Positions 1 to 64,000 of a stretch of 64,000 nt of DNA are shown in pieces (position 1 is the first letter of the stretch; every line of letters starts with the position of its first letter). The translations under genes and the position numbers were made by a program. Below the pieces are notes generated by a model that saw only the letters and a program-made list of their open reading frames with translations, did not search any database and was not told the DNA's origin. The stretch lies in NCBI GenBank assembly GCA_029432795.1, contig JARNMJ010000020.1:1-64000 (forward strand), in the 5' to 3' direction. Source of the DNA: Pontiellaceae bacterium B12219. GTDB taxonomy: Bacteria > Verrucomicrobiota > Kiritimatiellia > Kiritimatiellales > Pontiellaceae.

Positions 1-66
1 GCTCTTAATGTGGTTAAAAAATTAGCGCAAATGCTTGGCTTAGAAGCAACTGCGCTTGAAAAAGAG

Positions 67-94
67 TGGTGCTCGGGGTGGGATTCGAACCCAC
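67..94 (-). tRNA. 3' part of a tRNA (T-arm, acceptor strand, CCA), fused to gdhA
   Basis: On the minus strand this stretch reads GTGGG-TTCGAAT-CCCAC (a perfect 5-bp T-arm with a 7-base T-loop at 78-94), then CCCGAGC (71-77, the 3' acceptor strand), A (discriminator, 70) and CCA (67-69). No D-arm, anticodon arm or 5' acceptor strand lies upstream, because position 95 onward is glutamate dehydrogenase coding sequence. It is therefore only the 3' end of a tRNA gene. Its identity cannot be read without the anticodon. Confidence 0.6.
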
Positions 95-790
95 ATTCCC
101 GAAGCCCTGAATCGAAAAGGTTGCTCCTTTCAATGGAATGTTCCTCGCTTTGGCCCATTCTTCCAGACAGTACACCGCACCGTATCCGGTTGCACTGGCA
201 CGTCCTGCACTGCCGCCGCAGGCCACTGACTTGCCGGTCACCACCGCTTTATCTTCAATTTTACGCCCGTACAGATTGTGAAAGGTATCCATCATCCAGT
301 CCATATACTGGGCGTTGGTTCCCATGTCCGGCGCAGGAATATCATAGCTCGGTCCGATATTATTCCCCAGCGCGAGGGTAAAACGGCGGGTGATCCGCTG
401 ATTTTCGTCCATCGAGTGATCGTGCGGATTGTATTTAATTCCCCCCTTGGCACCGCCCAACGGCAACTTAACCAGCGCGCATTTCAGCGTCATCAACATG
501 GCCAGCGCCTTGATTTCATCCAGGCTGACCTCCGGCGAAAACCGCATACCGCCTTTGTAGGGTCCGAGCAGATTGTTGTGTTGAATGCGGTATCCCTTGA
601 AAAGCTTATAGTTGCCGTCATCCATTTTTACCGGAAAATGAATCATAAGCTCCGCCTTCGGCTGGCTCATAATCAGGTGCACTTTGGAATCCAGCTGAAT
701 AAGCGAAGCGATTCGTTCGAACCGATCGCAAACACCCTGATAAAGCTTTTTCGAGGACTCTGTTTCTATCTCATTCTGCTCATTGCTCAT
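95..790 (-). CDS. gdhA: Glutamate dehydrogenase, C-terminal half missing
   Basis: Glu/Leu/Phe/Val dehydrogenase family, interconverting glutamate and 2-oxoglutarate plus ammonia. About 232 residues are authentic. The dimerisation/catalytic domain is present with the catalytic lysine in PLGGAKGGI (residues 110-118) and the aspartate in PAPDMGT (153-159). The nucleotide-binding domain begins at GFGNVG (229-234) and stops there. The family is usually about 420-450 residues, so roughly half is missing. The reading frame continues to position 14 as unrelated residues encoded by a tRNA 3' end. The ATG is preceded by GGAGAA. Either the gene was interrupted in the genome or the left end of the sequence is a chimeric join. 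The family assignment is secure; whether the gene is functional cannot be judged. Confidence 0.9.
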
Positions 791-923
791 CCGTTGATTC
801 TCCTATGGGTAGGTATAAAAAACATGTCATAACCCCCAGTCCTGGACAGTCCAGCATCCCCGGTCCTTTCCGCCGCAGGTCATGGAACCCATGCCCGCCA
901 AATAAATATGGAGGATTGCACGC

Positions 924-3257
924 TTATTTCTTCCGAACCAGCACCGCCCAATCCGATTTGGGGTCTGATGGCGGCGCGCCCAGATCAACCTTCGATCCGC
1001 CTTTAACGGTTTTAACCGAACCGCTCTGCAATGCTCCGCCGACGCGCGGATTAAACCACTCAATCGAGAAAGTTCCCGCTGCCCCACTCAGGTCGAGCGG
1101 AGCGTTCGACGCATCGCGCAGATAGACCAGGTACAGGTTACCGGCCTGTGCAAAACAGTAGCGTTCATTGCCATTCTTCGGATTGTCGACCAACGCATTT
1201 GCATTCTGCATCTCCACCAACGGAAGGTTGTTCCCGGAGAAAAAGTTCAGCGCAATACGGCTGTAGTCCCAGGTTTTGTCGCGACTCCGCCAGTTTTCCG
1301 CCAGCAGGTCATTTTCCGGCAGGCGATACCCGAAATAGTATTCAACCCCCGCACCGCCCGCCATCAGATTGCCCCAAAGAACTTCCGCCCGGACGTCATC
1401 AATCGTTGGCAGCTTCATCTTTTTTTTGCCTGAATTAATTTGTTCGGCAGCCTTGGCCATCCCCGGCCAGTCCGGATCCGGCGGACTGCCCGTTGCCGCA
1501 TTGCCGGCTTCATCGAACGCCACAATCCAAGGGTGCTCCGAAGCTTCAGAACGGGTAACCCATTTCAGTGTGTCTTCATGCGTTTTGGCCACATCGCTGT
1601 TCTGAATGGAAACGCCGGTCAAGGCATCCGCACGGCCGAGGAACCAGCCATATACTTCGTTCTGCTGGTTCGGATAGGTGTGCAGCACGAGATTATGCCC
1701 ATACGGATCCGTTTTCCGAATGTAGGCAATTTGCGGGTCGAGCTCATCCTGCGTCTGCGTATTCTCTTCACCCAGGTTCCAGTTCAACGCCAGATTATGC
1801 CCGTATCGTGCAATCATTTCCCGAAGGTAGACCTTCCGCTCCACGCCGAACAACCCGTCATCCAGCGCATTCGCTTTACCCTGTTCGTTCTTCCCGCGAA
1901 GGTCATCGTTTTCGGTCTCCTGCAACTTGAAGTGCAGATACATGCCCTTGGCCGTGCCGTGATCAAAAATTACGCCCCACTGATCCAGCTTCGAGCAGTC
2001 GAAGTGCGTTTTATCCGCCCGGCTCACATGCGGCCAGACGTTGTCGCCATCGCCGCCGGCATTATAGGTCAGGAATGAAAAGGCATTCGCTCCTTTGCCC
2101 GAAAGGTAATTAATGGCGCCGATCAATCCCTTGCCTTTGCCCCCCTTCCAGCTGGGATCGCCCGGGTTCCAATCCCCGGAATGCGCGGAAAATGTTTTGA
2201 GCGGAACGTTCTTTTTATTGGCAATCGTATTATCGAAATCAACATAGCCCAGCAGCGTTTCCGGCGCATCGGCTCCCGCCTTCAAAAAATATTCGCCGGA
2301 ATCGGCAAAACGAAGATAGCGGGTGCCGTTTACCTGCAGCCGGCCTTTTCCGCGGAAATCACGACCTGATTTATCCGTCGGTCCAACGGAAAACGAACCC
2401 GTTGTTCCATCATATTCCGTTCCTTTAAACGAAATCGAATAGGTCCATTTTCCGGTTTTATCCGGCGAAAGATGGGCCCGCCATTTGGTGCCGCAATCCG
2501 CCGAGGTTTCTCCGGCATTTCCATCGGCCGCAAAATACCCCGGAACCACGTACGACGGCGCGCCGGATTCGTGCACAAACGTTACATCCATCTGACGGTC
2601 AACAAACGGGTTGGGCTCATTATCCAGCTCGTTCGCAAACGGGCCATCCAGGGTAAGCGTCACCTTATGCCACTTTTTCAGTTCTCCGCTGATTTCAACC
2701 GCGCCGTTGCCATCCGGCGCCCGCTTCCCAAACAAAGGAGGCAGCACGGCCTTCACATTCACATCCTGATCCGCAACCGTCACCAAAGGTTCCCCGCCGT
2801 CCACCGGTGTGAAACGCAGCGCCGCCCAGCGGGCCCGGCTCCATTCCCTGCCGTCCGCCGAAGCAATCGTTCCGCGTACCCGCACGATGTCGCCATCATA
2901 AATCTGCACCTTTTTCCAACCTTTGGAAAATGCAGGCCCTTCCTCAAAGGTTTCTGCACTGATCGGGCAGGTCAATGTTCCGAGATTTTGTTTTTCAACC
3001 AGAACTTCATAGGTGGACTGCCCGTCGTTTTCCCCCACCATTTCGAGCGCAACATCGTACACCCCGTCGCGATAAGGAAATACCACGCTCGCACTGCCCG
3101 ATTTATTTTTATCGGGGTTCACGGCCAGCCACTTGCCCTTATCCAGATAAAAACCCTCCTCAATGGAAAATGCAGTCGCCGGAATCCGCCCCGACTCCGC
3201 CGCACACGAAAACACGCCGCTCAGGGCTGCCAACATAAACAGTATTGCTTTTTTCAT
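924..3257 (-). CDS. Secreted DUF5060 / apiosidase-like glycoside hydrolase
   Basis: A 777-residue exported protein likely to act on plant or algal polysaccharide side chains. The ATG at 3257 was chosen over a longer frame because GAGGAA lies just upstream and the N-terminus then becomes a clean signal peptide (MKKAILFMLAALSGVFSCAA). A cysteine near the cleavage site could be a weak lipobox. Domain order, approximate: N-terminal beta-rich region (25-170), DUF5060 beta-sandwich (180-290), (beta/alpha)8-type region (300-680) with NLGEENT and FDEAGNA as candidate acid/base and nucleophile sites, and a C-terminal collagen-binding-like domain (690-777) with YLVYLRD, LDLSGAAGTF and WFNPR. It stands alone, upstream of gdhA on the same strand. 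Substrate specificity is not predictable. Confidence 0.8.
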   Translation of the reverse strand: MKKAILFMLAALSGVFSCAAESGRIPATAFSIEEGFYLDKGKWLAVNPDKNKSGSASVVFPYRDGVYDVALEMVGENDGQSTYEVLVEKQNLGTLTCPISAETFEEGPAFSKGWKKVQIYDGDIVRVRGTIASADGREWSRARWAALRFTPVDGGEPLVTVADQDVNVKAVLPPLFGKRAPDGNGAVEISGELKKWHKVTLTLDGPFANELDNEPNPFVDRQMDVTFVHESGAPSYVVPGYFAADGNAGETSADCGTKWRAHLSPDKTGKWTYSISFKGTEYDGTTGSFSVGPTDKSGRDFRGKGRLQVNGTRYLRFADSGEYFLKAGADAPETLLGYVDFDNTIANKKNVPLKTFSAHSGDWNPGDPSWKGGKGKGLIGAINYLSGKGANAFSFLTYNAGGDGDNVWPHVSRADKTHFDCSKLDQWGVIFDHGTAKGMYLHFKLQETENDDLRGKNEQGKANALDDGLFGVERKVYLREMIARYGHNLALNWNLGEENTQTQDELDPQIAYIRKTDPYGHNLVLHTYPNQQNEVYGWFLGRADALTGVSIQNSDVAKTHEDTLKWVTRSEASEHPWIVAFDEAGNAATGSPPDPDWPGMAKAAEQINSGKKKMKLPTIDDVRAEVLWGNLMAGGAGVEYYFGYRLPENDLLAENWRSRDKTWDYSRIALNFFSGNNLPLVEMQNANALVDNPKNGNERYCFAQAGNLYLVYLRDASNAPLDLSGAAGTFSIEWFNPRVGGALQSGSVKTVKGGSKVDLGAPPSDPKSDWAVLVRKK
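2914..2928. repeat. TTCCAA-CCT-TTGGAA palindrome
   Basis: A perfect copy of the dispersed 6-3-6 palindrome, inside the DUF5060 hydrolase gene, where the minus strand reads it as part of FSKGWKK. Confidence 0.85.
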
Positions 3258-3396
3258 TTCATTCCTCGCTCGTGATTCCTTCCAAAACACCGCTTCACTC
3301 CACCACTCCGAATGGTCCTTTTAAAATCAGTGTAGTACTAAACATGATCGACTGGGGAGCGAGCAAACAGAATCCAAATTAATAACGATGGATCGC

Positions 3397-3424
3397 CAAA
3401 AAAAAGCACCCGCAGAACGGGCGC
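3397..3424 (-). terminator. Rho-independent terminator of the DUF6941 gene
   Basis: On the minus strand GCGCCCG-TTCTG-CGGGTGC forms a 7-bp stem (one G-T pair) followed by a run of eight T. It lies 27 bp beyond the stop codon of the gene at 3451. Confidence 0.85.
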
Positions 3425-3450
3425 TTTCAGCACAGACATATAAGATTTAT

Positions 3451-3858
3451 TTAAACCGCTTCCGGACGGGGCATCTGACGAACCCGTAAAGGCAGGCTGG
3501 CGGTTGCCATTCCGTTTAAGGAAAGGTTGATCTGATAATCGGCAAATTCATCAAATTTCACATGCTGAAAATTCAGAATGAGATTCACAGCAACCGAACC
3601 GACGTCGTCACCCATTCGCGGATTCACCTCGCCTTCCATCGCCTGAAAAACCGGAATCCCATCGGGGTTGACCAGCTGAAGCTTCACGGAATGCCGGCCT
3701 TCTTCAATCTTATCAAACCGCAACCGTAATGCGATGGCACACGCGGGATGAATGACCGGTGTTTTAACGGCATAGATCTGATCGAACGTTCCGAGAATAT
3801 TCAACTTTCCGCGGTTATCCGTTGCGGCATCACAAAGGGCAAAAACTTCAATTTTCAT
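3451..3858 (-). CDS. DUF6941 family protein
   Basis: A 135-residue soluble protein with no signal peptide or membrane segment. The opening (MKIEVFALCDAATD, then GKLNILGTFDQIYA) and the pattern of short beta strands match the DUF6941 family of small predicted beta-sandwich proteins of unknown role. It is a single-gene unit with its own terminator at 3397-3424 and an ATG start. No neighbour suggests a pathway. The family assignment is from recognition of the N-terminal pattern only. Confidence 0.7.
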   Translation of the reverse strand: MKIEVFALCDAATDNRGKLNILGTFDQIYAVKTPVIHPACAIALRLRFDKIEEGRHSVKLQLVNPDGIPVFQAMEGEVNPRMGDDVGSVAVNLILNFQHVKFDEFADYQINLSLNGMATASLPLRVRQMPRPEAV

Positions 3859-3957
3859 AATTAAACTCCACCCCCTGACGGTAGGCGATGAACAACCTGT
3901 AATAAAGGCAATTAGTCGAAAGTTTCGACGTTGATGCCAGCTTTCTCACGTTGCCAA

Positions 3958-4041
3958 ATTCCAGTCTCAGATCTCAGCTTTCAAGTTTCCAGTTTCAGGT
4001 TTCAAGTTTCAGGTTTCAAGTTTCAGATTTCAGGTTTCCCC
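3958..4041. repeat. 7-bp tandem repeat array, TTTCARG type
   Basis: About twelve consecutive heptads such as TTTCAAG, TTTCAGG and TTTCAGA in strict 7-bp register; the first three are more diverged (ATTCCAG, TCTCAGA, TCTCAGC). The array ends exactly at the ilvD stop codon (4041-4043). No inverted partner was found nearby, unlike most other arrays in this window. Confidence 0.9.
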
Positions 4042-5732
4042 TAATCCGTAACCGCGCCTTCCGATGCCGGACCTACCAGTTTGGCATATTTGGCCAGCAC
4101 GCCGGTTTTGTGTTTGGGACGCGGTTTTTTCCAACCCTCGGAACGGCGCTTCATTTCCGCTTTTGAAATCCTGAGTTCAATGGATCGTGTCTCGGCATCG
4201 ATGGAAATGACATCTCCGTTTTTCACCAGCGCAAGCGGTCCGCCCACATAGGCTTCCGGCGTAATATGGCCGATCACAAAGCCATGGCTTCCCCCCGAGA
4301 ACCGGCCATCGGTAATGAGCGCAACGTCTTTACCCAGACCTCGACCCATAATGGCAGAGGTCGGCGAAAGCATCTCGCGCATGCCCGGCCCGCCCTGCGG
4401 TCCTTCATAGCGAATGACCACGACATGTCCGGCTTTAACCGCCCCCTCCAGAATTTTTTTAAGCGCCTGTTCTTCCGAATTAAACACCACCGCTTTGCCT
4501 TCGAACTGGAGTCCCTCTTTGCCGGAAATTTTAGCCACAGCACCTTCCGGCGCGAGATTCCCTTTGAGAATAACCAGATGTCCCTGCTTTTTGATCGGGC
4601 GACTCATCGGCCGGATGATGTCCTGCTTTTTCGGATAGGGCTTAATCAAAGCCAGATTCTGCTTCAGCGTTTTACCGGTTACCGTCATACAGCTCCCGTC
4701 AATCAGCCCCTCTTTCATCAATCGGGCCATCAACGGAGCAACCCCGCCAATCGCGGCGAGGTCGGCCATCACATATTTTCCACTCGGTTTAAGATCGGCC
4801 AGCACCGGCACCTTTTTTCCAATGGTTGTAAAATCAGCCATCGTTAAACGTACCTTTGCTGCTTTGGCCATCGCCAGCAGATGCAATACAGCATTGGTGG
4901 ATCCGCCCAAAGCCATCACCACCGTGACCGCATTGAGGAACGCGGGACGCGTCATAATATCCGACGGTTTAATGCCCTTCTCAATCAGTCCCATCACCGC
5001 ACGGCCGGCGGCATGCGCCTCCTCCGATTTATCGCGGGAAACCGCGATGCGCGATGAACTGTTCGGCAAACTCATGCCCATGGCTTCAATCGCCGAAGCC
5101 ATGGTATTGGCGGTATACATTCCGCCGCAGGATCCTTCGCCGGGAATGGCCGTGCATTCAATTTCGTTGAGTTCTTTGGAGCTGATCTCGCCTTTGGCAT
5201 GCTGCCCCACCGCTTCGAAGACCGAAACAATATCCACATCTTTTCCGCAGTGGCTGCCGGGCTTAATGCTGCCTCCGTAAACAAAAACCGAAGGCCGGTT
5301 CAACCGCGCCAGTGCCATCAGGCAGCCCGGCATATTTTTATCGCACCCGCCGAAAGCCACCACGCCGTCAAAACCTTCGCAGGCCACCACGGTTTCAATG
5401 GAGTCCGCAATCACTTCGCGGGAAACCAGCGAATATTTCATCCCCTCTGTCCCCATGGAAATTCCATCGGAAATGGATATGGTATTAAACTGCACCGCTT
5501 TACCGCCGGAAACACCGACGCCCTTTTCCGCTTCATCCGCCAACCGGTTAATATGCATATTGCACGGAGTGACCATGCTCCAGGTGGACGCAATGCCCAC
5601 TTGCGGTTTCTTGAAATCGGCATCGTTGAACCCCACAGCACGCAGCATCGCCCGGCTCGGGGTGCGCTCAACCCCATCTACTACCCGCGATGAAAAAGGA
5701 CGCTGATTTTTATGAAATGACTTTTCGCTCAT
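4041..5732 (-). CDS. ilvD: Dihydroxy-acid dehydratase
   Basis: Dehydrates 2,3-dihydroxy-isovalerate and 2,3-dihydroxy-3-methylvalerate to the 2-keto acids in branched-chain amino acid synthesis. The 563-residue length is normal. The iron-sulfur cysteines are visible in TPCNMH (Cys57), CDKNMPGC (130-137) and [12 protein letters not shown] (Cys202). The ATG at 5732 was chosen because GGAGG lies about 9 bases upstream and MSEKSF starts the conserved region; a longer open frame to 5879 has no family similarity. A 7-bp repeat array abuts the stop codon. No other ilv or leu genes are in the window. Confidence 0.95.
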
Positions 5733-5948
5733 GAATAACTCCTCCGTTGATGAGGGGGAGTTTAAAAGGCTTTTCAGCCGTTGCAACTCATTAAACGAAT
5801 TTCCCATGGGTGGAACGCAGTCGTTCCCAAGGCCGGAATTTCTTATTTTTGCAGTTTCTGCATCCCTCCATCCCGGCAAAACAGGAGAAAAGACTAGATA
5901 TTTTCACCGCAAAGCCCCTTTCTCCCGAACTTGGCTCGGTCATTGCTA

Positions 5949-5954
5949 TATAAT
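5949..5954 (+). promoter_or_regulatory. Candidate -10 box TATAAT for the microprotein gene
   Basis: A perfect TATAAT lies 26 bases before the ATG at 5981. The best -35-like hexamer, TTGGCT at 5931-5936, is only 12 bases away, so the promoter assignment is tentative. Confidence 0.35.
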
Positions 5955-5980
5955 TCGGCAAATTAAGTGAAGGGGTTCAC

Positions 5981-6073
5981 ATGAAAACATGGTCAATAGT
6001 TGCAGTGGAAGTTTCTATGGTCTTAACCGGCATCGCGATGATCGGTTTAATGGTGCTCGTGGCATTTAATTAA
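5981..6073 (+). CDS. Single-pass membrane microprotein, 30 residues
   Basis: The short frame begins MKTWSIVAVEVSMVLTG, continues as a hydrophobic helix to VLVAFN and ends in TAA. Nearly the whole chain from residue 5 to 29 is hydrophobic with one glutamate, so it should span the membrane once. Support comes from a Shine-Dalgarno sequence (GAAGGGG) 6 bases before the ATG, a TATAAT upstream, and position as the only plus-strand gene between two minus-strand genes. It is not a recognised family. The palindrome pair downstream (6101-6147) may end its transcript. Confidence 0.55.
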   Translation: MKTWSIVAVEVSMVLTGIAMIGLMVLVAFN

Positions 6074-6100
6074 ATTTTAAAAAGGGACACTCTCCCGTGG

Positions 6101-6147
6101 TTCCAATGGTTGGAAAATTCCTCCTCCCGGACTTCCAATCATTGGAA
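6101..6147. repeat. Two TTCCAA-N3-TTGGAA palindromes between convergent genes
   Basis: Two perfect copies (6101-6115 with centre TGG; 6133-6147 with centre TCA) are separated by 17 bp. The centre TCA of the second copy is the stop codon (TGA on the minus strand) of the amidohydrolase. The pair lies between convergent genes, where a terminator is expected; each can fold into a 6-bp stem, but only a short T run follows. Confidence 0.85.
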
Positions 6148-7386
6148 CCTGTTTTTATAAGCCCGGGCTTCGGCGATGATTTCCGCTTCGCCTTCCACAA
6201 TACCGTTCTGCATCAGCACTTTTCCGTCGCAGATCACCGTATCAATGCACGAAGAATCGGCGCTGTAAACCAAATCGTCGATCAGATTGTAACCGGGTAC
6301 CAAACGCGGGTTGTTTAAATCGACCAGCACACAATCAGCCAGCATGCCTTCTTCAATAATTCCGGCATCCAATCCAAGGGCCCGGGCGCCGTTGCACGTG
6401 GCCATCTCAAAAACCTGTTGAGCCGGAAGCACGGTCGGGTCGGCATGAATCAGTTTTGCCTGCAAGGCCGCAATCTTCATTTCCTCCAGCATGCACAGGT
6501 TGTTATTCGACGATGCCCCGTCGGTCCCGAGCGACAGCTCAATCCCGGCCTGCGCCATGCGCTGATACGGAAAGGCGCCCGATGCCAGCTTCATATTGGA
6601 AACCGGATTATGCACCACCTTTACCTGATGTTTTGCCAGCAGCTCAATTTCCTCATCCGTCACATGAATACCATGAGCGGCAATCACATTCGGGCCGAGC
6701 AGTCCGATTTTTTCCAACCATTGGATCGGCCGCAATCCGTGCAGCTCCACACAGTCGTTCACCTCTTTTTCAGTTTCAGAAATATGGATATGAAAAAGCA
6801 GTCCATGTTCGTCGGCAAAGGCCTTTGCCCACTTTAATGAAGATTCCGAAACGGTGTAAATTGCATGCGGGCCGAGTGCAAAACCAATGCGGTCGGAATA
6901 GGTTTTGGATTGTTCGAAAAGCTGCTCCGCCTGTTTGCGTTCCATTGCAGCCCGGTCAGGATCATTGAAATCAATAAACACCGATGAGAGCATAGCGCGC
7001 AGCCCCATTTCCTCAACCGCACGGGCCACACCGTTAAAATGCCAATACATATCATTAAAACAGGTGGTTCCGGATTTGATCATTTCCAGACAGGCGAGCC
7101 GGGCGCCGTGATAGATATCCTCTTCGTTGAGTTTCGATTCGAGCGGCCAGATGTGATTCGTCAACCAGTCGTGCAGCTCCAGATCATCAGCATAGCTTCG
7201 CATCAGCGTCATGGAAGCATGCGTGTGCATATTCACAAATCCCGGAACAATCGCCTTGCCGGAACCATTGATCACTTCGGCTCCATCGCACTCAAGCTCT
7301 GCTGCAATCCGGGAAATCCGATTTCCCTCAATCAGCACATCCGTGATCTCTGTGCCCAGTTCAACCTTCTTTATCAACAAACCCAT
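6139..7386 (-). CDS. mtaD: Methylthioadenosine / S-adenosylhomocysteine deaminase-type amidohydrolase
   Basis: A 415-residue cytosolic metal-dependent hydrolase of the TrzA/MtaD group, expected to deaminate MTA, SAH or a related adenosine derivative. Metal ligands are visible in HTHASMTLMRS (His54, His56), HIHISETEKE, AAHGIHVTDEE and LGTDGASSNNN (aspartate). The PGFVNMHTH entry and the C-terminal strand (GKVLMQNGIV) are typical. The ATG follows AAGGACTGTTTAT; the AAGGA is the edge of a 7-bp repeat array (7399-7433). It is divergent from the kinase-nucleotidyltransferase gene. The exact substrate within the family is not decidable from sequence. Confidence 0.85.
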   Translation of the reverse strand: MGLLIKKVELGTEITDVLIEGNRISRIAAELECDGAEVINGSGKAIVPGFVNMHTHASMTLMRSYADDLELHDWLTNHIWPLESKLNEEDIYHGARLACLEMIKSGTTCFNDMYWHFNGVARAVEEMGLRAMLSSVFIDFNDPDRAAMERKQAEQLFEQSKTYSDRIGFALGPHAIYTVSESSLKWAKAFADEHGLLFHIHISETEKEVNDCVELHGLRPIQWLEKIGLLGPNVIAAHGIHVTDEEIELLAKHQVKVVHNPVSNMKLASGAFPYQRMAQAGIELSLGTDGASSNNNLCMLEEMKIAALQAKLIHADPTVLPAQQVFEMATCNGARALGLDAGIIEEGMLADCVLVDLNNPRLVPGYNLIDDLVYSADSSCIDTVICDGKVLMQNGIVEGEAEIIAEARAYKNRFQ

Positions 7387-7398
7387 ATATAAACAGTC

Positions 7399-7433
7399 CT
7401 TCGTTCTTGGTGCTTAGTTCCTGTTTCTTCGTT
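7399..7433. repeat. 7-bp repeat array upstream of mtaD
   Basis: Five heptads in register on the plus strand: CTTCGTT, CTTGGTG, CTTAGTT, CCTGTTT, CTTCGTT. Read on the minus strand the adjoining bases give AAGGA, the likely ribosome-binding site of mtaD. It pairs in inverted orientation with the array at 7631-7665. Confidence 0.85.
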
Positions 7434-7452
7434 ATTCCATAGACCAACCGCG

Positions 7453-7611
7453 TCAATTCACGCCCCGTCTGCCATCCGCCAATATCTTAAAATCGCTGAA
7501 AGCCCATTTATCTTCCTCTTTTTCATTTTTTTGAACCCCAATAGCAGTTACATATACTGTCGTTTTAAACTGTGTCGGTCGAGCAATGAACTGTGGCTTC
7601 ACGCTTGTCAT
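7453..7611 (-). CDS. Orphan 52-residue reading frame between inverted heptad arrays
   Basis: An uninterrupted frame starting MTSVKPQFIARPTQF and containing TTVYVTAIG and WAFSDFKILADG, ending TGA. The frame stays open upstream through the repeat array at 7631-7665. No good Shine-Dalgarno sequence precedes the ATG. The composition looks protein-like (alternating beta pattern), so it may be the C-terminal remnant of a larger secreted or surface protein rather than an expressed gene. The motif TTVYV recurs in the orphan frame at 57903-58115. Confidence 0.3.
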   Translation of the reverse strand: MTSVKPQFIARPTQFKTTVYVTAIGVQKNEKEEDKWAFSDFKILADGRRGVN

Positions 7612-7630
7612 CCCGAATCCAGCTAAAATA

Positions 7631-7665
7631 AAGACCAGAGACGAAGGACCACGAACGAAGGACTA
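7631..7665. repeat. 7-bp repeat array abutting the start of the kinase fusion gene
   Basis: Five heptads: AAGACCA, GAGACGA, AGGACCA, CGAACGA, AGGACTA, followed directly by GTT-ATG. The last heptad carries AAGGA at Shine-Dalgarno distance from the ATG at 7669. It is inverted relative to the array at 7399-7433. Confidence 0.85.
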
Positions 7666-7668
7666 GTT

Positions 7669-9588
7669 ATGAAGCTTTTTGTGCCAGGAAGAATCTGTCT
7701 GTTTGGGGAACACTCCGACTGGGCCGGCGGCTACCGACGTATTAACGCCGATATTGAAAAAGGATCTGCACTTATAGTGGGTACCAATCAGGGCCTGTAT
7801 GCTGAAGCGAAACCGCATCCGGACAAACTGATTCTGAAAGCCTGCTTCGAAGACGGACGGCGCAAAGGCCCGTTTGAAATTCCGATGGAACGCGAAGCCC
7901 TGCTGGAAGCCGCAATGAAGGGTGGTTTTATGAGCTATGCGGCCGGCGTGGCCTATCAGATTCTGACGCATTATCGCGTGCGCGGTTTGGAAATCGACAA
8001 CTACCATACGGATCTTCCGGTACAGAAAGGCCTGTCCTCCTCTGCCGCCATCTGCGTGCTGGTGGCGCGCGCGTTCAACCGGATCTATGATCTGAAGATG
8101 ACCGTACGCGGCGAAATGGAATATGCTTATCTCGGCGAAATCACCACGCCCTCGCGCTGCGGCCGCCTGGACCAGGGCTGCGCCTATGGGAACCGACCGG
8201 TTAAAATGATTTTTGATGGCGATCGGCTGGACGTGGAGGAACTCAATGTTCCGCAACCGCTGCATTATGTGATTGTTGATCTGAAAGCCTTCAAAGATAC
8301 CAAGGAAATTCTGGCCAAGCTCAACCAGAGCTATCCCTTTGCTGAAGATGATATTCAGAAAAAAGTTCAGGAATACCTCGGGCCGATCAATGCCGATATT
8401 AATGCCCGGGCCGCCGCGGCGATTCGTGAAGGCGATATCGAAACCGTTGGAAAACTGATGAATGAAGCGCAGGCCAAATTCGACGAGCATCTTCAGCCGG
8501 CCTGTCCATCGCAACTGACTTCTCCTGTACTGCATAAGCTTTTGGCCTATGAACCTTTGCAGGCGCACATTCTCGGCGGTAAAGGCGTCGGTTCGCAAGG
8601 CGATGGGACCGCCCAGTTCCTCGTGAGAGATCAGGCCGCTCAAGACAAGGTTATCGAAATCATTGAAGGCGACCTGAAAATGCCTTGCATGAAACTCGAT
8701 ATTGAATCAGTGAACCGCTTGCGGAAAGCCGTGATTCCGGCGGCGGGATTCGGGAACCAGCTTTTCCCGTCCACCAAAACCCTGAAGAAAGAAATGTTCC
8801 CGATTATCGATCGCGACGGCCGCGCAAAACCGGTCATCATGGCCATTGTGGAACAGGTGCTGAATGCGGGCATCGAAGAGATCGGCATTATTATTCAGGA
8901 AGCCGACCGCGAACTGTTTGAAGATTTCTTCCACAGGCACCTGGCTGTGGAGCATGCCAATAAACTTTCAAAAGAAGATCAGCGCTACATGCAGCACATC
9001 ATGGATATCGGAAACAAAGTGACGTTGCTGATTCAGGAATCGCAGGAGGGATTCGGCCATGCCGTATACTGCGCAAAAGAATGGGTCGGCAACGAACCGT
9101 TCATTCTGATGCTCGGAGACCACCTCTTTGCATCTGATACAGAAACACCCTGTATTCAACAGCTGATTGACCTTTACGAAAAGACCGGTCGCAGCGTGGT
9201 CGGATTGCGGGAAACTCCGGCCGAAAAAGTCAAACAGTTCGGATGCGTGACGGGGGTTTGGGACGAAACCAATAAACTTTCCATCACCGAATTTTCAGAA
9301 AAACCCTCGGCCCAATACGCCAGAGAACATCTGGAAACACAGGATGTGAAGGACGACCATTTCCTCACCATCTTCGGCCAATACATTCTTACGCCGCATA
9401 TTTTCCAATTACTGGAAGACAACATCAGCCGTAATATGCGCGAAGGGGGCGAATACCAACTCACCTCCTGTCTCGACCGCCTGCGTCAGGAAGAGGGATT
9501 TGTCGGCCTGCGCATCAAAGGCCGCCGTTTCGACATCGGCAATCCCGAAGACTACCGGCAGACGATTATTGAATATCAGAACAGCTGA
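7669..9588 (+). CDS. Fusion: GHMP sugar kinase + GalU-like nucleotidyltransferase
   Basis: A 639-residue protein with two enzymes of one salvage logic. Residues 1-345 are a GHMP kinase resembling galactokinase/mevalonate kinase: GRICLFGEHSDWAGG (7-21), GLSSSAA (121-127, phosphate-binding loop), GRLDQG (165-170) and GGKGVGSQGDG (303-313). Residues 354-639 resemble UTP-glucose-1-phosphate uridylyltransferase: IPAAGFGNQLFPSTK (356-370), KKEMFPI, LMLGDHLF and FDIGNPEDYR. Together they could phosphorylate a free sugar at C1 and activate it to an NDP-sugar, as the reverse-order FKP fucose enzyme does. The usual GxGTR signature of GalU is GFGNQ here, so the catalytic arginine is absent and the second activity is uncertain. 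The Shine-Dalgarno sequence is inside a repeat array. Sugar identity unknown. Confidence 0.75.
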   Translation: MKLFVPGRICLFGEHSDWAGGYRRINADIEKGSALIVGTNQGLYAEAKPHPDKLILKACFEDGRRKGPFEIPMEREALLEAAMKGGFMSYAAGVAYQILTHYRVRGLEIDNYHTDLPVQKGLSSSAAICVLVARAFNRIYDLKMTVRGEMEYAYLGEITTPSRCGRLDQGCAYGNRPVKMIFDGDRLDVEELNVPQPLHYVIVDLKAFKDTKEILAKLNQSYPFAEDDIQKKVQEYLGPINADINARAAAAIREGDIETVGKLMNEAQAKFDEHLQPACPSQLTSPVLHKLLAYEPLQAHILGGKGVGSQGDGTAQFLVRDQAAQDKVIEIIEGDLKMPCMKLDIESVNRLRKAVIPAAGFGNQLFPSTKTLKKEMFPIIDRDGRAKPVIMAIVEQVLNAGIEEIGIIIQEADRELFEDFFHRHLAVEHANKLSKEDQRYMQHIMDIGNKVTLLIQESQEGFGHAVYCAKEWVGNEPFILMLGDHLFASDTETPCIQQLIDLYEKTGRSVVGLRETPAEKVKQFGCVTGVWDETNKLSITEFSEKPSAQYAREHLETQDVKDDHFLTIFGQYILTPHIFQLLEDNISRNMREGGEYQLTSCLDRLRQEEGFVGLRIKGRRFDIGNPEDYRQTIIEYQNS

Positions 9589-9601
9589 GTCGTTCAGTAG
9601 T

Positions 9602-9727
9602 GTTAAGTTTTAGGTGTTAAGTTTTAGGTGTTAAGTTTTAGGTGTTAAGTTTTAGGTGTTAAGTTTTAGGTGTTAAGTTTTAGGTGTTAAGTTTTAGGTG
9701 TTAGGTTTTAGGTGTTAGGTTTTAGGG
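9602..9727. repeat. Nine 14-bp tandem repeats (double heptad) GTTAAGTTTTAGGT
   Basis: Nine head-to-tail 14-bp units; the first seven are identical and the last two carry GTTAGG. Each unit is two related heptads (GTTAAGT + TTTAGGT). It begins 13 bp after the kinase fusion stop codon. An inverted array of related heptads follows at 9751-9778. There are no spacers, so it is not CRISPR. Confidence 0.95.
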
Positions 9728-9750
9728 AAATATTTTAAGCGTACGCGTGA

Positions 9751-9778
9751 TCCTTAACTCCTGAAACTTAATACATAA
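9751..9778. repeat. Inverted partner array of the 9602-9727 repeats
   Basis: Heptads TCCTTAA, CTCCTGA, AACTTAA, TACATAA on the plus strand are reverse-complement-like to the GTTAAGT/TTTAGGT units. The 23-bp spacer between the two arrays holds no gene. It lies just beyond the wbaP stop codon. Confidence 0.75.
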
Positions 9779-9787
9779 AACCAACGA

Positions 9788-11218
9788 TCAATAGGCTCCG
9801 CTGCCACAGCAGACGGTTTTAAACGTCCGGACCAGAATGACAACATCGAGCCAGATCGACCAGTTTCGGACGTAGTAGGGATCCCATTTTTCCATACCGG
9901 CTGTCCCTGCATCGCTGCGCCCTGAAACCTGCCAGAGACCAGTGATACCCGGTTGCACCTTATCCCGCAGAAACTGCACCTGTTCCGGAAGATCCTTAAA
10001 GTGGTAGGCCGGCAGCGGACGCGGACCGACGAGAGACATGGTACCGCGCAAAACATTCAGCAATTGTGGAATTTCATCCAGCGAGGTTTTGCGCAGAAAA
10101 CTTCCAACCTTTGTAATTCGAGGATCCTTTTTCAGTTTAAAGTGCGTTTCCCATTCCTTCCGGAGCACAGGATCTTTTTTCAGCGCTTTTTCCAGAACAG
10201 CCTCTGCATTAGGCACCATTGTTCGAAATTTTGCCGTGCGAAATGTCCCGCCCGCACGGCCGATTCGGGGTTGAAGAAACATCGGATTATGTCGATCTTC
10301 CAGCCAGATCAGCACATAGAGTACCGCCATCAGCGGGGCCCATAAGGGCAACGTCATCAGCACCAGCGTGAGGTCGAGAAAGCGTTTAAAAAATCGAGCA
10401 ACCGGATTTAATAGGTTTTTAGTAATCTCCAGCCCAAGAATACCCTGCAGATCTCGTGGAATTACCCATAAAGACGGTGAATCCTCCAAGTCCGGAACCA
10501 GAATAACACGCCGGTAGACCTCCATCGGACCCTCAAGGATTTCGACCACCTGATGGCGCGATCGCCGGGAACCCGTTGCAACGATCGCCACCGGCGTCTG
10601 GTAGGTTGTGTTATGCAGATGACCACGCACCGGGATGCCCTCAACCACACTGCCCTGCGGAAGATCATCAGTAAAGATCCCCCCCGGCATATAACCCAGC
10701 CCCTTTTCCGCACGCAATGCCTCAATAACGGTTTTAACAGAATGCTGATCCCCATAAATGGACACCGGGACTCCCCACTGATGCATGCGGATTAGCAAGC
10801 CTCGGGCTGTGGTTCGTGCCAATGGAATCAATACAGCGCTGAAAAGATAGGTGAAAAGAAAAACGATGCGGCTTTTTGAAATATCCACTCTCGTAAAAAA
10901 GGAAATAATCAATACCACGGTGAACATAATGAACAGTGCACGCTGTATCTTACGCAATTCATCCACAACCCCTAATCCCCAGCCCGGCAGCAAACGGCCC
11001 AGCGCAGCCACACTGACCCAGACCGGAGCAATTAACAGACCGTAGGAGAGTGAAAACGGAATGCCGTTTATCCAGTGCAAGAGCACTTTTGCCAGACATA
11101 GTGCGACAACCACCATAAGTGCATCCGAAAAAGCAATGGCACTCGCATTCAACAGATAGCGTCGGTAAAACTTCGGATGCCGACCTCCGCTATCAATATT
11201 AATTACATTTTTCCTCAA
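9788..11218 (-). CDS. wbaP: Undecaprenyl-phosphate sugar phosphotransferase, WbaP type
   Basis: Initiates repeat-unit assembly by moving hexose-1-phosphate onto undecaprenyl phosphate. The 476 residues comprise four or five N-terminal membrane helices, a CoA-binding/Rossmann-like middle (SIYGDQHSVKTVIEAL) and the C-terminal catalytic domain. Key features are KRFLDL, FLQPRIGRAGGTF, AKFRTM, SFLRKTSLDEIPQLLNVLRG, LVGPRPL and PGITGLWQVSGRSD. It ends in GSGAY, typical of the family. The start is a TTG with GGGG 8 bases upstream; no in-frame ATG fits better. It is the last gene of the polysaccharide locus in transcription order. Galactose versus glucose specificity cannot be told. Confidence 0.9.
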   Translation of the reverse strand: MRKNVINIDSGGRHPKFYRRYLLNASAIAFSDALMVVVALCLAKVLLHWINGIPFSLSYGLLIAPVWVSVAALGRLLPGWGLGVVDELRKIQRALFIMFTVVLIISFFTRVDISKSRIVFLFTYLFSAVLIPLARTTARGLLIRMHQWGVPVSIYGDQHSVKTVIEALRAEKGLGYMPGGIFTDDLPQGSVVEGIPVRGHLHNTTYQTPVAIVATGSRRSRHQVVEILEGPMEVYRRVILVPDLEDSPSLWVIPRDLQGILGLEITKNLLNPVARFFKRFLDLTLVLMTLPLWAPLMAVLYVLIWLEDRHNPMFLQPRIGRAGGTFRTAKFRTMVPNAEAVLEKALKKDPVLRKEWETHFKLKKDPRITKVGSFLRKTSLDEIPQLLNVLRGTMSLVGPRPLPAYHFKDLPEQVQFLRDKVQPGITGLWQVSGRSDAGTAGMEKWDPYYVRNWSIWLDVVILVRTFKTVCCGSGAY

Positions 11219-11302
11219 AACTGTTCCCCTTTAAACAGCGACAGAATCTGCCCTAAGCTAGTATGAATTACTAGCCAATAGTTTCTCATGAATCCGCGTG
11301 CT

Positions 11303-13489
11303 TTAAGGTTCCATCAACTCAAAAATTTCATCTAATGAATCAGCCTGACGCTCCCCGAACTCATCCAGACTATTAAGCATACTCTGTGCCGACTCACCTG
11401 AACTGCCGCCGCTAACCGGCACAGCATTACGCTCCTGCGGCAGGGCCATTTGTTTTTTCAACCATTGGATATTTTTCCGGGAAGACGCGGTTCGCTTTAC
11501 CGTTTCCATTTGCTGAAAAATCGAAAGAGCTTCGGCATACTGTCCGGACTTTCGCAATTCAACCCCGAGTATCCACCAGTATTGATCGTTGAACTTGCGA
11601 TACCGGCAGGCTTCACGCAGAAGATCCAGTCCCTGAGCTTTCAGCTCGGTCGTCTGAAGTTGATCTGTCGAGCGGTTCAAAAACAGCAGGCAACGGCCTA
11701 AGCCGATGAGACTCTCCGGATCTTTCGGATTGTTTGCTAAAGCCAACTCATACCAACCGCGCTCTTCTTCAGCCAACTGCACCTTTTCCGTTCTGTCCAG
11801 GCAATGACGCCGCTCGTCATGCTTCAGCCTGCCCATACCCTGATATGCCCGCCAGTTGCCTGCGTCGATTCCAACCGCAATTGAATACCACGTTGAAGCC
11901 TGTTCAGCATCTACCAGAGCCACAGGTGTGGTCTGTTGTTTCCGATCCGCCATCTCACGGAAAATCGAGGAAGTCATCGTCTGAACACTAATGACGAATC
12001 CAGCCAGAAAAACAATCGACAGCAACCAGGAAACGGCAGCGCTCAGCTTGCGGTATGCAGGTTCAGCGGCACGGTTCTCCCCGGCTGAATTCCTGTCCGG
12101 ACTTCGTGGTTCCTGATGCCGCGCATTCGGCTCTTTAAAATCTGCCGTTTTTTGCTCTGCGTTTTTCGTCCGGCGCTTTTTGCTCATCAGAGGACCAACC
12201 GCCAGAGCCGCGAGCAAAGCAAACACCATCGCATTCGGAAAAATATGCATTTGAAAATCAAAGAAGGAGTGCACCATCGTTCCCGCAATCGTTCCCAGAA
12301 AAGCAAACCCCAAAAAAGCATGACGAACTTCATCAGCACGCAGTGACTTCATCAGCACCCAAACAGCCCCATATAACCAGGCCACCGCAAACAGCACCAA
12401 ACCGACCAGCCCGAATTCAGCCGATAATTCTAAATATTCATTATGCGGATGCCCCGTAACAATCTGAACACCTTTGAAACGTTTTCGAAATTCCGGATAG
12501 GCATAACGATAGGTTCCCGGCCCATAGCCTGTAATTGGAGAAGCACTGATCATATCAATCGTATCCAGCCAGGTCTGAGGTCTGAAATCGGGAGAATCAC
12601 TACCGATTCCCCCATTCGACTGGGCTTCGAGAAACTGAACCACCGGCGTCATTCGACGCTGGAAGGTTTCCGAAAAATTCCAGGCCCCTACGAGAAGCAG
12701 AATTGAAAGCAGTGGCACCAGAATCACCAAACCGGCAAACAGCTTTTTGCTGCGGCGCAGCGCCATCAAACAAACCACAACCCCGACCGCAGCGATGCTC
12801 CCCAGCCAGCCGGCACGCGACTCCGACAGAAAAAGCGGGGGAAGAAAAATCAGAAAACTGTATCCCGCCAAAATTTTAAGATAGAGCCCTGCCTGCGGAA
12901 TAAAAAGCAGCGCCAAACAAAACGGCAAAAGCATCTGCATTAGATGTGCAAAATGGTTCGGGCAAATATACGTCGAAGCCAGTCGCCCATCATAATGCTC
13001 CGTATACCGTTGCGTCCAGAGCACCGAATCGGGCGATTTAAAATGCGCCACCAATCCATACAAAGCCGTAAGCATCACCACAAAAATTAAACAACCCAGC
13101 ACAATCCGGTTGTCCTTAAAAGCCGTCAGTTCCTGGCCCCAAACCAAATACGAACCAATCACAGCCCCGAAAAAAAGTATCCGAATTTTCGCATCAAACG
13201 GCATCACCGCAGAAGGAATCAGAAAAATCCCCCAGAACAGGAAAAGCAGCCACAAGGAAGTTGAAACTGGAAACCTGAAACTGGAAACCTGAATACCAGA
13301 AGTCTGAAGTTGCCCCGCCGGCTGTCGGCAGGCACCTGACAGTTTCCAGCTTCTATTGATCAACGCAGCGGAAATCGCAGCATACGCCAACACAAAAACC
13401 GGCCCGAGCAAGAAGGACTTATCCTGCCCCGCCACGCCGTAGAAGAGGAACGAGCAGATCGTTAATAAGATAAGAAGTAATGAAGTCAT
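11303..13489 (-). CDS. O-antigen ligase/polymerase (Wzy_C) with C-terminal TPR
   Basis: A 728-residue inner-membrane protein with about 12 hydrophobic helices. The periplasmic Wzy_C signature is GYGPGTYRYAYPEFRKRF followed by HPHNEYLELSAEFGL, placing it with O-antigen ligases and polymerases. Residues from about 560 on are soluble TPR-like helices (WYELALANNPKDPESLIGLG), which often couple such enzymes to partners. Residues about 46-76, between helices 2 and 3, are encoded by an inverted pair of 7-bp repeat arrays (13263-13353) and read QTSGIQVSSFRFPVST; this looks like an inserted loop. Whether it ligates or polymerises is open, since a second Wzy-like gene lies at 31756. Confidence 0.8.
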   Translation of the reverse strand: MTSLLLILLTICSFLFYGVAGQDKSFLLGPVFVLAYAAISAALINRSWKLSGACRQPAGQLQTSGIQVSSFRFPVSTSLWLLFLFWGIFLIPSAVMPFDAKIRILFFGAVIGSYLVWGQELTAFKDNRIVLGCLIFVVMLTALYGLVAHFKSPDSVLWTQRYTEHYDGRLASTYICPNHFAHLMQMLLPFCLALLFIPQAGLYLKILAGYSFLIFLPPLFLSESRAGWLGSIAAVGVVVCLMALRRSKKLFAGLVILVPLLSILLLVGAWNFSETFQRRMTPVVQFLEAQSNGGIGSDSPDFRPQTWLDTIDMISASPITGYGPGTYRYAYPEFRKRFKGVQIVTGHPHNEYLELSAEFGLVGLVLFAVAWLYGAVWVLMKSLRADEVRHAFLGFAFLGTIAGTMVHSFFDFQMHIFPNAMVFALLAALAVGPLMSKKRRTKNAEQKTADFKEPNARHQEPRSPDRNSAGENRAAEPAYRKLSAAVSWLLSIVFLAGFVISVQTMTSSIFREMADRKQQTTPVALVDAEQASTWYSIAVGIDAGNWRAYQGMGRLKHDERRHCLDRTEKVQLAEEERGWYELALANNPKDPESLIGLGRCLLFLNRSTDQLQTTELKAQGLDLLREACRYRKFNDQYWWILGVELRKSGQYAEALSIFQQMETVKRTASSRKNIQWLKKQMALPQERNAVPVSGGSSGESAQSMLNSLDEFGERQADSLDEIFELMEP
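13263..13353. repeat. Inverted pair of heptad arrays inside the ligase gene
   Basis: Left arm 13263-13311: GAAACTG, GAAACCT, GAAACTG, GAAACCT, GAATACC, AGAAGTC, TGAAGTT. Right arm 13333-13353: CACCTGA, CAGTTTC, CAGCTTC, the inverse orientation. The 21-bp spacer contains GCCGGCTGTCGGC, itself a small hairpin. The reading frame of the host gene stays open through all of it. Confidence 0.85.
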
Positions 13490-13539
13490 AATTAGTTGGC
13501 AAAGGAGTATAGGCGTATTGGTGTAATGAAGTTTATTAC

Positions 13540-14526
13540 TTATTTACCTGCGAAGTTTGCATAAAAATCCAGTGCTTGCTGAATCCCGGCACGGAAGCTT
13601 CGCTTCTCGGTGAATCCCAATTTTTTCTGCAACTGCGTATCGCCCCCGCGAGCAAATACCCCTTCCGGCGTATTAGACGTTCCCGTCACTTCCGGATGGA
13701 ACCCCAGAATATCGGAGGCGGTCTGCACAAAATCCACAAAGCTGGTAAAGATACCTGTTGAAAGATTGACGGCAGAACCATCATCAATCTGATCCATCGT
13801 ATGCAACACACCGGAAATACAATCATCAATATGGATGAAGTCACGCATCTGCCGGCCGGTGCCCCACACCCCGATTTCAGATGCGCCCTGATTCGCCAGC
13901 ACCCGTTTGCAGATACTCGGGAAGGGATAGGTATCATCCTGATCCTCCCCATATCCCGAAAACGGACGATACGTCACCGATTTCAGCCCATGTTTTTCAT
14001 AGGCCAACCGTGCACAATATTCATGGGTGAGCTTCGCCCAGCCATAGGTCAGATCGGGCATACCCAGATTTTCATCAAATGAGATCATATCCTCTTTCAA
14101 CAGGATATAATGATCCGGACGCTGTAAATGGATTGGATAGGCCGCACTGGAACTGAATACAATCGTTTTTTCCGGTTTTGCTTTTGCGGCCCACTGCCAG
14201 TATTCCGCATCAATTGATAAATCATCCGCCACAGCCAGCGGATTATTCTCAATCATGGCCCGACCGCCCACCATCGCCGCCAGGTGAAAAGCATAATCGA
14301 AGTCGGTATCCTGTACCCGCTTAAACCAATCGCGGCAATCTTCGGAATAAAAGTGAAAATTATCGAATTCCAAGGGTTGGAAAAGCGGCCAGGCGGCGGG
14401 CTCAATGGCCCCGCTGAGCGGCTCCAGAATATCCACACAGTGAATCTCATGCCCCTCCGGGAGTAAACGCTGAATTAAATGACGCCCGACAAAACCGCAA
14501 CCACCTGTAATTAGAATCTTACTCAT
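13540..14526 (-). CDS. NAD-dependent sugar-nucleotide epimerase/dehydratase
   Basis: A short-chain dehydrogenase of the extended type, 328 residues. The NAD-binding loop is GGCGFVGRHL at the N-terminus; the active-site YGWAK carries the Tyr-Lys pair, with SSSAAYP as the serine strand. It acts on a nucleotide-activated sugar, probably 4-epimerisation or 4,6-dehydration. The ATG at 14526 has GGGAG 8 bases upstream, better than the ATG two codons earlier. It sits 11 bp after the upstream membrane protein and belongs to the polysaccharide locus. The substrate is not determinable. Confidence 0.85.
   Translation of the reverse strand: MSKILITGGCGFVGRHLIQRLLPEGHEIHCVDILEPLSGAIEPAAWPLFQPLEFDNFHFYSEDCRDWFKRVQDTDFDYAFHLAAMVGGRAMIENNPLAVADDLSIDAEYWQWAAKAKPEKTIVFSSSAAYPIHLQRPDHYILLKEDMISFDENLGMPDLTYGWAKLTHEYCARLAYEKHGLKSVTYRPFSGYGEDQDDTYPFPSICKRVLANQGASEIGVWGTGRQMRDFIHIDDCISGVLHTMDQIDDGSAVNLSTGIFTSFVDFVQTASDILGFHPEVTGTSNTPEGVFARGGDTQLQKKLGFTEKRSFRAGIQQALDFYANFAGK
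14368..14382. repeat. TTCCAA-GGG-TTGGAA palindrome
   Basis: A perfect copy inside the epimerase gene; the minus strand reads LFQPLEF through it. Confidence 0.85.
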
Positions 14527-14537
14527 TTTCATACTCC

Positions 14538-16178
14538 CTATTGTCGTAAGGCATAAATTCCGCCGAACTCATTTTTTTCTACCTTCATAAATTCGGCAGA
14601 TAATTCATTCCCGGTTTCCAACATCCGCTCATACATATCCGGCGAACGAACCTGCATCGAATCCAAAGGTTGGAAAAATGTATTAAAAGCATAAATATTT
14701 CCGGAGCTCATTCCAATTGCATCTTTAATTTGTTCCAGCGAATTTTCACTGCTGTTCAGCAATTGTGCCGGACAATAATAGTTCAGATAAAAAATAAGAA
14801 TCGGCTCGTAGCTCGTCAGAACCAGATCTTCCTCCGATATATGTTCAAGCAGCCAGGCAGACTTCTTTGCATGATAGTCAGAATCCTGCGACATGACCGG
14901 AAGCAACCCACCGATCAGGTTATGAGCGAACAACAGGATAACAAGCACCCATGCGGACCTCCCTTTCAACAACGGCCCAACCAGCCACCAAAACGGGATC
15001 AATGCCATGATCCATAACTCCGGACTTCCGGCTTCCGTGCGGATCACCGCCAAGGCATACAGCATCAACCAAATCAGTAAAGAGATCGTTAGCGGTTTGG
15101 GTATTTGAATTTTAAGCAGACCGTCTTTATTTCCAAAAATCTTACCCGCCAACCACAAACACCAAAAAACCAACAACGACAGTGTCGCTACGCCTATCCC
15201 GGGAATCCAGCGGGCCATTTTTGAGGCCATATAAAATTCCTCATCGAGCATTCGCGATGGGAACAACATCGCCAAAAGTTCACGGAACGATTCAAAACCG
15301 AACAGAAAATTTGCAGAAATCAGGTTTTGTCCGAAAGCAATTCCCCCCCGCAGAAAATTTGAAAAAGTGATGCCGCCCTCCGCCGCATGGTGCTGCGCCC
15401 CTAACGCTGAAAAATCCAGCCACGGGGCACAAACGGCATAACCCGCAATCACCAGCAATCCCGTCAGAGCTCCATGCAGCAGCGCCTTTTTCCACTCTTT
15501 GGAAAGCAGATAAAAAAGCGGGATAATCAGCAACAGCGGAATCAGATTTAACAGATGGACCAGAATCCCGAGAGCCGAGATCAAAGAACAGAGGACGAAT
15601 TGCAGTTTGAAGTTTACTTCTTGAGCCGCCGAAATATGGCACCGATCGGAGGGAGTTTCCCCATGAACTAAAGACGAGGAACTAAGCACTAAATTCCAGG
15701 CCACCAACACCAGCAGACTGGCCAGAATATAGGTCTCCGCCTCATTGGCATAGCGCCAGAATCCGTAACTGAAAGCAAAGAGCAGGGTCGTTTGGAGTTT
15801 TTTTTCCGGAGGAACATTGGCCTCAATGCCTTCTGCAGAAACATCAGAAGAACAGGCGGGCCGCCCACAATACGAAAGCAGCCGATAAAACAGAAAAAAA
15901 CACCCCACTGCCAGCAGGCGGTTCATAAAAATCATGAATGGAAAAGCGCGCCCGGAATAACCAACCGCCTGCGCCGCACGGTAGACCCTTCCAAACATGG
16001 GAAGTGCCAAAACCCGATTCACCCCGGCCTGATCCGCAAAATGCCCCTGCTCCACCCTCAGCGCAAAATCATACACATCCTCCGCCTCGGAATGATTCTG
16101 CGGTGCCGTCAGCGTATAGAGCGCAAACAAAAACAAGACAGCAACTGCTGCGAATAATCTGGAGCCACAAATAGACAC
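14538..16178 (-). CDS. Polytopic membrane protein, possible GT-C glycosyltransferase
   Basis: 546 residues with about ten hydrophobic helices. An acidic cluster (SEAEDVYDFALRVEQG) directly follows the first helix, the position where GT-C lipid-linked-sugar transferases keep their catalytic acids. A soluble C-terminal region (from about 450) follows the helices. No family motif is firm, so the enzymatic role is inference from topology and context. A stretch near residues 160-185 (SSSSLVHGETPSD) is encoded by heptad repeats at 15603-15691, between helices. It lies between the GH172 and epimerase genes on the same strand. Confidence 0.5.
   Translation of the reverse strand: MSICGSRLFAAVAVLFLFALYTLTAPQNHSEAEDVYDFALRVEQGHFADQAGVNRVLALPMFGRVYRAAQAVGYSGRAFPFMIFMNRLLAVGCFFLFYRLLSYCGRPACSSDVSAEGIEANVPPEKKLQTTLLFAFSYGFWRYANEAETYILASLLVLVAWNLVLSSSSLVHGETPSDRCHISAAQEVNFKLQFVLCSLISALGILVHLLNLIPLLLIIPLFYLLSKEWKKALLHGALTGLLVIAGYAVCAPWLDFSALGAQHHAAEGGITFSNFLRGGIAFGQNLISANFLFGFESFRELLAMLFPSRMLDEEFYMASKMARWIPGIGVATLSLLVFWCLWLAGKIFGNKDGLLKIQIPKPLTISLLIWLMLYALAVIRTEAGSPELWIMALIPFWWLVGPLLKGRSAWVLVILLFAHNLIGGLLPVMSQDSDYHAKKSAWLLEHISEEDLVLTSYEPILIFYLNYYCPAQLLNSSENSLEQIKDAIGMSSGNIYAFNTFFQPLDSMQVRSPDMYERMLETGNELSAEFMKVEKNEFGGIYALRQ
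15603..15691. repeat. Inverted heptad array pair inside the membrane protein gene
   Basis: Three heptads CAGTTTG, AAGTTTA, CTTCTTG (15603-15623) and four heptads TGAACTA, AAGACGA, GGAACTA, AGCACTA (15664-15691) in opposite orientation, with a 40-bp spacer. The frame remains open. Confidence 0.7.
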
Positions 16179-16213
16179 GAATAAACGCTAATTGAATGAG
16201 CCGTCCTGTGAAA

Positions 16214-16245
16214 CAAAAAAGCCCCGAAATCATTCGATTTCGAAG
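16214..16245 (-). terminator. Terminator of the GH172 gene
   Basis: On the minus strand an 11-bp stem built from AGCTTCGAAAT and ATTTCGGGGCT (G-T pairs included) is followed by six T. It lies 42 bp after the stop codon of the gene at 16287 and separates it from the membrane protein gene. Confidence 0.85.
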
Positions 16246-16286
16246 CTACATCATTTTCTATTCTCAGGCCGAGAGATTCCCCTGTG

Positions 16287-18614
16287 TTACGGGTTCTCCA
16301 CCTGCAACCGGAAAAAACCGTGCCGACCCATTGAAACCACATTGGTTACCATACTTAGACCCTCCTCCGGATTCCCGAGCATTTCATCAACGGGCTCCAA
16401 CACACTCCACTCTCCGGATGTAAGATCGTCGCAGTATTCCACCGAGTACGAGAGGTTATCATCCACTCGTTTGGGGTAAGAAAATTCCAGTCGATCTACT
16501 GAAGTTCTCTTCAGCCCCCTGATCGTCTGAATAGAACTTTCAGTCCTCTCGGGATCACCGCCAAACACATATTCCGCAAAATTATCATATGCGTCACCAT
16601 CTAGATTATCCGTGAGATTTGTAAAACTCCTTAACTCGGAAAATTGCTGAATCCAGTTCTGGTAAAGCCCGCCAGGCGTCAGTTTATCTGACAGGAGAAG
16701 GACCCTGAACCGGTATTCCGTTGCCGGAGCTGAATAATCTACCGTTACATCTAAACGATTCTTGCCCCTTGTCTGATCCGCGGGAAGAAAGACTTCATTA
16801 ATCCCCCAGCCAAATGGCGAGTTTGTATAACAGAAATCCACATGATTCCATCTTCCGGCAATATCCCCATCAATACGGACGACCGCCGAATTCGTCCCGG
16901 CACTGAAATCAGAAAGACTCTGTAGAATAACCCCTTCATTTTCGGGAGGAATACTGACTGAAAAACTTGAATGCATCACATTACTGAAGCCGAAAAAGGT
17001 GAGTTCGGGGGCATCCACCTCTGCTCGCGGTGTGATAAACTTAGCCGTATTCGTCGAAAACACACCGTCACATTCGTAGAAATAATCAAAGGCATTATGA
17101 ACTGTGATTTCAGCAGTTTGAAAAGACGCCTCGTCAAACTGCTGATAACTGTATGCCACACAGGAATAATATCCCCCTTCATAGGCCGGGTACTGCCCAT
17201 GCTCAATCGTAAATAACAACGAAGACGTCCAATTGATCGGATCCGCAATGTTGAAACGATATGCCTGTGTCCAACTGTCGGCACCCTGGCAGTGATATTT
17301 GGCAGGGAGCCCATGATATGGCATGCAGAAGATTTCTTCCGCCTGATTGGCTCCCTTATCAGGATAATCATTATAGTAGTATGCCCCGTTAAACCAGTCC
17401 TCGTTCCCGGTTCCGTGAATAAACGGATGCTCCGAACCGTCAACATAGACCCGCGCATCCCCTTCAAGATAGCGCATTCCGTAATATCCTCCCCCTTCAC
17501 CTTCCATATACAGCGACAGTCCCACAAATTTACCAGCGCACCCCGACTCATCAAACAGCACAAGGTCTCCTTCATCTTTTGAATACTCGGCCTTGCGATA
17601 TCTCGCGCAGAAGTAACCCGCCTTTTCCTGTGGAAGTGCATCTGAATTAGTCCCCACTTCATAGACAAAGTTAGAGATGGTCACTCCGGAATAATTCTCT
17701 ATCTGTATTTTTGCGGACTCCCAGTAGGGCATGGGGAAATAACAATACCAATTTCCATTGGTGCGCATACCGATCGGCTGACTCAACACTTCAACCTCGC
17801 CTACCGCTGAACCGAAAAACTCTCCTAGGGGAATTTGATCAACGGTTGTCACTCCATCGAATTCCATGCTGATCCGCATGTCCTCCAGAACCTCAGGCGA
17901 AACGGAATCGAAATCAAACTCCACGCTCTGAACCACACCGCTACCGTGAACGTTGAGCAACACAAGTTCTTTCTCTTCAGAAACAACATCACCTCCGAGT
18001 TGGTATTGATTGGCCGCTGTCGGTTTGGGGTCCCCTTCAGTTAAAAGATATTGAGTAACCACCTCATAGGATTCCTGACCAGACCACGTCTCGAGAGTGG
18101 TGCCTTCAACATAGTTATCATAAGTTATGTTGTAATAATCAACAGCTCTGCTGCCTGCATCCGTAATCACCAATGACTTTTCGTATGGAAAAGGAAGATA
18201 CGAAATCCGACCACCGGCTGACTCATCAGGTCCGGCAACCAAGGGATAGGGAAACAAGCCGGAGTCGTATAATTCGTAAGGTGTAACCGAGAAAGAGGCA
18301 TTGGTTTCGCCGTCAAAGTAGAATTTAAGCAGGGTCGTATGATCCCTGACACCAGTCATCCAAAGCCGGGTAATACAACCAGGCCCCTCATCATGAAACA
18401 TCACGCGTTCGCCATTTTTCTCATAAAGCCAGCTGTTATAATCTGCCGCCTCTGCAATCCGTTTAAACGAACTGAACTCGTACGTTCGCACATCGGACTC
18501 AAGCACCGGAACCTGTTCAAAATGAGTCATTCGTTCAAGTACCCGACACGGGGCTTCCGCCATCGCCGTCATGATGCCCCCCAGACATCCCAATACTAAT
18601 ACAATTCTGCTCAT
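16287..18614 (-). CDS. Secreted GH172 (DUF2961) glycoside hydrolase
   Basis: A 775-residue exported protein with a signal peptide (MSRIVLVLGCLGGIMTAMA). The DUF2961/GH172 core covers about residues 40-480: FHDEGPGCITRLWMTG, YYGMRYLEGDARVYVDG and GTGNEDWFNGAYYY, the last carrying the conserved acidic pair region. Characterised family members act on arabinofuranosides or fructofuranosides. The C-terminal 180 residues carry a calcium-type repeat (LDGDAYDNFAEYVFGGDP) and a terminal beta domain (SYSVEYCDDL then SGEWSVL, ending GFFRLQV), shared in outline with two other secreted proteins here. It has its own terminator. A hydrolase inside a biosynthetic locus could trim the cell's own polymer, but this is inference. 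Confidence 0.85.
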   Translation of the reverse strand: MSRIVLVLGCLGGIMTAMAEAPCRVLERMTHFEQVPVLESDVRTYEFSSFKRIAEAADYNSWLYEKNGERVMFHDEGPGCITRLWMTGVRDHTTLLKFYFDGETNASFSVTPYELYDSGLFPYPLVAGPDESAGGRISYLPFPYEKSLVITDAGSRAVDYYNITYDNYVEGTTLETWSGQESYEVVTQYLLTEGDPKPTAANQYQLGGDVVSEEKELVLLNVHGSGVVQSVEFDFDSVSPEVLEDMRISMEFDGVTTVDQIPLGEFFGSAVGEVEVLSQPIGMRTNGNWYCYFPMPYWESAKIQIENYSGVTISNFVYEVGTNSDALPQEKAGYFCARYRKAEYSKDEGDLVLFDESGCAGKFVGLSLYMEGEGGGYYGMRYLEGDARVYVDGSEHPFIHGTGNEDWFNGAYYYNDYPDKGANQAEEIFCMPYHGLPAKYHCQGADSWTQAYRFNIADPINWTSSLLFTIEHGQYPAYEGGYYSCVAYSYQQFDEASFQTAEITVHNAFDYFYECDGVFSTNTAKFITPRAEVDAPELTFFGFSNVMHSSFSVSIPPENEGVILQSLSDFSAGTNSAVVRIDGDIAGRWNHVDFCYTNSPFGWGINEVFLPADQTRGKNRLDVTVDYSAPATEYRFRVLLLSDKLTPGGLYQNWIQQFSELRSFTNLTDNLDGDAYDNFAEYVFGGDPERTESSIQTIRGLKRTSVDRLEFSYPKRVDDNLSYSVEYCDDLTSGEWSVLEPVDEMLGNPEEGLSMVTNVVSMGRHGFFRLQVENP

Positions 18615-18630
18615 TCCCCGCTGTCCTTTC

Positions 18631-21231
18631 TCAGTCCCGCGACTCCATCCGCTTCAGGATGCGCTTTGCCCTCACCCACTGTTTAAAGGTCTGAAAAACA
18701 AACCGCGGATTTCCAATAATGTATCTGCGCCAAAGTCGCTTCGGTTCCGTACATAAACGAAACAGCCATTCGAGGCCCGACTTCATCATCCAGCGCGGCG
18801 CCTGCCGTACATGGCCCGCATGAAAATTAAAGGCAGCTCCCACCGCTAAAATGGCCGCGCAGTCCAGACTGGGCCGAAATTCCGCCACCCAGTAATCCTG
18901 CTTCGGCGTTCCCAGCCCACACCAGACGATATCCGCTTTGGCCGCATTGATCCTTTCCGAAACCTCATCCTTCTCCGATTCTTCCAACGGCCGAAACGGC
19001 GGAGAATACATGCCGGCAATCTTCAGTTTAGGGAATTTGGCCAACAGATTGGTTTTGAGTTCCGCCAAGACCTCATCCGTCGCCCCATAGAAATAATGGC
19101 TGTATCCTTTTTCTTCACTCAGTCTGCACAGCTCCAGCATCAAATCCGGCCCATATACCCGGGTGGCATCCGTAAACCCGAAATGCCGTGCCAGCCATAC
19201 CAGCGGCATACCGTCCGTCGTCGCCATGCCCGCATCCATAACAATCTTTGCCATATCCGGTCGGTCATAACACTGCACCACCGTATCGGCGGTGCAGATA
19301 TTCACATAATGCTTCTTCCCCGTTTCCACCCAGTTAGCCACCCGGTCACGGGCACGCTCCATCGTCATGGCTGAAAGCGATACACAACCTGCCGGGAATC
19401 GATCATATCCCTCAGCATCTTTGTACGGCTCGACCGGACGTTCATGTATAAACATCGGAAACTTTTTCAGATGCAGCATCTGAGCAAACACCTTCAGGAT
19501 AAACATCGGATTGTCCGGCAAATACCGTTTCCAGAGACGCGGTTGCTTGATGCCGCGGTGCAGCCACTGCAACCCTGCATACTTGATCCAGTCCGGCGCA
19601 TCTTTTTCCACCCCGGCATTCACATCAAACGCATAGCCCACCGGACATATAATTTTACACTTCAGCCGATCGCGAATCTGATCCATAAAATAAAGCTGTT
19701 TCGGCGTGCTGATACCGATCCAGAAAATGTCGGTATTCGAAGCATTCACCTCCTCCACCAGCGCATCCTCTTCCTCCGGCGTCAACGGACGGAACGGCGG
19801 ACAGCAGATACCCGAAATTTGAATCTTCGGATGTTTTTCCTCCAGTACCACTTTGAGTTTTTCGACAATACCCGGCGCGGCTCCCCAGAAATAGTGACGC
19901 CACCCCTTGTCTTCGCCATAGGCACACGCATCACGCAACAGATCCGGTCCATATACCCGCTCAATCTGACGTTGCCCATAAAGTTTACCCAACCAAACCA
20001 AGGGCATACCATCCGGTGTGTTCAACACCGATTCATTCAGAATGCGTTGCAGATTTTGTTTCCGCCTGGATTCCACAATCCCCGCAACCCCCATCGCCGT
20101 GGTCATGGCCGGTAACCGGGTCGTTAGACCCGATGACAGGTTGATGGTTGATGGTTGATGAGGTAGGGACGAATCGCCGATCTGTCCGTCTGCGGCTGTC
20201 TGCGATGCTTCTATTCTCTTTGTGCCTTCGTGTGCGCAATTGCTCCCGTTAGTCTCAATTGTATGGCCAAGCCCCAGATCCAGCACCCCCGTCTCATCCT
20301 GAGAGGGATAGAGGAAGTTTGACTCAATAGAGTCTGAACCTCCCTTGAAACCTGAAACTTGAGACTTGAGACCTGAATCCCCTACTAATGTCTCATGCCT
20401 AGTGCCCAATGCCTGGTTCGCCTCCAGCCCAATGCCTGATGCCTTGTCTCCAATTATTTCCTGAAATAATTCGAGGCAATCCTCCATATTCACCGCATCA
20501 ATCCCGACCCCCAGAACATTAAACCGTCGATCTTCCAACGATTTCTTCCGCGTGACATACGCAATATTGAACAGCGCGAACAGAATAATACCGATGGATA
20601 CACCAATTAGACTCTCCAGAAAGTCAGCAAACGAAACCGGCCGCGATGGCGCAAGGACCTGTAACAATTCAGTTTGCTGCGACCACATAAAACCGCAAAC
20701 CAATAACAGAACAGTTCTGCCCCAATAGTCCCATTTTTTGGACGGATCGATCGGAAAAAGAAAACAAATCCCCAACGCTATGCCGAACAGAGCAAACAAG
20801 CCCATCTGGCCCGCCCGGTGAATGTCAAATTGCGATAGACTTTCAAGGTACTGCGTCAACTCCTGGTGCAGACTGAACTCCTTGAACAGATCTTTTCCAT
20901 AAATCGTTTTCCAGGCGACATCAAACTCGTGGACCGCCGTTGCAGACGCTTTGCCTGGATAGGCCTTAACAGTCTCCTTAGGTAGCAACGTCCCCGCTAA
21001 AATGACTGCCGCCAGGAACACGACTGCAATTCCTCCGATTCGGTTCAGGATATTTAACTGCAGCAGATATCCGAACAGAGTAACTCCCAGGATCAGGGAA
21101 AGGGCCGCTATTGAGACGGGCGGCAGGACCAGCCCCCCGAGTTTCTGCAATACATGAATAAACAGAAACAGAACAATTGTTCCAAAGATTGGAAAGAACC
21201 ATTTTCCCCACTTTAAAATCCCGTTCCTCAT
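18631..21231 (-). CDS. VanZ-like membrane domain fused to two GT26 (WecG/TagA) domains
   Basis: 866 residues. Residues 1-235 hold about seven hydrophobic helices with the VanZ pattern (TELLQVLAPSR then FADFLESLIG). Residues 240-600 form a first WecG/TagA/CpsF domain (NVLGVGIDAVNMED, TPDGMPLVWLG, PKQLYFMDQIRDRL). Residues 618-860 form a second (TTDGMPLVWLARHFG, GTPKQDYWVAEFR, LAVGAAFNFHAG). Such enzymes add ManNAcA- or ManNAc-type sugars to lipid-linked intermediates. The first domain is split after its opening strand by about 105 residues (257-364) encoded by 7-bp repeats. Both domains keep the DGMP active-site segment. The ATG overlaps the stop of the methyltransferase gene (ATGA). Confidence 0.85.
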   Translation of the reverse strand: MRNGILKWGKWFFPIFGTIVLFLFIHVLQKLGGLVLPPVSIAALSLILGVTLFGYLLQLNILNRIGGIAVVFLAAVILAGTLLPKETVKAYPGKASATAVHEFDVAWKTIYGKDLFKEFSLHQELTQYLESLSQFDIHRAGQMGLFALFGIALGICFLFPIDPSKKWDYWGRTVLLLVCGFMWSQQTELLQVLAPSRPVSFADFLESLIGVSIGIILFALFNIAYVTRKKSLEDRRFNVLGVGIDAVNMEDCLELFQEIIGDKASGIGLEANQALGTRHETLVGDSGLKSQVSGFKGGSDSIESNFLYPSQDETGVLDLGLGHTIETNGSNCAHEGTKRIEASQTAADGQIGDSSLPHQPSTINLSSGLTTRLPAMTTAMGVAGIVESRRKQNLQRILNESVLNTPDGMPLVWLGKLYGQRQIERVYGPDLLRDACAYGEDKGWRHYFWGAAPGIVEKLKVVLEEKHPKIQISGICCPPFRPLTPEEEDALVEEVNASNTDIFWIGISTPKQLYFMDQIRDRLKCKIICPVGYAFDVNAGVEKDAPDWIKYAGLQWLHRGIKQPRLWKRYLPDNPMFILKVFAQMLHLKKFPMFIHERPVEPYKDAEGYDRFPAGCVSLSAMTMERARDRVANWVETGKKHYVNICTADTVVQCYDRPDMAKIVMDAGMATTDGMPLVWLARHFGFTDATRVYGPDLMLELCRLSEEKGYSHYFYGATDEVLAELKTNLLAKFPKLKIAGMYSPPFRPLEESEKDEVSERINAAKADIVWCGLGTPKQDYWVAEFRPSLDCAAILAVGAAFNFHAGHVRQAPRWMMKSGLEWLFRLCTEPKRLWRRYIIGNPRFVFQTFKQWVRAKRILKRMESRD
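20140..20451. repeat. Composite heptad-repeat tract inside the GT26 fusion gene
   Basis: Two clear arrays: GTTGATG x3 plus AGGTAGG (20140-20167), and TTGAAAC, CTGAAAC, TTGAGAC, TTGAGAC, CTGAATC then AATGTCT, CATGCCT, AGTGCCC, AATGCCT (20345-20414), with looser repeats to 20451. Between them is a less regular low-complexity stretch. The whole tract encodes a polar, low-complexity insert within the first GT26 domain without breaking the frame. Confidence 0.85.
21180..21194. repeat. TTCCAA-AGA-TTGGAA palindrome
   Basis: A perfect copy near the start of the GT26 fusion gene, read as FFPIFGT, a third reading frame relative to other copies. Confidence 0.85.
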
Positions 21232-21863
21232 CCCTGCTCCTTAAAAGCAATCAAACTCTTAGTCACGCCCATGAACCGTTCACAAATGATTTCAGCCCCG
21301 GGAAACAGCGACTGCAGATCAGCCTTGGTCAAAAGAATCGCCTTCGCGTCAGCAATAGCCCCATCTGTACGCCCTCGCATTTTTTCAAAGGAAAACGGCC
21401 AAATCCTAGCAAATGCGATCCGCCACTTTACCGGCCAATATTGAACCAGAGGAAAACATAGATGCAGTTCCAACGGGAAATGGCGATTCGGGGTTTGGAT
21501 CCAATATGATTTGCCCACACGCCGTATCTCAGATGCCATTCGTTGCTGGTCTTTGCAGCTGAGCAAATGTTCGATTACACTGTTGGAAAAAACTAAATCA
21601 AACTCGTCATCCTTGAACATATGCATATCACACGCATCGCCTTGGATATATCTACCGTTCGAATTTCGAGGTGGAGGATCCAGATTTATCGACGTAACTG
21701 AGGCAAAAACGCCAAATGATTTCCAATCCCAATCACCGGAACCTCCTACATCAAGAATCGTTGTATTTTTAGTGATTTTGAAACATTGAATCAGCTTCGC
21801 AATTCGTTTTTTGCGTAATGCCGAGCTTATTTTAAAGAGAACATTGAGAATACATTTTTTCAT
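21228..21863 (-). CDS. SAM-dependent methyltransferase
   Basis: A 211-residue class I methyltransferase of the Methyltransf_11 type. Motif I is ILDVGGSGDWDW, then YIQGDACDMH and FDLVFSNSVIEHL (post-motif with the EHL signature). No membrane segment. It probably methylates a sugar or lipid intermediate of the polysaccharide. It ends in an ATGA overlap with the VanZ-GT26 gene and follows the GT4 gene by 15 bp, so it is cotranscribed. The acceptor is unknown. Confidence 0.8.
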   Translation of the reverse strand: MKKCILNVLFKISSALRKKRIAKLIQCFKITKNTTILDVGGSGDWDWKSFGVFASVTSINLDPPPRNSNGRYIQGDACDMHMFKDDEFDLVFSNSVIEHLLSCKDQQRMASEIRRVGKSYWIQTPNRHFPLELHLCFPLVQYWPVKWRIAFARIWPFSFEKMRGRTDGAIADAKAILLTKADLQSLFPGAEIICERFMGVTKSLIAFKEQG

Positions 21864-21878
21864 GGATTAATGACAGTC

Positions 21879-23063
21879 CTAGTTCAGTACAGCCGAATAG
21901 ATTTCAACCAGCTGTTTCACATCTTTTTGAGGATGATAATCCGTATCAAATTTTTGTCGGGCTGCCTGTCGCATTTCGCTTGCAAGATCAGGGTTAGTTG
22001 CAAGTTTTTTTACGATTTCAGCTAACGCCGAGGCATCACCAGGAGGATAATGAAACCCATTAACAGAATCATCCAAAAGTTCTTCGGCTCCACCGATTTT
22101 TGCAGCAATAACAGGGGTTCCTTTTGCGAACGATTCAGCAATGGATCGACTACATGGCTCAAAGCGCACTGAAGGAAGAACCGTTGCTGTCGCGCTTCCC
22201 ATGGCTGTATAGGTTTCATCAAGCGACAACCGTCCCGTTAATGTTACACAATGTGACAATTCTCTAGTTAAGATCTCCCGCTCAATCGTCTCTCGCAACG
22301 GCCCATCACCTATAATAACGAGATTGGGAACTCCATCAGTATCTTTCGCCAACCATTCCCATGCATCAAGTAATGAGAGCAAACCTTTATCTTCAGAAAG
22401 CCTGCCCACGGTCACAAAATTATTCTTCTCCCCGCTTCCGACCTCTGGAACTGGCGTCACCGTATTATGCTTCACAAACATCGTTTCAGAATTCCAACCA
22501 TTGGAAACGTATTTCTGTTTAACACACTCTGATACTGCAATATATGCATCGACCTTTCGGAGCCAAGTCTTCCGGAAACGATGCCATTCAAGCATAGCTC
22601 CACAGGCTAATGAAGCCGGAAGGCTTCCCCTGTAACAACGATGTCGGATGCCCAGCAAGGCATTGCCAGCCTTCGGACACTCTTCGCAAATTCGGCCATC
22701 TCTAAATAATCCGGTCTGCATGCAGAATAAACGATAGTTATGAAGGGTCTGTACCACCGGAACACCACAGGATCGTGCAGCATCATAGACTGCCGGGGAA
22801 AACAGCGGGAAAAAGTTATGAACATGCAAGACATCATACGACTTCTCGTTTAACAGATTCCGAATTTTCCGATAGCTCGATATCGACCAAATCGTGCGTA
22901 ACGCCAACCGCACGGGATTCAGTTGTGGCAGGTCCACAGCATTATCAAGCGTAACGATGTCGACGACATGCCCCAAGTCACGTAATGATTGGGATTCAAC
23001 AGCAAAAGCCACCCCCTCACCGCCGCGGTGCTGGTAAAAATTATGTAGCATTAGGATGCGCAT
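21879..23063 (-). CDS. Glycosyltransferase family 4
   Basis: A 394-residue GT-B enzyme. The N-terminal donor-independent half opens MRILMLHNFYQHRGGEG with DVLHVHNFFPLFSP. A cysteine-rich loop (CMQTGLFRDGRICEECPKAG) could bind a metal. The C-terminal half has FVTVGRLSEDKG and the EPCSRSIAESFAKGTPVIA segment, where the EX7E pair sits. It adds one sugar from a nucleotide donor on the cytoplasmic face. It follows the epimerase gene by 15 bp. Confidence 0.85.
   Translation of the reverse strand: MRILMLHNFYQHRGGEGVAFAVESQSLRDLGHVVDIVTLDNAVDLPQLNPVRLALRTIWSISSYRKIRNLLNEKSYDVLHVHNFFPLFSPAVYDAARSCGVPVVQTLHNYRLFCMQTGLFRDGRICEECPKAGNALLGIRHRCYRGSLPASLACGAMLEWHRFRKTWLRKVDAYIAVSECVKQKYVSNGWNSETMFVKHNTVTPVPEVGSGEKNNFVTVGRLSEDKGLLSLLDAWEWLAKDTDGVPNLVIIGDGPLRETIEREILTRELSHCVTLTGRLSLDETYTAMGSATATVLPSVRFEPCSRSIAESFAKGTPVIAAKIGGAEELLDDSVNGFHYPPGDASALAEIVKKLATNPDLASEMRQAARQKFDTDYHPQKDVKQLVEIYSAVLN
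22492..22506. repeat. TTCCAA-CCA-TTGGAA palindrome
   Basis: A perfect copy inside the GT4 gene, read on the minus strand as VSNGWNS. Confidence 0.85.
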
Positions 23064-23078
23064 ACTTAGCCCGCTTAC

Positions 23079-24047
23079 TTATTCCCAACCAACTTTTGTC
23101 AACCATTCAACAGACTGCTCAACACCATTTGTCAAAGAGTGCGGAGGTTCACCTAAAACTTCAAAGGTTTTATCCATAGGAGTTAAATAATCCGAAATCA
23201 TATTATGATAGCGAGATCTCGTCAGAGGGAATGATTTTCCCATTTTCGAAAGAACATCACCAACGAAACCAATGGACCCCAACAAGAATCTAGGAACCTT
23301 AACGGCAGGCTTTTCTCGCAGTTTTAATGAAAAGCCATTTACCCATTCATAAATATCAATGGGCCGATCCCCTACATAAAAGACCTGCTCGTTTACACTA
23401 TCCTCAGGTAATTCAAAAATACGATTCATCTGCCAGATAATGTTGCCAACATAACCATATGAACGAATAACCGGTTTGCCACCTGGATGAAGATACATCC
23501 CTTTCTTGATCACCCTCCAAGCCTCTTTTCGGTATCTCATGTGCCAGGGCCCCCAGATGTTGGTAGGCCGAACAAAGGTCCATGTGCAATCCAACTCCGC
23601 CTTGCGGGTCAGCTGTTCTGTAATCACCTTGCTTTGTCCATAAACCGTATGCGGAAAATAATCTTCATCATGTTCAGGCAATCGACCTGGACCGGCCACA
23701 TACTGCGTGGAAATAATGATCACCCTCTCAATAGATGGTGTCGCTTTAATCGCATCGAGCACATTTTGTGTGCCTACCGTATTTACAGAATATCCCTCCT
23801 CTACTGTTGTACTTTCGTCGCATTCCGCCCGCGCCGCCATATGTACAACGTGTGTGGGTTGAAATTCAGAAAAAGCAGCCATTAGCTCTCGCTCCATAAT
23901 ATCAACCTGTTTCCAATAGATCTCATGTTCTTTTTTCAGTGGAGCCTGAATATCGAGATTCAACAGTTCACACTCCTGTCGGCTGTAATAGTCCACATAA
24001 TTGGTTCCGATAAACCCGGAAGCCCCTGTCACAAGCAGTCGCATCAA
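23079..24047 (-). CDS. NAD-dependent epimerase/dehydratase
   Basis: A 322-residue extended short-chain dehydrogenase: GASGFIGTNYVDYY nucleotide loop, HMAARAECDES, the ISTQYVAG serine strand and YGQSK (Tyr-Lys catalytic pair). C-terminal residues resemble 3-beta-HSD/4-epimerase-like enzymes. Its ATG overlaps the stop of the GT4 gene at 24044 by 4 bases. It probably modifies a nucleotide sugar used by the surrounding glycosyltransferases. Confidence 0.82.
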   Translation of the reverse strand: MMRLLVTGASGFIGTNYVDYYSRQECELLNLDIQAPLKKEHEIYWKQVDIMERELMAAFSEFQPTHVVHMAARAECDESTTVEEGYSVNTVGTQNVLDAIKATPSIERVIIISTQYVAGPGRLPEHDEDYFPHTVYGQSKVITEQLTRKAELDCTWTFVRPTNIWGPWHMRYRKEAWRVIKKGMYLHPGGKPVIRSYGYVGNIIWQMNRIFELPEDSVNEQVFYVGDRPIDIYEWVNGFSLKLREKPAVKVPRFLLGSIGFVGDVLSKMGKSFPLTRSRYHNMISDYLTPMDKTFEVLGEPPHSLTNGVEQSVEWLTKVGWE

Positions 24048-25177
24048 ACGTTCTCCAATACCTTATTCATATTCTGTTCCCACTTTTCCTCAGTAAACTG
24101 TTGAAGGAATTTCTGGCGCGAGCATTCGCCCATTTTAAGCCGTTCCTCTGGGTTCCGAGCCAACCACTCAACCTTATCCGCTAGTGCAACAGGGTCTTGT
24201 ATAGGTACGAGAAAACCGTTCTTTCCATCTTCCACCATGCAGGAAATGCCTCGCCAATCAGATGCAACGCACGGCAATCCGAACTGCATTGCCTCCAATA
24301 TCACTAGACTTTGGTTTTCCGATTCAAAGTGGGTTGGAAAACAAAAAATGTCGCTTTTTTTAAAAAGAGCCCATTTATCCTCGGCAACCTGCACTCCTGT
24401 AAAATCAATTCGTTCCTCCAACAGATGTTGCTTTACGAAATCCCTGCACTCCCTCTCAAATTCCGAAGAATAGAATCTCCCAACGATCGAAATAGAAAAT
24501 TCAATACTGCGATGAAGCAGTTCGGCACAGGCATTCAGCAAAACCTGAACCCCCTTGCTCGGCCCGACAACACCGACAAAAAGAAGTTGAACTGAACTCG
24601 AAGAACTGCGCGAAGATAATAATTCCAACCCGGCAGCCGCATCAGCCAATCCATTCGGCACACTCACAACTTTCCGGGCATAGATGCGCTTTGCATCTGG
24701 TGGACTTTTCTCTGTTAGCTGAATTACCACGTCTGGTTTGCGATACCCCAAGGCGGCCAACTTCCTTACCGGCCAGGGCGTTGCTTCTGCTACGTCAGTA
24801 AAACCGCCAGCATGAACATGAAAAATGGTCTTTTCAAAAAGTATTCTACAGCAAACAAGAACAAACACATCGCGACATATTGCCGTAAAACTCTCTCCAC
24901 CAGGTGGATAGTATAAAATATTGCACCCGGTTTTGAACCGGGCCACCCATATTTTCCCGACCAATACCGGAAGTTGAAACAGTTTCTTCCAACGGAATCG
25001 ACCAATCTCATCCATGTCGGCCGAGAAAGTCATTGGAACAAAATGCAGTGCAACCCCTGCCAGATCCGAATCCAGTAATTTCTGGATCATCACGGCCTGC
25101 CCCCCCCATGGAGGAGGTATCTGACCAACTACAAGAACCCGAGAAACAACGGATTTACTTCGTTTCATAGAAGACAT
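24044..25177 (-). CDS. Glycosyltransferase family 4
   Basis: 377 residues from the ATG at 25177, chosen because GGGAG lies 9 bases upstream and the upstream gene stops 5 bp earlier; the longer frame overlaps that gene by nearly 100 bases. The GT-B fold is visible from QIPPPWGGQAVMI (glycine-rich N-terminal loop), VGVVGPSKGVQ and SENQSLVILEAMQFGLPCVAS (EX7E region). A short serine-rich stretch (LLSSRSSSSSV) near the interdomain linker lies over a weak heptad-like sequence at about 24586-24615. Confidence 0.82.
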   Translation of the reverse strand: MSSMKRSKSVVSRVLVVGQIPPPWGGQAVMIQKLLDSDLAGVALHFVPMTFSADMDEIGRFRWKKLFQLPVLVGKIWVARFKTGCNILYYPPGGESFTAICRDVFVLVCCRILFEKTIFHVHAGGFTDVAEATPWPVRKLAALGYRKPDVVIQLTEKSPPDAKRIYARKVVSVPNGLADAAAGLELLSSRSSSSSVQLLFVGVVGPSKGVQVLLNACAELLHRSIEFSISIVGRFYSSEFERECRDFVKQHLLEERIDFTGVQVAEDKWALFKKSDIFCFPTHFESENQSLVILEAMQFGLPCVASDWRGISCMVEDGKNGFLVPIQDPVALADKVEWLARNPEERLKMGECSRQKFLQQFTEEKWEQNMNKVLENV

Positions 25178-25182
25178 CTTGG

Positions 25183-26460
25183 CTACTCCCCCACCAGTTC
25201 TCTGTAAAGATTGAAATACTGGCTTGCCACAATCTCTGGAGCATACGTTGCAATCGCCTTTTCGCGTGCATTCTGGCATAAACGGTCATAGTCAATTTTG
25301 GAGTCGCTTCCCCCGTCACCTCTTGATCGCGACAAAATCCATTCCAAACCATGACAATAGTCATCAGTATCAAATGGTTCAGCTAAATACCCAGACTGCT
25401 TATGATCTACAATATCCGGAATGCCGCCAATATTGAAAGCCACGATGGGCAACCCACAAGCATTGGCTTCAACACATGTGTTCGGAAGATTGTCCTGACG
25501 GGATGGAACACACATGACATCAGCACAGCTATAAAGACGAGCCATTTTTTCTGGCTCGTAAATGCTACCCACATTATGTGTCTCCATACCGGCAACCTGC
25601 GCTCCTTGGTTATTTCCAAAAACTGCTAATGCATATTTTTCTGGAGACTTGATCCCTTCCAGTGCCCGTAACAGCAAATCCCCTCCCTTTCGTGCAATCT
25701 TAGGATCTACAGCACCAAAAAGGATAATCTTTTTATTAGAAGGAAGATTAAATTCGCGGCGCAAAGCAACCTTATTCCCCAAGGGTTTAAACAGATCCAA
25801 ATCAAGACAATTTGGAATAGAAATGGTTGGGACATGCCCCATAAGCGCACTATTTTCTGAACAATCTGCCAACCACCGGCTTGGGGTTGAAATGTGCAGG
25901 TTAAGATTCTTCCATGCTCTTTCTTTTCTCAAATATACCCATCGGTCGATATCAAATTTTGTCAATACCCCCCGTGTTCCTTCAGACTCCTCGACACGTG
26001 CTATTTTAAAACCATCCTGATCATATCCATCCATATATCGTGAGGAAACCGTATAATGTTCTGCTCCACAGAAAGCCCACATATCATGCATCGTCCATAC
26101 AACCGGTTTTTTTAACTGCCCCAACTGATGAATGGAAACCATCTCCCCGTTTATCCAATGCAGGTTAATAACATCTGCATCACTGGCATTCAGCTTAGAA
26201 ACCAAGGATGTCGGGAAAAGATTCAGAGACCTAACCGGCCTTTTCAGCAGTTTGCCTATCAACACGTTTTTAAGGTTGTTAAGCTTCGAAGTTCTAGCAG
26301 ATTGGAAACAATACGTCCTCTGATCCGGGTCAGGACGCGCACACCAATATTCAGATGATATATCGGCATCGAAATCCTGGATTGCCTGATGCAAACGCAG
26401 AGCAGCAATGGCTGCCCCCCCGCCCTGGCTACCTGAATAATTAACGTGGATAACCTTCAT
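25183..26460 (-). CDS. Glycosyltransferase family 4, paralogue of the 29499 gene
   Basis: 425 residues. The ATG at 26460 was chosen (AAGGA 5 bases upstream, MKVIHVNYSG start); a longer frame runs into the GT2 gene. The N-terminal half has GSQGGGAAIAALRLH, INLHWINGEM and VWTMHDMWAFCG; the C-terminal half has ILFGAVDPKIARKGGDLLLR and PNTCVEANACGLPIVAFNIGG (EX7E region). It is clearly a duplicate of the gene at 29499: the two share gene-wide similarity, differing most in the loop after the MW motif. Confidence 0.85.
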   Translation of the reverse strand: MKVIHVNYSGSQGGGAAIAALRLHQAIQDFDADISSEYWCARPDPDQRTYCFQSARTSKLNNLKNVLIGKLLKRPVRSLNLFPTSLVSKLNASDADVINLHWINGEMVSIHQLGQLKKPVVWTMHDMWAFCGAEHYTVSSRYMDGYDQDGFKIARVEESEGTRGVLTKFDIDRWVYLRKERAWKNLNLHISTPSRWLADCSENSALMGHVPTISIPNCLDLDLFKPLGNKVALRREFNLPSNKKIILFGAVDPKIARKGGDLLLRALEGIKSPEKYALAVFGNNQGAQVAGMETHNVGSIYEPEKMARLYSCADVMCVPSRQDNLPNTCVEANACGLPIVAFNIGGIPDIVDHKQSGYLAEPFDTDDYCHGLEWILSRSRGDGGSDSKIDYDRLCQNAREKAIATYAPEIVASQYFNLYRELVGE

Positions 26461-26467
26461 TGAGTCC

Positions 26468-27337
26468 TTATCGCTTCCATAGATTTGTGGGTTTATCGAT
26501 TGTGAGCACTTCTCTACCGGAATCGCTTCGATAAATTGCATACTTCCGAGGCTTTTCAATGCGTATATCAGCTAATATGCGTCTAAAAGTATTAAACTGA
26601 CGGGCAAATCCGGAAAAGCGTGCCGTCCATCCCAAACACTGCTTTCGGTAAACCTTCAGCTCTTCAACACCCCGGGACGTTGTCGCCAAATTATTTCCAT
26701 CATCAAAAAAAACAGATGTTAAAGCGCTGGAAACTCGGATATTCAGCTTTTTCTCCAACAGATTTACATACCAAACCATGTCACCCACAATACTCCATCT
26801 CGTATCGAAGCCACCGCCATTTTCAAAATACACGGTGCGGCGCATAAACGTGGAACAGGCGGAAGAAGCTGTCCAGAGCCGGGCGCTCCACAGATACGGT
26901 TTTACAGCCCGGCGATGGCAGAGATAATTTCCGTCGCCATCCACCACAATGTTGGTAGCAAGAATAATATCTGCGTCTTTTCTTTTCTGAAATGCGCGAG
27001 CAATAGACATCAAACCGCCGGGAAGGTACTGTTCATCACAATTGATATAGGCAATAAAATCATATTCTACCGGAGTTTTATCCCACCCCATGTTTATGGC
27101 ATTGTACATGCCTTGATCCGGAGCACTTTCATAGCTGAATGAGTACCCGGGGCAACCTGCCGAAAAATTCCCTGCCGCATATTCTTTCAACCACTCAACT
27201 GTGCCGTCTGTGGATGCACCATCTTGAACATGATGATGCACTTCCAGACCTTCCATAGCTTGATCCGCAACAGAAGCAACGGCCCTTTTCAGCCAGTCCA
27301 CCTGATTATAACTTGGAGTAACTATCCAAAATTTCAT
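26468..27337 (-). CDS. Glycosyltransferase family 2
   Basis: A 289-residue inverting GT-A enzyme: IVTPSYNQVDWLKRA nucleotide entry, QDGASTDGT, DQGMYNAINMG and the metal-binding acidic motif INCDEQYLPGG. The ATG at 27337 is preferred; a GTG three codons earlier is possible because GGCGGG lies closer to it. It is soluble and forms part of the closely spaced run of transferases. Confidence 0.83.
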   Translation of the reverse strand: MKFWIVTPSYNQVDWLKRAVASVADQAMEGLEVHHHVQDGASTDGTVEWLKEYAAGNFSAGCPGYSFSYESAPDQGMYNAINMGWDKTPVEYDFIAYINCDEQYLPGGLMSIARAFQKRKDADIILATNIVVDGDGNYLCHRRAVKPYLWSARLWTASSACSTFMRRTVYFENGGGFDTRWSIVGDMVWYVNLLEKKLNIRVSSALTSVFFDDGNNLATTSRGVEELKVYRKQCLGWTARFSGFARQFNTFRRILADIRIEKPRKYAIYRSDSGREVLTIDKPTNLWKR

Positions 27338-27352
27338 ATATCGCACACCCGC

Positions 27353-28450
27353 CTATGCATATTCTTTTGCAATGTTAGAACAGAACTCAAATTGACCCCA
27401 GCTGTCGTCCACCATCTTCTGAAGCAGATTCATATCATACTGCTCCATCAGCTCAGCCTTTGATTTACGAAGCAACCCATTCTCAGAAATTAGATCGCTG
27501 AACGAAATTTCATCATCCAGAATGGCATCATCTCCACCAATCGACTTCAGGAATGTGCGAGCCTTTCCCATGCCCCGATACGAAATAAATGGCGTCCCAA
27601 CCAACAGACCAACTAGTCCGAGATGTAACTTGGAAGCCACAAATACATCCATATTGGCAACAAACTGGATTAACTGGTTCGGAGTTTCATAATGCATAAA
27701 TTTCACATTATGCGTATCCTCATTCGGCAAATATTCATAGGTGATACCATACTTTTCTATCACCTTATCCATGTGGGTCGTGGCAAAATAGAATTCCATA
27801 TCCGATTGGGTCGCGGCATAGTCATGGATGTCCTTAATGAACTGAGAAGGTATCTGACGCTCCCGGAAATTAAAGCCTATCCTAATGGGTTCATCCGCCT
27901 TCTTTTGTGAAGAAGGCGCAACCTGAATAAATTTATTTAGCGAAAAAAGGCAGTCCGGTATATGGATGAAATTTTTTCCGAATTGTTTCATCTGGACAAC
28001 ATCACCTGCCAGTCGAACCGTTCCATCAACAAAATATTTCGACCGGAAAAAAAGATTGCGCTTGAGCGAATACCAGAACCATGTATTTCGTATTTTCCCA
28101 TCACCACCCATTGAAATGGCACAAAATCGGGTTCCATACTTTTTGGCACCGCGATGCAAATCGCCGAAATCACGTTCGTATTGCCGGAAATCTGACTTCA
28201 ATAGCTGCTTTGCTAAATGTAGCGGCGTAAGCAACGCACCCCCGGCAATAATGCAAAGCTTAACATCTTTCAACAATTCATCCACCGAGTCTGCCACCTC
28301 AAGGTCGTGCTCTGAGGCAATACCTCGGTCCAGTTGAAAGACGACGGGATCATAGCCCTCTGCTTTCAGGTGCAGAGCAAAAACTACACTCTGCAAATCA
28401 TCTCCAAAATTACACCAACGATTCGGTCCCCACACAGCAATTTTATTCAT
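27353..28450 (-). CDS. Polysaccharide pyruvyl transferase family protein
   Basis: 365 residues of the CsaB/WcaK-like family, which adds ketal pyruvate from PEP to sugars. Visible signs are WGPNRWCNFGDDLQS at the N-terminus, LCIIAGGALLTPL, and the C-terminal ASKLHLGLVGLLVGTPFISY, corresponding to the conserved His-Gly region. It is one of three family members in the locus. It starts 32 bp after the GT2 gene. Confidence 0.8.
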   Translation of the reverse strand: MNKIAVWGPNRWCNFGDDLQSVVFALHLKAEGYDPVVFQLDRGIASEHDLEVADSVDELLKDVKLCIIAGGALLTPLHLAKQLLKSDFRQYERDFGDLHRGAKKYGTRFCAISMGGDGKIRNTWFWYSLKRNLFFRSKYFVDGTVRLAGDVVQMKQFGKNFIHIPDCLFSLNKFIQVAPSSQKKADEPIRIGFNFRERQIPSQFIKDIHDYAATQSDMEFYFATTHMDKVIEKYGITYEYLPNEDTHNVKFMHYETPNQLIQFVANMDVFVASKLHLGLVGLLVGTPFISYRGMGKARTFLKSIGGDDAILDDEISFSDLISENGLLRKSKAELMEQYDMNLLQKMVDDSWGQFEFCSNIAKEYA

Positions 28451-28482
28451 TTACACTTCTCCGGAAATCATAATTAAACAGT

Positions 28483-29493
28483 TCAGAATTTAACAGAATA
28501 CCAACCCTCCAGCTGATCCTTCAAAAGTCTGGATCTTCTGCGAAGATAAAAAGAAGAGCGTAATCGATTTAACTTTCTCAACCCGTCATAAATATTCACG
28601 CGGCAGATAACGGAACAAGCAGCGATTTTTGAACCGAAGGTATCCAGCGGAATTTGGTTTATTCTCACCAGATCAAACCACATTCGGGCAACTGTCGGAT
28701 AACCGATCGAAAGAAATCCGCATAGGTTGTTCCGGATATGTAATCTCCGATAAGCTAAGGCATCCTCGCATCCGATCCACGGTTCTAAATATTTCACCTT
28801 GCTTTCCATAGTTTCATATGCAGTCTCGTAGTTCTGCAGAACTTTACGTGATTTCCCCGCATCATCGCCCTGCCACAACACGAGAATATCAGGAATGCAA
28901 AGAATGGGATACTTGCGATAAACCCGAAGATTAAAAGCCCCATCTTCATTGATTTTAAGCTCTTCGGGAAAGCCTCCTAACTCTTTAAGGATGGACCTAT
29001 GATAAATCACCATACTGGGCCGCATATTTGGAAATGCTGAAATTGGATCGGATTCAGGATTCGTTATTCTAGGTGTATGGACATATTTAGAAACAAGCTT
29101 TCCCCTGACCGACACCTCATAATATCCCGACACCATGGCACATTGCGGAAAACCAATATCCTTAAGTTTAGAAATCAGCGTTTCTATTTTATTAGGGAGA
29201 TAGGCATCGTCCCCATCAAGAAAAGCCACATAGATTCCCTTAGACTTGGAGAAACCAAAGTTCCTAGCGCTGGAAACTCCTCCGTTTTCTTTTCTGAAAA
29301 AATGAATTCGAAGATCATCAACTTTCTTTACAACCTGCTCGGTTCCGTCTTCCGACCCGTCATCAACAACAATAATTTCAAGATTGTTATAGGTCTGATT
29401 CAATACCGAGTTCAATGCACGTAAAACATATTGTGCCTGATTGTAAAAGGTGACAATAACACTCACCAGTGGAAGGTCATTTTTTTCATTCAT
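28483..29493 (-). CDS. Glycosyltransferase family 2
   Basis: A 336-residue GT-A enzyme: VSVIVTFYNQAQYVLRAL, IIVVDDGSEDGTEQ, GGVSSARNFG and the metal-binding FLDGDDAYLP. The tail (from about 270) is rich in Arg and Lys and probably packs on the membrane. It is 5 bp after the GT4 gene stop, so cotranscribed. Confidence 0.87.
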   Translation of the reverse strand: MNEKNDLPLVSVIVTFYNQAQYVLRALNSVLNQTYNNLEIIVVDDGSEDGTEQVVKKVDDLRIHFFRKENGGVSSARNFGFSKSKGIYVAFLDGDDAYLPNKIETLISKLKDIGFPQCAMVSGYYEVSVRGKLVSKYVHTPRITNPESDPISAFPNMRPSMVIYHRSILKELGGFPEELKINEDGAFNLRVYRKYPILCIPDILVLWQGDDAGKSRKVLQNYETAYETMESKVKYLEPWIGCEDALAYRRLHIRNNLCGFLSIGYPTVARMWFDLVRINQIPLDTFGSKIAACSVICRVNIYDGLRKLNRLRSSFYLRRRSRLLKDQLEGWYSVKF

Positions 29494-29498
29494 AAAAC

Positions 29499-30728
29499 TT
29501 AAACGGACGTGACCATATTTTCGTATACCTGAAAATACTGTTTTGCCACAACTTTCGGATCAAAGAGCCGTTCAGCTCGTTCTCTACATGCTGACATGCT
29601 TTCTGTTGCCCGCCTTCCATCCAACGCCCATGCAATTCCATTCCGAAAATCATCCGGATCAAAAGGTTCAGCCAAATATCCGGTTACTTGATGCTCAACA
29701 ATATCGGGAATTCCACCGACATTAAAAGCAACCACTGGAACTCCACAGGCCAGAGGTTCTACACAAGTGCTGGGCAGATTGTCCATACGGGAAGGAACAC
29801 ACATAATGTCGGCCGAATTGTATATTCTAGCCATAGTTTCTTCGTCGTGAATAAAACCCAACTCATGGGTTTCCAGGCCGTATTCCGATTCAATGGATGT
29901 GTAAACATTCCGATCAGCCGTTCCAAACACCGCAAGAGTGTACTCCGACTTGTTTTCCAACCCTTGGAAAATGGATGCAATCAGATCGCCACCCTTGCGC
30001 TTTGATCCCGGCTGGGTGGCCCCGAAAAGGATAACGCGTTTATAGAGCGGCAAACCAAATTGTTTGCGCAATTCAAGTCTATTTCCCAAGGGTCGAAAAA
30101 TTTCAAGATCAAGGCAATTGGGAATCACGGATATAGAATGATTACCAAACAGTTCACTCCGCCGCGCACAATCCGCCATCCAGGTGCTGGGACACACAAC
30201 CTGACATTTTAGATCCTGCCAATGTACTTCTTTTCTTTTATACGTCCATTTATCTAAGAACTTCTGCCAAGAGTCTTTGACTTCTACCGCAGAGTTCTGT
30301 CCTCTGTCCTCTGTTCTCTGGTTATCCCAATGATGCATTCCAAGAAACGGCCACATGCTGTGAAACGTCCAGACGATGGGTTTATTAATCTTAGCGATCT
30401 GCGCAATGGACATCATTTCACCGTTGATCCAGTGCAGGTGAACAATATCTGCATCGGAGGTATTGATCGTCTTCAACACTTTAGTTGGAAACAAATTGAT
30501 GGCCGGATATCCAGCTACAGGATCACCACCGACAACTTTAGCAACCAACAGGTTCTGCGCTCCATTTGTCTTCTTTTCCCACTGGGCAAAAGGAGACACC
30601 AAAGAGTCGTGTGGGCGCAGATAAATGAAACGCGACTCAATGCCCTGCTGAATCAGCGCATGGTGGATACGCACAACAGCATTGCCCGCCCCATCGCCCT
30701 GAGCATAATTAAGATGCAGTACCTTCAT
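29499..30728 (-). CDS. Glycosyltransferase family 4 with heptad-encoded loop
   Basis: A 409-residue GT-B enzyme: LHLNYAQGDGAGNAVVRIHH, VWTFHSMWPFLG, ILFGATQPGSKRKGGD and PSTCVEPLACGVPVVAFNVGG (EX7E region). It is a paralogue of the gene at 25183. Residues about 135-153 (NQRTEDRGQNSAVEVKDS), just after the MW motif, are encoded by 7-bp repeats at 30271-30326; at the same place the paralogue has a longer tyrosine-rich loop. The change appears confined to a surface loop. Confidence 0.87.
   Translation of the reverse strand: MKVLHLNYAQGDGAGNAVVRIHHALIQQGIESRFIYLRPHDSLVSPFAQWEKKTNGAQNLLVAKVVGGDPVAGYPAINLFPTKVLKTINTSDADIVHLHWINGEMMSIAQIAKINKPIVWTFHSMWPFLGMHHWDNQRTEDRGQNSAVEVKDSWQKFLDKWTYKRKEVHWQDLKCQVVCPSTWMADCARRSELFGNHSISVIPNCLDLEIFRPLGNRLELRKQFGLPLYKRVILFGATQPGSKRKGGDLIASIFQGLENKSEYTLAVFGTADRNVYTSIESEYGLETHELGFIHDEETMARIYNSADIMCVPSRMDNLPSTCVEPLACGVPVVAFNVGGIPDIVEHQVTGYLAEPFDPDDFRNGIAWALDGRRATESMSACRERAERLFDPKVVAKQYFQVYENMVTSV
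29955..29969. repeat. TTCCAA-CCC-TTGGAA palindrome
   Basis: A perfect copy inside the GT4 gene, read as IFQGLENK on the minus strand. Confidence 0.85.
30271..30326. repeat. 7-bp repeat array inside the GT4 gene
   Basis: Eight heptads in register: GAGTCTT, TGACTTC, TACCGCA, GAGTTCT, GTCCTCT, GTCCTCT, GTTCTCT, GGTTATC. The core is the TCTGTCC-type repeat. It is in frame and read as a polar loop. Confidence 0.85.
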
Positions 30729-30750
30729 ACAGTTGTTTCAGAAACAACCA

Positions 30751-31725
30751 TTATGCAACCTGTTGATTAAAAATTGTATCAAGAAACTCCAGTTGCTTCT
30801 TCTTTTCGCCGGCAACATACTCTAGATCCAACTCAACAGGTTCTTTGGTAATATCCGCCCCCTGCAATACCCGGGGAAGCAGTCCATAGCGTGGAGATTT
30901 ACCGAAATACATTGCCTTATTCCCATAGATCAGAGCAGCTACACAGGCATGCACGCGGTCTGTATATACTGTTCCACAATTTCCGTAGAGCTGGAGATAA
31001 TCTTCGGGAAACTCAGAAGCCCAATCCATCTTGTTTGCCAGTTGCAGCACACGTTTCGGGTGCCGCAGCATACGGCAGAAACTATCGATCCATGATACTT
31101 TATGACACAAACGTAACACCCGATTATCCGGAGAAATATCCGGCTCTTTCATCGCATCGAACGTAAAAATATCAAATTTTCCGATATTCATTTTTGAAGG
31201 TTTGAATGCATCATTCAAGAACATGGCACAATCCACACCATTATAAACATGCTCAGCTAGATCAGAGTAATTATCGAACGTTGCCTGATCCCGACTGGTC
31301 ATCAGAAAAAAATTCATTTTCTTTACAATATCCCTGATGCGCTTTTGCTCACTGTTGTCATAATCAAATGATCCGGAATCACTGCCGCTCGCACCGAGTA
31401 TAACCACTTTGATCTGGGTTTGGATAATCCAGTCGATCAGCTCAGCATTCATCTTAAACCAATAGTCCGCCAGACACGCCGCAGTAAAAACAATGTAATC
31501 CGCATCAAAACACAACCTAAGATCGAACGCTCCCCGCTTATTTTTTCCGGGCAACAGCATCCCGCTCGCATTACCAAACAGATACCGCTTTGATGGGAAT
31601 GTATTTGATATCGAAATGATTTCGGCATCAGGACAAACTGTCTTCAATTGATACCAGGCACCGATGTCTAGAAACCCGTTCCCAAGATTGTCCATCGTAT
31701 TGCCACCGCAATAAAGAAATTTCAT
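30751..31725 (-). CDS. Polysaccharide pyruvyl transferase family protein
   Basis: 324 residues. FLYCGGNTMDNLGNGFLDIG is the family N-terminus, followed by IVFTAACLADYW and, near the C-terminus, TDRVHACVAALIYGNKAMYFG, the His-containing active-site region. The ATG at 31725 was chosen over one four codons upstream because it matches the start of the conserved strand. It is the second of three family members here. Confidence 0.78.
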   Translation of the reverse strand: MKFLYCGGNTMDNLGNGFLDIGAWYQLKTVCPDAEIISISNTFPSKRYLFGNASGMLLPGKNKRGAFDLRLCFDADYIVFTAACLADYWFKMNAELIDWIIQTQIKVVILGASGSDSGSFDYDNSEQKRIRDIVKKMNFFLMTSRDQATFDNYSDLAEHVYNGVDCAMFLNDAFKPSKMNIGKFDIFTFDAMKEPDISPDNRVLRLCHKVSWIDSFCRMLRHPKRVLQLANKMDWASEFPEDYLQLYGNCGTVYTDRVHACVAALIYGNKAMYFGKSPRYGLLPRVLQGADITKEPVELDLEYVAGEKKKQLEFLDTIFNQQVA

Positions 31726-31755
31726 TCCACATCTCACTTTTCTACATCTAGCGTA

Positions 31756-33300
31756 CTAATTTGTTATTTCCATGGAGTTCGTTATCCTGACTTCTGATAG
31801 TGCGGACTCCGGCTCAATACGAACCTCTTTAATCGGATTCCATACTAAGGCCGTAAAAATCCACAACCCTCCAAGCAATTCATGCCGATTGAATGTATCC
31901 GACATGAAGTTTGTTGCCACCAGTAAAGCAATCCAGAGCACGCATGATTCCGCTAAAACCAATTGATAGTTATTCGTATATTTATGAGTCCTGATGTTTC
32001 GTAAAATATGAATTGCCGCGTATACATAAATCCCTATATACACAAAAAAGCCAACCGCTCCAATATCACTCCAGATCGCATAAAGTCCATTGTGCGGGGT
32101 TTGCAATGCACTTTTTTGTCCCATAGACTCAGCACCAGTATAGGTAAAATAATACTCGGCAAGATATTCCCACGCTGTTGGCGTAACATATTTAACCCCC
32201 ACAGATCCAATGCCCATACCGGGTCCATTACCAATCCACCACTCCACTGGCGAGTCCTGGAAGTTATGTATAATCATTTTCTGAAAAACTTCTACTTTAG
32301 GCGAGTCCATGACGCGATCTATTCTTTCGCGAAGATAAGTAGTGTCCGTCACCTGTCCCATGATGTCATGACCAAACTCATCCCGTCCCAGCCCCATGAG
32401 TGAAGGCGCGATAAGCGTAGACAGAATGAAGAGAAAAACAGCTAGGAAACCTAACCCCACTTTCAGCGCACGTTCCCTTGGATACAATACCGTAAACATA
32501 AAATAGAGCACAATTAAATATATGTAAGCATGAAAATTAAAGGTTATAAAAAAGCTAAAGAAAGAAAGCGATGCCACAATCACCCACAAAATCCGTTGCT
32601 TCCCTTTTTCCAAATGCACCACCATACCAAGGCTGAGAAATAGCATGGCGATCGAATAAAATCCCATCGAGCCCTGAGACGGAAAGGTTCCGATTGCCTT
32701 ATCAAAAATAATACGGTTTGCAACTAAAGGATTAAGCCCCATAAAACCCAATATATTCAACACAATACAAAAGTAGAGATGAGCAATAGCCACCTTCACA
32801 ATAAAACGTAACCGCTTCTCCGAGGGAGTTAAAAAAATGGAAGCTGCCAGAAATACCAATAAAAAGGCGTAGTATTCCGTAAAGGCCATAGCAATATTTT
32901 TAATCTTGGACCCATTGAGCGCGAATGAAATAAAGATCACAAAGAGCAACCATCCATAGACCTTGAGAAGACCTTTAACGGACGGATCCACCGAACGGCG
33001 CATCGCAAACGAAAAAATAGCCAAGCCCGAAACGGCTGCCAGCATGGCTTCGGGAACGAGCCCGAATACTGACCCAGGCGTGTAGACCTGCAGAATAGAA
33101 GCCACAACCGACATCCAAAACCAATACATAAACAACAGTTGAGGTGGATGCCCTATAAAGATCACCGTCGTAATAATGCAGATGAACAAACCCCATATCA
33201 TCAGCGGATTAAAGAAAAATCCTGCGAACAGGCAGGCACCTACAATGCCAAACAGCAACGCATTCCGACCCAAATTCGCCTGGTTTAGTTGACTATGCAT
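31756..33300 (-). CDS. Wzy-like O-antigen polymerase
   Basis: 514 residues with about twelve membrane helices. The large loop near the C-terminus contains GNGPGMGIGSVGVKY and QTPHNGLYAIWSDIGAVG, the Wzy_C-like His-Asn pattern also seen in the TPR ligase at 11303. It likely polymerises flipped repeat units at the periplasmic face. It lies between the GT4 and pyruvyl-transferase genes. Polymerase rather than ligase is an inference from the presence of a second, TPR-bearing homologue. Confidence 0.78.
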   Translation of the reverse strand: MHSQLNQANLGRNALLFGIVGACLFAGFFFNPLMIWGLFICIITTVIFIGHPPQLLFMYWFWMSVVASILQVYTPGSVFGLVPEAMLAAVSGLAIFSFAMRRSVDPSVKGLLKVYGWLLFVIFISFALNGSKIKNIAMAFTEYYAFLLVFLAASIFLTPSEKRLRFIVKVAIAHLYFCIVLNILGFMGLNPLVANRIIFDKAIGTFPSQGSMGFYSIAMLFLSLGMVVHLEKGKQRILWVIVASLSFFSFFITFNFHAYIYLIVLYFMFTVLYPRERALKVGLGFLAVFLFILSTLIAPSLMGLGRDEFGHDIMGQVTDTTYLRERIDRVMDSPKVEVFQKMIIHNFQDSPVEWWIGNGPGMGIGSVGVKYVTPTAWEYLAEYYFTYTGAESMGQKSALQTPHNGLYAIWSDIGAVGFFVYIGIYVYAAIHILRNIRTHKYTNNYQLVLAESCVLWIALLVATNFMSDTFNRHELLGGLWIFTALVWNPIKEVRIEPESALSEVRITNSMEITN

Positions 33301-33410
33301 AATACTCCAAAAATTGATCTCCCAGCTTATATAACCCGGTATTTTTTAAAATTATGAATCATAGAATATATCAGATACGTTGGTCATGCCGAGACAGGAA
33401 AATGTACTAG

Positions 33411-34571
33411 TTACCGTTTAAATCGCATGTAGATGGTGTGAAGGATCCGCCCCCACCAGAAATCCTGGCATTGCTCCCCTAGGGGAATACGAATCTTTCC
33501 TGATCTGCATACCTCTGCACCTGATGCCTGTAGATAGCGGATCAATTGGTCATAGGCCTCGCCAATGACCTCCGGAGAAAATTGTTTTTTCTGGCGCTTG
33601 AGCAAATCTGTTCTAAGTTTTTGACTCTCACTTTGGTCAGAGAGCACCCGACCAATAATATCGGCATATTCAACGGAATGATTATTCAAGACCTGCAAGT
33701 CCTCGGAATGATTCCCAAGAATCCATGAAAAAACCGGTGCATTGGAGCATACGGGGATGCATCCCGTCGCCATGCCTTCAATAAGAATCAGTCCAAATGC
33801 TTCAAAATTAGAAGGAACTACCATTATGGATGACTTCTCGAGCAAGAGCTGGACTTCGCGTTGGCTCAATAATCCGACCTCATAGTCAACGCCGGACGCT
33901 TTGAATGAAGAAAGCAACGGTTCTTTCTCATGCGGAGGTCCGTCTCCGGCAAGAAACCATTTTACATGGACCCCTCGCTCTTTAAGAATTGCGGCCACCT
34001 GAGCCAAAATCAAATTGCCTTTATGGAAATCATGAAACCTGCCTACATAAGCGACAATAGGCGGATTCTCCTGCTTAGTTGGACATATGGTCGAGTTGAA
34101 ATCCGTACAATTGGGGATGATGTGAACCGGCCTTTTTATTTTTCGCAAAATCAACATTTCCCTAATCAATGGCGAAACGCATACCACTGCATTAATCGCG
34201 GTTTCATTCCACAGTAAGCGCCTAACGAAACATGTAGTGGTGTTATGAATGGCTTTGATCAGAATAATCCTAGCTGGTAGAGCTGGCGCAATGCACTGTA
34301 TTTCATTTGATTCGGAGAAGATAATGACATCATAACGCTTTAGTTCATCCACCAACACTGTGCAGCGCTTTCTAAAGGCCTTAATACCTGCACAGGGATG
34401 GATTGCAGAAACATTTCCTTCCTTAAGAAGAAACTCCCCATTCCCTCTGTTGGCTGATGTTGTAACGAGCGTCACAGCATGCCCTCTCTCTAAGAGTTGA
34501 TTATTAATCAGCAGATTGGCGATAGTGAGCCCGCCAAAATCAATCCTGTTTAAGCCAATAGCAATTTTCAC
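33411..34571 (-). CDS. Glycosyltransferase family 4
   Basis: A 386-residue GT-B enzyme: IGLNRIDFGGLTIANLLIN, HIIPNCTDFN, VAYVGRFHDFHKGN and SNFEAFGLILIEGMATGCIPV, whose two glutamates are the EX7E pair. The ATG overlaps the previous stop by 4 bases (ATGA). Confidence 0.87.
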   Translation of the reverse strand: MKIAIGLNRIDFGGLTIANLLINNQLLERGHAVTLVTTSANRGNGEFLLKEGNVSAIHPCAGIKAFRKRCTVLVDELKRYDVIIFSESNEIQCIAPALPARIILIKAIHNTTTCFVRRLLWNETAINAVVCVSPLIREMLILRKIKRPVHIIPNCTDFNSTICPTKQENPPIVAYVGRFHDFHKGNLILAQVAAILKERGVHVKWFLAGDGPPHEKEPLLSSFKASGVDYEVGLLSQREVQLLLEKSSIMVVPSNFEAFGLILIEGMATGCIPVCSNAPVFSWILGNHSEDLQVLNNHSVEYADIIGRVLSDQSESQKLRTDLLKRQKKQFSPEVIGEAYDQLIRYLQASGAEVCRSGKIRIPLGEQCQDFWWGRILHTIYMRFKR

Positions 34572-35662
34572 CCTTGCCCACCTTCATTTAAGGAGGATTG
34601 TAAAAAATTAATTGCTTCTTCCCGAAGCATATCGAGCTTCAGATCAACTTCCTCCCAGTCAATTGATTTCTGCATTTTATGTTGCATGGTCTCCGAGGAA
34701 TCATCTTTGTACACCACTCTTGCTTCCAGGCCCAGTTTTTGAAGAAGGTCCAGAATCCGATGACTTCCGCCTTGGGTATGATTGGGCAGCACCGATAGAA
34801 AAGGAACGTGAAATAGAATAGCAAAAGAGGTTCCATGAAACGAATCAGTAACAACTGCCCGTGCATTACGGAAACATGCAACCCAACGCTCCGGGGATAC
34901 TGCAAACTCAGATCGACCTTGTTGTTCCCAAAATTTCCAGTCGCGCGTGATCCGACGAAGCTCGATTCCTAAATTATCTAGTACGGCATTAGCGGCACGT
35001 TCCAGTAACTCGAAATTATTCAGACTAAAGATCAGCACATAATCTTTTGTGAAGCGTTCTCCTTTATACAGTTCACTGTAGTCCCTTTTTAAAAAAACAG
35101 GATCAATGACACAACGGACATGCTGCCCACCAGCCTTTTCAACAAAGGCAATGGAACTTTCTTCCCTAACGGAAATATGATCCAGTTTTGAAATTAACGA
35201 AGAAAACTCCTCTGTGTCTGCGAGTTGGCCCACATCTCCGGTGCTGGCCGCATAGGAAATTCGTTTCCGGACTTTTCCAAACCGAAGAAAAAAAGCAGGA
35301 TCATATCTCTCACCCAACCACTTCGGACACCATATTTGATCGCTCCCGCAAATGTAGGCATCGGCTTCCGGCGGATTTTCCTCCAACTCTGCGAGTTGAT
35401 GGTACGACCGGGGGCTACAGACCAAATTCTTTCCAAAAAAAGAATTAAACCTTCTCCACCGAAGCAGATAGGAAATCTGTGCCGGTGTAAAAAAAAGTCT
35501 ACCAATGGGAAAATTCCGGTAAATCCGACGCAAAGCTTCTGGTTCGTAGTCGATTAAAAAGGGATCATGCCCCAACGACTTCAACGCCTCGCAAAGCGCG
35601 TACGCCTGCAGCACTGCACCATAGTTCAAGACGCGATGAAAAGTGATAATTCCTATCTTCAT
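34568..35662 (-). CDS. Polysaccharide pyruvyl transferase family protein
   Basis: 364 residues: IGIITFHRVLNYGAVLQAYA at the N-terminus, CGSDQIW, SYAASTGDVG, and TDSFHGTSFAILFHVPFL, the best-preserved form of the family's His-Gly-Thr site in this window. It overlaps both neighbours by 4 bases, so it is translationally coupled with the GT4 and nitroreductase genes. Pyruvylation, or a related transfer, is inferred from the family. Confidence 0.85.
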   Translation of the reverse strand: MKIGIITFHRVLNYGAVLQAYALCEALKSLGHDPFLIDYEPEALRRIYRNFPIGRLFFTPAQISYLLRWRRFNSFFGKNLVCSPRSYHQLAELEENPPEADAYICGSDQIWCPKWLGERYDPAFFLRFGKVRKRISYAASTGDVGQLADTEEFSSLISKLDHISVREESSIAFVEKAGGQHVRCVIDPVFLKRDYSELYKGERFTKDYVLIFSLNNFELLERAANAVLDNLGIELRRITRDWKFWEQQGRSEFAVSPERWVACFRNARAVVTDSFHGTSFAILFHVPFLSVLPNHTQGGSHRILDLLQKLGLEARVVYKDDSSETMQHKMQKSIDWEEVDLKLDMLREEAINFLQSSLNEGGQG

Positions 35663-36657
35663 TCAACAACCTTTAAAATGTCGTCTACCGCCTTCCGTTC
35701 AGATTTGGCTGCTATGACTTCCGAAGGCAAACTGCCGACCGCAATCAACATTACTACAGCTTCGCTATCGGGAATATCCAACATGCGATGAAATGCCTTG
35801 TCCTTTCTGTATCGTACACACCAGTTCATGGGACATGCACCTAGTCCTACATAGTGCAACGCATAAAGGAGAGACATAGAGTATAACCCACCATCCACGA
35901 AAACCTGATTGCGTTCTGCTGTCCCAAAAATCATCTTTATATCAGCCGTAATCACAAGAAAACTTTCGATCGTGTCTCCGAAACCTCGATGCCCATTATG
36001 AAGTTTCAATATCTCTTCTTTTTTCTTTTTGGACCGAACCCAATAAACCCTCCAGCTTTGCCGATTACACGCGGAGGGTGTTTTTCGAGCAATCTCCATC
36101 GCCTTATAAATATCTTCTCGCCTAACGGGCTCAGGTCCGTATGCACGAATCGAAAAGCGGCTCTGTGCCAGTTGCTCAAAGTTTCCAGTAGCCAATTTGC
36201 GATATTCCTCGAGCGGAAAACCAACCGTGCCGGCTTCCAGTGACTGATCGCAGGACAATTCGTATTGGGTGAGCCGCTTTTTCACCTCATTCACATCATG
36301 CTCGCGCTCCTTATGATAAGCTACGTAAGCGTGCAAAACACTGATCGCATTTTGATAGGCCAAACGGTTAGGCGGGAAACCTGATTTTACATAGGCATTC
36401 ATCAGCCCATAAAGGGATCTTAGTCCACTGGCTCCATAACCTAACCTGACATCGGGCAGTGACATCCCCTTTTCCAGAACGTGTGCTGCAGCATGAAGCT
36501 TAGGTTCAATACGTTCGAGTTCGTACCCTTTCCACCAACCGGAAGTATATTTTATCACCTTAAACGTATCGTATAATCCATCCGCTAAAGCTTCAAAAAT
36601 CTGCATACATGTTCGAAAAGCGGATCTCACCTTAACGCTTATATATTTCATTTCCAT
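35659..36657 (-). CDS. Nitroreductase-like flavoprotein
   Basis: 332 residues. The first 165 are helical and unassigned (GWWKGYELERIEPKLHAAAH). From about 165 the nitroreductase fold is clear: RFSIRAYGPEPV, KTPSACNRQSWRVYWV (FMN-binding), GLYSMSLLYALHYVGLGACP and MLIAVGSLP. Such proteins regularly accompany pyruvyl-transferase-like and F420-hydrogenase-beta-like genes in polysaccharide loci; the reaction there is not established. It is coupled to the gene at 34568 by a 4-base overlap. Confidence 0.8.
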   Translation of the reverse strand: MEMKYISVKVRSAFRTCMQIFEALADGLYDTFKVIKYTSGWWKGYELERIEPKLHAAAHVLEKGMSLPDVRLGYGASGLRSLYGLMNAYVKSGFPPNRLAYQNAISVLHAYVAYHKEREHDVNEVKKRLTQYELSCDQSLEAGTVGFPLEEYRKLATGNFEQLAQSRFSIRAYGPEPVRREDIYKAMEIARKTPSACNRQSWRVYWVRSKKKKEEILKLHNGHRGFGDTIESFLVITADIKMIFGTAERNQVFVDGGLYSMSLLYALHYVGLGACPMNWCVRYRKDKAFHRMLDIPDSEAVVMLIAVGSLPSEVIAAKSERKAVDDILKVVE

Positions 36658-36661
36658 GCGA

Positions 36662-38164
36662 TCAACTCCTTCTAAAAATTCTTCGTACTATTGCCGCCAC
36701 AGCCTGCCTATCCAGAATGATATTTAATAACACAACAATCAGGACTGAACTGGTGGACACGATGATAGCGGAATATAGCCACTGTAAATAATGGTTATAG
36801 TGGAAATTAAATTGATTTAACAAAATTACAACTGCGGTAACACCCAATAAAACCCGAAGCATACGCGCAATACTTATCCCTGGAGTCAGTTTTGTAACAT
36901 GCCGTGGAATGTAAAAAGCCAAATCCACCGCCCGGTAGGCATTAGAAAGCAACATACCGAACATAATTCCATTCAATCCCCAGACCGGAGCAAGGGCGCA
37001 ACAGGCCAATACTGCAATCACCAGTTGAATTGATGTTTGCAGCCGGGTCGTACGAAACAAACCTGCGGACTGGACCAACATTCCCTGCGGTATTTTTATA
37101 TTATATATTAAACAGTTGAGTGTGATCAGAAATGCGAACCCGGGTCTGTCATAGGATGTGTCTTCGATTCCTCGGGTAAACAGTTTTACAAATGGAACAA
37201 TCAAGACAAACAGACAGGAAAATACCCACGTTATCATCATATAGTAAAAGACCTCGAACTCAGTATACGCCTGCTGCAGTCGCTTAGTATTCTTACTGGC
37301 AATCAAGTCACCAAACGACGGAAAGAGGTTATTGATAAATATACCTAGAATTCCAGTAATCCCCTTTATTACCATGTTGTAAATAGCAAATACACTGACC
37401 TCTAGTAATGAGGTAAATATTGTCGCCAGCACCACGGGAAGTCCCTGTTGCGTGGCGCCCAGCAACTTCAAATAGAAAACACTCCAACGTTGCTCCAGCA
37501 AAGATTTATCCACTTTTGCATGGAAATCTATATGCCGATAATGCTTTCGAACATAGAGCCAGAAAAACAGGGGATAAATTATCAGAGCCGCTAAAGCAAC
37601 AGACCGTGCAACCAAAATACTCGCCCCGGAATAAGCCATATAAACAACAAGTGCCGTATTAGCCACGATGGCTAGAATGGAAACAATTGAAAGGACGTAT
37701 AATCTTTGGTCAGCCGTGAATAATACCCTGTATTTTGCCATGATGAAAAACTGGACGGTTCCTGTCATGCCCACCACTACTACCAGCAGTCCGACATCCA
37801 ACCGACTTAAAGAACAATCATTGGTGATAAACGGATATAAAACCGCCAGCAGAAAAACCAAACCTACAAAAATACATCCAACGAGGTTGTAATAGTGTCT
37901 TGCAGTAGATACGACCGCACTTACAGTTTTATCATCTTTTTCAGCTAGCGGTTTGTACAAGGCATAGATGGCAGCTCCGCCCAGACCGGCTTCTACAACA
38001 TCGAAATAGCTGATAAACTGCCGTATCGATGATACCAGCCCATTGATCGATGACCCATACACGGTTAAAATCACCTTGGGAAGAATGAACCCAATAACGA
38101 GCAAAGTCATCTGGAGCAGAGCTGCAGCTATACTATTTATCGCAAATTTTTTAGTTCTACTCAT
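36662..38164 (-). CDS. wzx: Wzx-type polysaccharide flippase
   Basis: 500 residues with 12-14 hydrophobic helices and almost no soluble domains. FAINSIAAALLQMTLLVIG, then FILPKVILTVYGSSINGLVS, and the charged loop after the third helix fit the MOP/PST exporter group. It flips the lipid-linked repeat unit. It is the only flippase-like gene in the locus. Weak codon bias and an AT-richer composition match the neighbouring transferases. Confidence 0.85.
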   Translation of the reverse strand: MSRTKKFAINSIAAALLQMTLLVIGFILPKVILTVYGSSINGLVSSIRQFISYFDVVEAGLGGAAIYALYKPLAEKDDKTVSAVVSTARHYYNLVGCIFVGLVFLLAVLYPFITNDCSLSRLDVGLLVVVVGMTGTVQFFIMAKYRVLFTADQRLYVLSIVSILAIVANTALVVYMAYSGASILVARSVALAALIIYPLFFWLYVRKHYRHIDFHAKVDKSLLEQRWSVFYLKLLGATQQGLPVVLATIFTSLLEVSVFAIYNMVIKGITGILGIFINNLFPSFGDLIASKNTKRLQQAYTEFEVFYYMMITWVFSCLFVLIVPFVKLFTRGIEDTSYDRPGFAFLITLNCLIYNIKIPQGMLVQSAGLFRTTRLQTSIQLVIAVLACCALAPVWGLNGIMFGMLLSNAYRAVDLAFYIPRHVTKLTPGISIARMLRVLLGVTAVVILLNQFNFHYNHYLQWLYSAIIVSTSSVLIVVLLNIILDRQAVAAIVRRIFRRS

Positions 38165-38261
38165 TTTGAATAAATAAAGAGACGACTTGGACTACGAAAA
38201 TCTAAAAAAACATCAGTGGTCGTCAGCATGTTAGTCCACACAAAGAACTGAATATAAACAT

Positions 38262-39626
38262 TTATTTTTCTACTCGTTGCTTGAGTCGCCGAACAATCCC
38301 ACCGACCTTCAGCAGCAGGCTGTACCCCCGGGTTGGCCATTTCATCCTGCGGTCAAAAGTAGAATAATTGCCTGCCCTACGACAGTCCTTCCATACGACA
38401 GCACTTCTTTCCCGAAGATAGATCCGGTAACGGTAAATCAACTTTCTCAGCAACGGGATACCACTATCGACTGCATCTACCCGTTTCTTAGGCACCCATG
38501 CTGTACGTTTCTGTTTAAGATATAAACGGTCACCTAAGCCGGTCCTTCGATGCCGGAATCCACCGCCCTGCGACATTAAGGCCTCTTCCGCAGTCAGTTC
38601 ATCAAAAGCCAGTGTTCCTGATTTCATTCCATCATCGATGATAGATTGAATGGTTTCATTACGAACCACCACCACACTATTTCCTAGCGAGTCATTTGTG
38701 TAGTCTTTCAACCAGGCATCGCCCACGGCAATATCAGCCGTTTCCGCAAAAATATCATCGCAATAGTCGCAAGCCTCGTATTTAAAAAATCCAAGCCCCC
38801 AGTTCGTTCCCGGCGTTTCCCGGGCCACCAGTTCTTTTTTATTTCCGTGTAAATCCTCAACACAGATCCCGTAATCATCCGCATTACGATCTTCGAATTT
38901 ATGGCGGAAATCTATCGCCTTCATTTCATCGGGATTAAACCCCGCACGCCAGGCCATTAAATCGGCATACGCCTTGGATTTCAGATGACCGCAAACCAGT
39001 CCGACAAAAAAGTGAATCCGTTCTGCCAATATCTCATCCTGCCCACACAACCGCCGGACTGTTTTAATAAAACAGGGAATTCCCACAAAGGCATATCGAC
39101 CCTCATTATTTTTAATGAAATCCATCACCTCAGATATTTCGATTGGATAATACCGCGACTTAGCCCCTTGCACGACTTCTTCCGGTGTTCGGGAAAACCC
39201 GTATTCAAACAGCGTACCCGATTTGTCAGATTTTTTAACATGCACAACTGCATCAACGAGATCGCGTTTCAATAATTCACTCAGCGTATAGGTCAGGATA
39301 CCACCGGATGTAACCTTCTTTCTCAGCCCTGTATCGGAAACGTGCCCCGCATAGAGCGCTTTATGATATCCAACAACTTCAGCATAGGAACCGGATTCGT
39401 AATCAAATACCCGCTGACTGATTTCATCCTCATTGGGTCCTTCATTAGAAAAGGGACAAACCGCCAACGCCGCATCCAAATCCATGTCTTTTGCTTCAGG
39501 CTGGATACGCCCCTGATATTGACGGTATTCATCTTCAATAAGATCAATACTGCCTTTTCCAACAAAAGCACAGGCCCCGCATCCAATGCAGTACCCGCCA
39601 TCAATAATTTCATTTAAGTCATGCAT
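38262..39626 (-). CDS. F420-hydrogenase/dehydrogenase beta-subunit-like Fe-S protein
   Basis: 454 residues. The N-terminus carries a 4Fe-4S ferredoxin motif: CIGCGAC (19-25) plus VCPF. It is followed by FrhB/FdhB N- and C-terminal regions (TSGGILTYTLSELLKRDLVDA, GIPCFIKTVRRLCG, CDYCDDIFAETADIAVGDAWL) with extra cysteines for a second cluster and flavin. No hydrogenase partner is present. In capsule loci this family occurs with pyruvyl-transferase-like genes, probably in a redox step on a sugar or lipid. It is cysteine-rich and probably oxygen-sensitive. Confidence 0.83.
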   Translation of the reverse strand: MHDLNEIIDGGYCIGCGACAFVGKGSIDLIEDEYRQYQGRIQPEAKDMDLDAALAVCPFSNEGPNEDEISQRVFDYESGSYAEVVGYHKALYAGHVSDTGLRKKVTSGGILTYTLSELLKRDLVDAVVHVKKSDKSGTLFEYGFSRTPEEVVQGAKSRYYPIEISEVMDFIKNNEGRYAFVGIPCFIKTVRRLCGQDEILAERIHFFVGLVCGHLKSKAYADLMAWRAGFNPDEMKAIDFRHKFEDRNADDYGICVEDLHGNKKELVARETPGTNWGLGFFKYEACDYCDDIFAETADIAVGDAWLKDYTNDSLGNSVVVVRNETIQSIIDDGMKSGTLAFDELTAEEALMSQGGGFRHRRTGLGDRLYLKQKRTAWVPKKRVDAVDSGIPLLRKLIYRYRIYLRERSAVVWKDCRRAGNYSTFDRRMKWPTRGYSLLLKVGGIVRRLKQRVEK

Positions 39627-39784
39627 AATAAGTTCCTCGAAAAGGGATCAAAAAGAGTCGTGTCAATATTTGAGTGTTCGGAATGGGCAAACAAATGAGG
39701 CTAGTTCGGGTTGAAATTTCCGCCTGCAATATACTCCGGCGCGACAGCTGGGTTTTCCGCCTTCGTTCGACGACGGCGTGACAT

Positions 39785-39805
39785 GTAAGTGTTAAGAATT
39801 AGGGG
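39785..39805. repeat. Three heptads at the toxin gene breakpoint
   Basis: GTAAGTG, TTAAGAA, TTAGGGG: related to the 9602 array. It overlaps the stop codon of the truncated ParE-like gene, at the point where homology to the toxin family ends. Confidence 0.6.
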
Positions 39806-39983
39806 CTGAAGAAAAACGGACGACAGAAACCTGAGTCCATCCATCGGTATACTCAAGAATACGGGCAATCGTTTGGCGGATTTCAATTAAAAAGTCGCTG
39901 CCCAGTCCCGGCTGGCACATTTCATAATAATCAACCGCATCGCTGAGCTCTCTCTCTGCTTGCGGAAGAAAACGATGGTTCAT
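39792..39983 (-). pseudogene. RelE/ParE-type toxin, C-terminally truncated
   Basis: 63 residues. FLPQAERELSDAVDYYE and ARILEYTDGWTQVS are the familiar ParE opening and first beta strand. The following strands with the usual basic residues are missing: homology stops after WTQVS, where a heptad-repeat remnant (39785-39805) begins. The ATG overlaps the antitoxin stop by 4 bases, the usual toxin-antitoxin coupling. Probably inactive. Confidence 0.7.
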
Positions 39984-40210
39984 TTGCTTAAGCGTTCCTG
40001 TAATCTACGGAAGACGTCCTCTCCGGCCACGGACTGAACGTCTCCACTCCGATACGATTCCAGGCGTTTCTCTGTTTCTTTGACCCATGCTTCCTGAATG
40101 GATTTCGGTGACGGATTTATACTTTCGAGTAATTTATCAATCAGTCTCAGCCTTTGGTCTGTCGGGAGATCAAGAACTTCATCATAGTTTTTTTAAGCAA
40201 AAGCGGTCAT
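39980..40210 (-). pseudogene. Addiction-module antitoxin with a premature stop
   Basis: From the ATG at 40210 the frame reads MTAFA then TAA at codon 6, and continues in the same frame as KNYDEVLDLPTDQRLRLIDK to GEDVFRRLQERLSK, ending at the toxin start. This is the short addiction-module component family found upstream of ParE toxins. No in-frame alternative ATG, GTG or TTG follows the stop. The stop lies beside a run of seven A, so a sequencing or slippage error is possible. Confidence 0.65.
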
Positions 40211-40312
40211 AATTTTTCCTCGATCTATTTCTGGCTTATACGCTTTCTACTCCTGGTTCTGAAGCCTTTTCGACGGGATGAGATTGGATAGCATTCTGTT
40301 AAAAGGTTTATG

Positions 40313-40419
40313 GGTAGGGCCGGTTCGACGAACCGGCCGCCCGGTCGCTCGGGTTGCGGAAGGCGCCCCTTCTATACGGCAGCTCGTGCTTTCAGCGCGC
40401 TCGGCGAGCACGCTCTACC
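40313..40419. repeat. MITE-like structured element with GGTAGRGC ends
   Basis: 107 bp bounded by GGTAGGGC and GCTCTACC, a one-mismatch terminal inverted repeat. Just inside the left end is a perfect 10-bp inverted repeat with a single-base centre (GGCCGGTTCG-A-CGAACCGGCC). The rest is GC-rich with GCTCGTGC/GGCGAGCACG hairpins. There is no coding content. It stands in AT-richer surroundings, next to the decayed toxin-antitoxin pair. The region 40211-40516 holds nothing else recognisable. Confidence 0.6.
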
Positions 40420-40516
40420 TTTTTGCATCCCGGCGGCAGAACACCCTTCCAACAGATTCAATTCCGCTTCGTGATTTAGACCGCCGAAATATGACGCAGT
40501 TGTTTATGAGCGGCGT

Positions 40517-41284
40517 TTATGGGGCGATGGCGCGGAAATACTGCACGTCATACGGGGTAGTAGTGAAGCTCATATTGGTATCGGTGCTGAATGTGCCGGA
40601 AACGGTGTTCCAGACATTGGAAGCGAGGTTCGTACTGGATTGGATGACATAATTTGTGATGGAGGCTCCGTCGAATTCGGCGCTAATATATGACATTGAG
40701 TTCGAGGTTTCCAATGAGAGATAAACTTCACCATTTTCATCAAGAACAGTGATATCCATCGATTGCAACCCAATGACGCTGTTAGTATTTCCTACGTAAA
40801 AGTCAATTTCAACACCGGGATCAACCACTATTTCGGTAGAATAGACTTCATAGCTTCCTAAATCGCCCTCCGTAATCTGATGACTGGGTTGCCCTTCTAC
40901 TTCAACAACAAAAACCGAATTCGATTCAAAGCCCACGAAGTCGATCGCATTGATCTGCAGTTTTTTATCAAACGAGACGATCATGTGCTCGGTAAAATCG
41001 AATCGTGTCGTGTGTTCATCCGGTGAAGAGACATCAATATCATCTATACCAAATGAATTTGATGAAGCTGTCGCATTCAACTTATGTCGATCACTTCCGG
41101 ATCGGGCAGTTATATTTAATCCAGCAATTTCATACACATTGGTTGTTAACGGATTATTTTTTACTGCTTTAAGTAAAGCTCCTGTTGTATCGCCCGAAGA
41201 ACTGCCTTTAAAGACGACCGTTTCCGCCGTCGCTCCCCCCGCCAACAATCCAACTACAGCCAAACAACTCGCCTTTTTCATCAT
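40517..41284 (-). CDS. Secreted protein of unknown function with C-terminal adhesion-type domain
   Basis: 255 residues with a signal peptide (MMKKASCLAVVGLLAGGATA). The middle (25-190) is beta-rich with no recognised family. The last 50 residues (YVIQSSTNLASNVWNTVSG, ending YFRAIAP) match the terminal domain of the GH172 protein and, more loosely, of the protein at 60741. No membrane anchor or PEP-CTERM motif is present. It is a single gene with GAGGAA before the ATG, flanked by the MITE-like element and an AT-rich gap. Confidence 0.65.
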   Translation of the reverse strand: MMKKASCLAVVGLLAGGATAETVVFKGSSSGDTTGALLKAVKNNPLTTNVYEIAGLNITARSGSDRHKLNATASSNSFGIDDIDVSSPDEHTTRFDFTEHMIVSFDKKLQINAIDFVGFESNSVFVVEVEGQPSHQITEGDLGSYEVYSTEIVVDPGVEIDFYVGNTNSVIGLQSMDITVLDENGEVYLSLETSNSMSYISAEFDGASITNYVIQSSTNLASNVWNTVSGTFSTDTNMSFTTTPYDVQYFRAIAP

Positions 41285-41583
41285 GGTATATTCCTCTTTT
41301 TAATTTACATAGAATGAAAAACTTCTTGTAAGAGGAATAATAAACAGCACCATGCATTTCAAGCCAATTTTTATATTTCTTATTTATTTTAAACAAGGTG
41401 CAGATCGCGAAATAAATTTAACTTCAGTCCAACAAAACCATCGCAAGCAAAGACAATGCCTTCACATATTTCAACCGGAGGTCCACAGCTGATGGTTCGA
41501 AGTTTGGAACAATCCATCAGTTTTGCGGGGTTTCATCGGATGTTGCACACTCCCTTCCATCGATTTGTTGACGGAACTTTTTT
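41285..41583. other. AT-rich intergenic region
   Basis: 299 bp between the secreted protein gene and rfbC. No open frame, RNA structure or convincing terminator was seen. It includes the 5' untranslated region of the secreted protein gene at its left side. Confidence 0.6.
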
Positions 41584-42123
41584 CTAAAAATATTTCGCTT
41601 CGGCGAACAGAGGAAGTACGGCATCTTTTTCCGAAACCAGCGGGTCAATATCCTGCGGCCATGCAATTCCAAGGACTGGATCATTCCACATCACGCCGTA
41701 TTCATCGCCGGGCGTATAGAAATCATCGCACTTATACATAAAATCAACCGTATCGCTCAGCACCATGAAACCGTGCGCAAAGCCCTTGGGAATAAACAGC
41801 TGCCGGCCGTTTTCAGCCGACAGGATTTCCCCGACCCATTTTCCAAAGGTTGGAGAATCTTTCCGCATATCCACGGCAACATCGAAGACCTCGCCTTGCA
41901 AAACGTTCACCAGTTTAGACTGGGCATGCTCGAATTGATAATGCAGTCCGCGTAATACGCCACGAGAAGAGCGCGACCAGTTGTCCTGCACAAAGTGCAC
42001 ATCAATACCGATGGCAGTATATTGCTCCGCGTGATAGGTCTGCTGAAAGAATCCGCGATCATCGTTAAACCGACGAGGCGTGATCAGCTTCACATCGGGG
42101 ATAGATAAATTCTCTACGATCAT
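41584..42123 (-). CDS. rfbC: dTDP-4-dehydrorhamnose 3,5-epimerase
   Basis: Third enzyme of dTDP-L-rhamnose synthesis. The 179-residue length is normal. RRFNDDRGFFQQTY, RGVLRGLHYQFEHAQSKLVN (catalytic His) and FIPKGFAHGFMVLSD are all present. It is separated from rfbA by 226 bp of inverted heptad arrays. No strong Shine-Dalgarno sequence is seen; TAAGAAAA precedes the ATG. Confidence 0.95.
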   Translation of the reverse strand: MIVENLSIPDVKLITPRRFNDDRGFFQQTYHAEQYTAIGIDVHFVQDNWSRSSRGVLRGLHYQFEHAQSKLVNVLQGEVFDVAVDMRKDSPTFGKWVGEILSAENGRQLFIPKGFAHGFMVLSDTVDFMYKCDDFYTPGDEYGVMWNDPVLGIAWPQDIDPLVSEKDAVLPLFAEAKYF

Positions 42124-42130
42124 TTTTCTT

Positions 42131-42344
42131 ACGTTCTTCGTTCTTAGTGCCTGGTGCCGGGTGATTAGAGGCCAGTCCCCGGTGCTTAGTCTCTGGTGCT
42201 TGGTGCTTTGCTTTCAGCGGCAATTTCGGGGGCATCCTCAAAATCGGCACGGACCACAAGGATTCAGGGACTAGGGACTAGGAACTAAGCACAAAGGACT
42301 AGCTACTAAGCACTAAGCACTAAGCACTAAACACTAAACCCCTA
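42131..42344. repeat. Inverted pair of long heptad arrays between rfbA and rfbC
   Basis: Left arm 42131-42207 has eleven heptads of the TNGTGCY type (TAGTGCC, TGGTGCC, CGGTGCT, TAGTCTC, TGGTGCT). Right arm 42261-42344 has twelve heptads of the GNACTAA type (GGACTAG x3, GCACTAA x3, ACACTAA), which is the reverse complement family. The 53-bp spacer shows no gene. The arms could fold on each other in RNA or cruciform DNA. Confidence 0.95.
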
Positions 42345-42349
42345 ACAAA

Positions 42350-43222
42350 CTAAATTTCACCCCGGGCGATTCGCAGCAAATACTGCCCATAGTTATTCTT
42401 CTGCATGGATTCACCCAACACCGTCAACTGCGCGTTATCGATATATCCCAACCGGTACGCAATTTCTTCAATACAGGAAATTTTAAGCCCCTGACGTTTC
42501 TCGATTGTTTCCACATAGTTTGATGCTTCGTGCATCGCATCGTGTGTTCCGGTATCCAGCCAGGCAAAGCCTCGGCCCAGACAACAAACGTCAAGTTCGC
42601 CCCATTCAAGGTACTGTTTATTGACATCCGTAATTTCAAGTTCGCCGCGAGCCGAAGGCTTCATGGTGTCCACAATCTCAACGACCCGATTATCATAAAA
42701 ATAGAGTCCCGGAACGGCATATCTCGATTTGGGATGTGCCGGTTTTTCCTCTAGAGATATCGCTTTACCTTCATCATCGAACTCAACAATGCCGTATCTT
42801 TCCGGATCACTTACTGGATAAGCAAAAATCGTTGCCCCCGAGTTATGAGTTACCGAGTCTTTAAGCATTTTCGGAAAACCATGCCCGTAAAAAATATTAT
42901 CGCCGAGAACCAAAGCCACGGAATCATCGCCAATGAATTCTTTACCGATGATAAACGCCTGCGCCAACCCGTCCGGACTCGGTTGCACCGCATAGCTGAT
43001 TGAAAGACCGATGTTGGATCCATTGCCCAGCAATTGTTCAAACATCGGAAGATCCTGCGGTGTGCTGATGATCAGTACTTCGCGAATTCCTGCCAGCATT
43101 AACGTGGAAAGCGGATAATAAATCATCGGCTTATCATACACCGGCAGCATTTGTTTACTGACCACCTGCGTCAACGGATACAACCGCGTTCCGCTTCCAC
43201 CCGCTAAAATTATTCCCTTCAT
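42350..43222 (-). CDS. rfbA: Glucose-1-phosphate thymidylyltransferase
   Basis: First step of dTDP-L-rhamnose synthesis. 290 residues with [20 protein letters not shown] (catalytic signature complete), [16 protein letters not shown] and [12 protein letters not shown]. It lies downstream of the four-helix-bundle gene, which separates it from rfbB. Confidence 0.96.
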
Positions 43223-43244
43223 TTTAAATCTCCGTTTTAAGACT

Positions 43245-43272
43245 GTGTTAGGATTTAAGTATTAGGTTTTAG
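43245..43272. repeat. Heptad array at the 3' end of the four-helix-bundle gene
   Basis: GTGTTAG, GATTTAA, GTATTAG, GTTTTAG. It overlaps the last codons (NSLKPNT) and stop of the gene at 43255. It is inverted relative to the array at 43618-43648. Confidence 0.8.
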
Positions 43273-43611
43273 GGAATTGATCAACCCATGAAGCATTCGA
43301 GAGATTGATTCGCAATTGGACTTTAACCCTTCAAACCCGGTCTGATCAATATAGCCAATACGTGCTGCGATCAAAAGTTGAGTCCTCACCTCAGCACAAG
43401 ACCCTTTTGCAATATGCAGAAAGTGAATAGTTTCTTTCTTTGATTCCCGCTCCATTCCTTCCGCAATATTGGATGCAATTGAAACCGATGCTCTACAAAT
43501 CTGATCCTTAAATCCGTAATCCCGGCATCCTTGAAGGAGTTTATAAATGCTTACACTTACATCCACCGAAAATTTCCAGACTTCTAGATTTTCATACGAT
43601 TGATAGGACAT
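43255..43611 (-). CDS. Four-helix-bundle protein, S23/23S-IVP family (Avd-like fold)
   Basis: 118 residues. The family pattern is clear: [14 protein letters not shown], then [20 protein letters not shown] and [17 protein letters not shown], then [12 protein letters not shown]. Members occur as open frames in 23S rRNA intervening sequences, and the fold is shared with the Avd accessory protein of diversity-generating retroelements; their own activity is not established. It is not a sugar-pathway gene yet lies between rfbB and rfbA. Inverted heptad arrays (43245-43272 and 43618-43648) bracket it exactly: one encodes its last residues and the other supplies its Shine-Dalgarno AGGA. Confidence 0.85.
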
Positions 43612-43617
43612 CGTTTT

Positions 43618-43648
43618 CCTAAATCATAAAACCTAACACATAAAACCC
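43618..43648. repeat. Heptad array at the 5' end of the four-helix-bundle gene
   Basis: CCTAAAT, CATAAAA, CCTAACA, CATAAAA, CCC on the plus strand. On the minus strand the innermost heptad reads ATTTAGG and gives the AGGA ribosome-binding site 6 bases before the ATG at 43611. It also abuts the end of rfbB (stop at 43655). Confidence 0.8.
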
Positions 43649-43654
43649 ATGTAT

Positions 43655-44770
43655 TTATGCGCGTCCCAGCCGCTCGCCGGAATAACGACCTTCGCGGAGC
43701 GGGCGCCACCACCAGTCGTTGTCGAGGTACCATTGAATGGTGCGACGGATACCGGTATCAAAATTTTCCTGCGCTTTCCAACCCAGCTCCGTTTCCAGTT
43801 TGGTAGCATCAATGGCATACCGCGCATCGTGACCAGGGCGATCGGTTACAAAAATGATTAAATCCCGGTAGGATTTAGCTACGTTCGTTGGTTGATCCGA
43901 ACTCTCCGCATCATTTGACAACGAACATTCATCATTTTGGGACTGCCTCGGGCGCAGCTCATCGAGAATATCACAAATGGTTTCCACCACTTCCAGATTG
44001 GTGCGTTCGTTGCGGCCGCCGACGTTGTAGGTTTCGCCCAACCGTCCGGAATCAACAACGGTGACCAATGCACGGGCGTGATCTTCGACATACAACCAGT
44101 CGCGGATATTGTCGCCTTTTCCATAGATCGGAAGCGGTTTTTCATCCAGCGCATTCAGAATCACAAGCGGAATCAGCTTTTCCGGAAAATGATACGGACC
44201 ATAGTTATTCGAGCAGTTCGTGATCACCACCGGAAGACCGTAGGTATGGAACCAGGCTTTCACCAGATGATCGCTGGAAGCCTTACTGGCCGAATACGGA
44301 GAGCGCGGGTCATACGAAGTTGTTTCTTCAAAAAGTCCTTCAGTGCCTAATGAACCGTACACTTCATCGGTTGAAATATGGTGGAAACGGAAATTCGTTT
44401 TCCGGTCATCGGAAAGGGTATTCCAATATTCCCGTGCACATTCCAGCATGGTGTACGTACCCATGATATTCGTTTCCATGAAGGCCGCAGGTCCGTCGAT
44501 GGAGCGGTCAACGTGCGACTCGGCCGCAAGATGCATCACCGCATCCGGCTGAAAATCAGCAAAAAGAGCTGCAATCGCATCCTTATCGCAGACATCAGCC
44601 TGCGCAAAGCGATAGAGCTTGCTGTCTTCTATCTCTTTCAGCGATTCCGGAACGCCGGCATACGTCAGTTTATCCAGATTAAGGACCGCACATTTTTTAT
44701 CTTTTACCAAATGGCGGCAAACCGCAGACCCGATAAATCCGGCACCGCCGGTTACTATATATTTTTTCAT
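43655..44770 (-). CDS. rfbB: dTDP-glucose 4,6-dehydratase
   Basis: Second step of dTDP-L-rhamnose synthesis. 371 residues, slightly long. [39 protein letters not shown] and [12 protein letters not shown] (Tyr-Lys) are intact. Between DELRPRQ and [15 protein letters not shown] about 20 extra polar residues ([18 protein letters not shown]) replace the short family loop; the DNA there has an 8-bp inverted repeat (43883-43890 and 43919-43926). It overlaps rfbD by 4 bases. Confidence 0.95.
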
Positions 44771-45648
44771 AGCGCTTTAACCTCCTCTATCACTGAATCA
44801 CCATGACGATCCACAAATTGATTCAACTCATCCTGCCAACCCCTGAAAACATTAATGCCCAAGGCCTTCGCATGGGCATTTTCAAGAATGGAATTGACGG
44901 GGCGTTTCGTCGGTGTCGGAAACTCATCGGATGAACAGGGGACAAAATGATGCGGCACATTTAAGGCCTCAAGAAACGCACTGGCCAGTTCATACCATGT
45001 GCCATAACCTTCCGATGAAGCATGAAAAATACCCGTTGCGCGCTGTTCTGCAATCGCCCGGATTTGGCGGGCAAGCGTCATCGACCAGGTTGGCGAACCG
45101 TATTGATCGTTCACGACGTTGAATGCTCTATCCGGATTCTGCAGCGTGAGCCGCAGCATCGTTTTCAGAAAATTATTTCCATGCGCTCCGTAGAGCCAGG
45201 CCGTGCGAAGGATGGCGTACCGGTCGGTCTGCTCCGCAATCGCCAGCTCGCCGGCCAGCTTTGATTTTCCGTATTCGGAAATCGGATTCGGCTCATCCGT
45301 TTCTACCAGCGATTGGAACAACGGTTTATCACCCGAGAAAACATAATCGGTTGAAACGTGAACCAAAAAAGCATCATTCTTTTCGGTCCATTCCGCCAGA
45401 TGCGAGGGAAGATCCCGATTGGCCTTCCAGCAGGTTGGATCCGTTTCACAGGCATCCACTGCTGTATAGGCCGCACAGTTGATGATCGCGTCCGGCTTCA
45501 GCCGATCCAAAAGTTCCAGACATTGGAAGCGATCGGACAGGTCGACCTCCGGCAGATCAATCCCCGAAATTTCAGGGATATCGTTGAAGATTTCGAGGCA
45601 GTCGGTTCCGAGCTGCCCCTTCGCTCCGGTTATAAGTATATTTTGCAT
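44767..45648 (-). CDS. rfbD: dTDP-4-dehydrorhamnose reductase
   Basis: Final step of dTDP-L-rhamnose synthesis. 293 residues with [26 protein letters not shown] and YGKSKLAGE (Tyr-Lys pair), then RTAWLYG. It overlaps rfbB by 4 bases and follows cysNC by 45 bp. Confidence 0.95.
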
Positions 45649-45693
45649 CCAGAGATGCTGCCGTTTTCCAACAAGCGGAAACGTTTGTTTTTG

Positions 45694-47664
45694 CTAACCG
45701 ATCAAACCACGATCTTTCAGATCACCAATGATCAACGCTGCGGCAGCGGCCGGTTCGAGATTTTCCGTTTCAACGGTAAGCTCGGCATCCTGCGGCGCTT
45801 CATACGGATCGCTGATCCCGGTGAACTGCTGAATCTCTCCAGCCCGCGCTTTTTTATACAGCCCTTTCGGATCGCGCTGCTCACAGATTTCAATCGGCGT
45901 ATCAATGAAGACCTCGACAAATGCGTCATCACCAATCACTTCGCGCGCCGAAGCCCGGTCGGAAATATACGGTGAGATGAAGGAGGTGATCACAATCACA
46001 CCGGCGTCATTCATTAAGGCGGCCACTTCAGCAATGCGACGGATATTTTCTTTGCGATCTTCCATCGAGAAGCCGAGGTCGCGGTTAAGGCCGTGCCGCA
46101 CGTTATCCCCGTCGAGGATGTAGCAGAGATGACCTTGCCCGATCAGTTCTTTTTCAAGATCCTTTGCAACGGTCGATTTTCCGGAACCGCTCAGACCGGT
46201 CAACCAGATGGTTGCACCTTTCTGATTCAGCAGTTTTTCGCGGTCGGCCTGAGTGACGAGACTTTCGCTCTTCACAATATTCTGACTGACCGGGGCCGTT
46301 TTATGACCCGGCTTGGAAACGATGCGGTCCACAATCATGCCCGCACCAACCGTGACGTTACTCAGGCGGTCCACAATAATGAAAGCGCCGGTGGTGTGGT
46401 TTTTATCGTACGGATCAAATGCAATCGGACGATGCAGTGTGATGTGGCAACGGGCAATCTCATTGAGATCAAGCGTACTGACTTTTTCCGTTTCTTCATC
46501 CACGTTTTTATCGCGCTTCATGGTGTTTACATCCACCTTGTAGCGAATGTCGGAAAGAACGCCCGGAATCATAGAGGCGGTGTGCTTAATCAGGTAGCTT
46601 TTTCCCGACTGCGCAGCGCCTTCATGCATCCAGACCACCATGGCTTCAAACTCATTTCCAATGTGTGGAATATTGTTCACCGGCACCAGCATGTTACCGC
46701 GCGAAACATCGATTTCATCCTCAAGCGTTGCAGTGATTGCCTGAGGGGCAAATGCTTCTTCAACCTGTCCATCCGGACCATAAATCGCTTTGATTTTCGA
46801 CTGCTGACGCGATGGAAGACTGGCAACTTCGTCGCCGACCCGAATGACGCCGGACGCCATCGTACCGCTGAATCCCCGGAAATCGAGATTCGGGCGCAAG
46901 ACATACTGAACCGGCAAGCGCATATCGATCAGATTCCGATCGGTTGAAATATTCACATTTTCCAAATGGTGCAGGAAGGTCGGCCCATCGTACCAGGACA
47001 GGTTTTCACTGTGCTCCACCACATTGTCGCCTTTGAGGGCCGACATCGGGATAAAATGAATATCCGAAAATGCCAGACGGGAAACAAACGCATTATAGTC
47101 GCGCACAATCTCATTGTATTTTTCTTCTGACCAATCCACCAAATCCATTTTATTGACGGCAACAACCACGTGTTTAATGCCGAGCAAAGAGCAGATGAAA
47201 CTGTGCCGTTTTGTCTGTGTGATCACACCGTAGCGCGCATCAATCAGAATGGTGGCCAAATTACAGGTTGAAGCGCCCGTGGCCATATTCCGGGTGTACT
47301 GTTCATGGCCGGGGCAGTCGGAAATAATGAATTTGCGTTTGTCCGTGGAAAAATAGCGATAGGCCACATCAATGGTGATCCCCTGCTCGCGCTCGGCTTT
47401 CAGACCGTCGGTCAAAAGCGCCGGATCAAAATCTTCATTGGTGGTGCCGTAGACCTTGGAATCTTTCGTAATTTTTTCCAGCTGATCTTCATAGATCATG
47501 TGGCTGTCGTATAACAGGCGGCCGATCAACGTCGATTTTCCATCATCAACCGAACCGCAGGTCAGAATGCGCAGCAGGTCTTTGGTTTCATGACGATTCA
47601 GATATTCGGCAATATCGCCGCGAATCAGTTCTTCTTCTTGAATTTTGTAGGTTGATTCACTCAT
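45694..47664 (-). CDS. cysNC: Bifunctional sulfate adenylyltransferase subunit 1 / APS kinase
   Basis: 656 residues. CysN (1 to about 450) is a GTPase that drives APS formation: [18 protein letters not shown] (P-loop), [17 protein letters not shown] and NKMDLVDWS. CysC (about 470-656) phosphorylates APS to [18 protein letters not shown] and [16 protein letters not shown]. It shares one base with the cysD stop (TAATG). PAPS is the donor for sulfotransferases; no PAPS reductase or sulfotransferase is in the window. Confidence 0.96.
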
Positions 47665-48566
47665 TAGAAATACCCGTCTTTTTTCTTATCTTCCATGGAG
47701 GAGTTATCGCCGTCGATCACGCGGCCCTGGCGTTCGGAGGTGCTGGTGAGCAGCATTTCCTGCACAATCTCTTCCACGGTTTCCGCTTCCGATTCCACGG
47801 CACCGGTCAGCGGGTAGCAGCCCAGCGTGCGGAAACGCACCTTTTTCATCATCGGTGTTTCGCCTTCTTTCAGCGGCATGCGATCGTCATCCACCATAAT
47901 CAAGGTACCGTCGCGCTCCACGACCGGGCGCTCTGCGGCAAAATACAGCGGAACAATCGGAATTTCTTCGCGAAGCAGGTAAAGCCAGATATCCAGCTCG
48001 GTCCAGTTCGAAAGCGGGAATACACGAATAGACTCCCCCTTATTAATTTTGGCGTTATACAGATTCCACAGTTCAGGACGCTGATTTTTCGGGTCCCACT
48101 GATGAAACTCATTACGGAAGCTGTAAACCCGTTCTTTTGCACGGCTCTTTTCTTCGTCGCGGCGGGCACCGCCGAAAGCGGCATCGTATTTGTAGTGGTT
48201 AAGGGCCTGCTTCAACCCCTCGGTTTTCATGATCTGTGTATGCTTTTCCGAACCGTGGGAAAAGGGGCTGACCTGATCTTTTCCATCCGGGTTAATCCAG
48301 ACGTTAATATCCACGTTGTAATGATCCGCCATCAGCGAACGGAATTTATACATTTCCTGGAATTTCCACTGCGTATCCACATGCAGCAGCGGAAAGGGGA
48401 TCTTTCCGGGAGCAAAGGCCTTGTGCGCCAGATGCAGCATGACCGAAGAATCTTTTCCGATCGAATACATCATGACGGGATTGTCAAATTCTGCCGCGAC
48501 TTCGCGGATAATATGGATGCTTTCCGCTTCCAGTTGTTTCAAATGCGATAGGTTATAACCGCTCAT
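47664..48566 (-). CDS. cysD: Sulfate adenylyltransferase subunit 2
   Basis: 300 residues. Catalytic ATP-sulfurylase subunit with the PP-loop [32 protein letters not shown], and the C-terminal [20 protein letters not shown] typical of CysD. It works with CysN as a heterodimer. It ends one base into the cysNC start. Confidence 0.96.
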
Positions 48567-48652
48567 TATTTTTCTCCTGCTACGTCTTTCATTCGCTAAA
48601 GGTGAGTATTCCTATCGCCTACCTTTTAATTTGTCTATAACAATTACTCATT

Positions 48653-49498
48653 TTATTCATGCAAACCACTGACAACAAAATAAGGGTTTAGCAAATTCTC
48701 CTTATTATAAGGCACATCATCAACCCGCTTACTTGTTGTTACATAGTCGGTTGCGTTAAATTCAGACTGATATTCAAACACCCGTCCCCCAGCTGCTGTA
48801 ACCACGGCATGGGCGGCTCCGGTGTCCCATTCCATGGTTGGAGCAATACGCGGATAAATATCCGCCGAGCCCTCTGCCACCATGCAAAGTTTGAGCGAAC
48901 TTCCGCGCGAAACGAGCTCGGCTTCGCCATATTCCTTTTCCAGATCGGCGATAAATTCGCGGGTTTCATCGTTACAGTGCGATTTGGAGGCTACCACTTT
49001 AAGTTTACCGACCGGCTTACCCGACACTTCCAAGCGTTGGAAATTTCCAGGGTCCGGAAGTTTTCCCAGCAATTCTTCCAGGGTCTGGAAATGTTCGCCT
49101 TTTACCGCCTTCCAGGCCCCCGCATCGGACCCCACGTACAACGCGCCCAGCACGGGAACATAAACCACCCCCATAACCGGAACACCGTTTTCAACCAGCG
49201 CGATATTTACCGTAAATTCACCGTTTTTCTTGATGAATTCTTTCGTTCCGTCGATCGGGTCAACCAGCCAATAGGTTTTCCAGCCCTTGCGCTCGGCATA
49301 GCTGATTTCGGCACTTTCCTCTGAAAGAACCGGATAGGGCGTGGTTTCCAGCGCCTGGATAATGATCTCGTGCGAAGCTTTATCGGCCGAAGTCAGCGGC
49401 GACTCATCGGCTTTGTATTCCACTTCAAAATCCTGGGCATAGATTTCCAGAATGGCTTCTCCCGCTTCGAGCGCGGCTTTTACAGCAACATGAATCAT
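48653..49498 (-). CDS. cysQ: 3'(2'),5'-bisphosphate nucleotidase
   Basis: 281 residues of the inositol monophosphatase fold. SEESAEI, the metal site DPIDGTKEFIKKNGEF and WDTGAAHAVVTAAGG are present. It removes the 3' phosphate of PAP left after sulfotransfer and so relieves product inhibition. Its position between glmS and cysD supports a sulfation role for this pathway rather than assimilation only. Confidence 0.93.
   Translation of the reverse strand: MIHVAVKAALEAGEAILEIYAQDFEVEYKADESPLTSADKASHEIIIQALETTPYPVLSEESAEISYAERKGWKTYWLVDPIDGTKEFIKKNGEFTVNIALVENGVPVMGVVYVPVLGALYVGSDAGAWKAVKGEHFQTLEELLGKLPDPGNFQRLEVSGKPVGKLKVVASKSHCNDETREFIADLEKEYGEAELVSRGSSLKLCMVAEGSADIYPRIAPTMEWDTGAAHAVVTAAGGRVFEYQSEFNATDYVTTSKRVDDVPYNKENLLNPYFVVSGLHE
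49028..49042. repeat. TTCCAA-GCG-TTGGAA palindrome
   Basis: A perfect copy inside cysQ, read as NFQRLEV on the minus strand. Confidence 0.85.
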
Positions 49499-49503
49499 GA
49501 CAT

Positions 49504-51342
49504 TTATTCCACAGTTACAGATTTTGCGAGATTTCGCGGTTGATCGATTTCGCAGCCGCGGGCAGCGGCGATGTGATAGGCCAGCAGCTGCAGCGCAACA
49601 ACGGTCGGAATGGTGGTGATGGCCGGCGGACAGTCCGGTACAACAATCACATCATCAAACCCTTCGGCAGCACCTTCATCGCCGGCACTCACAACCGCAA
49701 TCACCGGCGCTTTACGTGCTTTGCACTCTTCGGCATTGCCCTGCGTTTTTTCTTTGCCCGGAACATTGTTCAGCAGCGCAATCACCGGCGTATCTTCCTG
49801 AAGCAGTGCAATCGGCCCATGTTTCAGCTCAGCGGCATGATAGCCTTCTGCATGAACATAGCTGATCTCCTTCAGCTTCAGCGCTCCTTCAAGCGCAACC
49901 GGGAACAGATAGCCCCGGCCAATAAAAAAGGCATGCTCACATTTGGCATATTTCTGCGCGATCGCCTTAATGGCATCATTCTGCTTCAGCACCTCTTCCA
50001 CCAATTCCGGCAAACGCTGAATCCAGCGCGCAAATTCGGTTCCTTCATGCCCCGGCATGCGTCGTGTTCGAGCCAATTTAAGTGCCATCATCAGCATAAC
50101 AGAAACCTGACAGGTAAAGGCTTTCGTGGAAGCCACTCCGATTTCAGGCCCGGCATGCAGATAAACACCCCGCCCGGTTTCGCGCGCAATGGTGGAACCC
50201 ACCACATTACAAAGACCCGCAACCAGTGCCCCCTTCTGTTTGGCTTCTCTAACCGCCGCAAGGGTGTCGGCCGTCTCGCCGGACTGGCTGATCGCAACGA
50301 CGAGGTCGGATGGTGTGATCAGCGGGTTGCGATACCGAAATTCGGCAGCCTGCTCCACTTCCGCATTCACGCCCGCCATTTCTTCAATGGCATATTCCCC
50401 CACCATACCGGCATGCATCGATGTTCCGCATCCAACTACCAGCACCCGGTTGATCTGCGCCGCATCGCGTGCCGAAAAATCCAGACCGGACAGAACCGCC
50501 GTGCCCATTTCATAATCAAGCCGCCCGCGAATCGCATTACGGATCGACTGCGGCTGCTCAAACATTTCCTTGAGCATAAAATGTTTATATTCACCCTTTT
50601 CCGCCGCCGCGGCATCCCAGTCCATAGCCGTGACTTCGCGACTGACCGGAGCACGATCCACACTGCAGATTTCCATGCCGTCGGGCGTAATGACCGCCAT
50701 ATCAAAATCTTCAAGATAGATCGCATCACGTGTATGCGGAATGATGGCAGAAGCATCACTGGCAATAAGCGTTTCATTGCGGCCAATCCCAATTACAATC
50801 GGACTTCCGCAACGCGCCACCACCAACTTACCGGGTTCATGATCCGTCATCACCACAATGCCGTATGTTCCCTTAATGCGCTGCAGCGCTTCGCTCACCG
50901 CATCTTCCAGATTCCCTTTATAGCAAAATGCAATCAGCTGAACCAAAGTCTCGGAGTCTGTATCCGAAATACATTCAATACCCTCCTTGGCAAGGCCGGA
51001 CCGAATATCTTTATAGTTTTCAATGATGCCGTTATGCACCATGGCAAAATGCCCCGAAGCATCCAGATGCGGATGGGCATTCACTTCGTTCGGCGGTCCG
51101 TGTGTGGCCCAGCGGGTATGACCGATTCCCTGAATCGACTCTTTCAGAATCGGACTGGCAGCACTGTCGACCTTCAGGCGCAAATCTTTGATTTTCCCGG
51201 GATTTTTAACAACATCAATCCTGCCATCAAACAAACAGGCAATCCCGGCGGAGTCATAACCCCGATATTCCAAACGCCGCAGCCCATCAACCAGAATATC
51301 CGACGCTTTCCGTTTTCCAAAATAACCTACAATTCCGCACAT
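49504..51342 (-). CDS. glmS: Glutamine-fructose-6-phosphate aminotransferase
   Basis: 612 residues, normal length. MCGIVGYFGKRKA gives the Cys1 nucleophile of the glutaminase domain (1-240); two SIS sugar-isomerase domains follow (VVAISQSGETADT, GRGYLFPVALEGALKLKEIS), ending in the family tail LAKSVTVE. It makes glucosamine-6-phosphate for amino-sugar precursors. A 222-bp leader with a strong hairpin separates it from the NusG-like gene. No glmS ribozyme was recognised there. Confidence 0.97.
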   Translation of the reverse strand: MCGIVGYFGKRKASDILVDGLRRLEYRGYDSAGIACLFDGRIDVVKNPGKIKDLRLKVDSAASPILKESIQGIGHTRWATHGPPNEVNAHPHLDASGHFAMVHNGIIENYKDIRSGLAKEGIECISDTDSETLVQLIAFCYKGNLEDAVSEALQRIKGTYGIVVMTDHEPGKLVVARCGSPIVIGIGRNETLIASDASAIIPHTRDAIYLEDFDMAVITPDGMEICSVDRAPVSREVTAMDWDAAAAEKGEYKHFMLKEMFEQPQSIRNAIRGRLDYEMGTAVLSGLDFSARDAAQINRVLVVGCGTSMHAGMVGEYAIEEMAGVNAEVEQAAEFRYRNPLITPSDLVVAISQSGETADTLAAVREAKQKGALVAGLCNVVGSTIARETGRGVYLHAGPEIGVASTKAFTCQVSVMLMMALKLARTRRMPGHEGTEFARWIQRLPELVEEVLKQNDAIKAIAQKYAKCEHAFFIGRGYLFPVALEGALKLKEISYVHAEGYHAAELKHGPIALLQEDTPVIALLNNVPGKEKTQGNAEECKARKAPVIAVVSAGDEGAAEGFDDVIVVPDCPPAITTIPTVVALQLLAYHIAAARGCEIDQPRNLAKSVTVE

Positions 51343-51451
51343 AGCACTTTTCCTGTTTTTTCGGGTTCGTGTTTCGTGATTTTCAATGCTGTAAAAATGA
51401 AGACCTGTCGGTTTACCGCAAGCCCTAAAACCCTTAAATTAATCCATCCGC

Positions 51452-51475
51452 CGGCAGCATAAATGCGCTGCCGCC
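51452..51475 (-). promoter_or_regulatory. Leader hairpin with an ops-like sequence ahead of glmS
   Basis: On the minus strand the leader reads GGCGGCAGCGCA (51464-51475), 9 of 12 matches to the RfaH ops element. It forms the rising arm of a hairpin closed by CGGCAGC and GCTGCCG (51452-51473). There is no T run, so it is not a terminator. It lies between the gene for a NusG paralogue and the long biosynthetic run, where an antitermination signal would be expected. Confidence 0.35.
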
Positions 51476-51564
51476 CTCGGTCGATCAGCCTTTAAGACTG
51501 AAACCTTCCTGCTTTTTTCAGATGGAAAAAATATCCAGTCATTGGATATTCATTTGGACAGAAA

Positions 51565-52110
51565 CTACTTTTCCGACTCCAAACGATGTTTAACGCGATG
51601 CTCCAGCGCATCCGTCGGAAACTCGGCTTCCACCAACGTTCCCAACATTTCCAGTAAGACAGCCACCCGATCCTCGGCCGGCATCACCTTAATCACTTTA
51701 ACTTTCAGCCCGCGCATCGACCCTTCCAGAATGGTGGTCTCTTCGCCAACCTCCAACGGAATACCCGCATCCACCGATCCGTTTTCATCCAGCTCATCCT
51801 GAAGCGACTGAATGACGGCATCCGGAACGGGAAGATAGCGTCCGTTAAACATCGGGATCGTCAGAATGCCGGGCGCATAAGACACACCCTGCTTCATTTC
51901 CATCATATCGAAACGCACAAAAATATACCCCGGGAACATGGCCTCCTGAAACCACACCGGACCACGCACTGTTTTTCGACGGAAGCGGATCAGCGGACAG
52001 AAAACATCCAAATTCAGGATCGAAGCAACATTGGCGGCCGCCATCCGCTCTTTTTTAGGTTTGGTTCGAACACAGAACCAATGCGTACCTTCTGGGAAAT
52101 TCGTCGCCAT
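51565..52110 (-). CDS. NusG paralogue (RfaH/UpxY-like antitermination factor)
   Basis: 181 residues. The NusG N-terminal domain is visible in WFCVRTKPKKERMAAANV, MFPGYIFVRFD and APGILTIPMFNG. A KOW segment follows (GEETTILEGSMRGLKVKVIK, with VAVLLEMLG). Specialised paralogues of this type let RNA polymerase read long polysaccharide operons. It is encoded directly after the regulator (start 3 bp beyond its stop) at the head of more than 40 kb of minus-strand genes. The housekeeping nusG is normally beside ribosomal protein genes, which are absent here, so this is taken as the specialised type. Confidence 0.8.
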   Translation of the reverse strand: MATNFPEGTHWFCVRTKPKKERMAAANVASILNLDVFCPLIRFRRKTVRGPVWFQEAMFPGYIFVRFDMMEMKQGVSYAPGILTIPMFNGRYLPVPDAVIQSLQDELDENGSVDAGIPLEVGEETTILEGSMRGLKVKVIKVMPAEDRVAVLLEMLGTLVEAEFPTDALEHRVKHRLESEK

Positions 52111-52113
52111 CAA

Positions 52114-52611
52114 CTATTTCCCAATCAATTTCAAAATGAGCGGCAAGGCCTTCCCGGCCCGGCGCTGCCAGTTTTCGAGCAATTCAACCTTTTCGGTTAA
52201 ATCATCCTTTGTATCCGATTCATACGCATCCAGCATTTCACGAATCCGACCAATTCGGTCATCCCCGCTCGCGACATGCGGCTGTATCTGCTCGCTGGCA
52301 AAACCCGAGGCGATTTTACGCAGCGAGGTTTCCGCCACATAATAGTCTTTCCGATCGCCGGGCACATAAACCGTACGGATTGCACCAAAAGAACGGAGAA
52401 TTTTGAGCCCCTGACTCGTTGAACCCTTGCTGATATTCAGCCGGATACGACAGTCATCCAGACAAAGCGGAACGGCTGAAACAAAAAGAATTCCGTAGAG
52501 TTCTCCCACGGAACGCGGCAGATTCAACATATCAGCCGCACGAACAAAAAGCGCAATAACCTCGCTCTCCAATTCATCCAGCGTCCGGACTTTTTCGGCT
52601 TCACCATTCAT
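52114..52611 (-). CDS. GbsR/MarR-type transcriptional regulator
   Basis: 165 residues from the ATG at 52611 (a TTG three codons upstream is less likely). A winged helix-turn-helix spans ELYGILFVSAVPLCLDD and LNISKGSTSQGLKILRSFGA, with wing VYVPGDRKDYYVAE; the C-terminal helices (REMLDAYESD) should dimerise. The GbsR group represses in response to small ligands. It is the first gene of the polysaccharide locus. An 18-bp palindrome (52615-52632) overlaps its translation start region, suggesting autoregulation. Confidence 0.8.
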   Translation of the reverse strand: MNGEAEKVRTLDELESEVIALFVRAADMLNLPRSVGELYGILFVSAVPLCLDDCRIRLNISKGSTSQGLKILRSFGAIRTVYVPGDRKDYYVAETSLRKIASGFASEQIQPHVASGDDRIGRIREMLDAYESDTKDDLTEKVELLENWQRRAGKALPLILKLIGK

Positions 52612-52614
52612 GAT

Positions 52615-52632
52615 GTTCAATATTTACTGAAC
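52615..52632. promoter_or_regulatory. Candidate operator, dyad GTTCA-N8-TGAAC
   Basis: Plus strand GTTCAATATTTACTGAAC; outer 5 bp of each arm are perfect and the centre is AT-rich with partial symmetry. It begins 4 bp from the ATG of the GbsR-type gene, in place of a usual Shine-Dalgarno, so a bound regulator would block expression. Confidence 0.4.
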
Positions 52633-52844
52633 AAACCGATCCATTGCAATCCTCAAAACGGACTGAATTGCGGGATGGAATGTTGCCTCCTGAGCATCAC
52701 CTACTATAAAACCGGAGGGTGCGGCGGCATTTAAACGACCGTCCACCCGATATGATATTTCATTCAGTTAATGGTTGCGCGACCCAACCGGGCTGTGTAC
52801 GTTTCCCGCTGATTTTTCACTAAACGAATTGGAAGAGGTTTGCC

Positions 52845-53027
52845 ATGAGAATTAGAAGAGCAATGCGTAAGAAGCCACTGCGCCGTCCTGTTAAAAAGCC
52901 ACGCCTGAAACGTCAGCGTATGGCTCAGCAGAAGAAGCGTTTGGTTGCAGCTGGTGTTTCAGAAGATAAACTGATCCACATGAACACCAAAGAAATCCGC
53001 GCTGCGATCCGCGAAAACAGAGCATAG
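52845..53027 (+). CDS. Small, highly basic protein (60 residues)
   Basis: More than a third of the residues are Arg or Lys, concentrated in residues 3-33 (RIRRAMRKKPLRR, then KKPRLKRQRMAQQKKR). A short acidic-amphipathic tail follows (GVSEDKLIHMNTKEIRAAIR). GAAGAGG precedes the ATG. The composition suggests binding to nucleic acid or the ribosome; I do not recognise the family. It has its own terminator 22 bp downstream, so it is probably an abundant monocistronic product. Divergent from the polysaccharide regulator. Confidence 0.75.
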   Translation: MRIRRAMRKKPLRRPVKKPRLKRQRMAQQKKRLVAAGVSEDKLIHMNTKEIRAAIRENRA

Positions 53028-53048
53028 AAAACTTTTTTTCGATGTTTG

Positions 53049-53073
53049 AAAAACGCCCTTTACGGGCGTTTTT
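53049..53073 (+). terminator. Terminator of the small basic protein gene
   Basis: AAAAACGCCC-TTTAC-GGGCGTTTTT: a 10-bp perfect stem with a 5-base loop whose descending arm is the T run. Confidence 0.92.
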
Positions 53074-53097
53074 CTGTATCTGGACAGGGAGATTTGA

Positions 53098-53610
53098 ATG
53101 AAAAACATTGTTCTGGTCGGATTTATGGGAACGGGAAAAACAACCGTCGGAAAACTGATTGCCGCCGAAACCGGTATGACGCTGCTCGATATGGATACCC
53201 TGATTGAGGAACGGGCCGGAAAAACCATTACCGAAATTTTTGCCGAAGAAGGCGAACCGCACTTCCGAACCCTGGAACGGGAGCTGGCGCACGAGCTGTC
53301 GCTCACGTCCGGCAACATTATCTCGACAGGCGGCGGAATTGTACTGAATCCGGACAATATTGCCGATTTTGAAAAAACCGGACTGGTCGTCTGCCTGCTG
53401 GCGGACGCCGCCACCGTTTTGGAGCGCGTTAAAAACGACAGCACCCGCCCCCTGCTCGCCGGAGATAAAGAAACAAAGATTTTAAGTATACTGGATTCGC
53501 GCAAACATCTCTACGAATCCATTCACCACAAAATTGACACCAGCGGCCGGCCGTCTCCCGAGCCGACTGCCCGCGAAATTATTGATCTGTATCGATCATT
53601 CCAGTCTTGA
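53098..53610 (+). CDS. aroK: Shikimate kinase
   Basis: 170 residues, normal length. P-loop GFMGTGKTT (8-16), the shikimate-binding DMDTLIEERAG, STGGGIV and the lid RPLLAG are in place. It phosphorylates shikimate in aromatic amino acid synthesis. GGGAG lies 8 bases before the ATG. It follows the small basic protein's terminator and precedes the TPR gene by 63 bp. Confidence 0.93.
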   Translation: MKNIVLVGFMGTGKTTVGKLIAAETGMTLLDMDTLIEERAGKTITEIFAEEGEPHFRTLERELAHELSLTSGNIISTGGGIVLNPDNIADFEKTGLVVCLLADAATVLERVKNDSTRPLLAGDKETKILSILDSRKHLYESIHHKIDTSGRPSPEPTAREIIDLYRSFQS

Positions 53611-53673
53611 ATTGATTAGGCATTTAGCCACAATGAATCCCTTTACAGACGCAGAACCTTCGGGGAGAGAACC

Positions 53674-54738
53674 ATGAGTGAAGAAAACAAAGAGAAGCCG
53701 GATTTCCTGAGCAGTCATCAGGATTTACTCAACAGCCTTAATAAGAAAAAAGAGGCAGAAGCCAACGCGGAAACAACCGAAAAAACAGATCCCCCAAAAG
53801 AAGAATCGGTTATCGCTGAAAAACCGCAGCCCGAACCGGTTATCGAAGAACAATCCGAGCCGGAAAAAGAAGATACGGTTATTGCAGAACCTGTCGTAGA
53901 AAAAGAGCCGGTAATTGAAGAAGTGGTAGCCGAGGAAGAAATCCTCGCCGAAGCCGTTATTGCGGAAGAGGAACCCGTCATTGAAGCGGAAGTTGAAGAA
54001 GAGGAAGAACCTGTCGTGGATCAGGAAATCATTGCTGACATTCCTCCTGTTGTAAAAGAAACCCCCGCCAAACCGCCGGTTAAAAAGAAAAAACCCGCAA
54101 ACCATACCGAAGCGGTAAAACAGCGCCACGACCGAATCGAGCAGGCGGAAGTCAAAGACGTCCTTCATTTTATTCAGAAATATGTAAAACCTGCCGCCAT
54201 CGGTATTCTGGCCATCTGCATCATCTTTCTGGGTAACAGCCTGATCAAAAACGGCAAAATGAAAAAAGAAGCCAAAGCCGACTCCGCTTTAATGGTTGCG
54301 CAAACCGCCGCGGATTTTCAGGCCATTCTGGATAATTACGGAAATACATCTTCCGCACCGCTGGCCCTGCTGGGACTTGCTCAGGAAAACTTTAATGCGA
54401 CCCATGTTGCGGAAGCGGAAAAACTGTACGGACAATTCCTGAACAAATATCCCAAACATGAAATGGCCGTTCAGGTTGAGCTCAATCAGATTCAATGTCT
54501 TGAAGCCATGCAGGAATATGCAAAAGCCGCAGCGGCCTATGCGCAGTTCAAAACAGATCACCCGAACTCCCACCTGGCCCCTGTTGCGCTGCTCGGACAG
54601 GCCCGCTGCCTGGAAGCCACGCAGAGCTACAGCGAAGCCGTAGTGGTCTACGACGATATCTGCGCCTTCTATCCGAACTCAGGATGGGCCCAGCTGGCAG
54701 AAGCCAATCTGGCCGTGGTGAAAAGTAAAATAAAATAA
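53674..54738 (+). CDS. Acidic-N-terminus, single-pass TPR membrane protein
   Basis: 354 residues. Residues 20-130 are extremely acidic and repetitive (EEPVIEAEVEEEEEPVVDQE), then Pro/Lys-rich (KPPVKKKKPANH). One membrane helix lies near 170-190 (AIGILAICIIFLG). The periplasmic part (210-354) holds at least three TPR units (YGQFLNKYPKHEMAV, YAQFKTDHPNSHLAPV, YDDICAFYPNSGWAQL). Architecture resembles YfgM-like proteins, which associate with the secretion machinery, but the acidic cytoplasmic tail is unusual. It ends at a bidirectional terminator. Confidence 0.7.
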   Translation: MSEENKEKPDFLSSHQDLLNSLNKKKEAEANAETTEKTDPPKEESVIAEKPQPEPVIEEQSEPEKEDTVIAEPVVEKEPVIEEVVAEEEILAEAVIAEEEPVIEAEVEEEEEPVVDQEIIADIPPVVKETPAKPPVKKKKPANHTEAVKQRHDRIEQAEVKDVLHFIQKYVKPAAIGILAICIIFLGNSLIKNGKMKKEAKADSALMVAQTAADFQAILDNYGNTSSAPLALLGLAQENFNATHVAEAEKLYGQFLNKYPKHEMAVQVELNQIQCLEAMQEYAKAAAAYAQFKTDHPNSHLAPVALLGQARCLEATQSYSEAVVVYDDICAFYPNSGWAQLAEANLAVVKSKIK

Positions 54739-54763
54739 ATGCTTCCAATCGCTGGAAACAAAA

Positions 54764-54796
54764 ACACCCCGTCATTTACCACGGGGTGTTTTTTTT
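54764..54796. terminator. Bidirectional terminator between convergent genes
   Basis: ACACCCCGT and ACGGGGTGT form a 9-bp stem with an 8-base loop, followed by T8 on the plus strand and by T-rich sequence on the minus strand. It serves the TPR gene and the CpXC gene. Confidence 0.9.
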
Positions 54797-55484
54797 ACGC
54801 TTCGTAGGCTTCTTCTTCCAGCAGCAGGTTCCGGGCACTGATGCAGGGCCCGGGAAACATATCCATAAACTCGTCCGGATTTTCAACAAACAACTCACTC
54901 ATGGAATCATAAGCCGCCCGGCCATAACGAAGCAGCTCTCCGAGTTCATTGGTGGCGGCATTCTGTACCACAAAACAAAACTCCTCCTCTGTGGAATCCT
55001 GTACATTCAGCAAAAGCCGATGCTGTTTCGGGTTCACCTTCTCGGAGTTTCGGGTATAGATGCTGTATTTAACATACTCCACCACGCGCTGATTCAGACC
55101 GGCCTCCAGCATAAAGATGAGTTCAACCAGCTCCACCCGCGACAGCACAAGGCATACAGCCGGCGCTTCCTGATCCTCCGGCATCATCGCATTCATCTTT
55201 TCCAGCGACTGCTCAAACTCCTCAAGAATTTCTTCGCGTCCGGCGGCATCATTTTCCGGAACCCAGTGAATCAGGGTTTTCAGGGCCGGGTCATTATAAA
55301 GCACGGGTTTATCCACCCTGAAACTCAATCCGCAATCGATACACTCAACCCGATTCAGCTGATTCTGCATCAGCGCAACCTTGAGTTCCGGATCGGTATT
55401 CACATTGATGGCGTCATAAAGCCGCACATCCTGCGATGTTCCGCAGGAGGGGCAGGAAATATTAACGGTTGTACTGATACTCAT
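54795..55484 (-). CDS. CpXC domain protein
   Basis: 229 residues. A zinc-ribbon-like N-terminal domain has CPSCG (11-15) and CIDCG (48-52), the CpXC pattern, and the helical C-terminal region contains LSRVELVELIFMLEAGLNQR. No signal peptide or helix. The function of the family is unknown. It is a single gene upstream of the shared terminator at 54764. Confidence 0.75.
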   Translation of the reverse strand: MSISTTVNISCPSCGTSQDVRLYDAINVNTDPELKVALMQNQLNRVECIDCGLSFRVDKPVLYNDPALKTLIHWVPENDAAGREEILEEFEQSLEKMNAMMPEDQEAPAVCLVLSRVELVELIFMLEAGLNQRVVEYVKYSIYTRNSEKVNPKQHRLLLNVQDSTEEEFCFVVQNAATNELGELLRYGRAAYDSMSELFVENPDEFMDMFPGPCISARNLLLEEEAYEA

Positions 55485-55537
55485 TGTAGTTAACCTTACT
55501 TCGTTTTTGATGATATTTTTCTGACAAAACAGTTCAA

Positions 55538-56530
55538 TCAGAAATTCCCCGACACCCCGTTTAACCCTTCATCGTTCAGGATGGCATGGTATTGATGTTC
55601 CAGATCGGCAATTTCCCGCTGCCAGAACAGATCGCTTCCCCAATCCGGAAAATTCGACTGAAATTTAAAATCGCCCGCCTGCGTGCTGCACCAGGAAAGA
55701 AAATAGATAATACGCATCGCCCGCAGAATTTCAACAAGACGAAGCTGTCGGTCGTCAAATTCCGCAAACTGCTCATAACCCTCAAGAATCAGATTAATTT
55801 CCTGGCGCGAATCATTGGCATGTCCCGGAAGCAGCAGCCAGATATCCTGCACCACCGGCCCCATCACCATATCGTCGAAATCAATCACCATCAGCCCTTC
55901 ATCCGGACGCTCCAGAATATTGGCCCGATGGCAGTCGCCATGAATCCGCTGCAGTTCAATACCGTCAAATTCACGAATTGCAATCTCAACAATACGGCTG
56001 GTGATCTCTTTGAACCGCCCGGCCGCCGGCTTCGACATAAATCCACCGTCCAGCAGTATTCCAATCTCCGGAAGTGTGGTGGTTTCCGGGTGCATAATCA
56101 GACGGTGCTCGGCATCACGCTGCCAGCCGGACTGATGAATGCGTCCCACCAACCGACCAAGCCGCAGCCAGTCCTCCGCGCAACGCAGTTCCATTTCACG
56201 CCCGGACCGCTTGGGAAAAACTGAATAGAGAATGCCTTCAAAATCGCCGATGGTTCCTCCATGCGCCAGCGCAAGCGGCGCCACAACCGGAATTTCATCG
56301 GCCGCACAATCGAGCACAAAATCATGCTCATCCTGCAGCGCCGGGCGTTTCCAGCGCCCCGGGCGATAAAACTTTGCAATCAGCTTTTCGCCGGCCACCG
56401 ACTCAAGCTCGTACACACGATTGATATAACTCGGCAACGGAGCGGTCAAACCGGTTAATCGGCATCCCATCCCCTCTTCAATCGCCTCCAGAATGCGATC
56501 AGGCGTCAGATCATCAAAACAGGCCTTCAT
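55538..56530 (-). CDS. RdoA/SrkA-like stress-response kinase
   Basis: 330 residues with the aminoglycoside-phosphotransferase/choline-kinase fold. LIAKFYRPGRW carries the ATP-binding lysine, IHGDCHRANILERP the catalytic aspartate loop, and VIDFDDMVMGP the metal aspartate. The RdoA group phosphorylates proteins in response to envelope stress and Cpx-like signals in enterics; here the target is unknown. Its ATG overlaps the HAD gene stop by 4 bases, so the two are coupled. Confidence 0.85.
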   Translation of the reverse strand: MKACFDDLTPDRILEAIEEGMGCRLTGLTAPLPSYINRVYELESVAGEKLIAKFYRPGRWKRPALQDEHDFVLDCAADEIPVVAPLALAHGGTIGDFEGILYSVFPKRSGREMELRCAEDWLRLGRLVGRIHQSGWQRDAEHRLIMHPETTTLPEIGILLDGGFMSKPAAGRFKEITSRIVEIAIREFDGIELQRIHGDCHRANILERPDEGLMVIDFDDMVMGPVVQDIWLLLPGHANDSRQEINLILEGYEQFAEFDDRQLRLVEILRAMRIIYFLSWCSTQAGDFKFQSNFPDWGSDLFWQREIADLEHQYHAILNDEGLNGVSGNF

Positions 56531-57192
56531 ACACCCAGCTCGCGGAACAGATGCGCAGCATCCTCAAAAGAGTCCACAATCAGATCAGGCGCTTCCGCCT
56601 CCAACTGCTCACGACTGAACTGGCCATTGCAAACAGCCACCGACGTTATGCCGTTCACACGGGCCGCTTCAATATCCGAAGGCGTGTCGCCCAGCAGAAA
56701 CGATCCGGATGGATTCCCCGCGCGCTCCAGCGCCAGCGCGGCCATACGATTGCGATCCCCGTCGTCGTCACCAAACCCGCCGATATCTGTAAAATAGTCG
56801 CGAAGCCCGCCGTGCTTCAGTTTCAGATAGGCCGTCTCGCGAATATTACCCGTCACCAAAGCCAGTTTCCAATGGCTGGAAACCCGCTCCAGAAAAGTCC
56901 CAACCCCCGGAAAAACCAGGGGCGGATCTTTCGTCAGATTTTCGTCCAGATAAACCGGCAGGCGCGCAAAAAAAAGGGCCGACTTTTCAGGCGTCAGCTG
57001 CACCGCATTTTCGCGAACCAACTGCTCAAGCACCCGGATATCCGTTGCACCCGCAAAATTAATATGGTCCATTCGGATTTCGATGCCGAACGCATCGAAA
57101 AAGGCCGCCGCGAAAGCCGGGCGGCCTGATCCTTTTGCATAGAGCAACGTACCGTCGATGTCGCAGAAAATATAACGATTTACAGCTTTCAT
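56527..57192 (-). CDS. HAD-family phosphatase (phosphoglycolate-phosphatase-like)
   Basis: 221 residues from the ATG at 57192. FCDIDGTLL is motif I with two aspartates, LALVTGNI motif II, and LGDTPSDIEAARVNGITSVAV motifs III-IV; a helical cap lies between. It hydrolyses a small phosphate monoester; the substrate is unspecified. The ribosome-binding site GGTG is contributed by the edge of the heptad pair at 57196-57255. Confidence 0.82.
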   Translation of the reverse strand: MKAVNRYIFCDIDGTLLYAKGSGRPAFAAAFFDAFGIEIRMDHINFAGATDIRVLEQLVRENAVQLTPEKSALFFARLPVYLDENLTKDPPLVFPGVGTFLERVSSHWKLALVTGNIRETAYLKLKHGGLRDYFTDIGGFGDDDGDRNRMAALALERAGNPSGSFLLGDTPSDIEAARVNGITSVAVCNGQFSREQLEAEAPDLIVDSFEDAAHLFRELGV

Positions 57193-57195
57193 TTT

Positions 57196-57255
57196 CACCA
57201 CTGAGACACTGAGGCTCGGAGCTGAATTCTCAGTGTCTCTGTGCCTCCGTGGTAA
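57196..57255. repeat. Inverted heptad pair between HAD and NYN-like genes
   Basis: Left arm CACCACT, GAGACAC, TGAGGCT; right arm TCTCAGT, GTCTCTG, TGCCTCC, GTGGTAA in inverse orientation, with an 11-bp spacer. The arms are complementary over most of their length (ACCAC and GAGACACTGAG segments). Confidence 0.85.
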
Positions 57256-57262
57256 ATAATGT

Positions 57263-57886
57263 TTAGTCGACGAGATCGATCAGTTCGTTAATGGCATCGG
57301 CTTCAGAGACTTCTTTCGGCTTACGCTCCGCCTGCTGCTCTTTTCTTCCGCCATTACCGCCGTTACCGCCGTTTTCATTGCGCGCATTATTCTGCTTCTG
57401 CGGACGCCGGCGCGGCGGACGGTTTCCACGGGGACGGCCCCCGCCGTTTTCAGAATTATCGCGGGAATTCCCGCCATCACCATCGCCGCCGATATCAAAA
57501 GCTTTACGGAAGGTACTGATCCGCATTTTTTTCACGTTGCCGCCCACCAGCTTTTCAGCCTTGTCGTCGCCGGAAACCAGCACTGCGCCGGCTCCTTTTG
57601 ACAGGGTGGTTTTGGCCACAAACTTCGCGTGCTCTTCGATGGACTTGCTGTAGATCACCGTAATGTCTTCAAACTTCTTACCGGCCGGAGCTTTATTCAG
57701 CGGGGTGCCGCTCAGCACCGCCACCACCTCAATTTTTTCACGCTGTGAAAAACGGGCCAGACGACGGAGAATCTGCAGCTGATTGCGGGGGGGCAGTTTA
57801 CCCTTTGCTCCACTGGATTCATTTAGAGATACAGCATCGATCACCAATACTGTCTGCGCTGGTTTAAACAGGTTAAATAAACCCAT
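57263..57886 (-). CDS. NYN/PIN-like protein with RGG-type disordered tail
   Basis: 207 residues. The N-terminal half opens VLVIDAVSLNESSGAKGK and continues VVAVLSGTPLNKAP and GAVLVSGDDKAEKLVGG; the acidic pair and layout suggest a NYN/PIN-like nuclease or nucleotide-binding fold. From about 130 it is Gly/Arg/Asn-rich (RPRGNRPPRRRPQKQNN), typical of RNA-binding disordered tails, ending in an acidic helix (DAINELIDLVD). The nuclease role is inference. Confidence 0.55.
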   Translation of the reverse strand: MGLFNLFKPAQTVLVIDAVSLNESSGAKGKLPPRNQLQILRRLARFSQREKIEVVAVLSGTPLNKAPAGKKFEDITVIYSKSIEEHAKFVAKTTLSKGAGAVLVSGDDKAEKLVGGNVKKMRISTFRKAFDIGGDGDGGNSRDNSENGGGRPRGNRPPRRRPQKQNNARNENGGNGGNGGRKEQQAERKPKEVSEADAINELIDLVD

Positions 57887-57902
57887 ATTTTGTTCCTTTA
57901 TG

Positions 57903-58115
57903 TTATTCTTTCATAGTTCCATGCACATACACTGTCGTTCCGAAGCTGTAAGAATAAATGGAGTTTACAGCGCTGAGCAGTGTGTTGCCGTGCGGGTTAA
58001 AGCTGGCGAAACTACCCCAACCACCCCTATAGCGCAAGTCCTGTTTTCCCAGACACCGGAAACGGGGCCGACAACACGACAACCGGGAAAAGGTTACCCC
58101 GAAGGATCCGGTCAA
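57903..58115 (-). other. Orphan reading frame downstream of glgC
   Basis: A 70-residue frame from a TTG start overlapping the glgC stop, ending in YSYSFGTTVYVHGTMKE. No Shine-Dalgarno sequence of note. It may be the fossil C-terminus of a larger protein; TTVYV also occurs in the orphan frame at 7453-7611, where 13 of 14 nucleotides match (57926-57939 against 7551-7564). Otherwise the 225-bp gap shows nothing. Confidence 0.25.
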
Positions 58116-59347
58116 AGTACAGTGCCCGAAGGAATAACCGTACCTTTCGGAATCACGATAATCCCGTCGCGCATCCAGAACAGCTCCGATTCAACATTGT
58201 CCGGTTTGCCCTCCGGCGAGATCACAACACCATCACCAATCCGCACCCCTTTATCCACGATGGCATTTTTTATCACACAGTTTTTACCAATTCCCAAAGG
58301 AATGCCCGATGGATCCTTCACAGCGCCATGCTCATAGTGATCGGCTCCCATGATGATGGAATCTTCAACAATCGACCCTTCCCCCACCAACGCCCGCAAT
58401 CCAATTACGGCATGGTCAATGTGCTCACCCGAAATAATGCAGCCGTCCGATAACAGACAGCGGCTTAACCGGCACTGGTTGATTTTCGACGGAGGCAGAT
58501 AACGCATCCGCGTATAGATCACCGCGCTCATATCATAAAACGAAAACTGCGGCAGCGGATCCGTCAGAGCCAGGTTTGCCGCCCAGAATGAACGAATGGT
58601 ACCGATGTCTTCCCAGTAATCATCAAAAATATAGCTGTACACCTTATGATTTTCGATAGCTCCCGGAATGATGTGCTTTCCGAAATCACTTTCATCGTTG
58701 TTGCAAAGCAATGTTTTCAATACATCGTAATTAAAAACATAAATCCCCATGCTCGCCAGATAGGTGTTGTCTCCAATCGGAGCCCGAAGCGAATCCAACA
58801 GCTCCGTATCTCCGGGCTTTTCAGAAAACTTCGTAATACGACCTTCCGGATTGATCTGCATGATTCCCAGCGATTCCGCCTGATCACGCGGAACCGGCTT
58901 TGTGCTGACCGTTAATTCCGCCCCATTTTTTATATGCGAATCAATCACCGCCTGCAGATCCATGCGGTACAACTGGTCTCCGGAAAGAATAACGACCAAA
59001 TCCGGACTCTTGTCTTTAAAGTAACGCACCGAGCGCCGAACCGCATCTGCCGTACCCTGGAACCAACCCGCCGAATCCGGCGTCTGTTCCGCAGCAAGAA
59101 TACGAACATGCCCGCCATTAAACTGATCGAACTGATAAACCGATCCGATATGATGATGCAGCGACACGCTGTTAAACTGTGTCAGCAGAAAAATATCCCG
59201 AATACCGCTGTTGATACAATTACTGATCGGAATATCAACCAACCGATATTTCCCGGCAATCGGAACTGCCGGCTTGGATCGCTCAGCAGTTAATGGTTGC
59301 AGACGTGTACCTGCCCCTCCCCCTAAAATCAGACCTACAACCTTCAT
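58112..59347 (-). CDS. glgC: Glucose-1-phosphate adenylyltransferase
   Basis: 411 residues. LGGGAGTRLQPLTAERSKPA and KYRLVDIPISNCINSGI form the catalytic and allosteric signature; VVILSGDQLYRMDLQ and SEKPGD follow; the C-terminal left-handed beta-helix runs through INQCRLSRCLLSDGCII. It makes ADP-glucose, the donor for glycogen. It is single and divergent from tRNA-Lys; a strong inverted repeat lies between them. Confidence 0.95.
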   Translation of the reverse strand: MKVVGLILGGGAGTRLQPLTAERSKPAVPIAGKYRLVDIPISNCINSGIRDIFLLTQFNSVSLHHHIGSVYQFDQFNGGHVRILAAEQTPDSAGWFQGTADAVRRSVRYFKDKSPDLVVILSGDQLYRMDLQAVIDSHIKNGAELTVSTKPVPRDQAESLGIMQINPEGRITKFSEKPGDTELLDSLRAPIGDNTYLASMGIYVFNYDVLKTLLCNNDESDFGKHIIPGAIENHKVYSYIFDDYWEDIGTIRSFWAANLALTDPLPQFSFYDMSAVIYTRMRYLPPSKINQCRLSRCLLSDGCIISGEHIDHAVIGLRALVGEGSIVEDSIIMGADHYEHGAVKDPSGIPLGIGKNCVIKNAIVDKGVRIGDGVVISPEGKPDNVESELFWMRDGIIVIPKGTVIPSGTVL

Positions 59348-59418
59348 TTACCCCCCCATACGTTGAACTTCCACAGGCATAAACAGACCATAGGTAATGC
59401 GCTTTGAAATAGGAAACA

Positions 59419-59460
59419 AAAGATTTTTGTTTTTTATCGCTTGCGTCCGCAAAAATCTTT
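59419..59460. promoter_or_regulatory. 11-bp perfect inverted repeat between glgC and tRNA-Lys
   Basis: AAAGATTTTTG (59419-59429) and CAAAAATCTTT (59450-59460) flank a 20-base loop. It may be an operator for the divergent pair or a stable leader structure. A possible promoter for the tRNA overlaps it: TTGCGT (59441-59446), 17-bp spacer, TAGAAC (59464-59469). Confidence 0.4.
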
Positions 59461-59525
59461 CTATAGAACATGCCCTCCTTTCACGGGAAAGACGTTACGT
59501 TTCACTCGTTGAAATGACCATTTTT

Positions 59526-59601
59526 GGTCCGGTAGCTCAGTTGGTAGAGCATTTGACTTTTAATCAAAGGGTCCTGGGTTCGAGCCCCAGCCGGATCACC
59601 A
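59526..59601 (+). tRNA. tRNA-Lys (anticodon TTT)
   Basis: Complete cloverleaf of 76 bases with encoded CCA. Acceptor GGTCCGG pairs with CCGGATC (one G-T); D-loop AGCTCAGTTGGTAGAGC; anticodon loop CTTTTAA with anticodon TTT; T-arm CTGGG-TTCGAGC-CCCAG; discriminator A. Confidence 0.97.
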
Positions 59602-59604
59602 TTT

Positions 59605-59639
59605 AAAACCCCGTTATCAGCAATGATAGCGGGGTTTTT
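59605..59639 (+). terminator. Terminator of tRNA-Lys
   Basis: AAAACCCCGTTATCA and TGATAGCGGGGTTTT pair over 15 positions (one G-T) around a GCAA tetraloop, followed by T. Confidence 0.93.
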
Positions 59640-59799
59640 CTTTATTTAGCGCACGTTACCTTATCCGTGATATCTCCCGATATTCCGGGATATTTCAGGC
59701 CTGTTTTCCAAAGAACCCCCAAAGTTCCGGGCTCTCCACCCAATCCGGAGGCGAGGGCGTTTTTTGCTTAACCAGATGGTTCTCCCCGCAAGAGTTATA

Positions 59800-60375
59800 T
59801 TAGTCGATCCTGAAAAACCCCGTTATGAGGAAGTGACTGGATGCTTCGGAGAGCCCAGAACGGTATTTTCTAATGCAAAGGGGTCGCCAAGAATCTCTAA
59901 GAAGGACCGCAATGAATGCCCGCAGATAGGATTTGAGCTGCTTCCTAAAATTCATTCCTGCGGCATTCAGAATCGCATTGACCTCATCCCCAACAATTCC
60001 CTTAAGCCGACAACGATCCATTCGATGATCCTGTTTGAGATGACCGATGCTCAGTTCGACAGCCGCGCGGCGTTTCACCCATTTCCACAGGCCTTTCGCG
60101 GTCTTTCCCCGTCGCTGTTTGTCGATATGAACTTCGCATGCTCCCTGGTAGTCATGACCTCTATAGCCGCGGTCGACGAATTCGTATTCCGGTGTCGAAA
60201 TCAGGCGACCAACCTGCTCCATCGCCTTGCCCAGGGTATGCCCGTCGTACGGGTTTCCGATAAACGCCATCATTCCGATAAACCAGCCGCCTTTGCCGGT
60301 GGTGGCCACACTGACCCGTAGCGTTTGTGTGCCTTGCTGATGCAATCTTTAATAGATAGTAAGCGTCCGACTTTT
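59800..60375 (-). pseudogene. IS5-family transposase remnant (C-terminal half)
   Basis: Residues such as KGGWFIGMMAFIGNPYDGHT, EFVDRGYRGHDYQGACEVHI and RRAAVELSIGHLKQDHRMDR are the conserved catalytic C-terminal half of IS5-group transposases (the glutamate in AAVELSIGH is the last acid of the DDE triad). The N-terminal half is absent, and a frameshift separates CISKAHKRY (near 60350) from VSVATT. No clear terminal inverted repeats were found. It lies just downstream of tRNA-Lys. Confidence 0.82.
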
Positions 60376-60380
60376 CATCT

Positions 60381-60710
60381 TTACTTATTTTCTTCCATCG
60401 ACTGTTTTTTCGCACGATCAGCCCGCTGTTCGTTTAATAATTGAGTTAAACGGGCCTGTCGCTGCTGTTGTGCCTGTTTTGTTTTGGAGGGCGGTAAGGG
60501 CATTCTCTGATTCACGCGTTTTTGACAATCCGATGATAACGCCTTTAGGTTCATTTTAAAAACCGACTGATCCGCCCGCTGAAAGGTTAGCTCGTTGCCC
60601 TCCCGGAAAACCAACGTTGCTGAAACAGCATGGCCGGCCGAGTTCGTCCAGGACTCAGCGGTAACGGAAATCGAAATGAATAGAATGAATACGGTAAGAT
60701 ATCGTTTCAT
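60381..60710 (-). CDS. Small secreted SHD1-like protein
   Basis: 109 residues with a signal peptide (MKRYLTVFILFISISVTA). The core SWTNSAGHAVSATLVFREGN, ELTFQRADQSVFKMNLKALS matches the SHD1-type beta domain common in secreted proteins of Planctomycetes and Verrucomicrobia-related bacteria. The C-terminus is a basic, glutamine-rich helix (TKQAQQQRQARLTQLLNEQR). Function unknown. Confidence 0.65.
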   Translation of the reverse strand: MKRYLTVFILFISISVTAESWTNSAGHAVSATLVFREGNELTFQRADQSVFKMNLKALSSDCQKRVNQRMPLPPSKTKQAQQQRQARLTQLLNEQRADRAKKQSMEENK

Positions 60711-60740
60711 GGGAGTCTCACGGTTTTGTGATTCTACTGA

Positions 60741-61589
60741 TTATTGGGCGTGCAGCTGAAAGCATTTGCAGCTGTCGGTTACTTCGACATACAGCGTCTT
60801 CACCTCACCATCACCAAGTACCCGTATTTCGTCAGCAGCGCCCGCCTCGGATGTTGAAAAAGAAACCGGATCCCAGGATATTGCGGCATCGGACAGGTCG
60901 GCTTTCGCCTCGAGCTGATACATTTTCCCGGAGACGGTCGGGAAAACAATTCGGGCGATTCCCTCATCGCTGATCGAGAGTTCGCGGATGGAGAAAACAT
61001 CATTGGCCAGAAAGGCAAAGGTTCCGGCCAGATATTCGTTATAGTTGGAAACACCATCGCCATCAAAATCATCTCCGGGCCGGATCTGATCGATGGAACC
61101 AATCCCGTTGTTCAGCTCCAGAGCCTCAGCATAATCAAGGAGTTCCTGCTCCCAGGTATCCGGTAGACCATCGCCATCCGAATCCGTACTCCCGGCCGTC
61201 AGAGTCATGTGGATATTGGTCAGATCTTCCGGCATTGAAATGGTCTGAGCTCCCATAAAAGCAACCGTTTGTCCTCCCACGGTAACCTCAACCTCCAGCA
61301 CCTCGCCCGCACAAACGGCATAAGAGGCGAAAAGGTCACCCCGGCCGTTATCGAGTGACAGCGGGAGTTTAAAATTGATGCCCGGATAGAGCAATCCATC
61401 CACCTCCTGTTCCGCCGCGACGGTTCCATCGGCTTTAATGAGGGCCACATGGGCCCCGTCCTGATAGATGCTGCCCATGGAATCCTTAACCGCACCGTAA
61501 CAGAATATACTGCCGACAGGAATCTCCGCATGAGCCAAACACGGAGTCAGTATGAACAGCATCATCCATTTTTTTATTTTCATATCCAT
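60741..61589 (-). CDS. Secreted protein with thrombospondin type-3-like calcium repeats
   Basis: 282 residues. A signal peptide (MKIKKWMMLFILTPCLAHA) is followed by a beta domain with FCYGAVKDSMGSIYQDGAHV (residues 25-130), then calcium-binding repeats DSDGDGLPDTWEQELLDYA and DDFDGDGVSNYNEYLAGTF (135-190). A terminal beta domain (YQLEAKADLSDAAISWDPVS, ending CFQLHAQ) resembles those of the GH172 and 40517 proteins. The beta domain resembles a surface-adhesin type of ligand domain. It is probably cotranscribed with the 61642 gene. Confidence 0.7.
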   Translation of the reverse strand: MDMKIKKWMMLFILTPCLAHAEIPVGSIFCYGAVKDSMGSIYQDGAHVALIKADGTVAAEQEVDGLLYPGINFKLPLSLDNGRGDLFASYAVCAGEVLEVEVTVGGQTVAFMGAQTISMPEDLTNIHMTLTAGSTDSDGDGLPDTWEQELLDYAEALELNNGIGSIDQIRPGDDFDGDGVSNYNEYLAGTFAFLANDVFSIRELSISDEGIARIVFPTVSGKMYQLEAKADLSDAAISWDPVSFSTSEAGAADEIRVLGDGEVKTLYVEVTDSCKCFQLHAQ

Positions 61590-61641
61590 CTTTCGTTTCA
61601 GAGGTTCGTTGCCTTTAAAATCGCCGCCATTGCCGGGGTTA

Positions 61642-64000
61642 TCAGTTTCCGGAGTTCGAATAGGTCTCGAAGAAAATTTTAATATCCTTCACGCCATTCC
61701 CATCCCGCACACCGGACGCGACTTCATGTCCATAGATAAAGCGTTCCATCGCTTCTTCCCGATCACTGAGCAACGTGCCCGCCGGAATGACCAGCATCCA
61801 CTTGCTATTCCAGACCGACCGGCCGATCAGACGGGAGTTATTCGCCACCTCGGATGCCGTGAATTCGCCGGAGTCATGATAGGCGCGCAGTGCTGAATAA
61901 CGGCGAATATCATACAGCTCGTTCCCGGCGGTATTTTTCAGCGCACTCCAATCGGGTTCCGCCCACTCGTTTTCGGACAGCGGATAGGGCACCGGAAGCG
62001 CCTGGTCTACCACATTAAACGCGCGGATCTCATCCATCTCGGCCGACGGAACCCGCATATAATCCAAGCCCACCGGAATTAAATATACGCGCGGCTGATT
62101 CGCCATGCCGGACTCAAACGTATTATCAAATCCGGAAAACCAGACCCCTGCGCTGCGGATTTTCGTGGAAAAATGCGACGAATCATAAGCATTATCACCG
62201 CCCGCCAAATCCTTCCCGAAAAAGTTTTTCGCGAAATTGATATCCGTTGAGAACGGAATCACAATCGCAGGTTCTTTGAGCTCGGTCGGTGTAAACGGCA
62301 GGCAATAACGCTGAAATTCCGGAATATCGAGCACGTTGTCCACCCGATACCGCTCCAGTGTCTCCTGCCAGTTTTGGTCGCTCTCTTCCCCTCCGATTTC
62401 CGTCGGTTTGATTCGGAACAGTTCCGAACGCAGAGAAAAGCGGCCGGTTTCTGATTCCGGGTTATTAAAGCCCAAGCGGCTGTCATACACGTCCCAGTTC
62501 GCCTTCAGACGCGCAAGAATATCGGCCAGTCCCGGATCCCCGCCGTCGCTCCCTCCCGCCAGCGGAAGTCTGGATGAAATGGACGACCCACTACTCATTC
62601 GACCAATTGCACGCGCTTTGACAATGTCCTCATACAGCGTATTGGATTCTCCCAGCATACCCGTTTCGTAGTCATAGGCTTTCGCCGCCAGATAACAATA
62701 ACGCGCCGCCAAATCGAACGATTCCGAATAACGGTCCAGTTCATCATTGCGGAAAATCTGATACGCCATATTGCGATAACGCTTTGTATTCAGATCAGAG
62801 GCATGATTCATTCGCAGACGCTCGCGTTCCACCTGCAACGCGTCGCCTTCGGCAATCGCACTCAAATAATTCATCCGAGCCGTCTCTGCCGCCTGCGCTG
62901 CCGCATACAGAGCCTCGATGCAGACGGCATTTTCGCTGATCAGATCCTTTAATTCATAGAGCGCTTCTTCCTGACGACGCGCACTCTCCAGCTCCGTCGT
63001 CACAATTGACTGACTAACCTCCATGGCCGCCTCTACCCCTTCCAGCACATTCACCGCAACTTTCTGCACGGTGGACATCGTTGAAGAGGCCATCATCATG
63101 GAACTCCCCGTCACGGCTGCCGCCGCGCGCAATGCGGCGCCCGCATCGTTTGAAAGTCCGACCGCGGTTGGCCCGGCATCCGCTATGGCCATTTGGATAT
63201 CCCATAGCGTCCGGGCCGCTTCCGCCGCCGCCTCCTGTGAAGTGATAATTGAATCCGCCGCATAAGAAAGCCCCTGCCGGATTTGGGAAACGGCCGCATT
63301 GTATTTCGAACTGGTGGAGAGATAGCTGTTATTCATAAAGATCTGTTCCGCATAACTGCGGGCCAGTTCAGTTGAATCCGCCGCATCACCTGCCGCCGTA
63401 TTCAGGTTGTTTAATGACTGAACATACTCCGAAAGAGCAATCTGAATGCGACCTTCCGCGCGACGGAAACCGGTGTACGATTCCGGTTTAACCGGCAGTC
63501 CTGATGCCCCTATGGCAAACTCGATGAACTCCTCCGTTTCTTCGATAACCGGCGAGTTCACTTCAAACGCCTGAGCCGCCGCCAGCTCCGGAGCCGTCAA
63601 TAATGAAGCGGCCCACGTCCAGTCGGAAATATTCAGTTCTGCCGGAACTTTTTCATACCCGGTCACCTCTTGAACCACATTTGTAATCAGCAACGTTGCA
63701 GTGTCATACCCGCCGTCTTCATCCACATACTGCTCAATGTAATTATAATGGATCAGGTCGGGACCGTCATAGTCCTGAGCATAGATCTTGCCGGGCCCGA
63801 TATCATCAGAATACGGATATCCATATACCTCGATCAGCCGACGGTTCAATTCCGCCTCCTCATCGTCGAGCGTCGAATCGAATTCGCGATCCTCATTCTG
63901 ATCGCGCAGCGCATCCGTACAGTCCTGCACCCGTTCAAACACAGCATTCGCATTCTGTAACGCAGCGACTGCCCGGTCATACAGCTGCTCAAAATGAGTG
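61642..64000 (-). CDS. Large hypothetical protein, N-terminus beyond the window
   Basis: At least 785 residues, with the frame still open at 64000. It is largely alpha-helical with long Ala/Glu/Ser-rich segments (AAQAAETARMNYLSAIAEGD and RSYAEQIFMNNSYLSTSSK) typical of coiled coils. A C-terminal mixed region contains RVYLIPVGLDYMRVPSAEMD and ends in HEVASGVRDGNGVKDIKIFF. No family was recognised. It may be a surface or repeat-rich exported protein, upstream of the calcium-repeat protein gene by 52 bp. A signal peptide, if any, lies outside the window. Confidence 0.6.
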   Translation of the reverse strand, partial: THFEQLYDRAVAALQNANAVFERVQDCTDALRDQNEDREFDSTLDDEEAELNRRLIEVYGYPYSDDIGPGKIYAQDYDGPDLIHYNYIEQYVDEDGGYDTATLLITNVVQEVTGYEKVPAELNISDWTWAASLLTAPELAAAQAFEVNSPVIEETEEFIEFAIGASGLPVKPESYTGFRRAEGRIQIALSEYVQSLNNLNTAAGDAADSTELARSYAEQIFMNNSYLSTSSKYNAAVSQIRQGLSYAADSIITSQEAAAEAARTLWDIQMAIADAGPTAVGLSNDAGAALRAAAAVTGSSMMMASSTMSTVQKVAVNVLEGVEAAMEVSQSIVTTELESARRQEEALYELKDLISENAVCIEALYAAAQAAETARMNYLSAIAEGDALQVERERLRMNHASDLNTKRYRNMAYQIFRNDELDRYSESFDLAARYCYLAAKAYDYETGMLGESNTLYEDIVKARAIGRMSSGSSISSRLPLAGGSDGGDPGLADILARLKANWDVYDSRLGFNNPESETGRFSLRSELFRIKPTEIGGEESDQNWQETLERYRVDNVLDIPEFQRYCLPFTPTELKEPAIVIPFSTDINFAKNFFGKDLAGGDNAYDSSHFSTKIRSAGVWFSGFDNTFESGMANQPRVYLIPVGLDYMRVPSAEMDEIRAFNVVDQALPVPYPLSENEWAEPDWSALKNTAGNELYDIRRYSALRAYHDSGEFTASEVANNSRLIGRSVWNSKWMLVIPAGTLLSDREEAMERFIYGHEVASGVRDGNGVKDIKIFFETYSNSGN

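Follow-up and report, generated by a model that had tools for sequence, protein, structure and literature searches.

The rfb operon in the window analysed here, a stretch of 64,000 nucleotides of DNA from Pontiellaceae bacterium B12219, raises the question of why a small four-helix-bundle gene lies between rfbB and rfbA with short inverted repeats at both of its ends. A sequence-only reading of the locus had assigned this gene to the S23/IVP family, related in fold to Avd of diversity-generating retroelements (DGRs), and had proposed a mobile cassette bracketed by inverted heptad arrays, whose protein might act on heptad repeats elsewhere in the genome.

The IVP gene and its heptad arms

The IVP gene (43255-43611, minus strand, 118 aa) does interrupt the operon, as it is located between rfbB (43655-44770, minus strand; dTDP-glucose 4,6-dehydratase), the upstream neighbour whose stop codon is the insertion point, and rfbA (42350-43222, minus strand; glucose-1-phosphate thymidylyltransferase), the downstream neighbour. 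Its family assignment was borne out by profile search, in which the ORF matched PF05635 with E=1.3e-35 (122 bits, curated cut-off 33.8) and TIGR02436 with 124 bits (cut-off 24). PF05635 was its sole Pfam match, Y1_Tnp (HUH tyrosine transposase) being absent, and the element does not encode a nuclease or recombinase of any known kind. Eight PF05635 genes are present in this genome, and among the genomes searched such genes occur in 18 of 20 relatives and 28 of 40 cyanobacteria; to our knowledge, no role had hitherto been assigned to them. The dN/dS ratio of the IVP gene is about 0.02-0.28 in close, unsaturated pairs, indicating that the protein is maintained and the gene is under purifying selection, and broken copies also occur.

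The predicted IVP fold (pLDDT 95.8) has its best PDB match in 2GSC (XCC0516; TM 0.89), while 2RLD (BT_0352) is also matched with a TM of about 0.80. The kinship with Avd holds at the level of structure, as a more distant resemblance (TM 0.76-0.80 overall; up to 0.78 for 4DWL), and DGR ribonucleoprotein structures are matched as well (8UB7, TM 0.80). These matches, and the insertion mostly along the direction of transcription described below, could speak for a retro-mechanism, in which the Avd-fold IVP and a reverse transcriptase of the host or the element copy the element RNA or add heptads to DNA ends, as Avd does with the DGR reverse transcriptase. However, none of the ten proteins scanned around IVP, spanning 36662-48566, is a reverse transcriptase, and we regard such a mechanism as very improbable.

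On the coding strand, the rfbB stop codon is followed by 6 nt, the 5' arm, another 6 nt, the IVP gene, the 3' arm, 22 nt and the ATG of rfbA. The 5' arm (43618-43648, minus strand; GGGTTTTATGTGTTAGGTTTTATGATTTAGG on the coding strand) reads GTTTTAT GTGTTAG GTTTTAT GATTTAG, and the inverted 3' arm (43245-43274, plus strand; GTGTTAGGATTTAAGTATTAGGTTTTAGGG) reads GTGTTAG GATTTAA GTATTAG GTTTTAG. Inverted arms are thus present at both ends, as had been proposed, but their heptads are degenerate and not perfect repeats; the inverted match is moderate (SW 27), a score that is reached by 7 of 2460 sliding positions along the window, in two regions. The arms pair in the predicted RNA fold, with z=-2.9 for the whole element against dinucleotide shuffles. 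It had also been claimed that each arm serves the gene, and this was confirmed: the 3' arm encodes the last residues (...SLKPNT) and the stop codon of IVP, while TTTAGG, the end of the 5' arm, lies 6 nt ahead of the ATG and therefore supplies a Shine-Dalgarno-like AGG. The 22 nt that separate the 3' arm from the start of rfbA (43223-43244, minus strand) carry a GGAG Shine-Dalgarno sequence, and GGAG or GGA is also found 3' of the arm at the other occupied rfb junctions.

Inverted arms across the IVP family

Far from being peculiar to the rfb locus, the pattern recurs in very many bacteria and in some archaea. In a pooled set of 193 IVP genes from many phyla, in which the upstream flank was compared with the reverse complement of the downstream flank, 65% of the loci matched their own flank with SW of at least 30, against 1.2% of mismatched partners, and the own pair ranked in the top 5% at 166 of the 193 loci; about 15% of the loci have no clear arms. 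The association of S23-family genes with heptad arrays, which the initial reading had left to be surveyed, therefore holds across phyla and in archaea. Direct-orientation matching was rejected as the pattern, since it reached 30 in 10% of the 193 loci, which is the background level only. Known duplicate fetches were removed from the locus set, and minor redundancy may remain.

The separate collections behaved alike. Median own-flank scores were 30 versus 16 for swapped flanks in 35 loci of relatives, 41 versus 16 in 75 of 80 loci from bacteria and archaea, where all 197 distal controls stayed below the 99th percentile of the swapped pairs, and 58 versus 18 in 25 cyanobacterial loci. In the eight-gene home genome, inverted heptads flank most IVPs, and the word differs by locus. 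The bracketing is centred on the gene, for ORFs adjoining IVPs scored at least 24 in 8.7% of cases, versus 76% for IVPs themselves.

Of the 146 loci with aligned arms, 128 have a best period of 7 and 15 a best period of 8; both arms share period 7 at 126 of the 146 loci and period 8 at 14. Aligned arms have a median length of 4.6 seven-letter units, and their inward strand is G-rich and C-poor. A 9-letter unit was hinted at by lag in L015 and L027, both under the pooled score limit, and in the pooled analysis period 9 was seen at a single G-rich locus.

Two further lines of analysis were set aside. Folding of own arms gave lower duplex energies than folding with other arms (median -64 versus -49 kcal/mol), but this difference is confounded by G+C, for which reason the alignment test was preferred. 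A TRAP-like NAG code was also considered, as AG is frequent at one phase of the arms; that phase was chosen to maximise it, so the frequency is no evidence for such a code.

Some loci depart from the common appearance. In Vreelandella sedimenti (L113/L250), the 3' arm is a very long, near-perfect GTGAGTT array of dozens of copies and the 5' arm is a varied mix of related heptads, from which it follows that arms can expand independently. At another locus (L004), an IVP with AATTACG arms is located near the 3' end of an apparent restriction-modification specificity gene, the coding sequence of which appears continuous on both sides of the insert.

The repeat unit follows the protein subfamily

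Repeat unit and period track the protein subfamily. When the 5' arm of one locus was compared with the 3' arm of another, cross-end similarity of at least 30 was found in about 0.7% of pairs with less than 40% protein identity, versus 67% of pairs with at least 70% identity; the controls gave 17% for the wrong orientation and 0 for distal DNA. Shared descent at one site was separated by splitting the pairs according to homology of the flanking genes, and 25 of the 26 pairs that are at least 70% identical and have non-homologous flanking genes still share the unit at a score of at least 24. It follows that the arms move along with their gene.

Empty and occupied junctions

The cassette proposal had called for rfb loci lacking the insert, and such loci exist: the rfbB-rfbA gap is 0-13 nt in five congeners (G001, G004, G005, G006 and G010), with the rfbA of G001 being 88% identical to that of the window. 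At the same junction, G000, G013 and G016 carry the window's IVP subfamily, G009 and the second copy of G003 carry broken copies of a second subfamily, and G014 carries a third. Likewise, rfbA and rfbC are 0-1 nt apart in G001, G003 and G004, while G016 has an IVP between them and G008 a complete IVP of another subfamily. Such pairs of sites are not confined to rfb; in an unrelated gammaproteobacterial genus, the accB-accC gap is 13-14 nt wide in four genomes and contains an IVP with GGGAATC arms in two others. The empty rfbB-rfbA and accB-accC junctions, as well as arms that travel with the gene, support the mobile-cassette reading. No target-site duplication is evident at either junction, where the closest empty sites have diverged.

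As a side observation, CGGAG follows the 3' arm and precedes the rfbA start in the second G003 copy, G009, G014 and G016 (L237, L230, L226 and L229, respectively), in places with a longer string, CGGAGCGAAGCGAC. This could mean that a ribosome-binding site for the displaced gene arrives with the element.

The position of insertion is also regular. The upstream gene is co-directional with IVP in 85 of the 99 loci where both neighbours are readable, and at 76 of these 85 loci its stop codon is found between -24 and +28 nt relative to the start of the arm, neighbour ends having been searched from 300 nt before to 25 nt after the arm start. The arm itself may contribute some of these stops, and the pattern could equally arise if insertions elsewhere were selected against. 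Some subfamilies occupy the same site in many relatives, which reflects vertical inheritance, so recent movement was not caught; two cyanobacterial plasmids with one gene neighbourhood in common around IVP are uninformative on movement. Operons with an insert include rfb, guaB-guaA (for instance L079 in Thiobacillus), accB-accC, sdh and leu.

This regularity might also be expected of a fixed post-transcriptional regulator, in which IVP would bind heptads in its own leader and in the leaders or 3' ends of other genes, and the arms would be regulatory RNA hairpins rather than transposition ends. Strong purifying selection on the gene, arms that overlap the ribosome-binding site and the stop codon, and arrays that come after stop codons all suit a regulator of this kind, and a post-transcriptional role has been proposed for TAACTGA heptads by MacGregor 2015 (PMC4679880). 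On the other hand, empty sites exist and one junction is shared by different subfamilies, the arms move with the gene between unrelated contexts, and the host operons rfb, acc, gua, sdh and leu have no common function. We consider the regulator unlikely, though worth keeping in mind.

Arrays and hairpins without an ORF

Besides the arms, the window contains arrays that enclose no IVP gene. One inverted heptad hairpin (42126-42337) fills the rfbA-rfbC gap, starts 12 nt past the rfbA stop codon and has the unit GTGCTTAG/GCACTAA, which is the unit of IVP subfamily L034/L166. A complete IVP of that subfamily occupies the same gap in G008, and none of its members was found in the present genome; to judge by unit and position, the hairpin may be a deletion derivative of a complete element. 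Another array (9600-9782, plus strand; nine copies of GTGTTAAGTTTTAG) starts 11 nt past a stop codon, has a short degenerate inverted partner at about 9752-9782 and carries the unit of subfamily L001/L012/L035. A third, with GAAACCT/GAAACTT units (3959-4038, minus strand), starts 2 nt past the stop codon of the gene at 4041-5879 (minus strand). The solo arrays at 3959-4038, 9600-9726 and 42126-42337 thus all start 2 to 12 nt past stop codons. In addition, two short GAAACCT-unit arrays lie inside ORFs (13262-13293 and 20346-20377), and for all three GAAACCT arrays of the window the best match among 195 loci is the resident IVP L007.

A similar correspondence was found among relatives, where all 7 of 7 genomes with a matching subfamily (at least 60% identity) have AGGCYTK arrays, as do 3 of the 13 genomes that lack it (p=0.003, with no correction for phylogeny). 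These arrays mostly sit away from any IVP, and several of them form convergent pairs separated by loops of 7-73 nt. Unit matching of this kind supports the proposed link to heptads elsewhere in the genome, to which IVP might bind. AGGCTTT is the unit of IVP L033, and the AGGCTTT solo arrays L208 (G013) and L211 (G015) occupy the same position of what is apparently one gene, apparently within or bordering an antisense ORF. In the gammaproteobacterial genus with GGGAATC arms, hits to this unit number 29 in G396, where the IVP is frameshifted, and 18 in G403, both IVP-bearing, as well as 23 in G400 and 4 in G401, in neither of which an IVP was found; either arrays can persist after loss of the gene, or these assemblies lack a gene that is present.

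Two other comparisons were rejected. TRF counts of 7-family arrays in genome samples were noisy and sample-limited as a correlate of IVPs (per 100 kb, 2.5 in G011 and 0 in G010, both without IVP, 0 in G013 with its 18 IVPs, 5.5 in G016 and 10.9 in the window), and the GTKTTAR association test across relatives drew mostly on G000, being too thinly spread elsewhere. Inverted heptad arrays could, moreover, be mistaken for CRISPR-like repeats.

The existence of such hairpins bears on whether IVPs are passive passengers, merely sitting in the loops of hairpins that form a repeat family in their own right and expand through replication slippage and foldback copying. Inverted arms can become homogeneous through foldback, and slippage is visible in local 14-bp higher-order repeats, as at 9600-9726. 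The loop sequences of the AGGCYTK hairpins are unrelated to each other, so that these are not simple copies of one element, which also fits the passenger account. However, unit and period track the protein subfamily across contexts and genomes, and genes adjoining IVPs are not bracketed in this way, for which reasons we find the account quite improbable.

A proposed mechanism

The interpretation that we favour, with moderate confidence, is that gene and inverted arms constitute one mobile unit of the intervening sequence (IVS) type, and that IVP reads its own unit and acts in trans. Within it, we infer protein-nucleic-acid recognition, RNase III processing, the mode of movement and array growth. 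The element would be a protein-operon version of the 23S rRNA IVS, landing directly after a gene's stop codon and usually in the direction of the operon. Once transcribed, its arms of about 4-5 units each would form a stem that is closed by a loop containing the IVP gene. If rRNA IVSs are a guide, the stem may be trimmed by RNase III, which might limit the damage to the host operon. As a pentamer, like its solved relative, IVP most likely recognises its own arm unit, and this would explain why unit and period track the protein subfamily. Similar to RAYT with REP, it might act in trans on ORF-less arrays and hairpins of its own unit. Since IVP has no known catalytic domain, movement would rely on a host or other enzyme.

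A broader version can be offered tentatively, and we place it somewhat short of an even chance: the Avd-fold pentamer, with one 7-mer (in some cases 8-mer) per subunit, would set the letters and the period of the arrays and thereby represent a new class of mobility or array maintenance, IVPs together with autonomous and ORF-less arrays would be a two-part system and the source of much of the unexplained bacterial heptamer excess, and rRNA IVSs would be a special case. PF05635 genes and their inverted heptad arms offer a testable protein-repeat code, and since the matching array is legible in any IVP's own flanks, an assay is ready at hand.

Comparison with known systems

RAYT genes of gammaproteobacteria encode HUH tyrosine transposases, are bracketed by inverted short repeats and have ORF-less extragenic copies downstream of stop codons. 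The IVP element resembles this RAYT/REP system (REPtron) in its bracketed gene and its dispersed ORF-less copies; unlike RAYT, IVP has no known catalytic domain, and its arms are tandem 7- or 8-mers, as opposed to the one palindrome of REP. With Avd of DGRs, IVP has the four-helix-bundle fold in common at only about 12-16% identity, and it differs from Avd in having no adjoining reverse transcriptase among the ten scanned proteins.

The 23S rRNA IVSs with an S23p ORF in Leptospira and Coxiella share the protein family, and in both systems complementary ends form a stem. According to the consulted parts of a previous study, tandem GACAGAT heptads directly precede the S23p start in the Coxiella IVS, in numbers that vary among strains, and this IVS has a 28-bp terminal stem and is cut by RNase III at the first repeat (PMC4990558). 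In those parts, XCC0516 is given as a toroidal pentamer (Lin 2006, as cited in PMC4990558), and the GACAGAT repeat is not generalised to other elements. Beyond this Coxiella remark, no general IVP-heptad link was found in the literature covered, preprints and most subscription journals lying outside it. In the part consulted of a CRISPR-discovery survey, a figure lists 23S rRNA IVP among associated domains (PMC10910872). Unlike the rRNA IVS, the rfb element sits in a protein operon after a stop codon and not in an rRNA gene, and unlike IVSs as hitherto known, IVP heptad arms are general, subfamily-specific and dispersed. This suggests that the rRNA intervening sequences represent one form of a more general element, which can enter protein operons as well.

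Finally, heptamer repeats have been described in other bacteria, in papers that do not name the IVP/S23 protein (protein terms are absent from PMC4692102 and PMC4679880). The GGGAATC repeats of Xanthomonas lie close together as convergent pairs, of which there are 70-75 per genome, and are nearer the 5' neighbouring gene (PMC4692102), which is the same anatomy as that of IVP arms. For the comparison with these repeats, the gammaproteobacterial genus described above stood in for Xanthomonas. The related GGGGAYT repeats were reported for Nostoc, and TAACTGA repeats for Beggiatoaceae and cyanobacteria (PMC4679880). As GGGAATC, GGGGAYT and TAACTGA were all found as IVP arms in the loci analysed, these orphan heptamer families gain one candidate source, and elements made of IVP and heptad arms could explain several of the published heptamer repeats that have been without explanation.
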